From Bacteroidota bacterium (GTDB lineage Bacteria; Bacteroidota; Ignavibacteria; UBA10030), in contig JAKAJH010000015.1 of the NCBI GenBank assembly GCA_021813905.1, positions 1 to 55,570 on the forward strand: a DNA stretch of 55,570 nucleotides, read 5' to 3'. The position numbers and the translations under genes are program-made. The notes beneath the pieces are model-generated. The model was not told the origin of the DNA. It searched no databases and saw only the letters and a list, made by a program, of their open reading frames with translations. Shown in pieces: positions 1 through 55,570 of the stretch (the stretch's first letter is position 1; every line of letters begins with the position of its first letter).

Positions 1-328
1 AGTGATCAAGCGGCTTCTTCTCGATGGGATCGATGTGCACGGCACAGGCGTTGCCATACGCGATCGAATAGAGCGTGCCGCGCCATACGATCCGATTCCG
101 GCAGATCCCTGTCTCTCCCTCGGCGAGCAGGCATTCGTGCGGACACTTGCGGCACTTGATGCCGTCCGGCGTGCGATCATAGAACCGTGCTTCGATTGAG
201 TGCTTTCCCGGCTCATCCGCATCACGGCCGGGCTCACTTCCCCATCCCCCCGCGCGACGATGAAGGCCGAGCAGTAATCCGCACACGCCGAGAGTCGTCT
301 GACGAATGAACGCACGCTTTTCCATCAT
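1..328 (-). CDS. AmmeMemoRadiSam-system radical SAM enzyme, N-terminal part
   Basis: Seen: 109 codons run off the left window edge. The protein has Cys59, Cys62, Cys66 and Cys76 (motif CRKCPHEC...GICRNR), then YGNACAVHIDPIEKKPLDH. The DPIEKKPL block is typical of the radical SAM member of the AmmeMemoRadiSam system; the CxxxCxxC cluster motif would lie beyond the edge. The start is ATGATG at 328/325, overlapping the TGA of the preceding gene, so the two are translationally coupled. Oddity: the N-terminus reads EKRAFIRQTTLGVCGLLLG, a KR variant of a twin-arginine export signal, and about 45 residues precede the conserved domain. Family knowledge: the system is widespread but its reaction is undefined. 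Inference: the partner MEMO-AMMECR1 protein is encoded two genes upstream in the same operon and also looks exported. Confidence 0.85.
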   Translation of the reverse strand, partial: MMEKRAFIRQTTLGVCGLLLGLHRRAGGWGSEPGRDADEPGKHSIEARFYDRTPDGIKCRKCPHECLLAEGETGICRNRIVWRGTLYSIAYGNACAVHIDPIEKKPLDH

Positions 329-2451
329 TTACCCTTCGCGTGAGGATGGACTCCGGGCAGCAGTCGCACCGCCCCGGTCGCCGCAACCGCACCCGTGAGA
401 AGACTCGTATTGGTCAGCCCGATCGCGGGCACGAGCCACGTCGACGCGATCAGCGCACCCAGTGACGCCCCCGCAAGGTCCGCACCGTAAAGAGCCGATC
501 CGACCTGTGCGGCCGAGCCGCCCTGAACCCGCACGGCAAGACCAAACACCGCGCCGATCAATCCGCCGAAAAGCATGGCGAGAGCGTCAAGAATGATCTG
601 TCCGATGAACGCATGCGGCGGGGATGTTTTAAGCAGAATGAGAATCTCCGGCGTCATGAGCCCCGCCAGCGCAACGCAGCTCAGCATGGCAAGGAGCATC
701 CGCGGCGGTGTCTGCACGCGGGAAACAAGCAGTGATCCCGCCGCGATCCCTGCCATGAAGCAGCCCACGAGCAATCCCACCCCCTGATACAGCGATCCAT
801 GGATGATCTGGTAAGCGAGGAGCAGGATGAATTCGAATGATGACGCCGCGAATCCCGCGGTCATCACTCCGTACGCCAGGGACGACATCCAGGACGCGAG
901 GAGAATCAGAATGAGGACCACGATGGCGGCGGGCCACCAGGAGCTCCAGCCGGTTTCACTCAGCCAGAACCGGAGATACTGTCCGTATGCCGCGGGAGCA
1001 AGGTCTGTGTTGATCCCCGGGAAACCTTCGAAGTCGCGGATCAACAGCCGGCTTCGCGCGCGGAGATCGTCATCGACAAGATAGTATTCGTTCACCGCCG
1101 TCGTGCTGATGCCGCGAGTGCGCGCCAGATGCGCCACATCGACCCGCACAGAGTCGTCCGACGCGAGAAAGTAGTTGCGCGATCCCGGAACGATCTCAAC
1201 GTACCGGAAATGCTTTCGGAGCGTATTCAGCAGGAGCGATCCGAGCCGGCGTGCTTCCGGACCCTGATAATCCGCGTGCTCCATGAGACTGGTGGAAACC
1301 ACGCCGCCGGGATCGAGGATGCGATGCACGTCTGCGAAGAATTCATCCGTGAAGAGACGATTCACCAGCGCCGTGGATGGATCCGGGACGGCGAGCAGCA
1401 CCGCCCCGTACTTGCGCATCGTTCGGCGGACAAAGATCCGCGGATCCTCGGCAATGTGCGTGACCCGCTGCGGCACCGGAAGATCGTACTGCTGCCTCAG
1501 CCGGATCACCTCCGGATCCAGCTCGACTTCATCCACGCGTACGACCGGATACTTCAGCACTTCGGCGATCCGGCCGGCCATGCCGCCGATCAGCAGGACG
1601 TTTCCCCTCTCCGGACGCTGCAGCATCGCGAAGTGAACCGACTCCTCGCGCTGTACCGCGTCACTGCCGAATGGGAGCGGCACGCCGTCGATGAAGAAGT
1701 TCACCTGATCGGCCTGGCGCGTTACCGCAAGATTGCCGTACGGCGTGTCACGAGTCTCCACCAAGCGCTGCGCCGGATAGAGATACGACCGTGACCAGTC
1801 GTCGATCGGCAGAAACATCGCCGCGAACGAAAGGACCGCGATCAGCACCGCCGCAACGCGAAATGACCGGCGCCCCGCATCCGCGCGATCCATTGCCACC
1901 GCCGTTGACGACAATGTCACCAGCAGCAGAAGAAGCCGGAGCGGTTTGAGCAGCGCCACCAGCACGAGTGAGACGACCACGGCAGCCGCGGCGCTTCCGA
2001 TCGATTCCAGCGCGTACGCGAGCAACACCCCGCGGCCCGATCCGTCCGACGACAGGAATTGAGCGATGATCGTAAAGAGCCATCCGCTGACGAGGCAGAA
2101 CGGGAGCAGAAGTCCGACGGCCATTGCCAGCGTCAATCCCGGACCGACCAGCACACCGGGCTCCACCACGGTGAAACGAAGCAGGCGAAGGGCGAGCACA
2201 CCGGCAACCGCAAGGAGCGGCAACACAAGAAGGAATCCGGCGGCGCGGGCGCGAAGCCGCGCGAGACGATGCGACCGGCCCAGATACGCCCCTGCGCCGG
2301 TCAGAGCGAGCCACACGGCAAGCACCAGGCCGAGCACCAGCTCATTGCCGGCAAAGACCGACAGGAATTCCCGCAGCATGACGATCTGCGTCGTCATCGC
2401 GACGAAGCCGAGAAGTACAGCCATGAGCCCTGCAGATCGGCGGTTCATCAT
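325..2451 (-). CDS. Fused membrane transporter-like / spermidine synthase-like protein
   Basis: 708 residues. About seven hydrophobic helices (roughly residues 8-215) are followed by a soluble spermidine-synthase/methyltransferase-like domain (about 230-430) and a second set of helices (about 500-700). The soluble part shows YGNLAV, the nucleotide-loop region VLLIGGMAGR, an acidic strand end (VRVDEVELDPEV) and PDPSTALVNRLFTDEFF. This order is typical of the fused MFS/spermidine synthase family. Oddity: spermidine synthases usually have GGGDGG in the loop; here it is GGMAGR without the Asp, so true aminopropyl transfer is doubtful. It lies 14 nt after the MEMO-AMMECR1 gene and overlaps the radical SAM gene. 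Inference: membrane partner of the AmmeMemoRadiSam enzymes; the substrate is unknown. Confidence 0.8.
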   Translation of the reverse strand: MMNRRSAGLMAVLLGFVAMTTQIVMLREFLSVFAGNELVLGLVLAVWLALTGAGAYLGRSHRLARLRARAAGFLLVLPLLAVAGVLALRLLRFTVVEPGVLVGPGLTLAMAVGLLLPFCLVSGWLFTIIAQFLSSDGSGRGVLLAYALESIGSAAAAVVVSLVLVALLKPLRLLLLLVTLSSTAVAMDRADAGRRSFRVAAVLIAVLSFAAMFLPIDDWSRSYLYPAQRLVETRDTPYGNLAVTRQADQVNFFIDGVPLPFGSDAVQREESVHFAMLQRPERGNVLLIGGMAGRIAEVLKYPVVRVDEVELDPEVIRLRQQYDLPVPQRVTHIAEDPRIFVRRTMRKYGAVLLAVPDPSTALVNRLFTDEFFADVHRILDPGGVVSTSLMEHADYQGPEARRLGSLLLNTLRKHFRYVEIVPGSRNYFLASDDSVRVDVAHLARTRGISTTAVNEYYLVDDDLRARSRLLIRDFEGFPGINTDLAPAAYGQYLRFWLSETGWSSWWPAAIVVLILILLASWMSSLAYGVMTAGFAASSFEFILLLAYQIIHGSLYQGVGLLVGCFMAGIAAGSLLVSRVQTPPRMLLAMLSCVALAGLMTPEILILLKTSPPHAFIGQIILDALAMLFGGLIGAVFGLAVRVQGGSAAQVGSALYGADLAGASLGALIASTWLVPAIGLTNTSLLTGAVAATGAVRLLPGVHPHAKGK

Positions 2452-2465
2452 GGCCTCACGCCGGA

Positions 2466-3968
2466 TCAGTGCGCGTCCGTCTCGCTGAACACGAGCGCCT
2501 CAAAGGTGAACAGCTCGGCATCCTTCCATCCTTCCCACCCGATACCTGCCTTGTCCCGGGCGCAATGACCCAGGAACTGCTCCTTCGTCCACCCGGTCTC
2601 CGTCGCAACCTGCGGCAGGAATGTTCCGCTCCGTCCCCCTTTCCGCATGTAGATCCCGTGCCGCCCCAACTCGATTTCGTCGATGGAGGAGATGCGTTTC
2701 ATCGGCGTCAGGACGGAAATCTCAATCTCGAGCGATGGGACCTCGTCCGCACGGACGGGAGAGAATCGCGGATCCTGCGTTGCCGCCGCGACCGCCATCT
2801 GCTGCACGACCGCCGCCAGCGGCTCGGACGCGTCAAAGCGGCCGATGCAGCCGCGCAGGTCACCCTTCTCCCGCAGCGTGACGAAGGCACCGCAGGGAGT
2901 CTTTTCGGCCGTCGTGAGCGATGCAGGATTGACCGCCGGGATCGTTCGGGAGCGCACGTATTCTGTCACGGTCTGACGGGCAATGCGCAGCAGGAACCAC
3001 TTCTCGTCAGCCGACAGCCGGAATTCCCCCATCGTCGCTCCGGGCTCCGAAACGGTGATCGCCCAGTAGCCGACGACCTGATCCTTGCTCCCGATCGACG
3101 CATCGCCGGAATTGCGATACTCGACCGGAGTGAAGATCAGATTCTTGTCGCCTTCGGTCAGATCAAGAAGCGTCAGCACCGATGTCCATCCGCACAAGCT
3201 CGTGGCAAGATTCGGCACGCCGCGCTTCTCGTTGGCGATCAGTGCATTGAGCAGTCCGTAGGCGCTGTTCTGCACGATCGCCTGCTCCGTCGCCCCATCG
3301 ACGATCTTCGCATCTCTGTACGGGGGATAGTGTGAGAAATCGCTGCTGATCACGAACAGATTCTTTCGTGTGAAGTACGGACGGAGCCCTTCAGCAATCT
3401 GCGTGCACACCCGGGGATCATTGGTGCCCAGAACGATCGGAACGATCCGAAGCGATGTTCCGAACCGTTGCTGGAGGAACGGCAGCTGCACTTCGATGGA
3501 GTGCTCATGCGCATGAGCGTCGTTCCGTGTCACGAAGGGATCACCCCGGTCGAGCAGAGCCTGACCGATGGCGCGATCTACCGTCACGACGCCCAGCGGC
3601 GTCCGATAGTCTCCCGCGGTGTAGACTGCGGCGCCGTCGAACGCGACGCGATGGCTTGAGCCGATGACAAATACGTTCTCATAGCGGGCCTGCGGATCGA
3701 TCTGGTTGTACGCCGACGCCGCCACCACGCCCGAGTACGGATATCCCGCGTGCGGAGCGATGAGCGCGCGGACGGTACCCGATCCCGTCGGCGCGTGAGC
3801 CTGCGCGAAGAGCGCTTTCACCTGCGTGCGCAGTTCTTCTTCCGAAGCCGGATAGAACTGTCCCGCCACCGCAGGCGGACGGACCGGCGGACGTTCCTGC
3901 GCCTGGCAGCCGACTACCAGCGCCGTCACAAGCGCCGGGACGAAGCCGTACCGCGCGATCGTTTTCAT
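2466..3968 (-). CDS. MEMO-AMMECR1 fusion lipoprotein (AmmeMemoRadiSam proteins B and A)
   Basis: 500 residues in two domains. The first (about 28-300) is MEMO-like: His73 (APHAGYPYSG), His106 (GSSHRVAF), Asp210 and His213 (SSDFSHYPP) and Cys259 (SLCGW) match the conserved pocket of human MEMO1, an extradiol-dioxygenase fold. The second (about 318-495) is AMMECR1-like with the hallmark LRGCIG. The N-terminus MKTIARYGFV...ALVVGCQAQ is a lipoprotein signal with Cys21 at the lipobox. Family knowledge: A, B and a radical SAM protein co-occur in many prokaryotes with no settled function; fusions of A and B are known. Its start overlaps the GH38 stop as ATGA. Oddity: predicted export of proteins that are cytosolic in eukaryotes. 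Confidence 0.9.
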   Translation of the reverse strand: MKTIARYGFVPALVTALVVGCQAQERPPVRPPAVAGQFYPASEEELRTQVKALFAQAHAPTGSGTVRALIAPHAGYPYSGVVAASAYNQIDPQARYENVFVIGSSHRVAFDGAAVYTAGDYRTPLGVVTVDRAIGQALLDRGDPFVTRNDAHAHEHSIEVQLPFLQQRFGTSLRIVPIVLGTNDPRVCTQIAEGLRPYFTRKNLFVISSDFSHYPPYRDAKIVDGATEQAIVQNSAYGLLNALIANEKRGVPNLATSLCGWTSVLTLLDLTEGDKNLIFTPVEYRNSGDASIGSKDQVVGYWAITVSEPGATMGEFRLSADEKWFLLRIARQTVTEYVRSRTIPAVNPASLTTAEKTPCGAFVTLREKGDLRGCIGRFDASEPLAAVVQQMAVAAATQDPRFSPVRADEVPSLEIEISVLTPMKRISSIDEIELGRHGIYMRKGGRSGTFLPQVATETGWTKEQFLGHCARDKAGIGWEGWKDAELFTFEALVFSETDAH

Positions 3969-6900
3969 TTGACGTGACTCCGTGATGGAACCGGCGACAT
4001 CAGTCCGCCGGATTTCAGAAGAACGTACTGCACGCCGCGGGCGGGAAGTTTCAACGGTCCGTCAATGCGGCCACCCGGGAAGCCGTCCGGGTCGCTTGTG
4101 AACGGCACGAATTCGCGCTGCCTGCTGAGGTTCACGACGGATGCACTGTCCGATGGATTCCAGAGGTATGCAAGCAGCGATCCCGAGCCGTCGATCGGAC
4201 GCAGTGACCGAATGACGGTCGGCCCTGATCCGATCAGTTCGATCCCGCGCGGGAGCTTCGACCGGACATTACGCACGATCACAATCAGCGGCTCCCGGCA
4301 CTCGATGCTGAACTTCACAGCTGCGACATCATCAAAGCGTCCGTGCGGAAGAAGACTGTACCGGAATTCCAGCCGCCCTTCCTGGTCCGCTTTGTAGTTC
4401 GTGTGCCAATAGTTGTTGAGCGCATAGGAGAGGATCCGCGGGGACGGGGTGATCATTTTCATCCACGGTTGTTCCGCCGTGATCCCGCCAACCTCGAACA
4501 ACGGCGCATCCACAAGGGCAACAGTCACTCCGCGCGAGCCGCCCGTGACATCCGCCCATTGCTGGGCCGTGAAGAAATTCTTGCATGCGCCGCCCAGCTG
4601 ATCCTGCTCCACGCGCACGATGCTGCCCGCGACATCGAAGCGCACCGTGGCATCGGGGAGATCGAACGGGAACGCGATGTGAATGCTCTCCTTCCCGCGC
4701 ACTTTCAATTTGTCCAGGCGATCGATCAGATCGATCCGGTCCAGCCCGTCTAAGACGCGGATCTCGTACTCGAACGACCGGCATCCGGGCGCCTGCGCGC
4801 TGACGATCATCGATGCGACAAGCCCGCCGGCATCCTGCACGCGGACCTGCACATCGGAAAGCCCCCGAGCGCTGTCCGGCACACGGCCGGGCAAATAGAG
4901 GTATCCGTTGATCCCTCCGGCGAGAGACGTGTCCACCAGTTCCGCGCCATCTGGGAGCTTCAGCGAACTGATCGCTCCCGTCCGTTCGTCGACCGCGAGA
5001 CGGAAACGCCCGGTGCCGATCGTATTCCGGGAGGCAAACGCACGCCCCCTTCCCGACGTCCTCCCCGCCCGTACGAAATATCGGGCCGCGCCGAATGGCG
5101 GCACATCCTTCACAAGAAACGCGAGATCACCCGTCCGCAGGCGTTGCGAAGGGACACGCCGACCGGAGGCATCCACCACGACGTCCCCGGCACGCGAATC
5201 GGCGGCAGCAATCGTGACCACATCGGTTCTGTTCCAGGAGGAAGGATTGAAGACGTCGATCGCCGCCCGAACCGATGGGCGCGCCGTCGATGCCGTGACC
5301 ACGCGCGAGAGAAGTACACGCGAAATGCTGTCGGCATCATCTGCGAAACCCTTTTTGATCCGCCACTGGGTTCTTCCTTGCGGCGAGTCGGGCTCGGAAA
5401 TGCTGTTCCACGCTCCCCACGTATGCTCATCATAGAGCACCACATTCTTCCACGCCGCGCTGTCGGCGCTTCGATCGAACGCAACGGCACCCGCAGCCGC
5501 CGCGAGACCTTCAGCGGAAACAAGCCGGCTCACAGTCCGGCGGTTCAGCGCCGTTTCCCGGGCCGTCGAGCCGGCCCCGTCTTCCCAGTACGGCGTGAAG
5601 TCGCCCCGCACCGACCGGACGCTGTCGCCGTACCGTCGTTCGAACGCGCGGAACAGCTCCGCGTGCGTCGCAATGACCAGCCGCGGTGAGACATACCGTT
5701 CGTTCCACGATCGGACAACATCCGGGAGCGTCGTATCCGGTGGACCGTTGTCGCCGCCCGTGGTGTACGGAAGCTGAACGATCTCGTACGGACAGTGGCG
5801 TTCCTCCAATTGTCCCAACAGCGCAAAGATCTTCTCATCCCCCAACCGATCCAATGTTCCCTCATGAAACGATGAGTAGCTCGCCCCGGCCATCCACAGG
5901 AGAACGGAATCCTGTCCCGACTGCAACATCCAACGCACCGGCCGATCCCCCCACAGCTCGTACGCATATCCGACCCGATCGTACGCGTTCGGAGCGACCG
6001 CGAACCAGCGGATGCCGGAACGCGCCAGCGCCGTCACCATCCCCCACGAATATCCCGGGACATCGGACATGAGCGCCGTCTCGATCGAGAGTCCGTACTC
6101 CCGCCGCAACGCACGCGCGAAGTCGAAGAAATGACTCATCTCGACGTCCGTGGCCAGCCCGGTGAGCTCGTTGCCGTAGAGCGCGTTCAGGCCAATGGAT
6201 CCGTCACGCACCGCGCGCACGAAGCGCTCGCGCTGTTCCGCCGATGCCTGCTGCAGCCAGCCGTCCAGCGGCCAGAGGACCTCCAGATTCCACTTGAACC
6301 TCGCTCCCGCCGGATAGTCTCGCGTACGCTCGGCGAGCGCCATCCCTTCCTCCAGATTCTTCCATTGCTTTCGTTCCACGTTCGGCTGGAGATCGGTGTA
6401 TCCGATATCGGTGTGCGAGTACGGCAAGAGAAAAAGTGTCCGAGGCTGAACCGGCCGGACCGTCAGCGATGTGCGGACTTCCGGCCGGCCGTCGGTGAGG
6501 ATCCGAACCGTCAGAGTCGTTTCCGCAGACACCACCGGGAAGGAAAGCCGGAATGCATTCGCCCCGAGGGCCAATAGTGTATCCAGCTCACGCCGGCCGA
6601 GAACATCCGCCGAGATCCGGCGCCCCACGGTGAGCTCGTCGAGCGTGAGCCGCAGCAGATGCTCCGGACCGCTTAATCCGCGCAGAAGCACCGGTTCCGC
6701 GCGAAGCCCCGGCGTAAAGTCGAACGAATACTTCATGATCATGAACCAGTCGGGCTTATCGGCATTCTCTGCGCGAACGCTCAAGCGCAGCGGCTTCCCT
6801 GCAGCGACAAGCCGGGCCGGGATCGTCAGGAACATCCGTCCGAACAAATCGCCATATTGGTCCGTCAGGTCCGATCGAAACTCAAGCGTCGACCCGTTGG

Positions 6901-7354
6901 GATTTCCGGTCGTCCAATGAAACGCCGTGGAGTCCTTCCACGTCCGGAACGTGAACCAGGGTTCCCCATCCACCGACAGCTGGAATGTTCGCGCCGGCCG
7001 ATCCAGCCCGAATCCGCCCCGGTCGATGCCCGCGAGCCAGAGAAGCCGGTACATCCCGTCTGCCGGAGCGGCACCGAGCGTATCGCTCTCCCAGGCAATC
7101 GTGAGCATTCCCGTCTGCGTGCGGGCGATCAGCGCTTCCTTCGCGTCGGGATGGGAGGAATGATACGGGATGGACTGTCCGCTCACGGTCTTCCGGTAGC
7201 CGTTCCAGTACCGGACGGACGCCTGCTCACCGCCCAGGGCCTCACTGATGTGAATGACGATGCAGCTCGAGTCTCCTCCGGCGGAGAGACGGCCCATCAG
7301 AAGCCCCAGGAGTCCGGCGATGACGGCGGATCGAACAGAGAGTGGACGGGACAT
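3965..7354 (-). CDS. Exported glycoside hydrolase family 38 (alpha-mannosidase-like)
   Basis: 1129 residues with a signal peptide (about 1-25). An N-terminal beta-rich region (about 30-300) precedes the GH38 catalytic domain, which opens with FLLPYSHTDIGYTD; His314 and Asp316 are the expected zinc ligands, and Asp431 in SDVPGYSW fits the catalytic nucleophile. The C-terminal half is beta-rich, as in GH38 mannosidases. Family members remove alpha-mannose from N-glycans and mannans using zinc. First gene of a four-gene minus-strand operon (GH38, MEMO-AMMECR1, membrane spermidine-synthase-like, radical SAM). An alpha-mannosidase of another family (GH47) lies at the far end of the window. The exact linkage cleaved cannot be read from sequence. 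Confidence 0.85.
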   Translation of the reverse strand: MSRPLSVRSAVIAGLLGLLMGRLSAGGDSSCIVIHISEALGGEQASVRYWNGYRKTVSGQSIPYHSSHPDAKEALIARTQTGMLTIAWESDTLGAAPADGMYRLLWLAGIDRGGFGLDRPARTFQLSVDGEPWFTFRTWKDSTAFHWTTGNPNGSTLEFRSDLTDQYGDLFGRMFLTIPARLVAAGKPLRLSVRAENADKPDWFMIMKYSFDFTPGLRAEPVLLRGLSGPEHLLRLTLDELTVGRRISADVLGRRELDTLLALGANAFRLSFPVVSAETTLTVRILTDGRPEVRTSLTVRPVQPRTLFLLPYSHTDIGYTDLQPNVERKQWKNLEEGMALAERTRDYPAGARFKWNLEVLWPLDGWLQQASAEQRERFVRAVRDGSIGLNALYGNELTGLATDVEMSHFFDFARALRREYGLSIETALMSDVPGYSWGMVTALARSGIRWFAVAPNAYDRVGYAYELWGDRPVRWMLQSGQDSVLLWMAGASYSSFHEGTLDRLGDEKIFALLGQLEERHCPYEIVQLPYTTGGDNGPPDTTLPDVVRSWNERYVSPRLVIATHAELFRAFERRYGDSVRSVRGDFTPYWEDGAGSTARETALNRRTVSRLVSAEGLAAAAGAVAFDRSADSAAWKNVVLYDEHTWGAWNSISEPDSPQGRTQWRIKKGFADDADSISRVLLSRVVTASTARPSVRAAIDVFNPSSWNRTDVVTIAAADSRAGDVVVDASGRRVPSQRLRTGDLAFLVKDVPPFGAARYFVRAGRTSGRGRAFASRNTIGTGRFRLAVDERTGAISSLKLPDGAELVDTSLAGGINGYLYLPGRVPDSARGLSDVQVRVQDAGGLVASMIVSAQAPGCRSFEYEIRVLDGLDRIDLIDRLDKLKVRGKESIHIAFPFDLPDATVRFDVAGSIVRVEQDQLGGACKNFFTAQQWADVTGGSRGVTVALVDAPLFEVGGITAEQPWMKMITPSPRILSYALNNYWHTNYKADQEGRLEFRYSLLPHGRFDDVAAVKFSIECREPLIVIVRNVRSKLPRGIELIGSGPTVIRSLRPIDGSGSLLAYLWNPSDSASVVNLSRQREFVPFTSDPDGFPGGRIDGPLKLPARGVQYVLLKSGGLMSPVPSRSHVK

Positions 7355-7593
7355 GGGACCTCGCGGTTCCTGAGTAGATGCAATTCGGGCGCAGGTGAGA
7401 GGAATGGTGCGTTCTCACTGAAAATAGCGCAGTTCTGCAAGGAAGGCAAGCGGAGCGGAACTTCCGGAGGCAGGAAAAGATTGTACAGAATGGAGATCGG
7501 CGAATGGCGAATGAAGAGCGAAGAACAAATAATAGAGGGGGGATGACGGGGAATTCGAGGCAATGACACCTACGAAAGACGAGGGGATAAACG
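7355..7593. other. Divergent intergenic region, GH38 / cysE
   Basis: 239 bp separate two divergent starts and must hold promoters in both directions; I see no clear -35/-10 pair. The right end has a strong ribosome site (GAGGGGAT) seven bases before the cysE ATG. The stretch 7488-7516 carries a short direct repeat (GGCGAATGGCGAATG) and is purine-rich on the plus strand. Confidence 0.5.
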
Positions 7594-8457
7594 ATGATCA
7601 CTGACCATGAGAAAAGAAGGACGGACCTGGCGTCATTCGCGCAGACACTCAAGGATCGGCGCGATAATCACACGCTGGGCGTTCAGCTGAAGCAGGGCGC
7701 ACAGCAGTTCGTGGATGAGCTGCTGGCGGTGATGTTTCCCCATTTCTGCAAAGAGATGTACTTCACCGCCCCGGAGATCGAGTCGAGACTGCACCTGCTG
7801 CAGCGCGACCTGAAGCGGATGATCACCCCGTTGCTCCAGAACACCGACCTCACCGCGGCCGAGATTGCCGACCGGTTCGCCGCGGCGCTTCCGGAAATTC
7901 ATGATCGCCTGTGGCTCGACGCCGAAGCGATCAACGAGGGCGATCCCGCGGCGGAAAGCGTGGACGAGGTCATTCTGGCGTATCCGGGGTTCCTCGCCAT
8001 CGCGATCTACCGCTTCGCGCACGAGTTCTACCGGATGCGCGTGCCCATTTTCCCGCGCCTGTTGACCGAATACGCTCACGCAGTAACCGGCATCGATATC
8101 CATCCCGGGGCGCAAATCGGCAAGTCGTTTGCCATCGACCACGGCACCGGCATCGTGATCGGTGAATCCACCGTGATCGGCGACCACGTCAAGATGTACC
8201 AGGGCGTGACGCTGGGAGCGCTGAGCGTGGACAAGAATCTCGCCCGTTCAAAACGCCATCCAACCATCGAGGATCATGCCGTGATCTATGCGCAGGCCGT
8301 GATTCTGGGCGGAGAGACTGTCGTCGGCCACCACAGCGTCGTCGGCGGGAACGTGTGGCTGACGCACACCGTGCCGCCCTATTCCTTCGTCACGCAGGAA
8401 TCCCAGGCCACCGTCCGGCCGCAGAACGATCCGTCCGTCCTCAATTTCAGCATCTGA
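7594..8457 (+). CDS. cysE: Serine O-acetyltransferase
   Basis: 287 residues. Acetylates L-serine from acetyl-CoA to O-acetylserine, the first committed step of cysteine synthesis, in the cytoplasm. The N-terminal helical half is followed by a left-handed beta-helix with hexapeptide repeats, including HPGAQIGKSFAIDHGTGIVIGE, whose DHGTG contains the catalytic Asp-His of the family, and GVTLGALS. The C-terminal tail after VPPYSFVTQ is long and does not end in the DFxI tail that in E. coli binds CysK, although it finishes VLNFSI. A strong ribosome site precedes it. The next gene on the strand is cysK, 201 bp away. Confidence 0.93.
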   Translation: MITDHEKRRTDLASFAQTLKDRRDNHTLGVQLKQGAQQFVDELLAVMFPHFCKEMYFTAPEIESRLHLLQRDLKRMITPLLQNTDLTAAEIADRFAAALPEIHDRLWLDAEAINEGDPAAESVDEVILAYPGFLAIAIYRFAHEFYRMRVPIFPRLLTEYAHAVTGIDIHPGAQIGKSFAIDHGTGIVIGESTVIGDHVKMYQGVTLGALSVDKNLARSKRHPTIEDHAVIYAQAVILGGETVVGHHSVVGGNVWLTHTVPPYSFVTQESQATVRPQNDPSVLNFSI

Positions 8458-8658
8458 GGATTCCATGGCCCATCCGCGGCTCAGGAAATTCTCTGCAATC
8501 TGTACCGGCGGTCGCAGAGAGACTCTGCGGCCGCACCCGCGCACTGTCCCGTTCCCCTCTTCCTTCCGGGCGGTCCCGCCGGACAGTCCGCCGCGGGCGT
8601 AGGGCCTGGCCGGATCCTGGGACGCATTGATATGAAACAGCAAGAATGAAGGGCACCA
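8458..8658 (+). other. cysE-cysK spacer with a perfect hairpin
   Basis: 201 bp of spacer. It contains a perfect 7-bp stem with a 3-nt loop at 8513-8529 (CGCAGAG / AGA / CTCTGCG). No poly-T follows, so it is not a classic terminator; it may stabilise a processed end or be chance. A 45-codon reading frame from 8465 has no supporting features. The cysK ribosome site (AAGGG) is at the right end. Confidence 0.35.
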
Positions 8659-9570
8659 ATGAAAGCGAAGAACATTCTCGAAACGATCGGCAACACGCCG
8701 CATGTCCGCATCAACCGGCTCTTCGGTCCGGACGTGGAGGTGTGGATGAAGCTGGAGCGCGCAAATCCCGGCGGAAGCATCAAAGACCGCATCGGTCTGG
8801 CGATGATTGAAGAGGCCGAACGGCGCGGGATCCTGAAGAAGGATTCGGTGATCATCGAGCCGACATCCGGCAACACGGGCATCGGCCTCGCCATGGTCGC
8901 GGCAGTCAAAAGCTACCGGCTGATCCTCGTCATGCCGGAGTCCATGTCGCTGGAACGCCGCCGCATTCTCATGGCGTACGGCGCCACCCTTGAACTGACA
9001 CCCCGGGAAAAAGGCATGAAAGGCGCCATCGAGCGGGCGGCCGAGCTGGCGGCAAGTACGAAGAACGCCTGGGTCCCGCAGCAGTTCGAGAACGAGGCGA
9101 ACATCGGCATCCACCGGCGCACCACGGCTGAAGAGATCCTGCGGGACTTCCCGGACGGCATCGACATGCTGATCACGGGCGTCGGCACGGGAGGACACAT
9201 CACGGGCGTCGGCGAGGCTCTGAAGCAGAAGTTTCCCCGGGTGAAGGTGTACGCCGTCGAGCCGGCACAATCGGCGGTTATCGGCGGCGGCGCGCCGGGT
9301 CCGCATGCGCTGCAGGGACTCGGGGCGGGATTCATTCCGAAGAATCTGCACACGAGCGTGCTCGACGGCGCAGTCGCCATCTCGAAAGACGAAGCATACC
9401 AGTACGCACAGCGGTGTGCAAAAGAAGAAGGGATCTTTGTCGGGATCTCGTCCGGCGCGGCGTTGGCCGCGGTGGCCAAGAAGCTTCCAGAGCTGCCGAA
9501 GGGCGGGCGCGTGCTCACCTTCTGCTACGATACAGGCGAGCGCTATCTCTCAGTGGACGGTCTGTTCTGA
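8659..9570 (+). CDS. cysK: Cysteine synthase A (O-acetylserine sulfhydrylase)
   Basis: 303 residues. A PLP enzyme that replaces the acetyl group of O-acetylserine with sulfide to give cysteine. The PLP lysine is Lys42 in [11 protein letters not shown]; the substrate loop [10 protein letters not shown] and the phosphate-binding [12 protein letters not shown] are intact, as is GISSGAA near the C-terminus. Length is normal for CysK/CysM. It follows cysE, giving the complete two-step route from serine. It ends 15 bp from the convergent phosphatase gene. Confidence 0.95.
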
Positions 9571-9577
9571 CCATCTC

Positions 9578-9594
9578 CGCGCCGGTCAGGCGCG
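9578..9594. terminator. Small hairpin between convergent genes
   Basis: Perfect 6-bp GC stem CGCGCC/GGCGCG with a 5-nt loop between the ends of cysK and the convergent phosphatase gene, overlapping the latter's stop. There is no strong T-tract on either side, so terminator activity is uncertain. Confidence 0.3.
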
Positions 9595-10911
9595 TTGCAG
9601 GATGAGGACAGTCAGATCATCGGCGTACGACTGTCCTCCCGCAAACTTGTCCACCGAATGCAGCAGATTTTCGCGCAGCGACTGTGGCGGCAGCGGCGTC
9701 GGTCCCATCACGGCGGCGTGCATGCGATCCTCCCCGTACTGCTCACCCTTACTGTTCATGCATTCAGTGACGCCGTCGGTGTAGAGCAGAAGCGAGTCGC
9801 CGGGGGCGAATCCCACTTCTGCCGCTTCGTACGTCGCCTCCTCCAGCATTCCCAGCGGTAATCCGCTCGCCTCGAGGTGCTGCACAGACCGGCTCTCCGC
9901 ACGCAGGACGCACGGTGGATTGTGCCCGGCGTTGACGTACGTCGCCGTGTGCGTGAGATTGTCGAGCACCAGCAGAAACATCGTAATGAACTTCTCCGGA
10001 GGACTGTTCTCGTAGACCATCACGTTCAGGCGGTTCGCGAGGTCAGCGAGCCAGATGCGGTCGGAGAGACCGGCCCGTGTCTGCAGAAACACGTGCAGTG
10101 ACGCATGGAGTCCGGAGACGAGCAGCGCCGCCGGAACGCCCTTCCCCGCGACGTCGGCCATGATGAACGCGCACCGGTGATCGTCGAGCGGAATGATGTC
10201 GTAGAAATCTCCACCGACCTCCGCGCACGGCCGGGCCACGGCCGCCATCGTATAGCCCCGGACGTCCTGCACCTCTTTGGGAAGCAGCCGTTGCTGAATT
10301 TCTGCCGCGATCTGCAGCTCTTTCCGCATGCGCTCGTGCGCCAGACTCGCCTGGTACAGCCGCGCGTTCTCGATCGCCAGTGCCGCATGTTCGGAGAAGG
10401 CTTCCAGGAACAGCTCGTCCTCGTGGTCGAACGTCCCCGTCCGCTTGTTGATGATCTGGAACACGCCGATGATCTCCCCCTGCCGGTTGCGCATCGGCAT
10501 GCAGAGCATCGTGCGCGTCCGGAAACCCGACCGCTTGTCGTACCCGGAAAAGAACCGGGAGTCCTTCCGGACATCTTTCAGATTCACCGTCTCTCCCGTG
10601 ACCGCCACGGTGCCGGCGATGCCGGTGCCCAGCGCAAGGCGAATCTCCATCGGGCCATCGGCTTTGAGCACCTTGGACCAGAGCTCTTTGCGTTCTTTGT
10701 CAATCAGGTAGATGGTACCGCGGGAGGCGTTGAGATTGCGCGTGGCGAGATGGAGGATGAGCGCGAGCAGTTGATCCAGGTCGAAGGTAGTATTGAGATG
10801 TTTCGACGCGTCGATGAGTGATTCAAGGCGCTGCGTGTACCGGCGCCCTTTCGCCGAAGTTCGGGCCTTCACCGTTCTCACACTCTTTCCTCCTCTTTTG
10901 AAAATTCCCAT
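9586..10911 (-). CDS. GAF-domain SpoIIE/RsbU-type protein phosphatase
   Basis: 441 residues, soluble. A GAF sensor domain (about 30-190, with REGEIIGVFQIINKR-like core) and a coiled linker (ARLYQASLAHERMRKELQIAAEIQQRLLP) lead into a PPM/SpoIIE phosphatase domain. Metal-binding acids are visible in GGDFYDI, FIMADVAGKG and ADDLTVLIL, and LYTDGVTE is intact. Family members dephosphorylate anti-sigma-factor antagonists in partner-switching stress pathways. No STAS or anti-sigma kinase gene is nearby, so the target is unknown. Lies downstream of two peptidase genes on the same strand with a 55-nt gap. Confidence 0.85.
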   Translation of the reverse strand: MGIFKRGGKSVRTVKARTSAKGRRYTQRLESLIDASKHLNTTFDLDQLLALILHLATRNLNASRGTIYLIDKERKELWSKVLKADGPMEIRLALGTGIAGTVAVTGETVNLKDVRKDSRFFSGYDKRSGFRTRTMLCMPMRNRQGEIIGVFQIINKRTGTFDHEDELFLEAFSEHAALAIENARLYQASLAHERMRKELQIAAEIQQRLLPKEVQDVRGYTMAAVARPCAEVGGDFYDIIPLDDHRCAFIMADVAGKGVPAALLVSGLHASLHVFLQTRAGLSDRIWLADLANRLNVMVYENSPPEKFITMFLLVLDNLTHTATYVNAGHNPPCVLRAESRSVQHLEASGLPLGMLEEATYEAAEVGFAPGDSLLLYTDGVTECMNSKGEQYGEDRMHAAVMGPTPLPPQSLRENLLHSVDKFAGGQSYADDLTVLILQRA

Positions 10912-10966
10912 TCCGGGGCAGGCGACGGATCCGCAACAGTCGCCGGTCGCCCGTGGAGGACGCTCG

Positions 10967-12325
10967 TCATGGCCGGGTCGGAAGTCCCAGCCAGACCTTC
11001 AATGAATCCATCGCCTGCGCCTGCTGCCCGTTCGTCAGATCGCGGATCCTCGACCGATGCGAGCCGCCCTGATTCACGAGCTTGATCGCGTTCGTCATTC
11101 CCGTGAGCTGCATGGCGCACGCGGACCACGTATCGTTCTGACCGTAGACAAAGATAATGTTGTTCCCAGACAGTTGCAGATACCGGTGGATCCGCTGCAT
11201 CGTCAAGGGATCGTACGTCACGCGGGCATCCTTCGGAACGAACAGGGCGTTCGTCGGGTTGTGAACGAAGCACAGAAACGGCCGGAGATCCGTGATGTCA
11301 TAACGGTAGTATCCGAGCTCACCATAGGCCTGGACGATGAACGGCGCGAGATATGCAATGCCCTGATCCGTGTAGTCCGTCGGCGGGACCACGCGAAGCA
11401 GGTGCCGGAACGCCGTGTCAGCCGGTGCGCCGGGGCGCGGGATCTCATCCGGCCGGACGCTCCCCCACTGCCAGAACGAGAACGAGTACTCGAGCACCAG
11501 GTACTCGTACGCCACGCCCGTCCCGATTCCCAACGAGATCTTCTTGTCCGCGGCGTACTGCTCAAGCCGCGGGATCATCTCCGATTCGCGGACGAGCATG
11601 TCTTTCTGAAAGTCTTCGATCCGCCGCCGGGTTGACGAATCCCCCACCGATCGGAGGAACGTGAAAATGCGCGGATCCTCTTCCGCCAGCGGAATCGGTG
11701 CCACGTACGGCACGCTCGCCCGGACATCATTCGGATAGAAGAACCGGTACAGCAGCGTCGTCTGACCCCCTTTGCTGATCCCGGTACTCACCCACGGACC
11801 CGGATACAGCGTCTTGAACGTGGTCACCACGCGGTGCAGATCATCCGCCGTCTGCTTGAGGCGAAGATACTCCCAGCGCAAGGAATCCGGCCGCGAATGG
11901 CCGAAGAACCGGTGTTCGACGACGAGCTGATTGCAGTGCAAGAGCGATGTCAGCTCGCGCGGCCTCGTGCCTCCGAAGACCTGGTAGCCTTCCGTCTCAA
12001 TCACCATCGGCAGCGAGGCATCGGCATGCGACAGCCACAGGTGAAGCGGGAAACTTCCCTTGGCCGTGTCCGCGTGGTCCAGCGGTTCCGAGAAGACGAT
12101 CTCGTACGCCTCCCGGAATGACGAATCCGGCCTCAGCGTCTCCACCGCGATGACGTGAGGAAGACGCCGAAGGGCGCGCGCAAGATCGGTCTCGCCGTTC
12201 TGCCGGGCAAATGCGGGAGGAAGGGAAAGCAGGAGGAACAACAGCAATGCGAGAGTACGAGGGTACGAGTGTACGCGGGGATGAGTGTGCGTGGGCATGG
12301 GAGATCTCAGGTGTGAGTGCGTCAT
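10967..12325 (-). CDS. Exported serine peptidase, S28/S37 (prolyl or tripeptidyl aminopeptidase) type
   Basis: About 452 residues. The signal peptide ends near LLSLPPAFARQ. The alpha/beta-hydrolase core shows VVEHRFFGHSRP, the nucleophile elbow TGISKGGQT and a late His region (NQGGSHRSR). This matches bacterial tripeptidyl-aminopeptidase-like S28/S37 peptidases, which act on proline-containing or N-terminal peptides. The start at 12325 overlaps the upstream stop as ATGA; an in-frame ATG at 12298 would give a shorter signal peptide and is also possible. It follows an Xaa-Pro peptidase gene, so both may act on proline-rich peptides (inference). Confidence 0.72.
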   Translation of the reverse strand: MTHSHLRSPMPTHTHPRVHSYPRTLALLLFLLLSLPPAFARQNGETDLARALRRLPHVIAVETLRPDSSFREAYEIVFSEPLDHADTAKGSFPLHLWLSHADASLPMVIETEGYQVFGGTRPRELTSLLHCNQLVVEHRFFGHSRPDSLRWEYLRLKQTADDLHRVVTTFKTLYPGPWVSTGISKGGQTTLLYRFFYPNDVRASVPYVAPIPLAEEDPRIFTFLRSVGDSSTRRRIEDFQKDMLVRESEMIPRLEQYAADKKISLGIGTGVAYEYLVLEYSFSFWQWGSVRPDEIPRPGAPADTAFRHLLRVVPPTDYTDQGIAYLAPFIVQAYGELGYYRYDITDLRPFLCFVHNPTNALFVPKDARVTYDPLTMQRIHRYLQLSGNNIIFVYGQNDTWSACAMQLTGMTNAIKLVNQGGSHRSRIRDLTNGQQAQAMDSLKVWLGLPTRP

Positions 12326-13614
12326 TGATGTCGTGCGCGCGACGGCTTCTGCGGCTTCTTGCTTCCTTTCGCTGCGGAGGAAGATTTCGTTCTCTCCCGC
12401 GTCGTGGATCGTGTCCGTGGGCGATTGCCTGCGGCCGGGACGAGCCAGAGTTCCGTCTGAGGTGTCGAAAGAAATTCCGCGCCGTCCTTTGTGATGACGA
12501 CCATGTTCTCGACCGTCGCGACTCCTTTGCCGGGGACCGTCAGGCGCGGTTCGAGCGTGAACACCATCCGCTCCTCGAGCGACTGAAATGGTTTCCTCCC
12601 GTACTTCTCCCATGCGGGACCGAGAAGCGCCGTTCCATCGTGGGCATGCCGGCCCACCTGATGCCCGAGCCCGTGCGGAAACTCATCGTAACCCTCGTGC
12701 TTCAGCACCGCCCGCGATACCCGATCGATCTCCACCCCCTGAACGCCGGGCCGCATCGCGCGACGCGCCGCTTCGATGGACGATACGATCGTGTCAAATC
12801 CCTTCTGCACATCGGACGGCGCCCGCTTCTCTCCGCGCTGGAGAACATAGAACGTCCGCTGAAGGTCCGAGCAGTACCCGTCCACCTTCACGCCAAAATC
12901 CATGTTGAGGATGTGTCCTTCCTCCACCTTCCGTGCGGTCGGATTGTAGTGCGCGGCCGCCGTGTCTGGTCCGGAGAAGACGGCGGGACAGACCTTCGGT
13001 TCCCAGGAGAATTCCAGTCCGCGACGCACGACCTCACGCCGCATGAATGCGGCGATCTGCTCCTCCGTGTGACCGGGGCGAATGAAGCGCCGCACCGACG
13101 CGAAGATCTCTTCCGTCTGCCGGATGGCGGCCCGGATCGACCGCAGCTCCGTGTCCGTCTTCCGCTGCCGAAGCGCCGACACGATCGGCTCCGACGAAAC
13201 GACCCGTCCTTCCATGCCGATCTCGGCGAGGATCTCCGTCATCGTCTGATACATGCCGTGCGTCAGTCCATCCGCGATCTCGCTGTCCCTGGAAAAATTG
13301 AGCGCGATCGTCCGCGGATTGAGTCGGCGCAGTACCTCCTGAAGCGGCTTCTTCACTCCCTCGACGTAGCTGATCACTTCCCTGTACGCGGCGGTGTCCT
13401 CCACCATTTTTCGGTCGTACTGACCGACAACGGCGATGGCTCCTCCCGTGGTGCTGACGATCAGTGCGCTGTGCCATGTCAGGTCCGCCGGGACGAGGAA
13501 CGGCAGCATCGGATCGCCGTTCAGTGCGCTTTCGCGGGTGAATGTGATCCAACAGTCGATGCCGAATTCCCGGAGGAGGCCTTCGGCCTGTGTGACCTTC
13601 TCTTTGATAAGCAT
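12322..13614 (-). CDS. M24 family metallopeptidase (Xaa-Pro peptidase-like)
   Basis: 430 residues. A creatinase-like N-terminal domain (about 1-155) and a pita-bread catalytic domain with all five metal ligands: Asp and Asp in LNMDFGVKVDGYCSD, His in PHGLGHQVGRHAHDG, Glu in VFTLEPRLTV and Glu in VATVENMVV. Members release N-terminal residues before proline using two metal ions. No signal peptide, so cytoplasmic. Oddity: a 35-residue Lys/Arg/Ser-rich tail (SRARHQ end) beyond the usual domain. Overlaps the downstream peptidase gene by four bases. Confidence 0.88.
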   Translation of the reverse strand: MLIKEKVTQAEGLLREFGIDCWITFTRESALNGDPMLPFLVPADLTWHSALIVSTTGGAIAVVGQYDRKMVEDTAAYREVISYVEGVKKPLQEVLRRLNPRTIALNFSRDSEIADGLTHGMYQTMTEILAEIGMEGRVVSSEPIVSALRQRKTDTELRSIRAAIRQTEEIFASVRRFIRPGHTEEQIAAFMRREVVRRGLEFSWEPKVCPAVFSGPDTAAAHYNPTARKVEEGHILNMDFGVKVDGYCSDLQRTFYVLQRGEKRAPSDVQKGFDTIVSSIEAARRAMRPGVQGVEIDRVSRAVLKHEGYDEFPHGLGHQVGRHAHDGTALLGPAWEKYGRKPFQSLEERMVFTLEPRLTVPGKGVATVENMVVITKDGAEFLSTPQTELWLVPAAGNRPRTRSTTRERTKSSSAAKGSKKPQKPSRARHQ

Positions 13615-13808
13615 GTCTGCTCCTGCGCGGATTGCGATCCTGCTAAGCCTTTGATTTCCAATGTCTTCGGGATGAACGAACTTTCATCTCCGCCGAAGGA
13701 CCATTTCTCGAAGATGCTGCGTCTAATATAGTGTTTGAAGAAGGAAAAATCTCCCGGGCGGCAACGCCGGGAGAGCAGATCCTTGAACGAAATGTGCGGA
13801 GAGCGCAG

Positions 13809-14126
13809 GTGACACTGCATCGATCGTTGTGGTTCCTGATCGGCGTTCTGGTGGGGACGTATGACGGTGCCCCTGCGCAGATCCGCTCCTCCGACCGGTG
13901 TTCAGCACCGATCGCCCAGTGTCGGTCTTTCGTCGGCGTCACCGCCGTCCTGCCGGATCTCCAGCCGGCTGCGGATCCCGACACGCACCCGGATTGTGAA
14001 AACTCCCGCGCCTCGGCCATGCCGATTGTGTATGCGACTGTTCAGCGCGCGGAGGCCGTCATTCCGTCGTTTGGCCTGCAAACCCCCGACATCCATCCCC
14101 AGCAGCCCCGCGGTCAGCCCCGCTGA
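13809..14126 (+). CDS. Possible small exported protein
   Basis: A GTG start at 13809 has a good ribosome site (GGAG at 13798-13801) and would encode 105 residues. The first 28 look like a signal peptide (LHRSLWFLIGVLVGTYDGAPAQ, cleavage after APA). The rest has three early cysteines and no recognised family, and reads rather like out-of-frame sequence near its end. No other frame in the 585 bp between the M24 gene and htrA is better. It may be spurious or a decayed gene. Confidence 0.3.
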   Translation: MTLHRSLWFLIGVLVGTYDGAPAQIRSSDRCSAPIAQCRSFVGVTAVLPDLQPAADPDTHPDCENSRASAMPIVYATVQRAEAVIPSFGLQTPDIHPQQPRGQPR

Positions 14127-14152
14127 CAAGAGTTTCGACGCCCATTGGGCGT
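14113..14152. repeat. Two adjacent perfect hairpins upstream of htrA
   Basis: GTCAGC-CCC-GCTGAC at 14113-14127 and ACGCCC-ATT-GGGCGT at 14138-14152 are both perfect 6-bp stems with 3-nt loops, lying 50-90 bases before the htrA start. They could form in the htrA leader or end the preceding short transcript; no T-tract is present. Confidence 0.35.
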
Positions 14153-14200
14153 TCCTCAATGAGTCTAAACACTGCTGTTCAACGAAACGTGGAGCTTCGT

Positions 14201-15706
14201 ATGAAAACTTCTCTGAAACATCCGTCACGGCGGTACGGTCTCTGGCTGGCGGTGGCATTCGCCGCCGGCATGTCATTCATGATCGTTCTCGGATCCGGCA
14301 AGTCGTCGCACAACGGCTCCGCACAGGATCCGCCGCCCCAGCTGACCGCCAAGGGGCGCGAGATGCTGGATCAGTTCAGCGTCGCGTTTGAAAGCGCGGC
14401 GGCCAAGGTCAATTCCTCCGTCGTCCCCATTTTCAGCGAGCAGGTACGCCAGGTGGAGAATCCTTTCGCCTCCAACGGCGATCCGCTCCGGGACTTCTTC
14501 GGCGACAATTTCTTCAAGCGATTCTTCAATCAGCCGCAGCAGCAGAAAGAAGTTGTCCGGGCGCTCGGTTCGGGCGTCATCGTCTCATCCGACGGCTACA
14601 TCCTGACGAACAATCACGTCGTGGATGGCGCCCAGAAGCTGACAGTGATGCTGGGCGACAAGAAGAAGTACACCGCCAAGCTGATCGGTCGCGATCCGCA
14701 TACGGATGTCGCGGTAATCAAGATCGACGTGAAGGATCTGCCGGCAGCCACGCTGGGCAATTCAGACAATGTCCGGGTCGGCCAGTGGGTCATCGCGGTC
14801 GGTAATCCGTTCGAGCTGATGCACACCGTCACCGCGGGCATCATCAGCGCCAAGGGACGCGCATCGGTGAACCTCGCTGACTATGAGGATTTCATCCAGA
14901 CGGACGCGGCCATCAATCCCGGCAACAGCGGCGGCGCGCTGGCGGACCTGGACGGCAACGTCGTCGGCATCAACACCGCCATCTACAGTCCCTCGGGCGG
15001 AAACGTGGGCATCGGTTTCGCGATCCCGATCAACATGGCCAGAAGCGTCATGAATCAGCTCATCAAGCACGGCAAGGTGTCGCGCGGGTTCCTCGGACTT
15101 GTTCCGCAGGACATTGATGAGACCATGGCGAAAGCGATGAAGCTGAAGACCACGGACGGGGCGCTGGTGGGTGACGTCACCTCCGGCAGTCCGTCCGACA
15201 AGGCCGGTGTCAAGGTGGGCGACATCATCACCAAAGTGAACGGCACCGCCGTGCACAACAGCACCGAGCTCCGGAATACCGTTGCCGCGATCGAGCCGGG
15301 CACGAAAGTGAGCCTGACAATCCTGCGGGACGGGAAGGAAATGACGCTGGAGGCCACGCTGGGCGAGCGGCCGAGCGACGCGGAACTCGCGCAGGCAACC
15401 GGGGAGCCTTCCAAAACGTCCAACGAAAAACTCGGATTCACCGTTGAACAGCTGAACGGCGCGCTGGCGCAACAGCTCGGCATCAAGGTCACCAAGGGCG
15501 TGGTCATCACCAACGTCACGCCGGGCAGCGCGGCCGACGATGCCGGCATCCACCGCGGCGACCTGATCAAGCAGATCGACGGCTCCGACGTGAAGACCAT
15601 CAAGGACTTCGACGAAGCGATGAAATCGGTAAAGAGCGGCGGGAGCGTGGCGTTCCTGCTGCAGCGCGCCGGAACGTCGTTCTTCGTGGCCATTGACGTC
15701 CCGTAA
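14201..15706 (+). CDS. htrA: HtrA/DegP-type periplasmic serine protease
   Basis: 501 residues. One N-terminal membrane segment or signal anchor (LWLAVAFAAGMSFMIVLG), a trypsin-like domain with His in NNHVVDGA, Asp in DPHTDVAVIKID and Ser in NPGNSGGAL, then two PDZ domains (about 285-380 and 405-495). Degrades and refolds misfolded envelope proteins. The start at 14201 is chosen for its GGAG site six bases upstream; an in-frame ATG 14 codons earlier lacks one. A strong bidirectional terminator follows. Confidence 0.95.
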   Translation: MKTSLKHPSRRYGLWLAVAFAAGMSFMIVLGSGKSSHNGSAQDPPPQLTAKGREMLDQFSVAFESAAAKVNSSVVPIFSEQVRQVENPFASNGDPLRDFFGDNFFKRFFNQPQQQKEVVRALGSGVIVSSDGYILTNNHVVDGAQKLTVMLGDKKKYTAKLIGRDPHTDVAVIKIDVKDLPAATLGNSDNVRVGQWVIAVGNPFELMHTVTAGIISAKGRASVNLADYEDFIQTDAAINPGNSGGALADLDGNVVGINTAIYSPSGGNVGIGFAIPINMARSVMNQLIKHGKVSRGFLGLVPQDIDETMAKAMKLKTTDGALVGDVTSGSPSDKAGVKVGDIITKVNGTAVHNSTELRNTVAAIEPGTKVSLTILRDGKEMTLEATLGERPSDAELAQATGEPSKTSNEKLGFTVEQLNGALAQQLGIKVTKGVVITNVTPGSAADDAGIHRGDLIKQIDGSDVKTIKDFDEAMKSVKSGGSVAFLLQRAGTSFFVAIDVP

Positions 15707-15747
15707 TGACGATCGCCGGACGTTCGTCCGGAAGCTCCTGAAACACG

Positions 15748-15774
15748 AACGCCCGTCCTGTCCGGACGGGCGTT
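15748..15774. terminator. Bidirectional intrinsic terminator
   Basis: Perfect 11-bp stem AACGCCCGTCC/GGACGGGCGTT with a 5-nt loop, placed between the convergent ends of htrA and the glycyl radical enzyme gene. T-rich on the right and A-containing on the left, so it can serve both strands. Confidence 0.8.
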
Positions 15775-15802
15775 TCTGTGTACGCGAAAGCGGGCGCAAG
15801 AC

Positions 15803-18160
15803 TCAGAGCGCGCTGTGCTCCGTGCGGGCGATGATCTCATCTTGCAGGGTCTTGCTGAGATCGCAGAAGTAGTCGCTGTATCCCGCCACGCGGACGATGA
15901 GATCGCGGTACTCTTCGGGCTTCCGCTGCGCTTCCCGCAATGTCTGCGCGCTCACCACGTTGAACTGCACGTGGTGGCCGCCCATCGTGAAGTAACCGCG
16001 CACCAGATGCGCGAGGTTGTCAATCCCCTTCTCCCCGTCCAGCACGGAGGGCGTGAACTTCTGATTCAGCAGCGTGCCGCCGGTCCGGACGTGATCCATC
16101 TTTCCCGCCGAACGGAGCACCGCGGTCGGTCCGCGACGGTCCGCTCCCTGCACGGGTGAAATCCCTTCCGAAAGCGGTGTCCACGCCTTTCGCCCGTCCG
16201 GCAGCGCCCCGGTGACCGATCCGAAATAGATGTGGCAGGTCGTCGGCAAAAGATTGATGCGGTACACGCCTCCTTTGGTATTCGGCCGCCCGTTGACGCA
16301 GTCGTGGAACGTATCGAACACGCGCCGCATCAGTCCGTCGGCTTCGTCGTCGTCATTTCCGTACTTCGGGGATTTGTTGAGCAGCAGCAGACGCAGCCGC
16401 TCGTCGCGGGCGAAGTCACTCGCGAGCGACTTCCGGAGATCCGGCACCGTCATCGTCCGATTCTCGAACACGTGCCGCCGGATCGCCGCCAGACTGTCGG
16501 TGGTCGTGCCGATCCCCACGCCCTGGATGTAGTTCGTGTTGTAGCGGGCTCCACCGGCGTTGTAATCCTTTCCGCCGGCGATACAATCATCGATAAGGAT
16601 GGACAGGAACGGTACCGGCATGAAATCGGCATAGATCCGCTCAATGACCTGGTTCCCGCGCATCTTGATGTCGATGAAATGCGCCATCTGCCGCCGGAAG
16701 GCATCGAATAGCTGCTCGAAGTCGCCGAAGCTGTCTGCCGGCCCTGTCTCCAATCCGATCCGCTTGCCGGTGCGCGGATCCACGCCGTCGTTCAGCGTGA
16801 TCTCGAGAACTTTCGGGATGTTGAAGTACCCGGTGAGGATGTAGCTCTCCTTGCCGAAGGCACCGGTCTCCACGCAGCCGCTGGTGCCGCCGTTCCGCGC
16901 GTCTTCCACCGACTTGCCCTGCCGTAGCAGCTCCTCCACGACCATATCCGCATTGAAGATGGAGGGCTGTCCCCATCCCTTCCGCACAATCCGAAGCGCG
17001 TGCTTGAGGAATTCGTCGGGATTCTTGCGACTGAGCTGGATGTTCGAGCTGGGCTGCACGAGCCGCATTTCGTCGATCACATCCAGTACGAGATGCGTGA
17101 CCTCGTTGACGCCATCGCTGCCGTCCGGACGCAGTCCGCCCGAATTGATGGTCGCAAAATCGGTGTACGTCGAGCTCTCGGCCGCCGTGACTCCCACCTT
17201 CGGCGGTGCCGGCTGGTTGTTGAATTTCACCCACAGGCACTCGAGCAGCTCTTTCGCCGAATCGGGCGTCAAAGATCCGTCCGCGATGCCCGCCTGATAG
17301 AACGGAAGCAGATGCTGATCCAGCCGGCCCGGATTGAACGCATCCCACGGATTGAGCTCGGTGATGACGCCGAGATGAACGAACCAGTACGCCTGCAGCG
17401 CTTCGTGGAATGTTCGCGGCGGATGCGCCGGTACGCGCCGACAGATCTCCTCCATCCGCGCCAGCTCGGCCTTGCGTGACGCATCGCGCTCCTGTGCGGC
17501 GAGGTCACGAAGCGCATCCGCATGCCGTTCGGCGAAGCGAACGAGTGCATCGGCGGAGATCGCCATTGCTTTCAGTTCTTCCTGTCGCGCAAATGCCGTC
17601 GGGTCAGCATGGAAATCCAGCTTCCCCAGCGACTCGTCGATCTTCCGACGGAAGTCGAGCATGCCGTTGCGGTAGATCTTGTCGTCGAGCACGGTGTGTC
17701 CCGGAGCCCGCTGTTCCATGAACTCCGTGAAGATGCCCGCATCGAAGCAGGCCTTCCACTCGTCCGTCATTTCCTCAAAGATCTTCTCGCGCACCGTCCG
17801 GCCGTGCCAGGCGGGAATGAACCGGTCCCGATAGGCCGTTCGCGTTTCGTCATCCACGCGGAAGGAGACCTTCTCCCGGGTATTCAGGATCTCAAGATCC
17901 TGCAGCGAATGGCAGCAGAGCTCGGGATACGTCGGCGTGGCTTTGGGCGCGGGACCCCGCTCGCCGACGATCAGTTCGCCCTCGTTGATGCAAATGGTCT
18001 TGTTCAGAAGGATGTGCCGGAACGCCATGGCCCGGCGGACCGGCGCCGAGACCATCCCCGCCGATTCCATCGCTTCGGTCGCCAGCAGCGCGCGTTCTGT
18101 GGAAATGCGCGGGATCGCGCTCAGGCTCTGTTCCCGGAGCTTCCGGACCCGTTCCGTCAT
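15803..18160 (-). CDS. hypD: Glycyl radical enzyme, trans-4-hydroxy-L-proline dehydratase
   Basis: 785 residues. Glycyl radical motif RVAGYSDYF with Gly760; thiyl Cys429 and base Glu431 in GTSGCVETG. Comparing with catalytic and binding residues reported for C. difficile HypD as I recall them (H160, D278, S334, F340, C434, E436, Y450, T645, G765), every one is present here at a constant offset of five (H155, D273, S329, F335, C429, E431, Y445, T640, G760). The enzyme dehydrates hydroxyproline to pyrroline-5-carboxylate, which ProC reduces to proline; no proC is in the window. It needs anaerobic activation by the radical SAM activase encoded three bases upstream. The radical is destroyed by oxygen, implying anaerobic or facultative life. 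Confidence 0.88.
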   Translation of the reverse strand: MTERVRKLREQSLSAIPRISTERALLATEAMESAGMVSAPVRRAMAFRHILLNKTICINEGELIVGERGPAPKATPTYPELCCHSLQDLEILNTREKVSFRVDDETRTAYRDRFIPAWHGRTVREKIFEEMTDEWKACFDAGIFTEFMEQRAPGHTVLDDKIYRNGMLDFRRKIDESLGKLDFHADPTAFARQEELKAMAISADALVRFAERHADALRDLAAQERDASRKAELARMEEICRRVPAHPPRTFHEALQAYWFVHLGVITELNPWDAFNPGRLDQHLLPFYQAGIADGSLTPDSAKELLECLWVKFNNQPAPPKVGVTAAESSTYTDFATINSGGLRPDGSDGVNEVTHLVLDVIDEMRLVQPSSNIQLSRKNPDEFLKHALRIVRKGWGQPSIFNADMVVEELLRQGKSVEDARNGGTSGCVETGAFGKESYILTGYFNIPKVLEITLNDGVDPRTGKRIGLETGPADSFGDFEQLFDAFRRQMAHFIDIKMRGNQVIERIYADFMPVPFLSILIDDCIAGGKDYNAGGARYNTNYIQGVGIGTTTDSLAAIRRHVFENRTMTVPDLRKSLASDFARDERLRLLLLNKSPKYGNDDDEADGLMRRVFDTFHDCVNGRPNTKGGVYRINLLPTTCHIYFGSVTGALPDGRKAWTPLSEGISPVQGADRRGPTAVLRSAGKMDHVRTGGTLLNQKFTPSVLDGEKGIDNLAHLVRGYFTMGGHHVQFNVVSAQTLREAQRKPEEYRDLIVRVAGYSDYFCDLSKTLQDEIIARTEHSAL

Positions 18161-18163
18161 TGC

Positions 18164-19066
18164 TCACCCTCCGATCGTCACGTTGTCGAAGAATCGTTTC
18201 AGTTCATTCACCGCGTCATGCACCCGTTCCCATGACGGCGGCTCGACATCCGTCAGCGGATATTCCTTGCCGAGGCGGGCGTACTTTTCCACACCGGTGG
18301 CGTGGTACGGCAGCACGTTGATCTCCCGAACCATGCGCAGGTTCGCAACGAACGTGCCGAGCGCCCGCAAATTCTCCCGGTCGCTGTTGACGGACGGGAT
18401 CAACGGCATGCGAACAACGACGGCGCTGCCGTTCTCGACCAGGCGTTTCAGATTGCTCAGAATCAGCTCGTTCGAGACGCCCGTGAACCGCTTGTGCCGC
18501 TCACCATCCATCAGTTTCAGGTCGTAGAGGAACAGATCGGTCCAGCGGGCCACACTGTCGATAACCGCGGGCGAAGAGAAGCCGGTCGTATCGACGGTCG
18601 TATGGATGCCCCGTTCGCGGCAGGTCTGAAGCACGGAAAGAAGGAATTCGTGCTGAAAGAGCGGCTCGCCCCCGGAGAACGTCACACCGCCGGCTGATTG
18701 GTCGTAGAACACCCGGTCCCGCTCGATCTCCTGCATCAGTTCGCCGGTGGTCACCTCGCGTCCTACGATCTCACGGGCATCCGCATAACAGACTTCCAGG
18801 CACTCGCCGCACTCCTGGCAGGTTTCGCGGATGGTGACATACCGGCCGCTCTGACGGGCGATGGCATGATTCGGACAGATTTCAAAACAACTGCCGCACC
18901 GGATGCACCGGCTCTCACGGATGAAGATCTCCTTCTTCGGAGCGATGGATTCCGGATTGTGACACCAGAGGCAGTGAAGTGGGCAGCCTTTCAGAAAGAC
19001 GGTCGTGCGGATGCCGGGGCCATCATTGATGGCGAAACGCATGATATCGAAGATCGTGCCAGTCAT
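18164..19066 (-). CDS. Glycyl radical enzyme activating enzyme (radical SAM)
   Basis: 300 residues. Radical SAM cluster Cys28-x3-Cys32-x2-Cys35 in GCPLHCLWC, then two ferredoxin-type [4Fe-4S] motifs (CIRCGSCFEICP and CQECGECLEVC), as in activases of the dehydratase branch of the family. GGVTFSGGEP is the SAM-binding GGE motif. Abstracts a hydrogen from the active-site glycine of its partner using SAM. The start at 19066 is chosen because the protein begins there with the family-typical IFDIMRFAINDGPGIRT. It precedes the dehydratase gene in the same operon. Confidence 0.93.
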   Translation of the reverse strand: MTGTIFDIMRFAINDGPGIRTTVFLKGCPLHCLWCHNPESIAPKKEIFIRESRCIRCGSCFEICPNHAIARQSGRYVTIRETCQECGECLEVCYADAREIVGREVTTGELMQEIERDRVFYDQSAGGVTFSGGEPLFQHEFLLSVLQTCRERGIHTTVDTTGFSSPAVIDSVARWTDLFLYDLKLMDGERHKRFTGVSNELILSNLKRLVENGSAVVVRMPLIPSVNSDRENLRALGTFVANLRMVREINVLPYHATGVEKYARLGKEYPLTDVEPPSWERVHDAVNELKRFFDNVTIGG

Positions 19067-19158
19067 CAGGGTACCTGCGGGACGAAGAATCGTCCGGTGA
19101 TGCTGAATGGATGCGTGATCGGCGGTAAGATAGCACTCTTCGGGGAAAGATGGAACGT

Positions 19159-19698
19159 CTACAAGCCCCAACGCCACGACAGTGTCAACGCGCCCGCATC
19201 CGGACCGACATGCGCCTGGCCGACCAGCGACCGGTACACCACGCCGAACGATGCGGCCGCACGGACATCCGACCCCACCCGCAGAAGTGACACGCCGGTG
19301 AGCACGGAAAACGGATTGGCGCCGGCCAGGAACCGGGCTTCGCGGTACGCATCCATCGCTGCGATCGTCAGCTGCTCGCCGCTCCGCGTCAGTTCCATGT
19401 TCGCGCTGGAATACATCTCTACGGCGCGGCGGAAATCCCCGATGCGACGCAGCAGCGTATCTGCCGGGGCGGTCGTCCGGTCCGACAGACCGGCTTTCGC
19501 GGAAACGATCTCCGCTTCCCGGGCCACATCGGTCAGTTCCGACTTGGGGAGGATGAAATACGCCACGCTGTCCATCGTGACCGTCCACCGACCATCGCCG
19601 GCCGGACGAAGAGGGATTCGCTCGGTGCCCCGGCAGAGAACGAGCTCCTGGGCCCCGCAGGACGCGACGATCATGAGCAGTGAGAGAAGGAGTTTCAT
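19159..19698 (-). CDS. Small exported protein, probable lipoprotein
   Basis: 179 residues, no family recognised. The N-terminus MKLLLSLLMIVASCGAQ fits a lipobox (VASC) or a signal peptidase I site. The middle (about 55-120) is helical and charged; the last 45 residues alternate in beta fashion and end WRWGL. Its start overlaps the stop of the membrane coiled-coil gene as ATGA, so the two are made together. A membrane-anchored coiled coil followed by an overlapping small lipoprotein resembles the arrangement of phage spanin pairs, but there is no holin or lysozyme nearby and the tail is not spanin-like. Confidence 0.6.
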   Translation of the reverse strand: MKLLLSLLMIVASCGAQELVLCRGTERIPLRPAGDGRWTVTMDSVAYFILPKSELTDVAREAEIVSAKAGLSDRTTAPADTLLRRIGDFRRAVEMYSSANMELTRSGEQLTIAAMDAYREARFLAGANPFSVLTGVSLLRVGSDVRAAASFGVVYRSLVGQAHVGPDAGALTLSWRWGL

Positions 19699-20174
19699 CG
19701 CGGGCCCTCCTCATGAGCGAACCGGCTCCGGGCCCGGCGCAGGATGGCGTCGATGCGGCGGGACAGTTCCGCGTCGGAGATGGCGGCGTATTCCTTGCGG
19801 ATCGCCGCTGCGGCGCGGTCGAATTCTCTTCCGGCTTCTGTTCGTGTACGGATGAGAAGGTCCTGCGCCGCCTTCAGCTGACCCGCGGACCGATCCAACT
19901 CGGCGCGGGCGCGCTCCACATCCGCGGCACGCGCGTCGTACCGCTTTTGCAGCGCCGCGATATTCTGCTCATGTTCACGGAGGGACGCTCCGACGGAGAG
20001 CGCGTTGGCCAGCAGCGCAAGGCTGACGGCCAGCGCGCCGACATTCAGCGCGATCGTCGTCTTTCGGCGACAGTCGTCGGAAGGACCGAGCCATAGCTGC
20101 CAGACGGATCCGGCGAGCAGCAATGCCAGCGCAACGAACGGCCAGGCGTGGAGAACGGAGAGAACGGTGTCCAT
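19695..20174 (-). CDS. Small inner-membrane coiled-coil protein
   Basis: 159 residues. Two hydrophobic helices (about 8-26 and 40-62) followed by a long charged coiled coil (about 65-125) and a basic C-terminus. No family recognised. Start at 20174 chosen for the AGGGGG ribosome site; the reading frame is open upstream without support. Overlaps the next gene by ATGA. Function unknown; a structural or envelope-spanning partner of the following lipoprotein is the simplest inference. Confidence 0.65.
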   Translation of the reverse strand: MDTVLSVLHAWPFVALALLLAGSVWQLWLGPSDDCRRKTTIALNVGALAVSLALLANALSVGASLREHEQNIAALQKRYDARAADVERARAELDRSAGQLKAAQDLLIRTRTEAGREFDRAAAAIRKEYAAISDAELSRRIDAILRRARSRFAHEEGPR

Positions 20175-20341
20175 GAAAGCCCCCTGCGATGATGGATGGA
20201 CCGGCCGGACTCCCCTCTTCCCCCGTCCGCACGGGCCGGTGTGTTTCGGCACGAATGTAGCAGTGTTTCAGGAAAGGAGCAACGAGGGCCCCCGATGCCG
20301 GCGTCCGGTGCGCGGGATCGGCACCCGACGGGCGCGGACCG

Positions 20342-22537
20342 TCAGAAGGCGTAGAGGTATTTGATCTTAAACACGGCCACGCGGTCGACGAGATGCATCG
20401 ACGGCGGCAGGGGCAGGCCCGCCGCGTCTGTCACCCCGCTCCGGTCGTGGACCTCATTCCAGGCAAAATAGATCCAGCTCTTGGGCAGGAAGCTGTAGGA
20501 GAAGAGGAGACCGCCAAGGATGCGCTCCATCCGGTCAGCGGAACGGACAAAAACATTGTCGAGGTACACCCGCACATTCAGATCGTTCAGCGGCGTGACC
20601 GAGCAGTACGGCCGTGCGTTGTATGTGATATCCTGGAGGGACTGGTCGGGCTTCCATTCGATGAACGAATTCGCCGACGTGCCGAGTTCGAGATTCGGCG
20701 TTGCCTGCCAGGCGAGCCGCGTGTAGATGAACGCGAAGCGGCCGACGTAGTCCCGATCGTCCCCGAAATTGTATGACCGGCCGTAGGCCACGTTCACATT
20801 CGCATTCCACTGCGGAGAAATGTTGTACCACGAACTCAGGTCGATCTCGTATGAACCGTACTTCACGCCTTCATCCCTCGTCCGTCCTCCGATCAGGTCG
20901 ATTTCGTATCCCCAGTTCGATCGGAACTGCATGTTGATGCCGAGAATGGCCGACCGGTCGGTGCTGTACTCGAAGTTCTTGTGATACAGCTGTCCGCCGA
21001 CGAACAGGAGCAGTTGCCGCAGACTGCCGGTATCGAAGTACCATCGCGGACCGCTGAGGGCAGTCAACTCCCACGTCCCGACCCACGGAACGAATCCAAC
21101 GCCGGAAACATCAAACTGGTCACCCACATACCGCCCCCGGACACCGAGGAACACCTTCTCTTTCGGCATCATCAGACCGAACGACCCGGCCACATCTCCG
21201 CTCTCGTTCAGGAACGATCGCGCGATCTGGTACGACAGCTGCCAGTCCGACGCCCGGAACGCGCCGTCGACATCCACCACACCGTTGATGCTCAGTGCAT
21301 CCCGCTTCCCCACCATCAAGACGCCGATCGAGGAATTGTCCAGGATCTGGCGTTTGACCCGGGCGGACGCGAACAGCGCGCGAGGCTCCGTGGCCGATCC
21401 GTCTCCATCCTTATAGTGCGTTTCATCCGTCATGGCAACGAAGCCGCCGTATTCCCAGTCGTTCACTCGGCCGAACGCTTTCGTACCCATGAGCAGCAGC
21501 ACCTGACCGCCGCCCGGCAACAGCCGACCGACGCGCCGCGAATAGAAGAGCTCCAGCGGCTGGTAGAATCCGGATCCCTGCTCACGCCCCGACGGCATGA
21601 AGATCTCATTTCCCTGCGTAAAGAAGGGCCGACGTTCATCAAAGTACGTCTCATAGCGAGTGATGTTGAACGAGAACGGGTCGGCCTCGATCTGCGCGAA
21701 GTCCGGGTTTGCGGTCAACTGGAAGGTGATGGCTTGAGACGGATTGTAAAAGAGATCCACGCCGGCGTCGGGACCGAACTTGTAGTTGCCATCGTGCAGA
21801 TATGTCGCTTTCGTGATGCCGACCGGATACACTTCAAGATTCAATCCCTTTACCCCCGGCCGGAACGCGCCGAACTGGAGCCGGCCAAAACGGGAGACGC
21901 GCAAACCTTCATTTTCCTGATACGTGTTCCAGTACAGGTCCTCTTTTTCCGTCGTGATCCAACGGTCGAAATCGATCCCCCAATCCGCCAGCGCCTGATC
22001 GTACTGGATCGAGCGGTACGGGATCTCCATTTCGACGACGTATCCCCAATCGTAGACCCGGGACTTTGCGAACCAGACACCGTCCCAGCTGTAATCCCGG
22101 TTCCGCGCGTCATCGAGCAGCCGGCAGTCGCTGCGCACGCCGGAGGCACCCACGGCGAACTTGTATGCGGTCCGGTTGTCGTTGAACGTATCGAGCATGA
22201 TGGACACGATGTCCCCGGTGAGATTATCCTGGAGGCCGGCATTGGCCTGCACTTCACTTCGGGGCTGGTAGCACACGATCAGGCAGAAGAGCGCATCGTC
22301 GGTGGTCAGGATGCTTGCGACCGTCCGGTAGCGCGGAGACCTGGCGTAGAACGGAGAAAGTTGAAAGAAGTCGGAGACTGAATCGGCTGAACTCCAGACC
22401 GGATCGATGACGCCGTCGATGACGGGCCGTTGCGTCACATGCCGGAGCGAGATCCTCTTGGAAGTATCCAGTGGAAATGAAGAAGCGCAAAGATGAAGGA
22501 CGAACAGACCGGCCACGGCAGCCAAGAGACGACGCAT
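20342..22537 (-). CDS. CBM9-like / DUF5916 outer-membrane protein
   Basis: 731 residues with a signal peptide (about 1-20). An N-terminal CBM9-like domain begins PVIDGVIDPVWSSAD and runs to about 215 (GIDFDRWI). The rest is the DUF5916 barrel-like region with the family hallmark ANPDFAQIEADP, ETYFDERRPFFTQGNEIF and long alternating strands ending in an aromatic residue (IKYLYAF). Common in FCB bacteria; the ligand is unknown, though the domain suggests carbohydrate binding at the surface. Stands alone, divergent from the receiver gene. Confidence 0.88.
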   Translation of the reverse strand: MRRLLAAVAGLFVLHLCASSFPLDTSKRISLRHVTQRPVIDGVIDPVWSSADSVSDFFQLSPFYARSPRYRTVASILTTDDALFCLIVCYQPRSEVQANAGLQDNLTGDIVSIMLDTFNDNRTAYKFAVGASGVRSDCRLLDDARNRDYSWDGVWFAKSRVYDWGYVVEMEIPYRSIQYDQALADWGIDFDRWITTEKEDLYWNTYQENEGLRVSRFGRLQFGAFRPGVKGLNLEVYPVGITKATYLHDGNYKFGPDAGVDLFYNPSQAITFQLTANPDFAQIEADPFSFNITRYETYFDERRPFFTQGNEIFMPSGREQGSGFYQPLELFYSRRVGRLLPGGGQVLLLMGTKAFGRVNDWEYGGFVAMTDETHYKDGDGSATEPRALFASARVKRQILDNSSIGVLMVGKRDALSINGVVDVDGAFRASDWQLSYQIARSFLNESGDVAGSFGLMMPKEKVFLGVRGRYVGDQFDVSGVGFVPWVGTWELTALSGPRWYFDTGSLRQLLLFVGGQLYHKNFEYSTDRSAILGINMQFRSNWGYEIDLIGGRTRDEGVKYGSYEIDLSSWYNISPQWNANVNVAYGRSYNFGDDRDYVGRFAFIYTRLAWQATPNLELGTSANSFIEWKPDQSLQDITYNARPYCSVTPLNDLNVRVYLDNVFVRSADRMERILGGLLFSYSFLPKSWIYFAWNEVHDRSGVTDAAGLPLPPSMHLVDRVAVFKIKYLYAF

Positions 22538-22805
22538 GCATGAGCTCCTTACAGAACATGGAACACCTTATTAACGGCGGGACGCACGCCCGGGTTGCAG
22601 ACGCCGCCCGACCGATGCAATCTCCAGCCCCGCCACGCGTCTTCTGCGATGCCGGCATACTTGAATTTATGCGCCATTTTTCGGAACTTGCTCGCGGTTG
22701 TATCGGTCGGGGGAGGCCCATGACCAGGATAGTTCGGCCGTTGCCTGGCATCGGGAAATCACGGTCCGAACGGTATTTGACGGCAGGCACCTGTCCCGAC
22801 GAACT
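22538..22805. other. Divergent intergenic region
   Basis: 268 bp between the DUF5916 gene (minus) and the TPR-receiver gene (plus). It must hold two promoters; I see no convincing consensus boxes, no inverted repeat longer than about five bases and no further gene. Confidence 0.4.
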
Positions 22806-23576
22806 ATGCCCGACTCCCAGGCGGATTTCATAAAGCGACTCGCCAGCGACCGCTTGAAGCGCGTCGATCTCCTGCTGAAGCAGGGGAACCTCGACGACGC
22901 CATTGCGGAGATCGCCCAAATCCGCGAACTGGACCCGGGGAATGCATACGCACGCGCCTATCAGGAGCGCATCCTCGAGCTGAAGAGCAACCTCGGGCAC
23001 ACCCCACCGACCGAGATTCCCGCTCCGCGGGCACGTCCGCCGGTACCGGCCGTCAGCCGCGAACCGGAACCTGCTCCCGCACGTCCTCCGTCGCCTCCAC
23101 CGACCCCTGTCGTCCGTGAACCCGGGACGACGCCCGCCCGAACAGCGATCCCGTCGACGCCGCCGAGGAAGCGCGGCAAAGGCCTCATTCTGTTGCTCGA
23201 CGATAATATCCAACTGCTCGCTGGCATGGCCGAACTCCTTCAGGACGACGGCTACTCCGTCGCGCCGTATTCGATGGCGGAAGATGCGCTGGCCTATCTC
23301 GCCGTCAACGAACCCGATCTCGTCATTTGCGACGTGAACCTCGAGACCTCGGAGTACGGCGGATTCACCTTCTATGAAAAGATGCGCGAGATGGAGCGCC
23401 TGCACGATGTTCCGTTCCTGTTCCTCAGCGGCCTGAAAGACAACAAGATGGTGCTCGCCGGCAAGGAACTGGGCGCCGACGACTATTTGACCAAGCCGGT
23501 TGAACCGGAGACGCTGCAGGCGGTCGTTCGCGGAAAGATCAAACGTTATCGGCAGATCCGCAGAAGGCGGAGCTGA
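22806..23576 (+). CDS. Response regulator with N-terminal TPR-like helices and C-terminal receiver
   Basis: 256 residues, soluble. N-terminal helical pair like a TPR unit (about 8-60), a Pro-rich linker (about 66-120), then a complete receiver: acidic pair Asp132/Asp133, phosphoacceptor Asp176 in VICDVNLE, Ser208 and Lys230 (LTKPVE). No output domain follows, so it acts by protein contact. Start at 22806 is the first ATG giving the TPR-like start; the ribosome site is weak. It is the only intact receiver in the window and lies 97 nt before the peptide transporter genes; the histidine kinase at 37171 is a candidate partner (inference). Confidence 0.82.
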   Translation: MPDSQADFIKRLASDRLKRVDLLLKQGNLDDAIAEIAQIRELDPGNAYARAYQERILELKSNLGHTPPTEIPAPRARPPVPAVSREPEPAPARPPSPPPTPVVREPGTTPARTAIPSTPPRKRGKGLILLLDDNIQLLAGMAELLQDDGYSVAPYSMAEDALAYLAVNEPDLVICDVNLETSEYGGFTFYEKMREMERLHDVPFLFLSGLKDNKMVLAGKELGADDYLTKPVEPETLQAVVRGKIKRYRQIRRRRS

Positions 23577-23673
23577 CAGCGCACGCCGAACCGGTCTCCC
23601 CACGCCTCCGTCACGCACATCGGACAGCTTCCGGGATGCGCCGGGGAGGCTCAGAGCAGCACCTCCTGACTGC

Positions 23674-24618
23674 ATGGACCAAGCCCTGACACTCCTCGGC
23701 ATTTCTCTCGACGTCCGCAGCGATCGCGGGGCGGTTCGGCTGCTGCAGGACGTTTCGTTCTCGCTTCCGCGGCGGAGCATGACCGCCCTGATCGGAGAAA
23801 GCGGCAGCGGAAAGACCACCCTGGCTCACTCCATCACCCGCCTGTTCACGCACCCCGAACGCATGCACCTGACCGGCAGCGTCATGCTCGGTGACCGGGC
23901 CATCGCGAGCCTGGAGGAGCGTGAGCTGCGACGGATCCGCACATCCGTCCGCACCGTGCTTCAGGAGCCCGCCACGGCATTCAACCCGCTCATGAAGATC
24001 GGGGCGCAACTGGCTGATGCGGCCGGCCGCATCCTCAGCCCGGATGAAATCAACGGACTGCTTCTCCGCGTCGGCCTGCGTTCGCCGGACCGCATTCTTG
24101 ATGCGTATCCCCACGAGCTGAGCGTCGGCATGCTCCAGCGCGTCTCGATCGCCGCCGCCATCAGTACGAACCCGTCTGTTCTGATCGCCGACGAGCTGAC
24201 CAGCTCTCTCGACGCAACGAACCGGCGCACCGTCATGGATCTCCTCCGGCAGCTGCAGCAGGACCTCGATCTCGCCGTCCTGGTCGTTACCCATGATCCG
24301 ATGGTGGTGGAGGAGTACGCGGATCGGATCATCGTTCTGTATGCCGGACGCATCATCGAACGATCGAGCCGGGAACGCTTCTTTCGCCGGCCGCTGCATC
24401 CGTACTCCCGTGCGTTGCTTGAGGCGCGACGGAACGGAGCCGTGGTGCCCTCCGCTTCGGCGGACGCCCCGGTGCGGTTTGACGCATTGCCGAAAGGCTG
24501 CACCTACCGTCCGCGCTGCCCGTATGCAACCGATGCGTGCGCTCTGCCGGAGCCGACGCTCGAGCGAACTGATACTGACGATTGGATCCGATGCGTCAAC
24601 TGGAAGTCGATCACATAA
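23674..24618 (+). CDS. Peptide ABC transporter ATPase, DppD/OppD-like
   Basis: 314 residues. Walker A GESGSGKTT, Walker B VLIADELTSSLD, H-loop VVTHD and the C-terminal oligopeptide-type extension GCTYRPRCPYATDAC, whose cysteines may hold an iron-sulfur cluster. Powers import of di- or oligopeptides. Oddity: the ABC signature reads LSVGM where LSGGM/LSGGQ is usual, so one composite ATP site may be impaired; the second ATPase has a normal LSGGQ. First of a tightly overlapping run of ATPase, ATPase, binding protein, permease, permease. Confidence 0.9.
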   Translation: MDQALTLLGISLDVRSDRGAVRLLQDVSFSLPRRSMTALIGESGSGKTTLAHSITRLFTHPERMHLTGSVMLGDRAIASLEERELRRIRTSVRTVLQEPATAFNPLMKIGAQLADAAGRILSPDEINGLLLRVGLRSPDRILDAYPHELSVGMLQRVSIAAAISTNPSVLIADELTSSLDATNRRTVMDLLRQLQQDLDLAVLVVTHDPMVVEEYADRIIVLYAGRIIERSSRERFFRRPLHPYSRALLEARRNGAVVPSASADAPVRFDALPKGCTYRPRCPYATDACALPEPTLERTDTDDWIRCVNWKSIT

Positions 24619-25376
24619 CCGTTGCCCATCCGGAGCGCGGTCGCGCATCACGCCGGCAGCCGTTCGCGGTGCGGGATGTGTCGTTCACCGTCGATGCGGG
24701 CGAAATTTTCGGGATCGTGGGACCGAGCGGCAGCGGAAAGACGACGCTGGCTGCGGCGCTCACCGGACTCCTCCCGCTGCGATCCGGAACGATCCGCGTC
24801 GGCGGAACACCGCTGCACGCGCCGGGAACGCCCGGTCCCGCGCGGCGCTCTCCCGTTCAAATGCTCTTCCAGAATTACTCCGCATCGCTTGATCCGCGGA
24901 TGACCGTTCAGGAATTGCTCCGGGAAGCGGCTTCCACGGCACCGACCGCTCCCGGTTCCCGCGAACTGCTCACACGCGTCGCCGTGTCCGAGAGCGTGCT
25001 TCCGCTCGTTCCCCGCCAACTCAGCGGAGGCCAGCGCCAACGGATCGCCCTCGCCCGAGCCCTCGCGGCACGGCCGTCCGTCCTGGTCGCCGATGAGCCG
25101 ACAAGCGCGCTCGACGTCATCACCCAGGCGCAGGTGCTCCGGGTGATCACCCGCGCGAGTACAGAGGACAGATGCGCAGTCGTGCTCATCTCCCACGACT
25201 CCGATCTCGTTGCCGCTTTGTGCTCGAGGATCGCGCTGCTCCGGAACGGAAGAGTCCGCGCCATCGGAAGCCCCGCCGAAGTCCTGGCGCTGGAGGAGGA
25301 TCCGGTGGAGCAGAATTCGTGGACGGACATTCCGCGTGCGCCGGAATCCGCACGGAGACGGCGCGCAAATGACTAG
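24591..25376 (+). CDS. Peptide ABC transporter ATPase, DppF/OppF-like
   Basis: 261 residues. Walker A GPSGSGKTT, signature LSGGQRQRIALARAL, Walker B VLVADEPTSALD, H-loop ISHD. Lacks a long C-terminal oligopeptide extension, so it is short for the family. Overlaps the first ATPase gene by 28 bases; the ATG at 24591 is preferred over a TTG nine bases earlier. Its end overlaps the start of the binding-protein gene. With the neighbouring ATPase it should form a heterodimer. Confidence 0.9.
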   Translation: MRQLEVDHITVAHPERGRASRRQPFAVRDVSFTVDAGEIFGIVGPSGSGKTTLAAALTGLLPLRSGTIRVGGTPLHAPGTPGPARRSPVQMLFQNYSASLDPRMTVQELLREAASTAPTAPGSRELLTRVAVSESVLPLVPRQLSGGQRQRIALARALAARPSVLVADEPTSALDVITQAQVLRVITRASTEDRCAVVLISHDSDLVAALCSRIALLRNGRVRAIGSPAEVLALEEDPVEQNSWTDIPRAPESARRRRAND

Positions 25377-27126
25377 GACGATCCCCTCATCTGCTATGAT
25401 TGTGATGAAAGACTCTGCCATGAAATGTGCTCCTCTCGCCTGTGTTCGCGCCTTGATGCTGACGGCGTTTGTGTGCGGCGCCGTCCTGGCGCTGTCCGGT
25501 TGCGGCCAGAAGACAGCCGCACCGCCGGCGGGGACGGTCGTCATCGGCATCCCGACTGACGTGAACGCCTTCAATCCGCTGTTCGCGACGGACGTGATGG
25601 CGGAAGAGATCAACGAACTCATCTTCCCGATGCTCGTCAATTCGGAATTTGACACGACGACCGGCACGCTCACCTATACGCCCGGGCTCGCGCGAAGCTG
25701 GGAATGGCGATCAAACGGCGCTGATCTCGTCTTTCACCTCCACCGCAACGCATGCTGGTCGGACAGCGTGCGCATCAGTGCGCGGGATGTGCAGTTCACC
25801 TTTGAGCTCTGCGCCGATCCCGACGTGGAGAGCGTGTGGCAAAATGCCGTGGAAGGACTGCGCCGCACGGCCGACGGCATGCTGGACGTCCGATCCGCCG
25901 TTCAGATCCTCGACGACTCCACGGTGGTCTTCCATTTCTCGAAGGCGTATCCGGGTCAGCTGTTCGACGTGGGCATTCCCGTTATCCCCGAGCACATCTT
26001 TGCAGCCATGCCGCGGAGCGAACTCCGCAGTCATCCGGTGAACCAGGCGCCGATCGGCGCCGGGCCGTTTCGCCTGATCCGGCACACGACGATGCAGGAG
26101 ATCGTGCTCGGACCCAATCCGCTTTCGGTACTTCCCTTCCCTTCACATCTGCAGCGCCTCGTGTTCCGCGTCGTTCCGGACCACCGATCCCGCATCCTCC
26201 AACTGATCTCCGGCGAGATCGACATGATGTCCGGCATCGAACCCGATGATGCGACCCAGATCTCACGCGAAGCGCCTGACGTGCAGCTGATCCCGACCGC
26301 GCCGCGCCGCTATCACTTCATCGGGTGGAACAACATCGATCCCGCGGCCTGGGCGGAATCACATGGCACCGTCGTCCGTCCTCATCCGCTGTTCGGCAGC
26401 GTGCGGGTGCGACAAGCACTGACGATGGCCGTCAATCGTGCGGACCTGACGCGGGCCTTCGCCGGCCGGGATGGCATCGAGGCGGTCGGTCCGGTCTCCC
26501 CGATGTTTCGGGCGGCGTACAACGACAGCCTCCGCCCGTTGCCCTACGATCCCGCGCGTGCGGCGGCATTGCTGACGGAAGAGGGCTGGACCGACTCCGA
26601 CGGCGACGGCATTCTTGATCGCCGGGGAGTCCGCTTCTCGTTTATCCTGAAGGTCCCGAGCGGGAACGGCATGTGGTCCGAGATTGCGACCGTGGTGCAG
26701 AAGCAATTGCGCGACATCCATGTCGATGCCCGCATCGAGTTCGTGGAACGCTCGGTGTTCTGGCCGGACCTGCTGGCGAAGAAGTATGACGCCTGGATCG
26801 CGGGCTTCGAGGTCCCGCTCGAGATGCGCCTGGACGACATGTGGGGATCAGACCTGCAGAAGAATCCGTTCAACGTCCTCTCGTACCGGCAGCCGGCGGT
26901 TGATCGGCTGCTGAAACACCTGCGCACGTTGCGGACGTCGATCGGCGGGGCGGCGGACATCCGCGCCATCCAGACATTGATCGCCGAGGACCAGCCGTGC
27001 ACATTTCTCTTCTGGGAGCGGGGGATGATCGGTTTGAGCCGGCGCGTCCGCGGCGTGCATTCGACCGTCCTCGCCATGACGCACGATGCGTGGAACTGGG
27101 AGACCGCCCCGGCGAGCGGCCGATGA
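25369..27126 (+). CDS. Peptide-binding lipoprotein (SBP family 5)
   Basis: 585 residues from the ATG at 25369, which overlaps the preceding stop. A lipoprotein signal (MLTAFVCGAVLALSGC) is best served by an internal ATG at 25420; either could be used. The mature part has the family-5 pattern: EEINELIFPMLVN, YTPGLARSWEW, DVQFTFELC, HPLFGSVRVRQALTMAVNR and a late LFWERGMIGL. Captures peptides (or nickel-type or sugar ligands in other members) for the permease pair encoded next. Specificity cannot be read from sequence. Confidence 0.88.
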   Translation: MTRTIPSSAMIVMKDSAMKCAPLACVRALMLTAFVCGAVLALSGCGQKTAAPPAGTVVIGIPTDVNAFNPLFATDVMAEEINELIFPMLVNSEFDTTTGTLTYTPGLARSWEWRSNGADLVFHLHRNACWSDSVRISARDVQFTFELCADPDVESVWQNAVEGLRRTADGMLDVRSAVQILDDSTVVFHFSKAYPGQLFDVGIPVIPEHIFAAMPRSELRSHPVNQAPIGAGPFRLIRHTTMQEIVLGPNPLSVLPFPSHLQRLVFRVVPDHRSRILQLISGEIDMMSGIEPDDATQISREAPDVQLIPTAPRRYHFIGWNNIDPAAWAESHGTVVRPHPLFGSVRVRQALTMAVNRADLTRAFAGRDGIEAVGPVSPMFRAAYNDSLRPLPYDPARAAALLTEEGWTDSDGDGILDRRGVRFSFILKVPSGNGMWSEIATVVQKQLRDIHVDARIEFVERSVFWPDLLAKKYDAWIAGFEVPLEMRLDDMWGSDLQKNPFNVLSYRQPAVDRLLKHLRTLRTSIGGAADIRAIQTLIAEDQPCTFLFWERGMIGLSRRVRGVHSTVLAMTHDAWNWETAPASGR

Positions 27127-28100
27127 CGCGCAGCCTGTCCATGACGATTCTCCGGAGGGTCCTGATGGCCGTCCTGATCGTGTTCGGGATGGCGTCGGCC
27201 GTGTTCTGGATCGCCCGTCTTCTGCCCGGCGATCCGTTCGCATTTCGCATCACGCCCGGGATGTCGCCTGCCACGCTGGAAACGCTCCGGCACACGTACG
27301 GACTCGACCGGCCGATCGCGGAACAATACTTCACCTGGCTTCGCAGCGCGCTGAGCGGCGATTTGGGAGTATCCCTGACGACCAACCGGCCGGTGCTCGA
27401 CCTCATCGGTGAAACGCTGCCGAACACAATCCTGCTGGGCACAGCCACGCTGATCCTGCAATTCCTCTTCGGTATCACGGCCGCGGTCGCCAGCGTCCGC
27501 CATCCGCGGGGCCGCCTTGATCGATTCATCGGCGGCGGGACCGTGGTGATGTATTCCGTCCCGAACTTCTGGCTGGGGACTCTCCTGCTCGTGGTCTTCG
27601 CGTTTCATCTGAATCTGTTCCCCGCATCGCAAATGCATTCCGTCGGCTTTCGTCGGCTCTCGGGTCTGCCCGCGACACTCGACGTGCTGTGGCATCTGAC
27701 GCTGCCGGCGCTTACGTTCGCAATCCCCGGCGGGGCACGGGTGGCGCGCTTTCTCCGCGCCACGCTCCACGACGTGCTCCAGGAACCCTTCATCCTGAAC
27801 GCGACGGGATACGGGCTGTCACGGGGTCGCGTACTGCTCCGCTACGCCCTGCCCAACGCCCTCACGCCGGTCATCAGTGTTGCCGGTATTGAGACCGGTA
27901 TTCTTCTGACCGGTACGCTCGTGACCGAGACGCTGTTCGCGTGGCCGGGCATGGGGCGCCTGACCGTGTCCGCGGTGCTTGCGCGGGACTACCCGCTGCT
28001 GATGGGAACCACCATCGTTTCCGGGTGCATCGTGATTGCAGCGAATCTGGCGGCCGACATCCTCCACCGTGTCATCAATCCGCGTCTCCGGACGGAATGA
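27123..28100 (+). CDS. Peptide ABC transporter permease, DppB-like
   Basis: 325 residues, six hydrophobic helices. N-terminal PGDPFAFR, then YGLDRPIAEQYFTW and the ATPase-coupling EAA loop (about 215-245, around DVLQEPFILNATGYGLSRGRV). ATGA overlap with the binding-protein stop. Forms the channel with the second permease. Confidence 0.9.
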   Translation: MTRSLSMTILRRVLMAVLIVFGMASAVFWIARLLPGDPFAFRITPGMSPATLETLRHTYGLDRPIAEQYFTWLRSALSGDLGVSLTTNRPVLDLIGETLPNTILLGTATLILQFLFGITAAVASVRHPRGRLDRFIGGGTVVMYSVPNFWLGTLLLVVFAFHLNLFPASQMHSVGFRRLSGLPATLDVLWHLTLPALTFAIPGGARVARFLRATLHDVLQEPFILNATGYGLSRGRVLLRYALPNALTPVISVAGIETGILLTGTLVTETLFAWPGMGRLTVSAVLARDYPLLMGTTIVSGCIVIAANLAADILHRVINPRLRTE

Positions 28101-28104
28101 CGTC

Positions 28105-29394
28105 ATGGCAGATCCCGCAATGATCCCGGCGAGTACCGAACGTCTGCCCGGCCGGCTCCTTCGCCGGAGCGGACCGATCCTGATCAGCGTCATTCTGTGG
28201 GCGCTGACCATCGATCGCGCCGACATCCTCGTCGCCGGCATCCGGTCATTCGGCGTGAGCATGGCGCTCTTCATGACGGCTCCTGCGAAGGCCTGGGCGA
28301 TGATGTCCACGGCACTGACGGAAGCGTGGATCGCATGCGCTTTCTGGCCCGTCATTCTTGCCGTCTTCACGGCGGTGGCGGTCCTGCCGGAGGAAGTCCG
28401 CGGGAACCTGCGCACCCGCATCGCTCCGGTGGAACGACTCGTCACCTCGCTTCCGCGCAATCCCCGATGGACGGCAGGCGTGTGGCTGCTGGCATTCTTC
28501 GTGTTCGTCGCAATCGAAGCGCCGATCCTCGTCACGACGGATCCGCTGACGCAGGGCGACCTCGGAACAACGCGGCTGGTGCCGCCGCTGAGCGCCACCA
28601 CCGTCGCCGACCGGCAGATACCGGAAGCCGGGCCGGGGAGTTCCGGCCTGGAAACCATGCTCGCGCGCGACCTCGTGACGCTCCGGATCCGATCGGCGCC
28701 GCCCGAGCGTTCCGGCAACGCGGATCATCCGATGGTCTTCCTGCTCGGCACCGACAGCGTCGGGCGCGACGTGCTGAGCCGCGTCATCGTCGGCACACGC
28801 GTGTCATTGATGATCGGCATTCTGGCGACCGTCGGCGCGCTTCTCCTCGGCAGTCTGATCGGATTTGTGGCCGGCCTCGCAGGCCGGTGGCCCGACAGCA
28901 TCCTGATGTGGATCGTGGACGTGTTCCTCTCCATTCCCTCGCTGTTCCTGGTCATTACGTTCGCGTTCTTTCTCGGAAACTCTGTCGCCCAGCTGATCCT
29001 CGTGCTGGTGCTGTCCGGTTGGATGGGGGTGGCGCGGATCGTCCGCGGTGAAGTGCTTCACCTGCGACGGCGCGAGTTCGTGCTTGCGGCCCGGCTGTTC
29101 GGCCAGCGGAGCGGCACGATCATCCGGCGGCATCTTCTGCCTAACGTTTTGCCGACGATCCTGACGGCGGCAATCCTGCAGGTCAGCGATACGATTCTGG
29201 CCGAAGCGGCACTCGGATTTCTGGGATACGGCGTCCAGCCGCCGGTCCCCAGCTGGGGAAACATGCTGGGCGAAGCGGTCGCGCATCTCGAGACCGCCTG
29301 GTGGCTGGCGGTATTTCCCGGACTCTGCCTGGTGACCCTGCTGATCTCCCTGCATCTGCTCGCAGACGAGTTGCAGCAGGAATGGAAGGCCTAG
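28105..29394 (+). CDS. Peptide ABC transporter permease, DppC-like, with N-terminal extension
   Basis: 429 residues. The C-terminal half is a typical DppC permease: LGTDSVGRDVLSRVIVGTRVSL, EFVLAARLFG coupling loop, EAALGFLGYG and PSWGNML. Oddity: about 130 residues at the front include several extra hydrophobic segments (about 20-90 and 125-150), beyond the single N-terminal helix usual for the family. Start at 28105 lies four bases after the previous stop. Ends four bases before the kinase gene, so importer and kinase are likely co-transcribed. Confidence 0.88.
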   Translation: MADPAMIPASTERLPGRLLRRSGPILISVILWALTIDRADILVAGIRSFGVSMALFMTAPAKAWAMMSTALTEAWIACAFWPVILAVFTAVAVLPEEVRGNLRTRIAPVERLVTSLPRNPRWTAGVWLLAFFVFVAIEAPILVTTDPLTQGDLGTTRLVPPLSATTVADRQIPEAGPGSSGLETMLARDLVTLRIRSAPPERSGNADHPMVFLLGTDSVGRDVLSRVIVGTRVSLMIGILATVGALLLGSLIGFVAGLAGRWPDSILMWIVDVFLSIPSLFLVITFAFFLGNSVAQLILVLVLSGWMGVARIVRGEVLHLRRREFVLAARLFGQRSGTIIRRHLLPNVLPTILTAAILQVSDTILAEAALGFLGYGVQPPVPSWGNMLGEAVAHLETAWWLAVFPGLCLVTLLISLHLLADELQQEWKA

Positions 29395-29398
29395 TCCG

Positions 29399-32300
29399 AT
29401 GGCCGCACTGAATGCCCGGTACGAAGTCGTGCGCCAGCTCGGTGTCGGTTCGACGGGAGAGATCTATCTCGCGCTGGACTTCCTTCATGACGGATTGCCC
29501 GTCGCCATCAAGCGTGCGCCCGCGCGGAGTCTCAGCGAAGAGCTGTTCCAGGAGATCCGGAGAGAGTTTTTCATTCTCAGTGGTCTCGATCATCCGAATC
29601 TTGCAAAGGCCTTCGACATCGGCGTGTGCGAACGCGACGCCCCGCCTTTCCGCGTCGGCGACGTGTTCTCCGTCCGGGAATATGTGGACGGCCTGGCTTT
29701 GCAGCAGGCAGCAGCAGGATTGTCGTGGTCCGATCTCTGCGAACTGGCGTTCCAGCTCGCATGCACGGTGGACTACGTGCATCGTCACCAGCTGATCCAC
29801 CACGACATCAAGCCGGAAAACATCCTCGTCAGCGACGGTATGATCAGCGGTGAGCAGGTGCCGGTCGCCCGGCTCATCGACTTCGGGTTCGCGATCGCTG
29901 CGGTCTCGCCCGGCACGTCCGTCCGCGGCACACTGGACTATCTCGCGCCCGAACTGATCAGTCGCACCGCCTCCGATCACCGCGTGGACCTGTACTCGCT
30001 CGGGATGACGCTGTTCCGCGTCATTGCCGGTCACCTTCCGTTCGAAGACCTGCCCACGATCGAAAGCCTCAAACGCCGCCAGACAGTCGCGCTGCCGCCG
30101 CTTGAGTCCTACCGGCGCGACGTGCCTCCGGCACTGGCAACCATGGTCGCTCGTTTGTGCGACCCCGATCCCGATCGGCGCCCCCGACGCGGGCAGGAAG
30201 CTGCCGAGATCATCGCCCCGATCCTCCGTCGAAGAGAACTCTTCGAATCGTACTATCGCCGCATCCGGCCGCATCTCCTCATCGGACGCCGTCAGGAGAT
30301 CCGGCACGTGACCCGCCATCTCGGCATCGAATCCGGCGAGATGCCGCATCCCGCCGGCAGCCGCCGAAGCCCCCTTTTCATAGTCGGCCCCTCGGGCATT
30401 GGCAAGACGCGGGTGCTGAGTGAAGTGCAGAGACTCGCCCGCTCGGCCGGCCTGATGACGCTGCACGCCATCTGTACACCGGGGAGTGCCCGGCCGCTCG
30501 CCGCGCTTCTGCCCGTCATCAAAGAATTAGCGTATTCGTGTCATACCTCCCTCCGCCAGGAACACAATCTGCCGCTGTCGGGAGACAACCTGATCGAATC
30601 GCTGTTGCCCATCCTCCGCACCCATGGCGCCGGAACCGAGTCCATGCCGATGGAACGGCTGTCCCGACGCGCGGCGGAGGAAGTGCTGTGGTTTCTGCAG
30701 AACTGCTCCTTCAGCCGGCCCGCTCTCCTGTGGATCGATGATCTTGATGCCGCGGATCCCGCGACGCTCGCCGTCTGCCGTGAGCTGGCGACGATGAAGC
30801 ACGCACCGGACCTGTCGCTGATCGTCACCGCGGAATCCGAGGACCGGATCCACGCCCAGTTCGGCGCCCCTCGCGTGGACCCCGCCGGGATCCTGCGCCT
30901 CACTGAACTCGCCGATGGAGAAGTCGCCGAGTTCGTTCGCGTCTTCCTCGATGTCGAATCCGCACCGCCGTCGATCGGAACACAGGTCGTGCAGACGCTG
31001 GGCGGAAACCCGCTGATCCTGTCTGAGTTCCTTTCCCCATTCATGGGCGCCCGCGATCTCTCTCCGTTGAACGCATCGCTCGTTTCCATCCGCTCGGGTG
31101 CTACTCCGCGCGGACTTGCCTCACTGTTCGAGCACCGCTATCGTGCCATCGGTCCGGAGGAACGCCGCGTGCTTGATGTGCTGAGTTGCTTTCCGGTCGA
31201 GGTGGAAGTGGAAACGCTCGCGCAGCTTCTGCCGCTCACGGGCGCTGCGCTTCGACTCATTCTCCTGAAGCTGGTCAACGAAGGGACGCTCACCACCATC
31301 GGACATTTACGGATCGTCCGGTTCTCACATTCGCAGTATCGGCAGTTCGTGCATGAGAGGCTGGGACGCGATCGGGCGACGATGCATGCCCGATTGGCCG
31401 CCGTGCTTGAGGATATGTACGTGGGACAACTTGATGCCAACGCGGCGGAGATCGCCTACCACTGCGAGGAAGCCGGACTGCGACAGAAGGCATTCCGTTA
31501 CTACCGCCAGGCCGCCGCCCTCGAAGAGCGCCGCTCCGCCCATCCGGAAAGCGCGCGCCTTCTGCAGAAGGCACAAGCACTGGCAGCAAGCAGCGAGGAA
31601 CGGTCAGACGTTCTCCGGCAACTTGCTGAGGCGTACCGGCTCGCCGCCGACTACCGGCGCGCCGAGAGTGCCTACCGGGAACTGCTGAGTCTTCCGAACC
31701 TGCCCCGCGCACAACGGTTCGTATTTCTCCGAACACTGGGATCGATCCAGACTATGACCGGCGATGTGCAATCCGCGGGCGACACGTTTCAGCAGGCAGC
31801 GCGGCTTGCCGAGACGTCGGACGAGCGGCTGGCGATCGAACTGGAGCTTGCGAGCCTGGATATCGGCACCGCGAGATACCAGGCGGCCCGGAACCGGCTG
31901 GAGCGGCTTCGGGGCGAGCTTCCCCCGGATACCGGGCCGGAGCTCATCCTTGATGTCCACAATAAGCTCGGAGTTGTGAGTTTTCACGAAGCGCGCTTCG
32001 ACGAAGCACTTCAACTATTCCTTGAAGCGTCACGCGTAGCTGAGAGTCTTGGGAATCCTGACAAGATGATTTCGCCTCTCCTGAACCTGGGGAATGTCCA
32101 CAGCGCAAAAGGCTCATACGACGAAGCTCAAGGCTACTGGGAACGGGCTTTGACTTTGACAAAAAAGGTTGGCAACATGAACCTTGAGGCCCGGATTTCC
32201 AACAATCTGGGCATCACGCAGTACGTGCGAGAGCAGTTTGGCGATGCTTTCCGGAGCTATCAGCGAGCGCTGCAACTCTTTGACAGGCTTGGGAATAGAC

Positions 32301-33109
32301 CGGGCAAAGCATTGGGTATGACCAACCTTGGGGAGGTTCAGTTCGCTCTCGCCGACTACGAGCAAGCGCTCTACAGTTGGGAGGATGCGCTGCGCTTGTT
32401 CGAAGAACTCCAGGACTCGCAGGGCATGTCGGAGACATCTGTCAATATTGCGCATGTTCATGCCATGCTGGGAGATCTGGGGGCAACTCGCCGGTGGCTG
32501 GAATCAGCAGATCAGATCATGAAGACGAGCGGAAGCACGACATTGACCGGCATGGCGGAACGCGTGACTGCATTGCGATGTCATTCGAGCGGCGACGAGC
32601 CAGAGGCGTTGGTGCATGTCAAGGCGGCATGCGAGGCGATGCAGGCGACATCGGACTGGCACGGTCTTGCCTCGACGCTGACCCTCCGCGGATGGATTCA
32701 ATACGCACTCGACCGGCACGGCGATGCCGCAGGATCTTTTCAGGAAGCGCGCACCTTGGGCGATTCCCGACAATTCCGCATCGCGTGCGCTGAGGCCGAC
32801 CTCGGACTCAGTGCCGTTGCGGCGATCGGAACGGTCCAATCCCTCTCTCACCCCCTGGAGTATCTGAAACACGCGCTGGGGCACGTCGAGCAAAGCGCTC
32901 TCACAGAAACCTCGTGGAAAGTGCCGTATGCGCTCGCGCTCGCCTATCACCGGCGGGGCCTGTTGTCAAGAGCGCAGGACTATCTTGAACGCGCCAACAA
33001 GGCACTGCAGAGCCTTGCCGCGCTGTACCGATCAGACGCGTACCGCACGCAATTCCTTTCGTCTCACGGCCGTTCCCTCCCCCTTTCCATTCCGCACCGC
33101 GCGAACTGA
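29399..33109 (+). CDS. Ser/Thr protein kinase-ATPase-TPR sensor protein
   Basis: 1236 residues, no membrane segment. Kinase domain (about 8-275): GVGSTGEIYLA loop, Lys38, catalytic Asp136 in HHDIKPEN, Asp161 in DFGFA, LAPE and DLYSLGM. The residue before the catalytic Asp is His, making it a non-RD kinase not expected to need activation-loop phosphorylation. ATPase domain: Walker A GPSGIGKT at 330-337, Walker B LLWIDDLD (about 445), AAA/STAND-like. Then some ten TPR repeats (about 690-1200). The architecture resembles PknK-type regulators that integrate signals and act on transcription. The TPR codons (roughly 31950-32560) are visibly less GC-rich at third positions than the kinase part. The sigma-54 activator follows nine bases later. 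Confidence 0.9.
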   Translation: MAALNARYEVVRQLGVGSTGEIYLALDFLHDGLPVAIKRAPARSLSEELFQEIRREFFILSGLDHPNLAKAFDIGVCERDAPPFRVGDVFSVREYVDGLALQQAAAGLSWSDLCELAFQLACTVDYVHRHQLIHHDIKPENILVSDGMISGEQVPVARLIDFGFAIAAVSPGTSVRGTLDYLAPELISRTASDHRVDLYSLGMTLFRVIAGHLPFEDLPTIESLKRRQTVALPPLESYRRDVPPALATMVARLCDPDPDRRPRRGQEAAEIIAPILRRRELFESYYRRIRPHLLIGRRQEIRHVTRHLGIESGEMPHPAGSRRSPLFIVGPSGIGKTRVLSEVQRLARSAGLMTLHAICTPGSARPLAALLPVIKELAYSCHTSLRQEHNLPLSGDNLIESLLPILRTHGAGTESMPMERLSRRAAEEVLWFLQNCSFSRPALLWIDDLDAADPATLAVCRELATMKHAPDLSLIVTAESEDRIHAQFGAPRVDPAGILRLTELADGEVAEFVRVFLDVESAPPSIGTQVVQTLGGNPLILSEFLSPFMGARDLSPLNASLVSIRSGATPRGLASLFEHRYRAIGPEERRVLDVLSCFPVEVEVETLAQLLPLTGAALRLILLKLVNEGTLTTIGHLRIVRFSHSQYRQFVHERLGRDRATMHARLAAVLEDMYVGQLDANAAEIAYHCEEAGLRQKAFRYYRQAAALEERRSAHPESARLLQKAQALAASSEERSDVLRQLAEAYRLAADYRRAESAYRELLSLPNLPRAQRFVFLRTLGSIQTMTGDVQSAGDTFQQAARLAETSDERLAIELELASLDIGTARYQAARNRLERLRGELPPDTGPELILDVHNKLGVVSFHEARFDEALQLFLEASRVAESLGNPDKMISPLLNLGNVHSAKGSYDEAQGYWERALTLTKKVGNMNLEARISNNLGITQYVREQFGDAFRSYQRALQLFDRLGNRPGKALGMTNLGEVQFALADYEQALYSWEDALRLFEELQDSQGMSETSVNIAHVHAMLGDLGATRRWLESADQIMKTSGSTTLTGMAERVTALRCHSSGDEPEALVHVKAACEAMQATSDWHGLASTLTLRGWIQYALDRHGDAAGSFQEARTLGDSRQFRIACAEADLGLSAVAAIGTVQSLSHPLEYLKHALGHVEQSALTETSWKVPYALALAYHRRGLLSRAQDYLERANKALQSLAALYRSDAYRTQFLSSHGRSLPLSIPHRAN

Positions 33110-33118
33110 CACAGATCG

Positions 33119-34564
33119 ATGGGAACCCCTTTGCAGCACGGTTCAGGCCTTACTGTCGGCGTCCAGGGATCCGCGGTGTTGCTTCGCGCGCTTCGGCAGG
33201 CCTTCTCCGATTTGGAGCATGTCACGGTCGAGGCCGTCTCCTCGGGCGGGACGGAGTCTCTACAGCAACTCCCGGGCCTGATCGTGGTTGAGGTTCGTCC
33301 GGAACAGTCCAATCTGACCGCATTTCTCGGCGATCTCCGCGCCCGCTTCGGTAGCGCGCCGATCGTTGCGACGAGCGCCGCGGCGGATCACCGCGTGGCC
33401 GTTCAGATGGTCCGCGCCGGAGTGTTGGACTATCTCGTTTGGCCCGACGAACAACACAGGCTTTTCGATATTGTCGAAGGATTGATCGCAGACTCCAGCG
33501 CCCATACCGAGCAGACGGCGTACGTGGAGTCCCAGGCAAAGTCGTTCGATTTTTCGCAGGTGATCGGTCAGTCGCCCGAGATTCAGAAAACCATTGCCAT
33601 GGCGCGCAAGGTGGCCGGGACGGACCACGTCACCGTCCTCATCCTCGGAGAGACCGGTACCGGCAAAGGGCTTCTCGCAAAGGCGATTCATTACGCCAGT
33701 CCGCGGCGGGAACTTCCGTTTGTCGAAATTGCCTGCTCCGCCCTTCCTGAAACCTTGCTCGAATCGGAGTTATTCGGACACGAACGGGGAGCGTTCACGG
33801 ACGCCCGGGAGCGGAAGATCGGCCTGTTTGAAATTGCGGGCCGGGGCACGATCTTCCTGGATGAAATCGGCGACATCAGTGCCGCGGTCCAGTCGAAACT
33901 TCTCAAGGTTCTCGAAGAGAAAACGATGAGACGGGTCGGTGGCGTAAAGGATATTCAGGTCGAGGCACGCATTATCGCCGCGACCAGCCGCAATCTCAAC
34001 GATTTGGTTGCAAAAGGGGCGTTCCGACGGGATCTGTACTATCGCCTCACGATTGTGCCCTTGATGCTCCCGCCGCTTCGCGATCGACGTAGTGATATTC
34101 CGGCACTTGCACAACATTTCCTCAAGCACTTTAGCAGCCAAAACGCGAAATCCGATATTCGGCTGTCAGCCGACGCGCTTCGGCTTCTCGTCGAGCACGC
34201 GTGGGATGGAAATGTCCGCGAGCTCATGCATGCAATCGAACGGGCTGTCGTCTTGACGGAGGAGGAAGAGATCGGGCGGGATCTCTTTACTCTGATCTCC
34301 AGGCATCCCGTCGGTGCAACAGCGGAAGAGCCCGACAAGGAAGCATCTCATGCCGATCAGGCTCCGGAAGACCTTCTGAGCCTCAGTTTGCCCCTCCAGA
34401 ACGCGGACATCGAGCACGCCGAGAAGTTGTTAGTTCGCGAGGTGCTGCAACGCGTTCGAGGCAACAAAAGCCGTGCGGCCGCCATGCTCAAAATCTCGCG
34501 GCCCCGCCTTGAGCGCATCCTGCGCCAGGATCCTGAGTTCTTCCGATCCACCTTCACCAAGTAG
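33119..34564 (+). CDS. Sigma-54 activator (enhancer-binding protein) with a pseudo-receiver
   Basis: 481 residues. Receiver-like domain (about 10-122), AAA+ domain with Walker A GETGTGKG (177-184), the sigma-54 contact loop GAFTDA (224-229, a variant of GAFTGA), Walker B TIFLDEIGD, and a Fis-type helix-turn-helix at the end (GNKSRAAAMLKISRPRLERIL). Oddity: the receiver lacks the N-terminal acidic pair, has Glu58 where the phosphorylated Asp should be and Trp where the conserved Lys should be, so it cannot be phosphorylated in the usual way and Glu may mimic the active state. Control is probably through the kinase-TPR protein encoded just upstream (inference). A likely target promoter lies 190 bp downstream. 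Confidence 0.92.
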   Translation: MGTPLQHGSGLTVGVQGSAVLLRALRQAFSDLEHVTVEAVSSGGTESLQQLPGLIVVEVRPEQSNLTAFLGDLRARFGSAPIVATSAAADHRVAVQMVRAGVLDYLVWPDEQHRLFDIVEGLIADSSAHTEQTAYVESQAKSFDFSQVIGQSPEIQKTIAMARKVAGTDHVTVLILGETGTGKGLLAKAIHYASPRRELPFVEIACSALPETLLESELFGHERGAFTDARERKIGLFEIAGRGTIFLDEIGDISAAVQSKLLKVLEEKTMRRVGGVKDIQVEARIIAATSRNLNDLVAKGAFRRDLYYRLTIVPLMLPPLRDRRSDIPALAQHFLKHFSSQNAKSDIRLSADALRLLVEHAWDGNVRELMHAIERAVVLTEEEEIGRDLFTLISRHPVGATAEEPDKEASHADQAPEDLLSLSLPLQNADIEHAEKLLVREVLQRVRGNKSRAAAMLKISRPRLERILRQDPEFFRSTFTK

Positions 34565-34635
34565 ATCGACCTTCGGCTCCGATCGTGCTGCCGATCTGAA
34601 CCCGAATTCGTGCCCTTTTGCAGGTAGCATCGTCC

Positions 34636-34667
34636 CGTTACACCATGCGTGTAACGAATCGTTACAC
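34636..34667 (+). promoter_or_regulatory. Triple half-site, probable enhancer for the sigma-54 activator
   Basis: Three perfect copies of one 8-base half-site: CGTTACAC (34636-34643), its inverse GTGTAACG (34649-34656) and CGTTACAC again (34660-34667), spaced by 5 and 3 bases, so two overlapping perfect palindromes share the middle copy. They sit about 90-120 bp upstream of a -24/-12 promoter, the usual place for a bacterial enhancer, directly after the activator gene. Confidence 0.75.
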
Positions 34668-34754
34668 CTCTTCCTGCAAATGAGGATCGGTCGTTGAGGG
34701 GTCCGTTTTGATGGATCATTTGCGCAAAATTCGCAGAGAGAAGTGAGATGCACG

Positions 34755-34769
34755 TGGCACACCGATTGC
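34755..34769 (+). promoter_or_regulatory. Sigma-54 (-24/-12) promoter
   Basis: TGGCAC-N5-TTGC with GG and GC exactly ten bases apart, matching the conserved core of the sigma-54 consensus. Transcription would begin near 34781 on the plus strand and read toward the lipoprotein, TPR and histidine kinase genes. Confidence 0.8.
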
Positions 34770-34780
34770 GATGTAGCCAC

Positions 34781-35260
34781 TTGCATCCAAGCGACGAAGA
34801 GCGTTTACGCCGAACTCGTTCGCTTCGGTACATTCAGTGTAAGCCATGTGCCGAAGACTGAGTATCCCCGCGGATTCGTCGGCACCATTCAACTATTCCG
34901 GAAGGAATTCAGGCCAAGACATGCGCGACGCTGCGCGCCGCCTTGTTGACGTCATCGACATAGTGTTCCTGCGGTTCGAAATTGACAGGATCATTCGTTC
35001 ACGGACGCGACCGCGCCGTCAGCGCTTTCGCGATCCGATCCGACCGCCGGAGCGTCCGCCGATCATGCTGCAAGAGCGGGATTCGCGCAAGATTCGTCCG
35101 CGCTCCTGTTCCAACGCAGACATCGTCAATGCGCACGCATCCGGTGATGCGGTGACGGTGTTCATTCGATCACACAGTCAATTGGAAACCGATTCAATCA
35201 CGAAATTCACAACAACTCCAACCCTTCACTGATCTGCCTTCATCCCCAAGGAGGTTCACC
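34781..35260 (+). other. Long leader between the sigma-54 promoter and the lipoprotein gene
   Basis: About 480 bases with no convincing gene. An open frame from 34846 or 34921 to 35232 encodes a very Arg-rich product with weak start signals and no family resemblance. A palindrome TGACGTCA is at 34947-34954. The region is unusually long for a simple leader; it might hold a small RNA or regulatory structure, but I see no specific one. Confidence 0.4.
35248..35254 (+). promoter_or_regulatory. Ideal ribosome binding site
   Basis: AAGGAGG six bases before the ATG at 35261. It is the strongest ribosome site I noticed in the window and suggests high expression of the lipoprotein when the sigma-54 promoter is active. 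Confidence 0.8.
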
Positions 35261-35854
35261 ATGCGGAACACACTTACCGTTTTTGCTGTTGCCGCCCTGT
35301 TGCTGGGATTGGTCAGCTGTACCATCGACAATCCCGTCGGGGCCCCACTTGCGCCGCCTCAAGGCGTTGTTTCATCGTCCGATGCCGGCGGAGTGTATCA
35401 TCCATTCCAGCTGCCTGCGACCTCAGGTCTTCACAAGACGGTCCCGGTCACGGCAACGATCACTGCGGCCGGCGGCGGTCAGATCGCGTTCGAGCATTCC
35501 GAGGGAGCATTCTCGGTGAAGATTGTCCTGACGTTCGGGCCGGGAGCGGTTTCGAAGGACATGGACCTCACGATGCTTGCTGACGATCAGACGCTGGCGG
35601 CGACATTCGGGCCGGACGGGACGAAGTTCGGCACGCCGGGGAGCTTATATTTCGAAGCCCACGGGCTCGATCTGTCATCGGTCTCCAATCCTGCCGACCT
35701 CGTGAAACGTCTTCACTTGCTCTACTTCAACCAGACTACCGGGCTTTGGGAACCGATCTCGGCGAGCGGCTTCAGCGTCGATGTCGCAACGGGCACGGTG
35801 ATCTGCCAGAAGGGCGTTATCGAACATTTCTCTCGGTACGGATTTGGACTCTAA
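35261..35854 (+). CDS. Lipoprotein with ZU5-like beta domain
   Basis: 197 residues. Lipobox LGLVSC near residue 20, then a beta-sandwich-like region with GGGQIAF, FGPGAVSKDMDLTM, FGPDGTKF and the ending VIEHFSRYGFGL. The pattern resembles ZU5-type domains of secreted bacterial proteins, but this is a weak call. First gene after the sigma-54 promoter, with an ideal ribosome site. Likely an envelope protein made in quantity under the activator's control; its role is unknown. Confidence 0.75.
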   Translation: MRNTLTVFAVAALLLGLVSCTIDNPVGAPLAPPQGVVSSSDAGGVYHPFQLPATSGLHKTVPVTATITAAGGGQIAFEHSEGAFSVKIVLTFGPGAVSKDMDLTMLADDQTLAATFGPDGTKFGTPGSLYFEAHGLDLSSVSNPADLVKRLHLLYFNQTTGLWEPISASGFSVDVATGTVICQKGVIEHFSRYGFGL

Positions 35855-35908
35855 CATGTCTCTCGGCATCCATACAAACTCATGCGCGTGAAGGAGAAAG
35901 GATTGACC

Positions 35909-37153
35909 ATGCAAACCATGGATCAGCACAAGAGTTTCGCCGAGAGCATGGGCCATCTGCTCAAGCGCTTTTGTCCGGAGGATCTGCTGAAGATCCTCGG
36001 TGAGGAGCTCGAACAGCTCAAGGCTGTCGAAGCCGAGCTCACCGAAAAGGCAAAGGCCAAAGAGGCCGATTTGCACGGCGAGGCGAGCGTCATCGAGACA
36101 GGGCACCTCGAGAATATCATCACCGAGTGCAGCCGAGGACTTGCGAAGCGACCTTTCCTGGAGCTTCTGCTCGATCTCGGATCACTGTGTCTGAAGTACG
36201 GTGAATTCACCACCGCAAAATCCGTCTACAAGCGGATCATCGAAACGGCAGGATCGGACGCGAAGCTCAGCACGTTGAGCGGCAAAGCGTATGCGAAGCG
36301 CGCGGAAATCCGGCTCCGTCAGGCCCACTGGACGGCGGCTGTCAACGATCTCAAGAAAGCGGCCACACTGTTCAAGAAGGCGAAGGATGCCGAGGGTCTC
36401 GCGATGGTCGAGAACAGCTTCGGCGTCTACGCAACCGAGCAAGGCGATATGAAGAAAGCGGCGTCTCATTTCAAGAAGGCCCAGACGGGATTCGAAAAGG
36501 CCGGAAACAGCGAGCGCGCCAACACCGCGCTGATGAACCTCGGCATCCTGGCAAGTATCGCCGGACGTTGGGAGGAGGGACTCGCGTACTACCAACGTAT
36601 CCTTCCGCAGTTCGAAAAGCTGGGTCAGGTCTCGCGTCTTGTCGAGGTCCATCACAATATCGGCATGCTCTTCCTGGCTAAAGGCGACGCAAAAGCGGCC
36701 ATCAACCAGTTCGACGAGAGCCTGAACCATGCCAGCCTGCTCCACTACCGGGCTTTCATCGGCATGGGGTTCCTCGGGAAAGCTGCCGCATACGCCCGAC
36801 TCACCGATTTTCCGTTGGCAATGGTGTTCGTGCAGCGAGCGCTCGGGATCTTCCGGCAGCTCAGCGACCACCTCAGCATTGCCGATGCGTATAAGGTGAA
36901 GGGGATCATTCACCGCGAACTCGATCGCCCGCAACTGGCCGAGCTGTACTTCCGGACCAGCCTGCGCCTCAACGAGGAATACAACAATCCGTTGAACCTC
37001 GGCGAGACGTACCTGGAACTGGGCCGGCTCTATGTGCGGACAAAGGAACCCGCGAAGGCAGCTCAGGCGCTCAAGAGGGCATCGTCCTACTTCAAGCGAC
37101 TCGGTGCACTGCATGAGGCCAAGAGCGCGCAAACGCTCATGGCAAACGCCTGA
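35909..37153 (+). CDS. Soluble TPR-repeat protein
   Basis: 414 residues with no signal or membrane segment. A charged helical N-terminus (about 1-70) and about seven TPR units (about 75-410), for example AMVENSFGVYATEQGDMKKAASHFKKA and AYKVKGIIHRELDRPQLAELYF. The units resemble the TPR part of the upstream kinase in style. The start at 35909 follows AAAGGA at proper spacing; the ATG at 35882 would add nine residues. No catalytic domain, so an adaptor or regulator. Confidence 0.85.
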   Translation: MQTMDQHKSFAESMGHLLKRFCPEDLLKILGEELEQLKAVEAELTEKAKAKEADLHGEASVIETGHLENIITECSRGLAKRPFLELLLDLGSLCLKYGEFTTAKSVYKRIIETAGSDAKLSTLSGKAYAKRAEIRLRQAHWTAAVNDLKKAATLFKKAKDAEGLAMVENSFGVYATEQGDMKKAASHFKKAQTGFEKAGNSERANTALMNLGILASIAGRWEEGLAYYQRILPQFEKLGQVSRLVEVHHNIGMLFLAKGDAKAAINQFDESLNHASLLHYRAFIGMGFLGKAAAYARLTDFPLAMVFVQRALGIFRQLSDHLSIADAYKVKGIIHRELDRPQLAELYFRTSLRLNEEYNNPLNLGETYLELGRLYVRTKEPAKAAQALKRASSYFKRLGALHEAKSAQTLMANA

Positions 37154-37170
37154 TCGCAAGGGATCGTCGC

Positions 37171-38463
37171 ATGCAGATTCAGGAGTTCAACGTGGCACGC
37201 CAAAACACCACTCCCGACCTCGCGTCGGGGGTGGTGCCCGGCGACGACCGAGCACGCAATCTCGAGATCATCCTCGACGTCTCAAAGACGATCAGCCACT
37301 CCTTGATCTTGGAGGAGGTTCTCCGCCTCGTGCTCGATCACGCGATCCGCGTGGCGCGTGCTGAGCGCGGATTTCTGCTTCTGGCTGACGACCACAAGGC
37401 CCTTCAGTGTGCCCTGACCCGCGATGCCACGGGTCGCGCGTTAGAAACCGAGGATGCGCTGTACAGCCGGACCGTGGTGGAGGACGTCTTTGCATCCGGC
37501 GAATCGATCTGCGTCGAGAATGCACAGCTGGACGATTTTTATGACCGGCGCGCAAGCGGCCGTTCTCTGGAGCTCCAGACCATCCTCTGCTCCCCCTTGA
37601 CCGTACGCGATGAGAAGATCGGCGTCCTGTATGTCGACAGTCGTCACATCCAGGCAGTACACCGCGACGAGATCATTCATCTGTTCGAAATCCTCGCGGG
37701 CCAGGCGGCAACAGCCATCAAGAATGCGCAGCTGTACGAGCAATTGCGGAAGGCGTTCGCCGAATTGGAATCTCTGAACGAGCGGCTCATCAATTTCGAG
37801 CGGCTTGCCACCAAAGGGGAGATTGCTGCCGAGGTAAGCCACGAACTGAACAACCTCCTTGGCGTGGTCGCTTTCCAGGTCACGCTGTTCCGCCGCGGAG
37901 CGGGACGATTTACCAGGAAGGAGATGGAAGAGCGTCTTGACCAGATGTCTGAAGCGGTCAAGAAGATCGCGGTGTTCTCAACGGGATTGGCCGAGTCGGC
38001 CCATCTGACGACGAAGAAGGTCCCCGGCAATTTCAACGAGTGCATTCGCGAGGCAGTCCATTTCCTCAAGCCGCTGCGGAAGTTCCGCATGGCATCCTGG
38101 ATGACCGAATTCGATGACCGGATTCCAGTCGTTTCGTTCGATCACCAGCAGATGCAACAGATCGTGCTGAATCTGCTGAATAATGCCGTCGAAGCACGGC
38201 CGCAGGTTCAGATCGGAGTGCGCACGTCCTTCGACCAGGAACGCAACGTTGTCCTGTTGACCGTGCGAGATGACGGGCCGGGAATTGAACCGGAGGTCAT
38301 GGAGAAGCTATTCAAGGAAAAGGTCACTACGAAGCCCACCGGCCACGGCTACGGATTGCCCATCTGTCGGAAGATCGTGGAAAACCTGGGCGGGACGATC
38401 CAGGCTGCTTCGGAGCAAGGCCGAGGGGCGGAATTCCGCATCGATATCCCGATCGATGGGTAG
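37171..38463 (+). CDS. Soluble GAF-domain sensor histidine kinase
   Basis: 430 residues with no membrane segment. GAF domain (about 30-190), coiled linker (QLYEQLRKAFAELESLNERL), phosphoacceptor His224 in EVSHELNNLLG, then the ATPase boxes: N-box VLNLLNNAVEA, G1 DDGPGIEP, G2 GHGYGLPICRKIVE. The HELNN dimerisation helix is of the NtrB-like type. No response regulator lies beside it. The sigma-54 activator's receiver lacks the Asp, so the best candidate partner in the window is the TPR-receiver protein at 22806 (inference). Confidence 0.92.
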   Translation: MQIQEFNVARQNTTPDLASGVVPGDDRARNLEIILDVSKTISHSLILEEVLRLVLDHAIRVARAERGFLLLADDHKALQCALTRDATGRALETEDALYSRTVVEDVFASGESICVENAQLDDFYDRRASGRSLELQTILCSPLTVRDEKIGVLYVDSRHIQAVHRDEIIHLFEILAGQAATAIKNAQLYEQLRKAFAELESLNERLINFERLATKGEIAAEVSHELNNLLGVVAFQVTLFRRGAGRFTRKEMEERLDQMSEAVKKIAVFSTGLAESAHLTTKKVPGNFNECIREAVHFLKPLRKFRMASWMTEFDDRIPVVSFDHQQMQQIVLNLLNNAVEARPQVQIGVRTSFDQERNVVLLTVRDDGPGIEPEVMEKLFKEKVTTKPTGHGYGLPICRKIVENLGGTIQAASEQGRGAEFRIDIPIDG

Positions 38464-38638
38464 CGCGGAGGATCCGTTCGAGCGTGAGCGATCGGGCGGA
38501 AGAGACGTTCTTTGAGATTGGCCGACCCGGCATGCCGTTCGGAGCCACCCGGGGATGAGCGACGGTCAGTGAAGGGACCTTCAATGCCCCGAGACGAACT
38601 CCGAGACGACCGAACTCTGCCGCATCGGGGGGGACGAG

Positions 38639-38667
38639 TGCCCCGCGACGATCTTTGGCGCGGGGCA
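38639..38667. terminator. Hairpin between convergent genes
   Basis: Perfect 9-bp stem TGCCCCGCG/CGCGGGGCA with an 11-nt loop, in the 227-bp space between the convergent histidine kinase and M64 peptidase genes. TGTCCTTTG follows on the plus strand, a weak T-tract. The rest of this gap holds no gene I can support. Confidence 0.5.
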
Positions 38668-38690
38668 TGTCCTTTGTACGGAGGGAATGC

Positions 38691-40166
38691 TCACCGCACG
38701 CTGTACAGATCGATTGCACGAGCGATGGCCCGGCGGCAGACAAGACAGAATTCGTTCGTTGGACTCGAGATCATCAGGCAGTACACCATGGGGCGGTACA
38801 GCCCGCGGGCCGCATATCCGGCTCCCTCGAATGCCCCCACTCGCGGTTCAGACCAGTGATACGCTTCGCGGACGGAATCAATCTGCAGACGCAGGCGTTC
38901 ATCCTCTCTCTTCCACTCCGTTTCCGTTGCCCGCATTCGACTCCCCTGCCCCGAACCATCCTTTTCGCGTCGCCGCAGAGCCCCGAGGCTGTCCCGGACC
39001 GACCATCGGCGGGCGGAAAGGCTGTCCACGAGATCACGGCCGTACGGAGTGGGAACCGGGATCCCCGGCGTCAGAAGGTCTTTCCACTTCACATTCGGCG
39101 GATCCAGCAGCGCGGTGATGTTCGGTTCAAGCGGTTCAACGCCCGGCGCATAGAACTCATTGTACGCCACATCGGACGAGTAATATTCATCCGCCAAACC
39201 CGCAAATGCGTGACCGAATTCGTGCGCAAACACCTGAAGACTGGCACGGTGATCGGCGGTTGTAATGCAGTAGTCGTTGTAGATCCCGCCTCCTCCGTAC
39301 CGCGGACTGTTGACCAGGACAACGATCGCGTCATAGGGAACTTCGGCGGCCATCCGCCGCAGCGCAAAGCCATCCTCGGTCAGCAAGTAGCGATCCAATC
39401 CAAAAGCGTTGAAGCTTGACTGAAGGACCGTGCTTCGAAAGACGTGCTGCCGTGGCTCGTCGGTCCCCTCCTCCACCGACGGCCGAAAGATCGTTGAGAC
39501 GTTAAAGCGCTGCTTCAGGGATGCATACGGCTCGACGGTGAACAGCGCACCGACAAATCGGTTCACATCGGATTCGAACTTCGCTTGCTCTGCGGCCGTG
39601 TAACCCTCCGCAAGAAAGACCAGGTCCACGTGCGTGTGCGGATCACCGTTTGCGATCGGGTGCATGATGCGGTCTCCCCGGTCGGGGGATTCTCGTATGA
39701 TCCCGACGTCCCTCGGATCGATCTGAAACTTCGCCGTGGTGTGCAAAAGGTTCTTCCTGTCACGTGACTCGAGGACCACGAACGCTGCCCGCTTCGGCAT
39801 GGGAATGCGCACCGCACGTTCGAACGTCCTGCGGATCCCATTCTGCGCCGGCGCTGTGGTTTGATACTCCCCCAACATGTCATCATATCCGGCCGCATAG
39901 ATCAGCCGTTTCGTCACGCTGTCGTACACGCTTACTTTGTGGTGACCACGCTCGAACGGCTGCAGCAGAACGGCAGGATTCCCGGGCCAAATCGGTTCCT
40001 CGATGAGCGATCCGACAGTCACCTCCTCGTTCCTCGCATCTCCGGTACAAAAGAGCTCGATACGCAGGGCCCGGTCGAAAAAGAATTCACCGAAAGACGG
40101 TTGCTCCTGCGCCTTCGCCGGGAGAAGGACTGTCATCATCAGCAGACTCAACGTCCAATGTCGCAT
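38691..40166 (-). CDS. Exported M64-family metallopeptidase
   Basis: 491 residues. Signal peptide (LSLLMMTVLLPAKAQ). An N-terminal beta domain (about 20-170) and an M64 catalytic domain with PHTHVDLVFLAEGYT, YGGGGIYNDYC and the zinc motif HEFGHAFAGLADEYY. A C-terminal stretch with three cysteines (around YCLMISSPTNEFCLVC) completes the family pattern. Family founders cleave IgA, but environmental members are general exported peptidases. Start at 40166 chosen for the GGAG site. Confidence 0.9.
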   Translation of the reverse strand: MRHWTLSLLMMTVLLPAKAQEQPSFGEFFFDRALRIELFCTGDARNEEVTVGSLIEEPIWPGNPAVLLQPFERGHHKVSVYDSVTKRLIYAAGYDDMLGEYQTTAPAQNGIRRTFERAVRIPMPKRAAFVVLESRDRKNLLHTTAKFQIDPRDVGIIRESPDRGDRIMHPIANGDPHTHVDLVFLAEGYTAAEQAKFESDVNRFVGALFTVEPYASLKQRFNVSTIFRPSVEEGTDEPRQHVFRSTVLQSSFNAFGLDRYLLTEDGFALRRMAAEVPYDAIVVLVNSPRYGGGGIYNDYCITTADHRASLQVFAHEFGHAFAGLADEYYSSDVAYNEFYAPGVEPLEPNITALLDPPNVKWKDLLTPGIPVPTPYGRDLVDSLSARRWSVRDSLGALRRREKDGSGQGSRMRATETEWKREDERLRLQIDSVREAYHWSEPRVGAFEGAGYAARGLYRPMVYCLMISSPTNEFCLVCRRAIARAIDLYSVR

Positions 40167-40326
40167 GCGATCTCCAGAATGTTGACCAAGATGGCCACCA
40201 AATACTTTCCGTGCAAGTGCGGCAACGGGGCACACGACGCCTGCATCCCGCAATCCCTTCGCGGTGCCCCCCGCCGCTTTTCACGAAGTTTCAGAATTGC
40301 GAAACACGGCAGATCGTTCTGCACTT

Positions 40327-42000
40327 CTACTTCAGCCGTTCAAGTGCCCTGAGTTTTTCGATGGCGCGATTCCGGTACTCGATAGTCGCCGAATGCTGGG
40401 GATCGATGAGCAGGACCACATCCCATCGTTCGATGGCGGTCTGGTAGCGCTCCTTCAAGTAGTACTGAAGACCTTCCCGGAAGTACCGGTCCACTTCCGG
40501 TCGAAGGGCGTTCCGGCATCGCTCGATCCGTTGCTGGTATCCTCTGTTCCCCGGATCATCTCCGAGAAGTCCCCGGTACGCTTTCAGCGCAGCCAGATAG
40601 TCGCCCGTCTGCATCATCGAGTCCGCCTGCCCCGCGGCATCCTGTGCCCGCTGCTTTCGGATCGCCGAAAGCCCTGCACGCGCCTGCGCGTTGCCAGGCT
40701 GGCTGGAGAGGACGCGCTCGAATTCCCGTGCGGCATCATCCCACTGGCGCCGCCGCAGGAACTGTTTTCCTCTGTCGACCGCCGCCTGGACGGTTTCCTG
40801 CATGAGGTTCTGCAATTCATCGATTCCTGCAGACGCAACTTCGTTCGCCGGATCGAGGTCCAGTGCTTCCCGATACAGCCGCAGCGCTCTGGTGACGTCA
40901 TGACGACGCTTCAGGCTGTCGGCGATGGCCAGTAGACCTACGATGTGTTGCGTGATGCGCGCATGGAGCGAATCGAGCTCGTCCATCGATCCCGGCATAT
41001 CCGGATCGACTGTGCTGATCCGTTCATAGGCCCGCATGGCACTCCGGTAGTCATGCCGTGCCTCAGAGCGCCGGAGTGTTTCTGTCGAAACGGCGATGAC
41101 CGAATCGGCCATCGTGCGGGCGCGCATTGCGAGTTCGGGAGCCTCGTCGTCGAAGTCGTCGTATTCCGCCGCCAGTCGATATTCCCGCGCTGCCACACCA
41201 TACGCACCGGCGTCCATCGCATTCGCACCGCCGGTCGAGTGAGCATCATTCAAATCCGCCGCTGTCGCACTCAGTGAAAGACCAATGGAGAGGCTGATGG
41301 ATTGCGGTCCGGTCGCGAGTGTGGCAGTGTACCGATCGGCACGCACGCGCATGCCGCCGGAGAACTTCGCAAAGGACTGAGTTCCGGCGAGGATTGACAG
41401 CCACGGCATCGGCAGGACCTCGACACCCGCACGCAATCCGCGCGGGGTTGCCGACACTCCCGCCACCTGCACGCGAACCATGTTCGGAGTGATCCAGACT
41501 GCCGCACCTCCGCCGACGTGCACCGATCCATCATCGCTGTTTGACACGGCCACACCCGCATGAATCCCCGAGGCACGGCCCTCCGGAGCAAGGTGGATCG
41601 ACCCGCCCGCGGCAAATTGCATCCGCCCCCCTGATGTTGTCGGGAAGAGTATGGACACACCGGCCATATGTCGAGGAATGATCGCCCGACCGAAGCTGGC
41701 TCCGAACAAAGAGCCCTGCGGGTGGTTCACCAGGCCAGCCGCAAATGTCCCGATCCCCGGCTGGAAGTACGTGGCACTGAGCGAACTGACTTCCCGCAGG
41801 CGGCTCATGCTCGTCAGCAAGTCGGATTCCCGGACGGTGGCCAGTTCCGCCGGATTTCTGAACATGGCGCCGGGAGATTGCAGGTGCATGTAGCTGGAAT
41901 TGCCTAGCGCATAGTCCTCCCCTCCCGCCACATCCGATTGCGCATGCAGCGGCGGGGCCAGTCCCAGCAGCACCACAGGAATGATCTGACGTACGGTCAT
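40327..42000 (-). CDS. Outer-membrane-barrel-like protein with C-terminal TPR domain
   Basis: 557 residues. Signal peptide (VVLLGLAPPLHAQ). Residues about 30-255 resemble the PorV/PorQ-type barrel pattern (ALGNSSYMHLQSPGAMFRNPAELA, alternating strands with Gly), while residues about 265-555 are TPR-like helices (DYLAALKAYRGLLGDDPGN). The fusion of a barrel-like half with a TPR half is unusual. The ATG overlaps the cyclase stop (TGATG), so the two are coupled. Role unknown; possibly a periplasmic scaffold linked to the cyclase. Confidence 0.72.
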   Translation of the reverse strand: MTVRQIIPVVLLGLAPPLHAQSDVAGGEDYALGNSSYMHLQSPGAMFRNPAELATVRESDLLTSMSRLREVSSLSATYFQPGIGTFAAGLVNHPQGSLFGASFGRAIIPRHMAGVSILFPTTSGGRMQFAAGGSIHLAPEGRASGIHAGVAVSNSDDGSVHVGGGAAVWITPNMVRVQVAGVSATPRGLRAGVEVLPMPWLSILAGTQSFAKFSGGMRVRADRYTATLATGPQSISLSIGLSLSATAADLNDAHSTGGANAMDAGAYGVAAREYRLAAEYDDFDDEAPELAMRARTMADSVIAVSTETLRRSEARHDYRSAMRAYERISTVDPDMPGSMDELDSLHARITQHIVGLLAIADSLKRRHDVTRALRLYREALDLDPANEVASAGIDELQNLMQETVQAAVDRGKQFLRRRQWDDAAREFERVLSSQPGNAQARAGLSAIRKQRAQDAAGQADSMMQTGDYLAALKAYRGLLGDDPGNRGYQQRIERCRNALRPEVDRYFREGLQYYLKERYQTAIERWDVVLLIDPQHSATIEYRNRAIEKLRALERLK

Positions 42001-43532
42001 CAATTACCGTCGGAGAGTCGGTAAATCTCCACCTGATCCTGTTTTCCCTTGATGGACATTTTCCCCCCGGATCGCACCCGGTGCTCGTGGCGGACACGAC
42101 CGGCGACCTCAGCGGTGAGCAGCACCTCCGATGGTCCGGCGAGTCCGCACAGTCTGGATGCGAGATTCACCGTATCGCCGATGGCTGTAAAGTCCATGCG
42201 ATTTTGCGAACCGATGCTGCCAAGGATTGCGACGCCGGCCGCAATCCCGGCACCGACCTGGAGCACGTCACTCCCCTGTTTTCGTCGGTGCTCATTCATC
42301 GTGGCGATCCGGTCCTGAATGCGCAGGGCGGCCGCCACCGCATGTTCGACCATGTGTTCGCCCGCGAAGACGCTCATCACGCCGTCACCGATGAACTTAT
42401 CCACCACGCCGTGATGCTCGTCGATGACCCGTGTTTGCAGGTTCAGGTACTCATTCAGTGTTTCCACAACTTCCTCCGGAGAGTGCTTCTCGGCGTAGGA
42501 GGTGAAGTTGCGGACATCCGTGAAGAGGACGGCGATCTCCTTTCGCTCGCCCCCGAGCGTTGCGCTCTCCCGTTTCGCGATCATCTCCACAGTGGACCGG
42601 GAGACGAACTTTTGCATCTCGATCTTCTGTCGGATCTGGACCACCATGAGATTGAATTCCTTCGCCAGCATACCGATCTCATCCTTCACCCGAGTGGCCA
42701 CGGTGACCTGCAGATCCCCTGTCCCCACGCGTCGTGCCGCATCCGAGAGGACGATGATCACATGCACGATGCGTTTCGAGACAAAGAACACCAGGCCGAT
42801 CGCAACCACCGAGACGAGGACGCTGGCGAGAAGGATTGTGCCCTTCATCTCTTCGACCGGCCGAAGGAGAACCGCCTTCGAAAACGTCGCCGACGAGCTG
42901 CCGAGAAGAATCCGCCGTGTGTGCCCCCGATCGTGTGCTCTGATGTACACCGCCTGGACAAAGCGGAATTGCCCTGCGGTTTCGACCATCGAGACGGTGT
43001 CGGCAGCGGTCAGGACATCCCATTCCGCCCGGCTGATGGGATGCTGGATGCTGTCGGGAATGATGTCGGCAACGATCACCCCGTTCCGATCGACCACGTA
43101 CAGGTGCTCCAGCCCCGGGATATTGCGCTTGCCGAAGTTCTTCAGATAGTCCTGAAGGACCGGGATGGAATTCAGCAGCAGGTTATCCTCGGCGACGTTC
43201 GTCAGACTCTGTACCAGATTGGTCCCCAGGATCATGATCTGCTTGCGGATTTCGCGTTCCTGAATGCTGACCGCGACCGAGCTGATGATGAACGTGACGG
43301 CAACGATGGATACGCCGACGATGACGGAGAGCTTGACGCGGACCTTCAGACGGAGGAAATAGTCGACAAGGATATCCCACACGCGGAGCGTCGCCCGATG
43401 GGCATTTCGGGAGACGCCAATGAGCGTTCCGACACCGCGATGAGCCTCGAGCCTGTTCAGCCGGACGACCCACACATCCGACTGGAGCGAGGTTCGGATC
43501 TGGCCCAGAACCCGCTGGAAGAGGATCTTCAT
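42000..43532 (-). CDS. Membrane class III adenylate/guanylate cyclase with HAMP
   Basis: 510 residues. Two membrane helices (about 68-92 and 235-255) flank a periplasmic sensor domain of about 140 residues, then HAMP (about 256-310) and the cyclase domain: metal Asp in LFTDVRNFTSYAE, VVDKFIGDGVMSVFA with the base-selecting Lys and second metal Asp, and FTAIGDTVNLASRL. Makes a cyclic nucleotide, most likely cAMP by the K/T pair of bacterial class III enzymes. Oddity: about 65 residues precede the first helix. Coupled to the barrel-TPR gene downstream. Confidence 0.9.
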   Translation of the reverse strand: MKILFQRVLGQIRTSLQSDVWVVRLNRLEAHRGVGTLIGVSRNAHRATLRVWDILVDYFLRLKVRVKLSVIVGVSIVAVTFIISSVAVSIQEREIRKQIMILGTNLVQSLTNVAEDNLLLNSIPVLQDYLKNFGKRNIPGLEHLYVVDRNGVIVADIIPDSIQHPISRAEWDVLTAADTVSMVETAGQFRFVQAVYIRAHDRGHTRRILLGSSSATFSKAVLLRPVEEMKGTILLASVLVSVVAIGLVFFVSKRIVHVIIVLSDAARRVGTGDLQVTVATRVKDEIGMLAKEFNLMVVQIRQKIEMQKFVSRSTVEMIAKRESATLGGERKEIAVLFTDVRNFTSYAEKHSPEEVVETLNEYLNLQTRVIDEHHGVVDKFIGDGVMSVFAGEHMVEHAVAAALRIQDRIATMNEHRRKQGSDVLQVGAGIAAGVAILGSIGSQNRMDFTAIGDTVNLASRLCGLAGPSEVLLTAEVAGRVRHEHRVRSGGKMSIKGKQDQVEIYRLSDGN

Positions 43533-43684
43533 GCGCCCCGAACGGCTGTCTCGAGACCACTCATGGGAGCACAGTACGACTTAAACGAGTCAAACGCAAC
43601 GAAGGGAACCGGGAGGGGCGAACAGCCGATGCGCACTCCACGCGCCCCCGCGTACTGACAGGAGCGCGTGCAGTGTTGAGGACA

Positions 43685-44902
43685 TCATTCGTACCGCAGT
43701 GCGTCGATCGGATTCAGTCGCGATGCTTTTCGCGCCGGATAGAAGCCGAAGAAGATGCCAATCGCAAAGGAGAATCCAAACGAAAGAAGGATGGAGAAGA
43801 CTGTCACAAATGTCGGCCAGTGTGCCAGACTGGAGATGACCTGAGAGCCGGAAACGCCGAGGATGATCCCGATGATCCCACCCATCAGACTCAGCACGAG
43901 GGCTTCGATCAGGAATTGGGTGAGAATGTCGCGCTCGCGCGCGCCCACCGACATGCGTATGCCGATCTCCCGCGTTCGTTCCGTCACCGAAACCAGCATG
44001 ATGTTCATGATCCCGATCCCGCCGACGAGCAGCGACACGGAGGCGATGCTCGCGAGAAGAATCGTCATGATCTGTGTGGTCGCCGTCGCCATGGTCGCTA
44101 TATCGGTTTGATTGCGGATCGTGAAGTCGTCGCTCTCATACGAATTGATCTTATGCCGCATCCGCAGGAGTTCTTCGATTTGCTTCTGCGCGACGGGGAT
44201 ATCCGCAGCGCTCACCGCCGAGACCAGGACGTATCGAATGTTCGGAGAATACGACAGCCGTCGCAACACGGTCGTGTACGGCGCCAGAATGATGTCGTCC
44301 TGATCCTGCCCCATCGCGTTCTGACCCTTGCGGGCCAGCACGCCGATGACCTTGAACGGCACGTTCCGGATGCGGATGTTCTGATCGATCGGATCGCTGT
44401 CGGGGAAGAGGTTATCTGCCACCGTCCGTCCAAGCACGCACACCTTGCTTGCCGCTTTCACATCCTGATCCGTATAGAAATCGCCGTATTCGACCTTCCA
44501 TTTCCGGATTTCGAGGTAGTCTGCGCTGGTCCCCTCAATGCTCGTGGCCCAGTTCAGGTTGCCGGCGATGACCTGACCACCGGACCGGGCTCCCGGCGAA
44601 ATGTAGGCGACGGCCGGACACTCGCGCGCGATCGCGTTCGCGTCCTCCTCGGTCAGCGTCGTCACGGTTCCCGCGCCCATTCGGATGCCGCCTTGCTGGG
44701 ACGAACCCGGAAACACCATCAGGATATTCGTGCCGAGCGACGAGATTTGCTGCTGGACCGAATATTCAGCCCCCTGACCGATCGCCAGCATCGCAATCAC
44801 AGCTCCGACACCGATGATGATTCCCAGCATCGTGAGGAAGGAACGCATCTTGTTGCGTTGCAGAGCCCGGAATGCGGAGATCAGAATGTTCGTAATATTC
44901 AT
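43685..44902 (-). CDS. MacB-type ABC exporter permease
   Basis: 405 residues. N-terminal helix (SFLTMLGIIIGVGAVIAMLAIG), large periplasmic domain (about 45-270) and three C-terminal helices with SVTERTREIGIRMSVGAR and the closing PARKASRLNPIDALRYE. Matches the membrane half of MacB-like tripartite pumps. Encoded with its ATPase (4-base ATGA overlap) and membrane fusion partner. No TolC-like gene is present. Confidence 0.93.
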   Translation of the reverse strand: MNITNILISAFRALQRNKMRSFLTMLGIIIGVGAVIAMLAIGQGAEYSVQQQISSLGTNILMVFPGSSQQGGIRMGAGTVTTLTEEDANAIARECPAVAYISPGARSGGQVIAGNLNWATSIEGTSADYLEIRKWKVEYGDFYTDQDVKAASKVCVLGRTVADNLFPDSDPIDQNIRIRNVPFKVIGVLARKGQNAMGQDQDDIILAPYTTVLRRLSYSPNIRYVLVSAVSAADIPVAQKQIEELLRMRHKINSYESDDFTIRNQTDIATMATATTQIMTILLASIASVSLLVGGIGIMNIMLVSVTERTREIGIRMSVGARERDILTQFLIEALVLSLMGGIIGIILGVSGSQVISSLAHWPTFVTVFSILLSFGFSFAIGIFFGFYPARKASRLNPIDALRYE

Positions 44903-45693
44903 GCCGCTTCCTCCTCCGCATCAATTTCCGGCAGGGTCCTGCGAAATTCAGCGGCATTCTTCGGTTTCTCGTTGGTCCGGTCGGAGCGGATCTTCCCGTC
45001 CCGAAAGATGACCTGTCGTTTGGTGTAATCGGCGATATCCGGCTCATGAGTCACCAGAACGACCGTGATCCCTTTTTCGTTCAGCGACTGGAAGATCTCC
45101 ATCACTTCCACGCTCGTGCGGCTGTCCAGGTTGCCGGTCGGCTCGTCCGCCAGGATGATGCTCGGCGTGTTGACCAACGCGCGGGCGATAGCAACGCGCT
45201 GCTGCTGCCCCCCGGAGAGCTGATTCGGATAGTGGTCGATGCGATCACCGAGTCCGACCAGGTTCAGCGCCTCGATCGCTCGTTCTTTCCGGACTTTCGG
45301 TGAAAGCGACGTGTAGAAGAGCGGGAGTTCAGCATTCTCCAGTGCCGAGGTACGTGAGAGCAGATTGAATCCCTGAAAGACAAACCCGATCTTGTTGTTG
45401 CGGATGGTGGCAAGTTCGTCGCGGGACAGCTGCCCGACGTCGATCCCCTCAAGAAGGTACGTCCCTTTGGTGGGTTTATCGAGGCAGCCAAGCACATTCA
45501 TGAACGTTGACTTGCCGGATCCCGATGCACCCATGATGGCGACGAACTCGCCGGCAGAGACCGACAGGGACACGCCGCGCAGTGCGTGCACCTCGACCTC
45601 GCCGAGCATGTAGATCTTGTGCAAGTGCTCGATCTGAATGATCGTCCCGCCCGTCGTTTCGGATTGTTGAGGCATCGCGCCCGCCGTGCTCAA
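44899..45693 (-). CDS. MacB/LolD-type ABC exporter ATPase
   Basis: 264 residues. Walker [11 protein letters not shown]-loop FVFQGFNLL, signature [15 protein letters not shown], Walker [14 protein letters not shown]-loop VTHEPD. Drives the mechanotransmission-type exporter with the permease. An acidic tail (IDAEEEAA) extends past the domain. Overlaps both neighbours by four bases. Confidence 0.94.
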
Positions 45694-47252
45694 TGCCGGC
45701 CTCCCATTCGTCCGCCCATGAAAGGACTCCGTTCGGACTGCGCCGCGTCATCCGCGCTGTTGGTGGAGACTCCGATTACGATCTTATCCCCGTCCTTCAG
45801 CTTCGGCGTCATGATTTCTGTGAATTTCCCGTCGTTCAATCCGGTAATGACCTGGACCGGGGCCAGCTTGCCGTTTGCTTCGAGGATCCACACCCGACCG
45901 CGGCCGTTGTCGCTGCTCGGATCATATGTGCTCTTCTCATATTCGGGGTATCGATTGATGATCCCGAACCGATTTTGATCGCGCGTCGTGCGCGCCGCTA
46001 CCGCGGGACTCGAAGACTTCTGCTGGACGGCCGCTTCCTTCTTCATGATCGCCATCAACTTCTGCCGCAGTCCGTTCCGGTCCATGCTGTCGCCGTACTT
46101 CGCGCGCAACGAGTCGCGCACTTCCTGGAACCGTTTGCTGCCCCACAGCGAACCGGTCGCGCCGCCGTCCGGACCGCCAAACGAATGCGGTCCTTGACCT
46201 GCTCGTCCAGCGGAGGACACCTGTTGGGCTGCGCCGCCGAACGCCGGAGCCGCCTGGCCGCCGGCCGGGTTGGATTCGCCGTCCTGGCGGCGGCTGAACC
46301 GTTCACGGAGTTCCGCAATCTTTGCCGTGTCAATAGCATCCGTCGGCGGCTGGAGCCGCAGCGCCATATTGGGCACGCGAAGGGCGTTCTGCCGGCTTGC
46401 AACAAGGATGCGCACATTCGCCGTCATGCCCGGCATCAGTTTCAGGTCGTCGTTGTTCACGTCAATGATGACCGTATAATTGACAACGTTCTGAATGGTG
46501 ACCGGAGCAAGGCGAATCTGTGACACGACGCCGGTGAATTTGTCGTCCGGATACGCGTCAACCGTGAACGAAGCCTCCTGCCCAATGCTGACCCGGCCGA
46601 TGTCGGATTCGTCAACGGTGGTCTGCACCTGCATCTTCTTGAGGTCGTTGGCAATCGTGAACAGCGTGGGGGATGAGAAACTCGCGGCGACCGTCTGCCC
46701 CACATTGACAGCGCGGTTGATCACGACACCGCTGATCGGTGCGTAGATGGTGGCGTACGAGAGATTGATCTTTGCGCGTTCGAGCGCTGCTTCCGCCTGC
46801 TTCAGGGAAGCGACGTTGGATTCATAACCAGTCAGCGCAGCGTCGTAGTTCGCCTGGGAGTCCAGCCCTTTGTCCAGCAACATCTTCTCCCGATCCAGTG
46901 TGCGCTTCGAGTCCTGATACTGCGCTTTCGCGCGCTCCAGACTGGCGTTGGCATCGCGAACGGCCTGTACCAGGAAGGTCGAATCGATTTTCGCGATGAT
47001 CTGCCCTTCCTTGACCACGGAGTTGAAGTCGGCGTACAATCGGGAAACGATGCCGGACACCTGCGTCCCGACATCGACCGATGTTACCGCATTGATCGTT
47101 CCGGTCGCCGTGACGTACACGGTCAGCGAGCCTGTCGACACTTTGTCGAACCGCATGGTGTATTCATTCCTGTTCCCCCTGAAGAAGAGGAAGAACGCCG
47201 CAATGCCCAGAACGAGAACCGTCACAGCGGTAATGTAGATCTTCTTGCGCAT
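45690..47252 (-). CDS. MacA-type membrane fusion protein with a large Gly/Arg-rich insert
   Basis: 520 residues. N-terminal anchor (ITAVTVLVLGIAAFFLFF), lipoyl/barrel part VSTGSLTVYVTATGTINAV, a hairpin (about 90-160) and beta-barrel. Oddity: between MALRLQPP and GRVWILEANG there are about 150 extra residues, rich in Gly, Ala and Ser and including a helical stretch; the C-terminus ends [10 protein letters not shown]. Links the ABC pump to an outer-membrane channel. Start at 47252 set by AAAGGA eight bases upstream. Confidence 0.9.
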   Translation of the reverse strand: MRKKIYITAVTVLVLGIAAFFLFFRGNRNEYTMRFDKVSTGSLTVYVTATGTINAVTSVDVGTQVSGIVSRLYADFNSVVKEGQIIAKIDSTFLVQAVRDANASLERAKAQYQDSKRTLDREKMLLDKGLDSQANYDAALTGYESNVASLKQAEAALERAKINLSYATIYAPISGVVINRAVNVGQTVAASFSSPTLFTIANDLKKMQVQTTVDESDIGRVSIGQEASFTVDAYPDDKFTGVVSQIRLAPVTIQNVVNYTVIIDVNNDDLKLMPGMTANVRILVASRQNALRVPNMALRLQPPTDAIDTAKIAELRERFSRRQDGESNPAGGQAAPAFGGAAQQVSSAGRAGQGPHSFGGPDGGATGSLWGSKRFQEVRDSLRAKYGDSMDRNGLRQKLMAIMKKEAAVQQKSSSPAVAARTTRDQNRFGIINRYPEYEKSTYDPSSDNGRGRVWILEANGKLAPVQVITGLNDGKFTEIMTPKLKDGDKIVIGVSTNSADDAAQSERSPFMGGRMGGRH

Positions 47253-47489
47253 GGTGGATCCTTTTTTCAATGATCTGCAGCTTTTCAACTCTGTAGGTTT
47301 GACGCAGGAGTCCCCCGGAAGTTCTGCGGTTTCCGGGTCTGTCATCGCGTGCCGATTCTGTACGGAAACCGTCACGTTCCAGTGCCGGCATGAAACCCGG
47401 CCGGCAGGCCAATTGTCCAATCCAGCACTTGCCGGCAGAGCCCCTGCGACGGCCGGCATGCCCATTCACCGACCAAAGGAATTTCACCG

Positions 47490-48305
47490 ATGAAGGCGGT
47501 CATCCGTGCCGGTTTGATCGGCGCCGCAGGTCTTCTGATCTCAGGATGCGGCACCCCCCTGTTGCGGAACACCTGGGATCCGGGTCTTTCTACACAACCT
47601 GCCCGGGATGCTGCGGACAGCCAACATGCGATCCCGACCAATGACAAACGTCTGCTTGCGATGTTTACAAATGACGGCGAGCAACTGCACATCGTCGTGG
47701 TCACGGGCGACGAGGGCCTTCGGCGCCTGGTCCAACGAATCGGACTGACATTCTGGTTCGACGCCGCGGGCGGAAAGGAGAAGACGTTCGGATTCCGGTA
47801 TCCGGTGCATGCGCCGTGGCCAACGGGGACTCCCCCGGAGCAGGGTGGTGACCGCTTCGATGCGCGTTCGCGCTCCGGGAGCTTCACCGCCGACGAAGTG
47901 GAGATCTGCGGACCGGGAGATGAGGAGCGGCATCCCATGACACTTGCAGAGACCGGCGGGATCGGCGCTTCGATGCGCCGGGAGCGGGACTCTCTGGTCA
48001 TCGAACTCACCGTTCCGCTGGCAGACAACGGCAAACATCCCTTCAGTATCGGGACGAAGCCGGGAGCGCTCATCGGATTCGGGATCGAGACGGAGAAGGC
48101 GCGCCCCTCCGCGATGTCGTCCCGAATGGGCATGGAGGGAACCATGACACCCCGCGACCGGGGTGATCGTGAACCCGGAGGCTTCGGCGAACGCAGGCGA
48201 GGAGGAGGACGAATGGACGATTCGAACGCCGACGGGGGACGTGGAAGCGGGCTTAACGTCTGGGCGAAGCTTCAGCTCGCGAGCGGAACTGCCCCCACGC
48301 AATAG
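47490..48305 (+). CDS. Probable lipoprotein with CBM9/DOMON-like domain and Gly/Arg-rich tail
   Basis: 271 residues. Lipobox LISGC near residue 20. The core carries IGLTFWFDAAGGKEKTFGFRYP, a pattern seen in hypothetical proteins of FCB bacteria with a beta-sandwich. Residues about 208-255 are Gly/Arg/Asp-rich (GGFGERRRGGGR). Divergent from the MacA gene across 237 bp; its tail resembles MacA's end in composition. Function unknown. Confidence 0.75.
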   Translation: MKAVIRAGLIGAAGLLISGCGTPLLRNTWDPGLSTQPARDAADSQHAIPTNDKRLLAMFTNDGEQLHIVVVTGDEGLRRLVQRIGLTFWFDAAGGKEKTFGFRYPVHAPWPTGTPPEQGGDRFDARSRSGSFTADEVEICGPGDEERHPMTLAETGGIGASMRRERDSLVIELTVPLADNGKHPFSIGTKPGALIGFGIETEKARPSAMSSRMGMEGTMTPRDRGDREPGGFGERRRGGGRMDDSNADGGRGSGLNVWAKLQLASGTAPTQ

Positions 48306-48346
48306 CATGTTGCTCCTGTCAAGTATCCGGTTCATGGGGGGACGCC

Positions 48347-48766
48347 GTGAGCCGGAACGTCAAGGGGAACGGGCTGACCGAACGACAGATCAACGAAGAA
48401 TTTGACCGTTTCTCGGCCGTCCTGCGGGAATCGGAGATCGGCACGCAGCGGCTCCGGCAGATCGACGGTCTCTTCGCGCAGATCCGACGCCCCGAGACGT
48501 TCGGTGACACGATCCGCACTTTCATCCTTCTGTTCCGGCCCCGGCGACCGGTTCACCGCTCGGTCCCACGGTTCATCGTATCGCAGCACGTTCCCGCCGG
48601 GGCCGCGCGCGTGTCGCTCATTCAACGATCCCTCATCCTTATCCAGATAGTTGAGTGACTCTTCTATTGGCACGCCATTCACATCCCGTTCACCGTGATG
48701 ATGTTCGAGACGCTTGCCGTACACATCAGCGTCGCTCTCTGGCTCGGCTGCCGATGGATCTTCTGA
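48347..48766 (+). pseudogene. Small membrane protein gene interrupted by an in-frame TGA
   Basis: A GTG at 48347 with GGGGGGA upstream opens a frame that hits TGA at 48656-48658, then continues open for 35 codons to a TGA at 48764. The part after the first stop reads FYWHAIHIPFTVMMFETLAV, then a further hydrophobic stretch ending in WIF: a clear membrane helix with His residues placed as in the last helix of membrane b-type cytochromes. Its final stop overlaps the next ATG (TGATG), which supports real coding past the first stop. A single C-to-T change of a CGA Arg codon would explain it. The middle (about residues 60-100) also looks degraded. Confidence 0.55.
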
Positions 48767-49086
48767 TGCAACGGACGCGAATCATTCCGGTCGGTTGCGC
48801 AGTCTGGATCGTGGCGCACCACCGCACAATGCTTGCACAGATCTCCCCCGGTGAGATCTCCTGCGCCGATCATGCGCTCGAAGGAATCGACAACTGTACC
48901 CGGTGCCACAAGAGTAGACGCGAGATCCGACCCGACTGCGCACTGCTTGCTCTTGCGGACGGATCAATCGTCACCGTCACGGCGGAGTTCGTGTTCATCT
49001 TCGCCGGCGGTGAGATGCCGACCGAGCCGCTCAAGAACGCCGGTACGCGCCCCCGCTCCGCCGATGTCGACGCGACCGCCGCCTGA
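48766..49086 (+). pseudogene. Cytochrome c-like gene, probably decayed
   Basis: Starts at the ATG overlapping the preceding stop. It encodes a signal peptide (about 1-25), then ISPGEISCADHALEGIDNCTRCHK: the SPGE..H..LEG..NCT.CH pattern of small exported c-type cytochromes, with one haem motif CTRCH. After that the sequence loses the expected second CxxCH and ends in a low-complexity tail (106 residues in all). Either a single-haem variant or, as I favour given its neighbour, a frameshifted remnant. Confidence 0.45.
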
Positions 49087-49167
49087 TCCGTCACGGGGAA
49101 ATTTCGCAGAGCCTCTTGCATCTCCCCGCTTGAGGTTGTACGTTATTTTATCACTGATGTTCCTCAG

Positions 49168-51876
49168 ATGAGACCTCTCATGCGACCACTATCCTTCTTT
49201 GCGATTGCACTGCTTACGTCACTCGTCATCTCCCCGATGAACAGCCAGGGGAAGGTCTATATCGTCCTCGGTTCCGACACCGGGATCTGGGACGGGATGG
49301 GCACCGCCACGTATCATGATAACTACGCGCTCGATCTGTTCACCAGCCCGCTGCAAAACGCCGCCACCGTCATGGCGCCATCCTTTCGCGCGCCGATGGT
49401 CGATTCCTACGGCCAACCGATGAAGATGACCTGGTGGATGATGTCCGGCAATATCTTCCGGTACGCCACCAACACGAACATCCCGGTACCGAATATCATG
49501 ACGCTGTATCTGATGAAGAAGTACTACGGCGCCGATGCTCTCGCCAACGGGGACGAGATCACGCTGCATTATCACACCTTCAGCTGGTACGACTACAACG
49601 GGGACGGCAAGGCATACTGGAATCAGGCGCAATCCTTCCTCGACTGCAAGTCCGACTTCGACGTCACGCTGGCGCAGTTCCTTCTGGAAGAGAACACGTT
49701 CCCCGTTTCCTTCCGAAGCGGCTGGCACTACATGGACAACGATTGGCAGCACTATCTCAACACGATTCTGCCGTATTCGCTTCATGACGACTACCCTGCC
49801 GTGCGGAAGGATACCGTGGAGCCGATCGACAACGATTACGACTGGTCCCATTCTTCGTCGGACTTCGTGCCGTTCCGGCCTTCCGACGCGGACTACCAGG
49901 TGGGCGGAGGCACCGGGGGATGGGATACCCGATCGAAATACATGGGCAGCGTTTCACAGGCGATGATGGATGGGATCTTCTCTCAGGCCGCCGCGGGAAA
50001 AGACCAGGTGCCGTGCTTCTGGGCCCATCTGCCCGAAACGGATTTCCCCTTCAATATGCATCGCATCGATTCGCTGGCGCATATTTCGGCTTCCAAGTAC
50101 CCGACGGTGAAGTTCAAGTACTGCACCGCTGTGGAGGCAATGCAGCTGTGGCGCGGCGGAACGGACACCACGGCACCACAGCTGACGGTCACGCCGTCGG
50201 TCAGCGGCGACCAGCTGACGCTGACCATCACCACGAATGAGCCGACGTTCCAGGAAAAGCCGTTCGTCGCCGCAAAGGACATTTACGAGGAGTACACGCT
50301 CGTCCCCTGCACGAAGACCGGACCGACGTCGTGGGAGACCGCTCCGGTGACAAAGTCCACCCTCGCAAAGATCGGGGTTGCGGTGACCGACACCATGGGA
50401 AACCTTTCGACAAGGATCGTCCGCCTGCTCCCCGATGACCTGTATCTTGACAACCTGGATCCGCAGTATGCGGAGGTCAGCGGGAGCTGGGCCCCGGCGA
50501 CGACCCCGTCGTGGGGAACCGATGCCCGCGTTGCGCAGCTCTCCGGAACGGACACAGCCCGTGCCCGCTGGAGCTTCACCGTCCCGCAGAGGACTGCGTA
50601 TAACATCTTCCTTCAGGTCCCTTCGGTCGGCACGCCGGCCGACAGCGTCGTCGTCCGCATCCGGACGGCTGATTCGACGCTCTATGAGGCAGCACTCACG
50701 CATGCCATCGCGGCAAATCAATGGGTTCCGATCTGCACATTGACGCTTCCGGCGGACACCGCGCTCCAGGTAGACGTGGCTGCCGGTGGTGCAAGCCAGG
50801 CGGGCAAGCAGCTTGCGGCCGACGTGCTGAGGATCTCGGCGCTTGTCCGCGCACGCGAACTCGTTGTCGTCGATGATCCGCTCGATCTGGGCAGCGTGAA
50901 GCAGGATGACACCCTTCACACCGTTATCCGTCTGTTGAACCGGGGGAGCGGCAACCTCACCGTAACCGGTTTGACGGATCACACAGGACATCTCACAGCG
51001 GCGGGCACATTCCCGCTGATCGTTGCTCCGAACGGAAGCGCCGACCTTCCGGTCCTCTACCGTCAATCCGAACTGGGCGAGATCATTGACACGGCGTATG
51101 TTGCCAGTGACGATCCGCGCCATCCGTTGTGGACGATCGCGGTGAGCGGGAGTGTGGTGCCCTACTATGAGGTCGTGGACAACGACGACAGCGCATCCTA
51201 CAGCGAGACCGGAACATGGAACAAGAGTGTCGCCCAGGCCTATAGATCCAGCAGTCGCTACGCGTGGCTCACGACAGTCGGTGCGAAAGCGACATTCCAC
51301 TTCGTCCTGGAGAAGACGGGAGAATTCGAGGTCTCCGAGATCGTGCCAACGACGGTCAACGCCGCCAATAGCGCGCTGTACGTGATTGAAACGGCGGGCT
51401 TGGTCGATTCGGTGTATCAGGATCAGAACGCAGGCAGCGGAGGATGGGTGGCCTTGTTCCGCCACTGGCTCACGGCAAACGTACCCGTCACGGTCAGCGT
51501 GATCAACAACGGCCGCAGCACCGCAGGTGCCGTGCTGCGTGCGGATGCGATCCGACTCGCGCTTCTCCCGGAGATCACGGCTGTCCCTCCCGCCGACGGC
51601 ACTCCAATCCCAACGCAGTTCGTCCTCCAGCCGAACTATCCGAATCCGTTCAACCCATCCACAAAGATCACGTACGCCGTGCCGTCACCCCGACCGGTCC
51701 GCCTGTCGGTGATCGATCTGTTGGGGAGGGAGGTGCGCATTCTGGTGGATGAGCGCCAGGCCGCCGGCTGGCATACGGTGACCTTCGACGCGTCCGCGTT
51801 GTCCAGCGGAATGTATCTGCTCCGGATTCAGGCCGGCCCGGAGGTCCGAACGCAGAAGATGCTGCTGCTCAAGTGA
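49168..51876 (+). CDS. Large T9SS-exported protein with golvesin-like domains
   Basis: 902 residues. Signal peptide (about 1-28). The first 330 residues form an unrecognised domain with many Trp, Tyr and His (TWWMMSGNIFRYATN, DEITLHYHTFSWYDYNGDG) that could be a polysaccharide deacetylase-like barrel. Two golvesin/xanthan-lyase-like beta domains follow (about 425-565 and 670-800), with a beta-sandwich between them. The C-terminus is a T9SS sorting domain (LQPNYPNPFNPSTKITY ... SSGMYLLRIQAG). Secreted to the surface; substrate unknown. A terminator follows. Confidence 0.85.
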   Translation: MRPLMRPLSFFAIALLTSLVISPMNSQGKVYIVLGSDTGIWDGMGTATYHDNYALDLFTSPLQNAATVMAPSFRAPMVDSYGQPMKMTWWMMSGNIFRYATNTNIPVPNIMTLYLMKKYYGADALANGDEITLHYHTFSWYDYNGDGKAYWNQAQSFLDCKSDFDVTLAQFLLEENTFPVSFRSGWHYMDNDWQHYLNTILPYSLHDDYPAVRKDTVEPIDNDYDWSHSSSDFVPFRPSDADYQVGGGTGGWDTRSKYMGSVSQAMMDGIFSQAAAGKDQVPCFWAHLPETDFPFNMHRIDSLAHISASKYPTVKFKYCTAVEAMQLWRGGTDTTAPQLTVTPSVSGDQLTLTITTNEPTFQEKPFVAAKDIYEEYTLVPCTKTGPTSWETAPVTKSTLAKIGVAVTDTMGNLSTRIVRLLPDDLYLDNLDPQYAEVSGSWAPATTPSWGTDARVAQLSGTDTARARWSFTVPQRTAYNIFLQVPSVGTPADSVVVRIRTADSTLYEAALTHAIAANQWVPICTLTLPADTALQVDVAAGGASQAGKQLAADVLRISALVRARELVVVDDPLDLGSVKQDDTLHTVIRLLNRGSGNLTVTGLTDHTGHLTAAGTFPLIVAPNGSADLPVLYRQSELGEIIDTAYVASDDPRHPLWTIAVSGSVVPYYEVVDNDDSASYSETGTWNKSVAQAYRSSSRYAWLTTVGAKATFHFVLEKTGEFEVSEIVPTTVNAANSALYVIETAGLVDSVYQDQNAGSGGWVALFRHWLTANVPVTVSVINNGRSTAGAVLRADAIRLALLPEITAVPPADGTPIPTQFVLQPNYPNPFNPSTKITYAVPSPRPVRLSVIDLLGREVRILVDERQAAGWHTVTFDASALSSGMYLLRIQAGPEVRTQKMLLLK

Positions 51877-51901
51877 TTCAGTCCGGATCGGACAGAAGGG
51901 A

Positions 51902-51935
51902 AACGCGGGGTGTCGTCAGGACATCCGGCGTTTTT
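51902..51935 (+). terminator. Intrinsic terminator after the T9SS protein gene
   Basis: Near-perfect 13-bp stem (arms 51902-51914 and 51920-51932; one mismatch and one G-U pair) followed by TTTTT. Confidence 0.8.
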
Positions 51936-51950
51936 CGTGTACGGAGAGTC

Positions 51951-53132
51951 TCAGAAGTGGACATTCAGGATCGGCAGGACGCGGAATGGGAAAGGATTGT
52001 TGTCCGCGATGTTGATGAAACCGAGTTGGACGCCGAACAGCGACGCGGCGTCGTTGACGAAGCCGATCGAAAGCCCGCTCATGCTGCGGTCGAATCGATT
52101 GTACACGCCGGTCACGGCGCCCTGCATCTCCCCGACCTGGGTCGTCACCAGCGTGATGCCGATCCCTGTCAGTCGATCTGCTTTCGTCCGGTATCCGGCA
52201 ACGCTGAGACCTGCGATCGATCCGTCCGTGCGAAGATCGCCGATGGTCAGGTTCAGGCCGGCAATATCATTCTTTGAGACGATTCCCGCACCCGCAACCG
52301 ATACGCCGTAAATCCCGCCAAGACCGACCACTGCGAGACCGGAAAGATTCAGGAAACCGGCTGATCCTTCCGTTGCGACGATGGCCATGCCGGAGAGATT
52401 GACACCGGCAACCCCTTGCTGTCCGACGATCGCCAGTCCGCCGAAGTTCAATCCTCCGACGACTCCCTGCGATACGGTTCCCATCCCGCCGATATTCACG
52501 CCGTACATGCCTTCCTTCCCGACCAGCCCCAGCCCGCCAAAGTTCATCCCGGTCATCGTGCCGCCGGCCACCGTGCCGAGCCCACCGATCGAAATGCCCG
52601 TCACATCCCCTTTTCCGACAAGACCAAGAAGAGCGAATGAACCGCCGACGATCGATCCCTGCGACACACATCCCAGACCGCCGATGCTGATGCCCTGCAA
52701 GTCGCCTTTCGAAACGGTGCCGAGACCGGCAAGCGTGATCCCGGTGATGTCTCCTTCACTGACGACGCCAAGCCCGCCGAATGAAATGCCGCTCAGCCTG
52801 CTCTTGGCCATCACACCGCCAATGCCGATCGCGATACCGTTAAACTCATCGGCCGCAGGCGCAATCACTCCGACGGCGAGACCGTTCACCGCACCGGTCA
52901 CGCATTCCCCCGGCTTCCACAAGGTGACGTTGACGCCGTTGATCTCTTCGAGGCAGTTGTCGCTCCAGTTGAACCGCAGGCCGGTGTGCCGTGGAGAATT
53001 CCCGAAACTGATCCCGTATCCGCCGGTTCCGAGATTGAAACCGGTACCGCTTGACGTCGAGTCATTCTGAGCCGGCGCAACAAGCGGGCAAAGAGAAATC
53101 AGAAGCGCTAAACGCAGAAATCGCAATTCCAT
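51951..53132 (-). CDS. LA_2272-type surface repeat protein
   Basis: 393 residues. Signal peptide (LLISLCPLVAPAQ). From about residue 80 to 330 it is built of some fourteen repeats of 17-18 residues of the form G-x-(S/N)-x-G-G-L-G-x-V-x-x-G-x-x-x-G, predicting a parallel beta-helix or barrel. It ends PFPFRVLPILNVHF, typical of the LA_2272 surface repeat family. Probably outer-membrane; function unknown. Convergent with the T9SS gene. Confidence 0.82.
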   Translation of the reverse strand: MELRFLRLALLISLCPLVAPAQNDSTSSGTGFNLGTGGYGISFGNSPRHTGLRFNWSDNCLEEINGVNVTLWKPGECVTGAVNGLAVGVIAPAADEFNGIAIGIGGVMAKSRLSGISFGGLGVVSEGDITGITLAGLGTVSKGDLQGISIGGLGCVSQGSIVGGSFALLGLVGKGDVTGISIGGLGTVAGGTMTGMNFGGLGLVGKEGMYGVNIGGMGTVSQGVVGGLNFGGLAIVGQQGVAGVNLSGMAIVATEGSAGFLNLSGLAVVGLGGIYGVSVAGAGIVSKNDIAGLNLTIGDLRTDGSIAGLSVAGYRTKADRLTGIGITLVTTQVGEMQGAVTGVYNRFDRSMSGLSIGFVNDAASLFGVQLGFINIADNNPFPFRVLPILNVHF

Positions 53133-53228
53133 GGTGACCTCCCAGGATCAATGAAGACACAACTCGGTTTACGAATAGACAGGCGAGATGATGCAGGAGG
53201 AGAGAGGGTTTCAGCGGACACAATGAGA

Positions 53229-53960
53229 TTACCCGACGCTCCCATCCGGACCGAACGGATTCTGCTCGTCCGGGGGCTCCGCAGGCAATCCGGGACCGGC
53301 ACTTGGCGGCAGACCGGGAGGTCGAACGGCACGCGATGGACCGGCGATCCGAGCCGGTGTCCGGGCCGCTTTCCATCGCAAGAGGGCCCACGCAGCTCCC
53401 AGGACGATTCCGGCGACCCCGAGCGCGCCCCCGCCATAGTAGGCAATGTCGGCCAGCGGCTCCGACCAGTCGAGCACCTGGTAGTGAATCAGCAGATAGT
53501 GCCAATCGTGAAGCACATGCTTGCCGCCGAGCAGTGCGAGCGACTGGTATGGCGCGTCGTAGATGTACGGGGACAAATCAATCGTATGGACGCCGGTCAG
53601 GACGAGCCACACAGATGCCCAGAACGACCGCTGGCGCACGGCAACGACGAACAGCAGGAGCGGGAACATGATCTGCCAGAACGATCCGCCGAGCATGTAC
53701 AGGACATAACCGAAGAGCCGGAAGAGAAGATGTCCTCCTTCGTGCATCGGGAGGATGATCAGCGTGGAGTACAGACTGTACAGAAGCGGACGATGCGACG
53801 GGGGAAACGTCGCGTTCGCGTCGAGCGCTTGCACCAGCAGGACCGCGCACACGAACAGCGTCGCGAGTCTGAGCACGAGCGGCACCAGTCTCTCGAGCGG
53901 ATCCTGAAGTTGCGATCGGTCGGCAGAAGGCCGACGGGGCGTAAAGAAATGCCAGTCCAT
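53229..53960 (-). CDS. Multispanning membrane protein with an HEGGH motif
   Basis: 243 residues. Five or six hydrophobic helices; ILPMHEGGHLLFRLFGYVLYMLGGSFWQIMFP places a HExxH-type motif inside a helix, as in intramembrane M50-like peptidases, although the second-helix Asp of site-2 proteases is not clear. A Pro/Gly-rich tail (about 205-243) follows. Start at 53960 (ATG); an in-frame GTG at 53975 is the alternative. Similar HEGGH proteins occur in FCB bacteria as hypotheticals. Confidence 0.7.
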   Translation of the reverse strand: MDWHFFTPRRPSADRSQLQDPLERLVPLVLRLATLFVCAVLLVQALDANATFPPSHRPLLYSLYSTLIILPMHEGGHLLFRLFGYVLYMLGGSFWQIMFPLLLFVVAVRQRSFWASVWLVLTGVHTIDLSPYIYDAPYQSLALLGGKHVLHDWHYLLIHYQVLDWSEPLADIAYYGGGALGVAGIVLGAAWALLRWKAARTPARIAGPSRAVRPPGLPPSAGPGLPAEPPDEQNPFGPDGSVG

Positions 53961-54092
53961 AGCGTTTGCGTTCACCGCAATATAGCGGTTCCCTGTTGCA
54001 GGGGCAACGGATCACGTTCGCGCCGGTATTGAAGCATCAGTTTCCCTTTCGTAGATTGGCGGGCGACCTGACTCTTCCGGGAGATCCCTTCA

Positions 54093-55442
54093 ATGCGACG
54101 CTCTCTGATCTTGATCATCTTCTCCTTCAGTCTCATCATGACGACCGCACTGAGCCGTCAGTCTTCGGCGGATACACAGACCGCAGACTCGATCCGGACG
54201 GAATTCCTGCACGCCTGGAACGCGTATCGACAGTACGCATGGGGACACGACGCGTTGGATCCGTTGACACGACACCCCCGTGATTGGTACGGCGCGTCGC
54301 TGTGCATGACACCGGTCGATGCCTTCGACACCATGGTGTTGATGGGACTGACCCGCGAGGCTGCGGAGGCAAAGCAGCTCATCGTGGACAGCCTGAGTTT
54401 TGACAGGGACATGGAAGTCCAGGGATTCGAGGTCACCATTCGTCTTGTCGGCGGATTGTTGTCGGCGTATCAACTGGACGGCGACCGACGATTTCTTGCA
54501 CTTGCGACCGATCTCGCCCGTCGGCTGCTGCCACTGTACAGCTCGCCGACCGGAATGCCGTACCGGTTTGTCAATCTGCGAACCGGTGCCGTGCGCGACT
54601 CGATCAATAATCCCGCCGAGATCGGGACCAGCTTGCTGGAGTTTGGACTGCTTTCCCGTCTCACGGGGGATTCAGCGTACGCTCAGCGGGCAAAGCGTGC
54701 CGTCACGGAGCTCTTCCGCCGTCGTTCGTCCATCGGCCTGGTCGGGACGACGATCGACGTGACGACAGGGCAATGGGTTGACCGATCCAGCCATATCGGA
54801 GGCATGATCGACTCGTATTACGAGTATCTGCTCAAAGCCGCCATCCTGCTGAAGGATGAAGAGTGCCGGCACATGTGGGAGCAGAGCAATGCGGCGATCG
54901 AGCGGTACGTCGCGGACACGAGCACGGGCTCACTCTGGTACGGTGTCGTGGACATGGAGAGCGGGAACCGTCTTCGGACCGTATTCGGCTCACTCGAGGC
55001 ATTCTTTCCAGCCGTGCTTTGCCTGGGCGGCGACACCGCACGCGCCGCACAGCTCGAATCATCGTGCTTGCGGATGTGGAATGTGTACGGGATCGAGCCG
55101 GAGGAATTCGACTACACACGGATGACCGCCCTTTCTCCGCAGTATTACCTGCGCCCGGAGATCATCGAGTCGGCGTACTACCTGTTTCGCTTTACCGGCG
55201 ACGAGAGGTACCGGGACATGGGAAGGATTTTCTTCGACGGCATCCGGAGATACTGCCGGACCGGGGCGGGCTACGCAATGCTGAAGAGCGTGATCACAAA
55301 AGAGCAGGGTGATCGGATGGAGAGCTTCTTCTTTGCCGAGACGCTGAAGTATCTGTATCTGCTCTTTGCGGATCCACAGACGCTGCCATTCGATCAGGTC
55401 GTCTTCAACACGGAAGCTCATCCGTTCCGGCGGACGCCCTGA
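54093..55442 (+). CDS. Exported glycoside hydrolase family 47 (alpha-1,2-mannosidase-like)
   Basis: 449 residues, complete. Signal peptide (about 1-21). GH47 (alpha/alpha)7 pattern: FLHAWNAYRQYAWGHDALDP, DTMVLMGL, FEVTIRLVGGLLSAYQLDGD, GGMIDSYYEYLLKAA, LRPEIIESAYYLFRFTGD and the terminal VFNTEAHPF, whose Thr-Glu coordinates calcium in known enzymes. Removes alpha-1,2-linked mannose from high-mannose glycans. The family is chiefly eukaryotic and less frequent in bacteria. Confidence 0.92.
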   Translation: MRRSLILIIFSFSLIMTTALSRQSSADTQTADSIRTEFLHAWNAYRQYAWGHDALDPLTRHPRDWYGASLCMTPVDAFDTMVLMGLTREAAEAKQLIVDSLSFDRDMEVQGFEVTIRLVGGLLSAYQLDGDRRFLALATDLARRLLPLYSSPTGMPYRFVNLRTGAVRDSINNPAEIGTSLLEFGLLSRLTGDSAYAQRAKRAVTELFRRRSSIGLVGTTIDVTTGQWVDRSSHIGGMIDSYYEYLLKAAILLKDEECRHMWEQSNAAIERYVADTSTGSLWYGVVDMESGNRLRTVFGSLEAFFPAVLCLGGDTARAAQLESSCLRMWNVYGIEPEEFDYTRMTALSPQYYLRPEIIESAYYLFRFTGDERYRDMGRIFFDGIRRYCRTGAGYAMLKSVITKEQGDRMESFFFAETLKYLYLLFADPQTLPFDQVVFNTEAHPFRRTP

Positions 55443-55570
55443 ACACCGATCAGAACGTGGGCTGATATCCGATGGAGCCGGTCGAGGGCCCAATTGCGAC
55501 TGTCGAAGCCTGGATAGTGCACGTATCCTCCGACGCCGTTCGTTGTCAGCTTGTCCCAGCTTTTCTGAGA
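55418..55570 (-). CDS. Possible C-terminal end of a convergent gene
   Basis: A 50-codon open frame enters from the right window edge and stops at 55418, overlapping the end of the GH47 gene by 25 bases. It reads SWDKLTTNGVGGYVHYPGF and continues through WALDRLHRI, with GC-rich third positions in its first part. Another frame here ends GYQPTF like an outer-membrane protein but has an upstream stop. Too short to decide. Confidence 0.35.
   Translation of the reverse strand, partial: SQKSWDKLTTNGVGGYVHYPGFDSRNWALDRLHRISAHVLIGVQGVRRNG

What the first reader, a model, noticed from the sequence alone, without database searches (positions are those of the whole stretch)
34636..34769. Overlapping palindromic enhancer plus textbook sigma-54 promoter
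The half-site CGTTACAC occurs three times in alternating orientation with spacers of 5 and 3, so two perfect palindromes share a central arm. TGGCAC-N5-TTGC lies 88 bases after the last copy. Chance occurrence of an 8-mer three times in 32 bases is negligible. The design suggests cooperative loading of an activator hexamer.
Basis: partly seen in the sequence, partly recalled or inferred. Interest (0 to 1): 0.75.

Follow-up and report, generated by a model that had tools for sequence, protein, structure and literature searches.

The report
Tandem activator sites before sigma-54 promoter
A bacterial gene switch keeps two docking sites for its activator protein just ahead of a sigma-54 promoter; the same arrangement, docking sequence included, is conserved in many related bacteria, which lets the activator and its target genes be identified from sequence alone.

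Summary
In detail: three CGTTACAC half-sites (34636, 34649, 34660) and TGGCAC-N5-TTGC (34755). Comparison with 17 other promoter regions shows that the operator is a 17-bp dyad, TGTAACG-N3-CGTTACA, used as two tandem copies 21-24 bp apart and about 80-125 bp before a -24/-12 element. In the window the downstream copy is perfect (34650-34666). The upstream copy (34626-34642, AGCATCGTCCCGTTACA) has a degenerate left arm.

In 98 genomes of the order the exact dyad occurs five times, always beside an orthologue of the sigma-54 activator (EBP) gene immediately upstream. Three relatives carry operator and promoter with a relocated target operon, not at the end of the EBP gene. Across the class, one residue of the EBP's DNA-binding helix (Arg or not) covaries with operator base 6 (C or A). 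The EBP is therefore very probably the ligand.

The target operon is lipoprotein - TPR protein - GAF histidine kinase, in an Ignavibacteriales genome. New member of a known kind (closest: GcsR, TGTAACG-N4-CGTTCCG in tandem). In a sister order the same pair faces a secreted 16-aa tandem-repeat protein.

The parts
34626..34642 (+). upstream operator (op1), AGCATCGTCCCGTTACA: right arm intact, left arm degenerate
   Evidence: second-best site in the region under a matrix trained without this lineage, exactly 24 bp before op2, p<0.002; GCATC-N5-[G/A]TTACA retained in the same-genus relative
34650..34666 (+). downstream operator (op2), TGTAACG-AAT-CGTTACA, perfect dyad (19 bp, 34649-34667, with outer G/C)
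   Evidence: identical dyad type next to orthologous EBPs in G045 and G079
34755..34769 (+). -24/-12 (sigma-54) promoter TGGCACACCGATTGC; predicted start near 34781
   Evidence: rpoN present
33119..34564 (+). sigma-54 activator (EBP): degenerate receiver-like N-terminus, AAA+ with GAFTDA loop, Fis-type HTH with recognition helix SRPRLERI
   Evidence: Pfam PF00158, PF25601, PF02954; orthologues
29399..33109 (+). Ser/Thr protein kinase - AAA_16 ATPase - TPR protein, presumed sensor of the EBP
   Evidence: Pfam; the kinase-EBP pair is conserved in the relatives read in full
25210..27126 (+). oligopeptide-type solute-binding protein (SBP_bac_5), ORF as listed
   Evidence: same position in L046
26997..28100 (+). 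Dpp/Opp-type permease, BPD_transp_1, ORF as listed
28036..29394 (+). second Dpp/Opp-type permease subunit
   Evidence: homologous order in L046 and L097
34781..35260 (+). predicted ~480-nt untranslated leader, no conserved ORF or known RNA family
35261..35854 (+). first predicted target gene: small lipoprotein ending in HFSRYGFG
   Evidence: no Pfam hit; same family in 11 loci
35882..37153 (+). target gene: TPR protein
37171..38463 (+). target gene: GAF-domain histidine kinase
   Evidence: same order in relatives

Best explanation
This is the enhancer and promoter of the operon lipoprotein - TPR protein - GAF histidine kinase. The sigma-54 activator encoded just upstream binds, as dimers, to two tandem 17-bp operators (TGTAACG-N3-CGTTACA, 24 bp centre to centre, centred at about -147 and -123). 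Once switched on, probably by the Ser/Thr kinase/TPR protein encoded before it, the activator forms its AAA+ ring, loops to sigma-54 RNA polymerase at 34755-34769 and opens the promoter. Shown here by sequence: the anatomy, the conservation of sites and spacing, movement of the site with the operon, covariation of helix and operator, and presence of rpoN. Inferred: binding itself, kinase control, oligomerisation and the start site.
For: 1) Exact TGTAACG-N3-CGTTACA in 98 genomes of the order: five places, all in the 3' flank of an EBP orthologue (own, G045, three in G079). 2) A -24/-12 site lies 121-216 nt after the EBP stop in 11 of 14 orthologous loci. 3) The three exceptions keep operator and promoter in front of a relocated operon: G001 (contig C278, CATTACA..TGTAACGAATCGTTTCA then TGGCACGCTCCTTGC) and G034/G039 (TGTAAC sites 22-23 bp apart and TGGCATATTGCTTG[C/T] before TPR-kinase). 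4) Leave-lineage-out matrix: best site p<0.01 in 15 of 18 regions, second-best site 21-24 bp away in 12 of 18. 5) In the ~700-nt leader shared with G001 the operator block (82% over 44 nt) and the start-codon region are the significant matches; the -24/-12 aligns too. 6) Recognition helix SRP[RK]L[DEN]x: x=R goes with operator base 6 = C (13 of 15 loci), other residues with A (32 of 33), Fisher p=7e-9; in the sister order a perfect TGTA..TACA 17-mer occurs in 27 of 49 flanks against 0.23 expected. 7) rpoN present; GAFTDA is a listed functional variant (PMC4641369).
Against: No binding, transcription or expression data. G061, L107 and L118 have a promoter but no clear operator of this kind at the expected place. 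The covariation is confounded by phylogeny and base composition, although Arg lineages with 34-40% G+C (L170, L102, L105, L179) still carry C, and one site in L147 (x=L) is TGTAACG-like. The predicted leader in the window is unusually long (about 480 nt). G001 is a 55%-complete metagenome bin. Control by the kinase is inferred only from gene order.
Confidence: 0.88

Rival explanations
1. The three half-sites are bound as two overlapping palindromes (N5 and N3) by a regulator that reads both.
For: The literal sequence; G001 keeps the same three-half-site layout with spacers 5 and 3.
Against: Relatives show separate complete dyads with an N3 spacer and a 23-24 bp period (G079, L106, L102); the N5 relation is the gap between tandem dyads and disappears when the period is 23.
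Confidence: 0.06
2. A different DNA-binding protein (not the adjacent EBP) binds the dyad, as repressor or co-activator of the same promoter.
For: No binding experiment exists; the genome encodes at least 13 related activators.
Against: Site found only where the EBP orthologue or its relocated operon is; helix/operator covariation; position upstream of -24/-12 is that of an activator.
Confidence: 0.05
3. The inverted repeat is a terminator or RNA element of the EBP transcript.
For: It lies 72-103 nt after the EBP stop codon and is self-complementary.
Against: No T-run or terminator-like site; no RNA family; it travels with the downstream operon, not with the EBP gene, in three relatives.
Confidence: 0.01

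Closest known systems
GcsR of Pseudomonas aeruginosa and its gcs2 enhancer (PMC4894688)
   Same: sigma-54 activator; 7-bp arm TGTAACG identical; several tandem dyads before an RpoN promoter; apparently a single target operon
   Different: spacer N4 (18 bp) against N3 (17 bp); GcsR is TyrR-like and responds to glycine; this EBP has a receiver-like N-terminus and follows a Ser/Thr kinase gene; different target genes
TyrR box TGTAAA-N6-TTTACA (as cited in PMC4894688)
   Same: TGTA core; the TGTAAA form is the operator of the sister-order EBPs
   Different: spacing (6+6+6 against 6+5+6); the window EBP scores 256 bits against the TyrR model, cut-off 576
CbrB subsites TGTTAC/GTAACA (PMC6296734)
   Same: several related half-sites 20-25 bp apart upstream of a sigma-54 promoter
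   Different: CbrB subsites are non-palindromic and the half-site letters differ
NtrC/AtoC-type response regulators
   Same: receiver-like region, AAA+, Fis HTH
   Different: receiver match below the Pfam cut-off and Glu at the apparent phospho-acceptor position; neighbouring sensor is a Ser/Thr kinase

Membership tests
bacterial enhancer-binding protein / sigma-54 promoter pair | AAA+ sigma-54 interaction domain with GAFTGA-type loop | tested here: met
   PF00158 219 bits; GAFTDA in all 14 orthologues; variant listed as functional in PMC4641369
bacterial enhancer-binding protein / sigma-54 promoter pair | -24/-12 promoter conserved at the target | tested here: met
bacterial enhancer-binding protein / sigma-54 promoter pair | dyad operators ~100 bp upstream, recognised by the EBP | tested here: met
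   conservation and covariation; physical binding not tested
bacterial enhancer-binding protein / sigma-54 promoter pair | sigma-54 gene in the genome | tested here: met
   PF04552 182 bits, G000:C29
bacterial enhancer-binding protein / sigma-54 promoter pair | transcription depends on rpoN and the EBP | not testable with these tools
   needs mutants or in vitro transcription
TyrR/GcsR family | TyrR-type protein (model score above cut-off, ACT/PAS N-terminus) | tested here: not met
   256 bits against cut-off 576; no ACT or PAS domain in Pfam
two-component response regulator (NtrC type) | functional receiver domain | tested here: not met
   Response_reg 19.8 bits, cut-off 30.2; Glu in place of the apparent acceptor Asp (IVVEV) read from sequence

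The most novel reading that the evidence does not exclude
The conserved set (oligopeptide transporter - TPR Ser/Thr kinase - EBP - sigma-54 promoter - exported product) is a peptide-sensing feedback circuit. The EBP would drive export of a lipoprotein or, in the sister order, of a secreted protein made of 2-16 nearly identical 16-residue repeats (e.g. SNSQLDELGSRYGWTR). Fragments would be re-imported by the adjacent permease and sensed by the TPR kinase.
Probability: 0.1. Interest if true: 0.85.

Novelty: new member of a known kind. Interest (0 to 1): 0.5.

Why it matters
It links an uncharacterised activator family to its operator and to its target operon purely from sequence, in a class (Ignavibacteria) for which searches of the held open-access library found no sigma-54 activator work. 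The paired change in recognition helix (Arg or not) and operator base 6 (C or A) gives a directly testable specificity rule for Fis-type helix-turn-helix activators. The module also points to a conserved sigma-54-controlled secreted repeat protein with no description found.

Tried and rejected
Counting TGGCAC-N5-TTGC genome-wide: not enriched over the reversed pattern, so uninformative alone. Looking for further members of a regulon in the same genome: none. Terminator and RNA-element readings: no support. A conserved small ORF in the 480-nt leader shared with G001: none found; the weak hits lie in the operator block. Reading the first palindrome (N5) as its own operator: rejected on the tandem period in relatives. 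G034/G039 first looked like exceptions without a site; the site was then found before their TPR-kinase operon. Structure prediction was not run: it would not decide DNA binding. A direct file of the genome was not available.

Full report
Observation. Chance expectation for the 8-mer is 0.49 in the whole window, and the paired repeat is unique in the 3.08-Mb genome. The -24/-12 string alone is not enriched in the genome, so it needs independent support.

Setting. The site lies in the 3' flank of a gene (33119-34564) for a sigma-54 activator with a receiver-like N-terminus below the Pfam cut-off, an AAA+ domain with GAFTDA and a Fis-type HTH. That gene follows a 1236-aa Ser/Thr kinase - AAA_16 - TPR protein (29399-33109) and oligopeptide-type transporter genes. 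Downstream are a small lipoprotein (35261), a TPR protein (35882) and a GAF histidine kinase (37171). The genome encodes sigma-54. Named records carrying the homologous TPR gene are mostly Ignavibacteriales/Ignavibacteria metagenome bins.

Comparison within the order. A protein search of 98 genomes gave 14 loci with an EBP orthologue, the window's own included (45-55% identity for the others). In 11 of 14 a -24/-12 site lies 121-216 nt after the EBP stop, followed by a lipoprotein of the same family. Exact TGTAACG-N3-CGTTACA occurs five times in those 98 genomes, always in that flank: once in the window, once in G045, three times in tandem in G079.

The three exceptions are informative. In G001 (same genus) the EBP is followed by an unrelated convergent radical-SAM-like gene (assignment by reading, not by a family search). 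The lipoprotein-TPR-kinase operon sits on another contig and carries the same three half-sites with the same spacers, then TGGCACGCTCCTTGC. In the leader shared with G001 the operator block (82% over 44 nt) and the start-codon region are the significant matches, and the -24/-12 element aligns. In G034 and G039 the TGTAAC sites (22-23 bp apart) and TGGCATATTGCTTG[C/T] lie in front of the TPR-kinase operon further down. The element therefore travels with the target operon.

Architecture. A 17-mer matrix trained without the tested lineage finds a best site with p<0.01 in 15 of 18 promoter regions (not in G061, L107, L118). The second-best site anywhere in the region lies 21-24 bp from it in 12 of 18. 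Several regions are close relatives, so the number of independent cases is smaller. G085, G065 and G044 were not used in training. The conserved design is two (in G079 three) tandem dyads with a period of about 2.2 helical turns. In the window op2 (34650-34666) is perfect and op1 (34626-34642) keeps its right arm, which is why an 'N5 palindrome' seems to exist.

Who binds. In a sister order 54 of 164 genomes carry the same EBP. The kinase-EBP pair was read in L097 and L098, with permease genes before it, and L099 has ORFs of matching size and order. The EBP flank there carries TGTAAAW-N3-WTTTACA: a perfect TGTA..TACA 17-mer occurs in 27 of 49 regions against 0.23 expected from shuffles. The base at position 6 tracks the last residue of SRP[RK]L[DEN]x: Arg with C in 13 of 15 loci, other residues with A in 32 of 33 (Fisher p=7e-9; four further loci were mixed or had neither base). 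Phylogeny and base composition confound this test, but Arg lineages with 34-40% G+C (L170, L102, L105, L179) still have C, while L172 and L173 (34-37% G+C, Lys/Asn) have A. This is the best evidence that the EBP reads the dyad.

Known relatives. GcsR binds three tandem TGTAACG-N4-CGTTCCG sites before an RpoN promoter, and TyrR binds TGTAAA-N6-TTTACA (PMC4894688). The window EBP is not a TyrR family member by score or domains. CbrB uses TGTTAC/GTAACA subsites 20-25 bp apart (PMC6296734). GAFTDA is a listed functional variant of the loop (PMC4641369). Searches of the held library found no paper describing this module.

Mechanism. Shown by sequence: operators, promoter, conservation, movement with the operon, covariation. 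Inferred from established EBP biology: dimer binding, ring assembly, looping and promoter opening. Inferred from gene order only: activation through the Ser/Thr kinase-TPR protein. The predicted start is near 34781 with a leader of about 480 nt without a conserved ORF or RNA family.

Wider point. In the sister order the first gene behind the promoter is often a secreted protein with 2-16 nearly identical 16-residue repeats (24 of 58 loci by a simple pattern) or a lipoprotein of the HFSRYGF type. Together with the peptide-type transporter this suggests, but does not show, a peptide-linked circuit.

Noticed in passing
L097 7520-8089; L099 7515-8000; L098 ~5990-6350 (partly N); first gene in 24 of 58 sister-order loci: Secreted protein of 2-16 near-identical 16-aa repeats (SNSQLDELGSRYGWTR type) directly behind the EBP and a sigma-54-like site; repeats uniform within a gene but different between species.
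   Followed up: partly
L065 (G044) and L060 (G067): The target operon begins with two or three successive lipoprotein genes of the same family, i.e. local duplication of the first target gene.
   Followed up: no
L046 7130-7933; L059; L063: A PP2C-type phosphatase gene joins the module in some relatives (Pfam-confirmed in L046 only), a plausible counterpart of the Ser/Thr kinase.
   Followed up: no
window 34781-35260 and L092 1183-1857: Very long predicted leaders (about 480 and 680 nt) in this genus; other relatives have roughly 50-370 nt.
   Followed up: partly
window 38691-40253 (-): Peptidase M64 (IgA peptidase family) gene, convergent with the histidine kinase gene.
   Followed up: no
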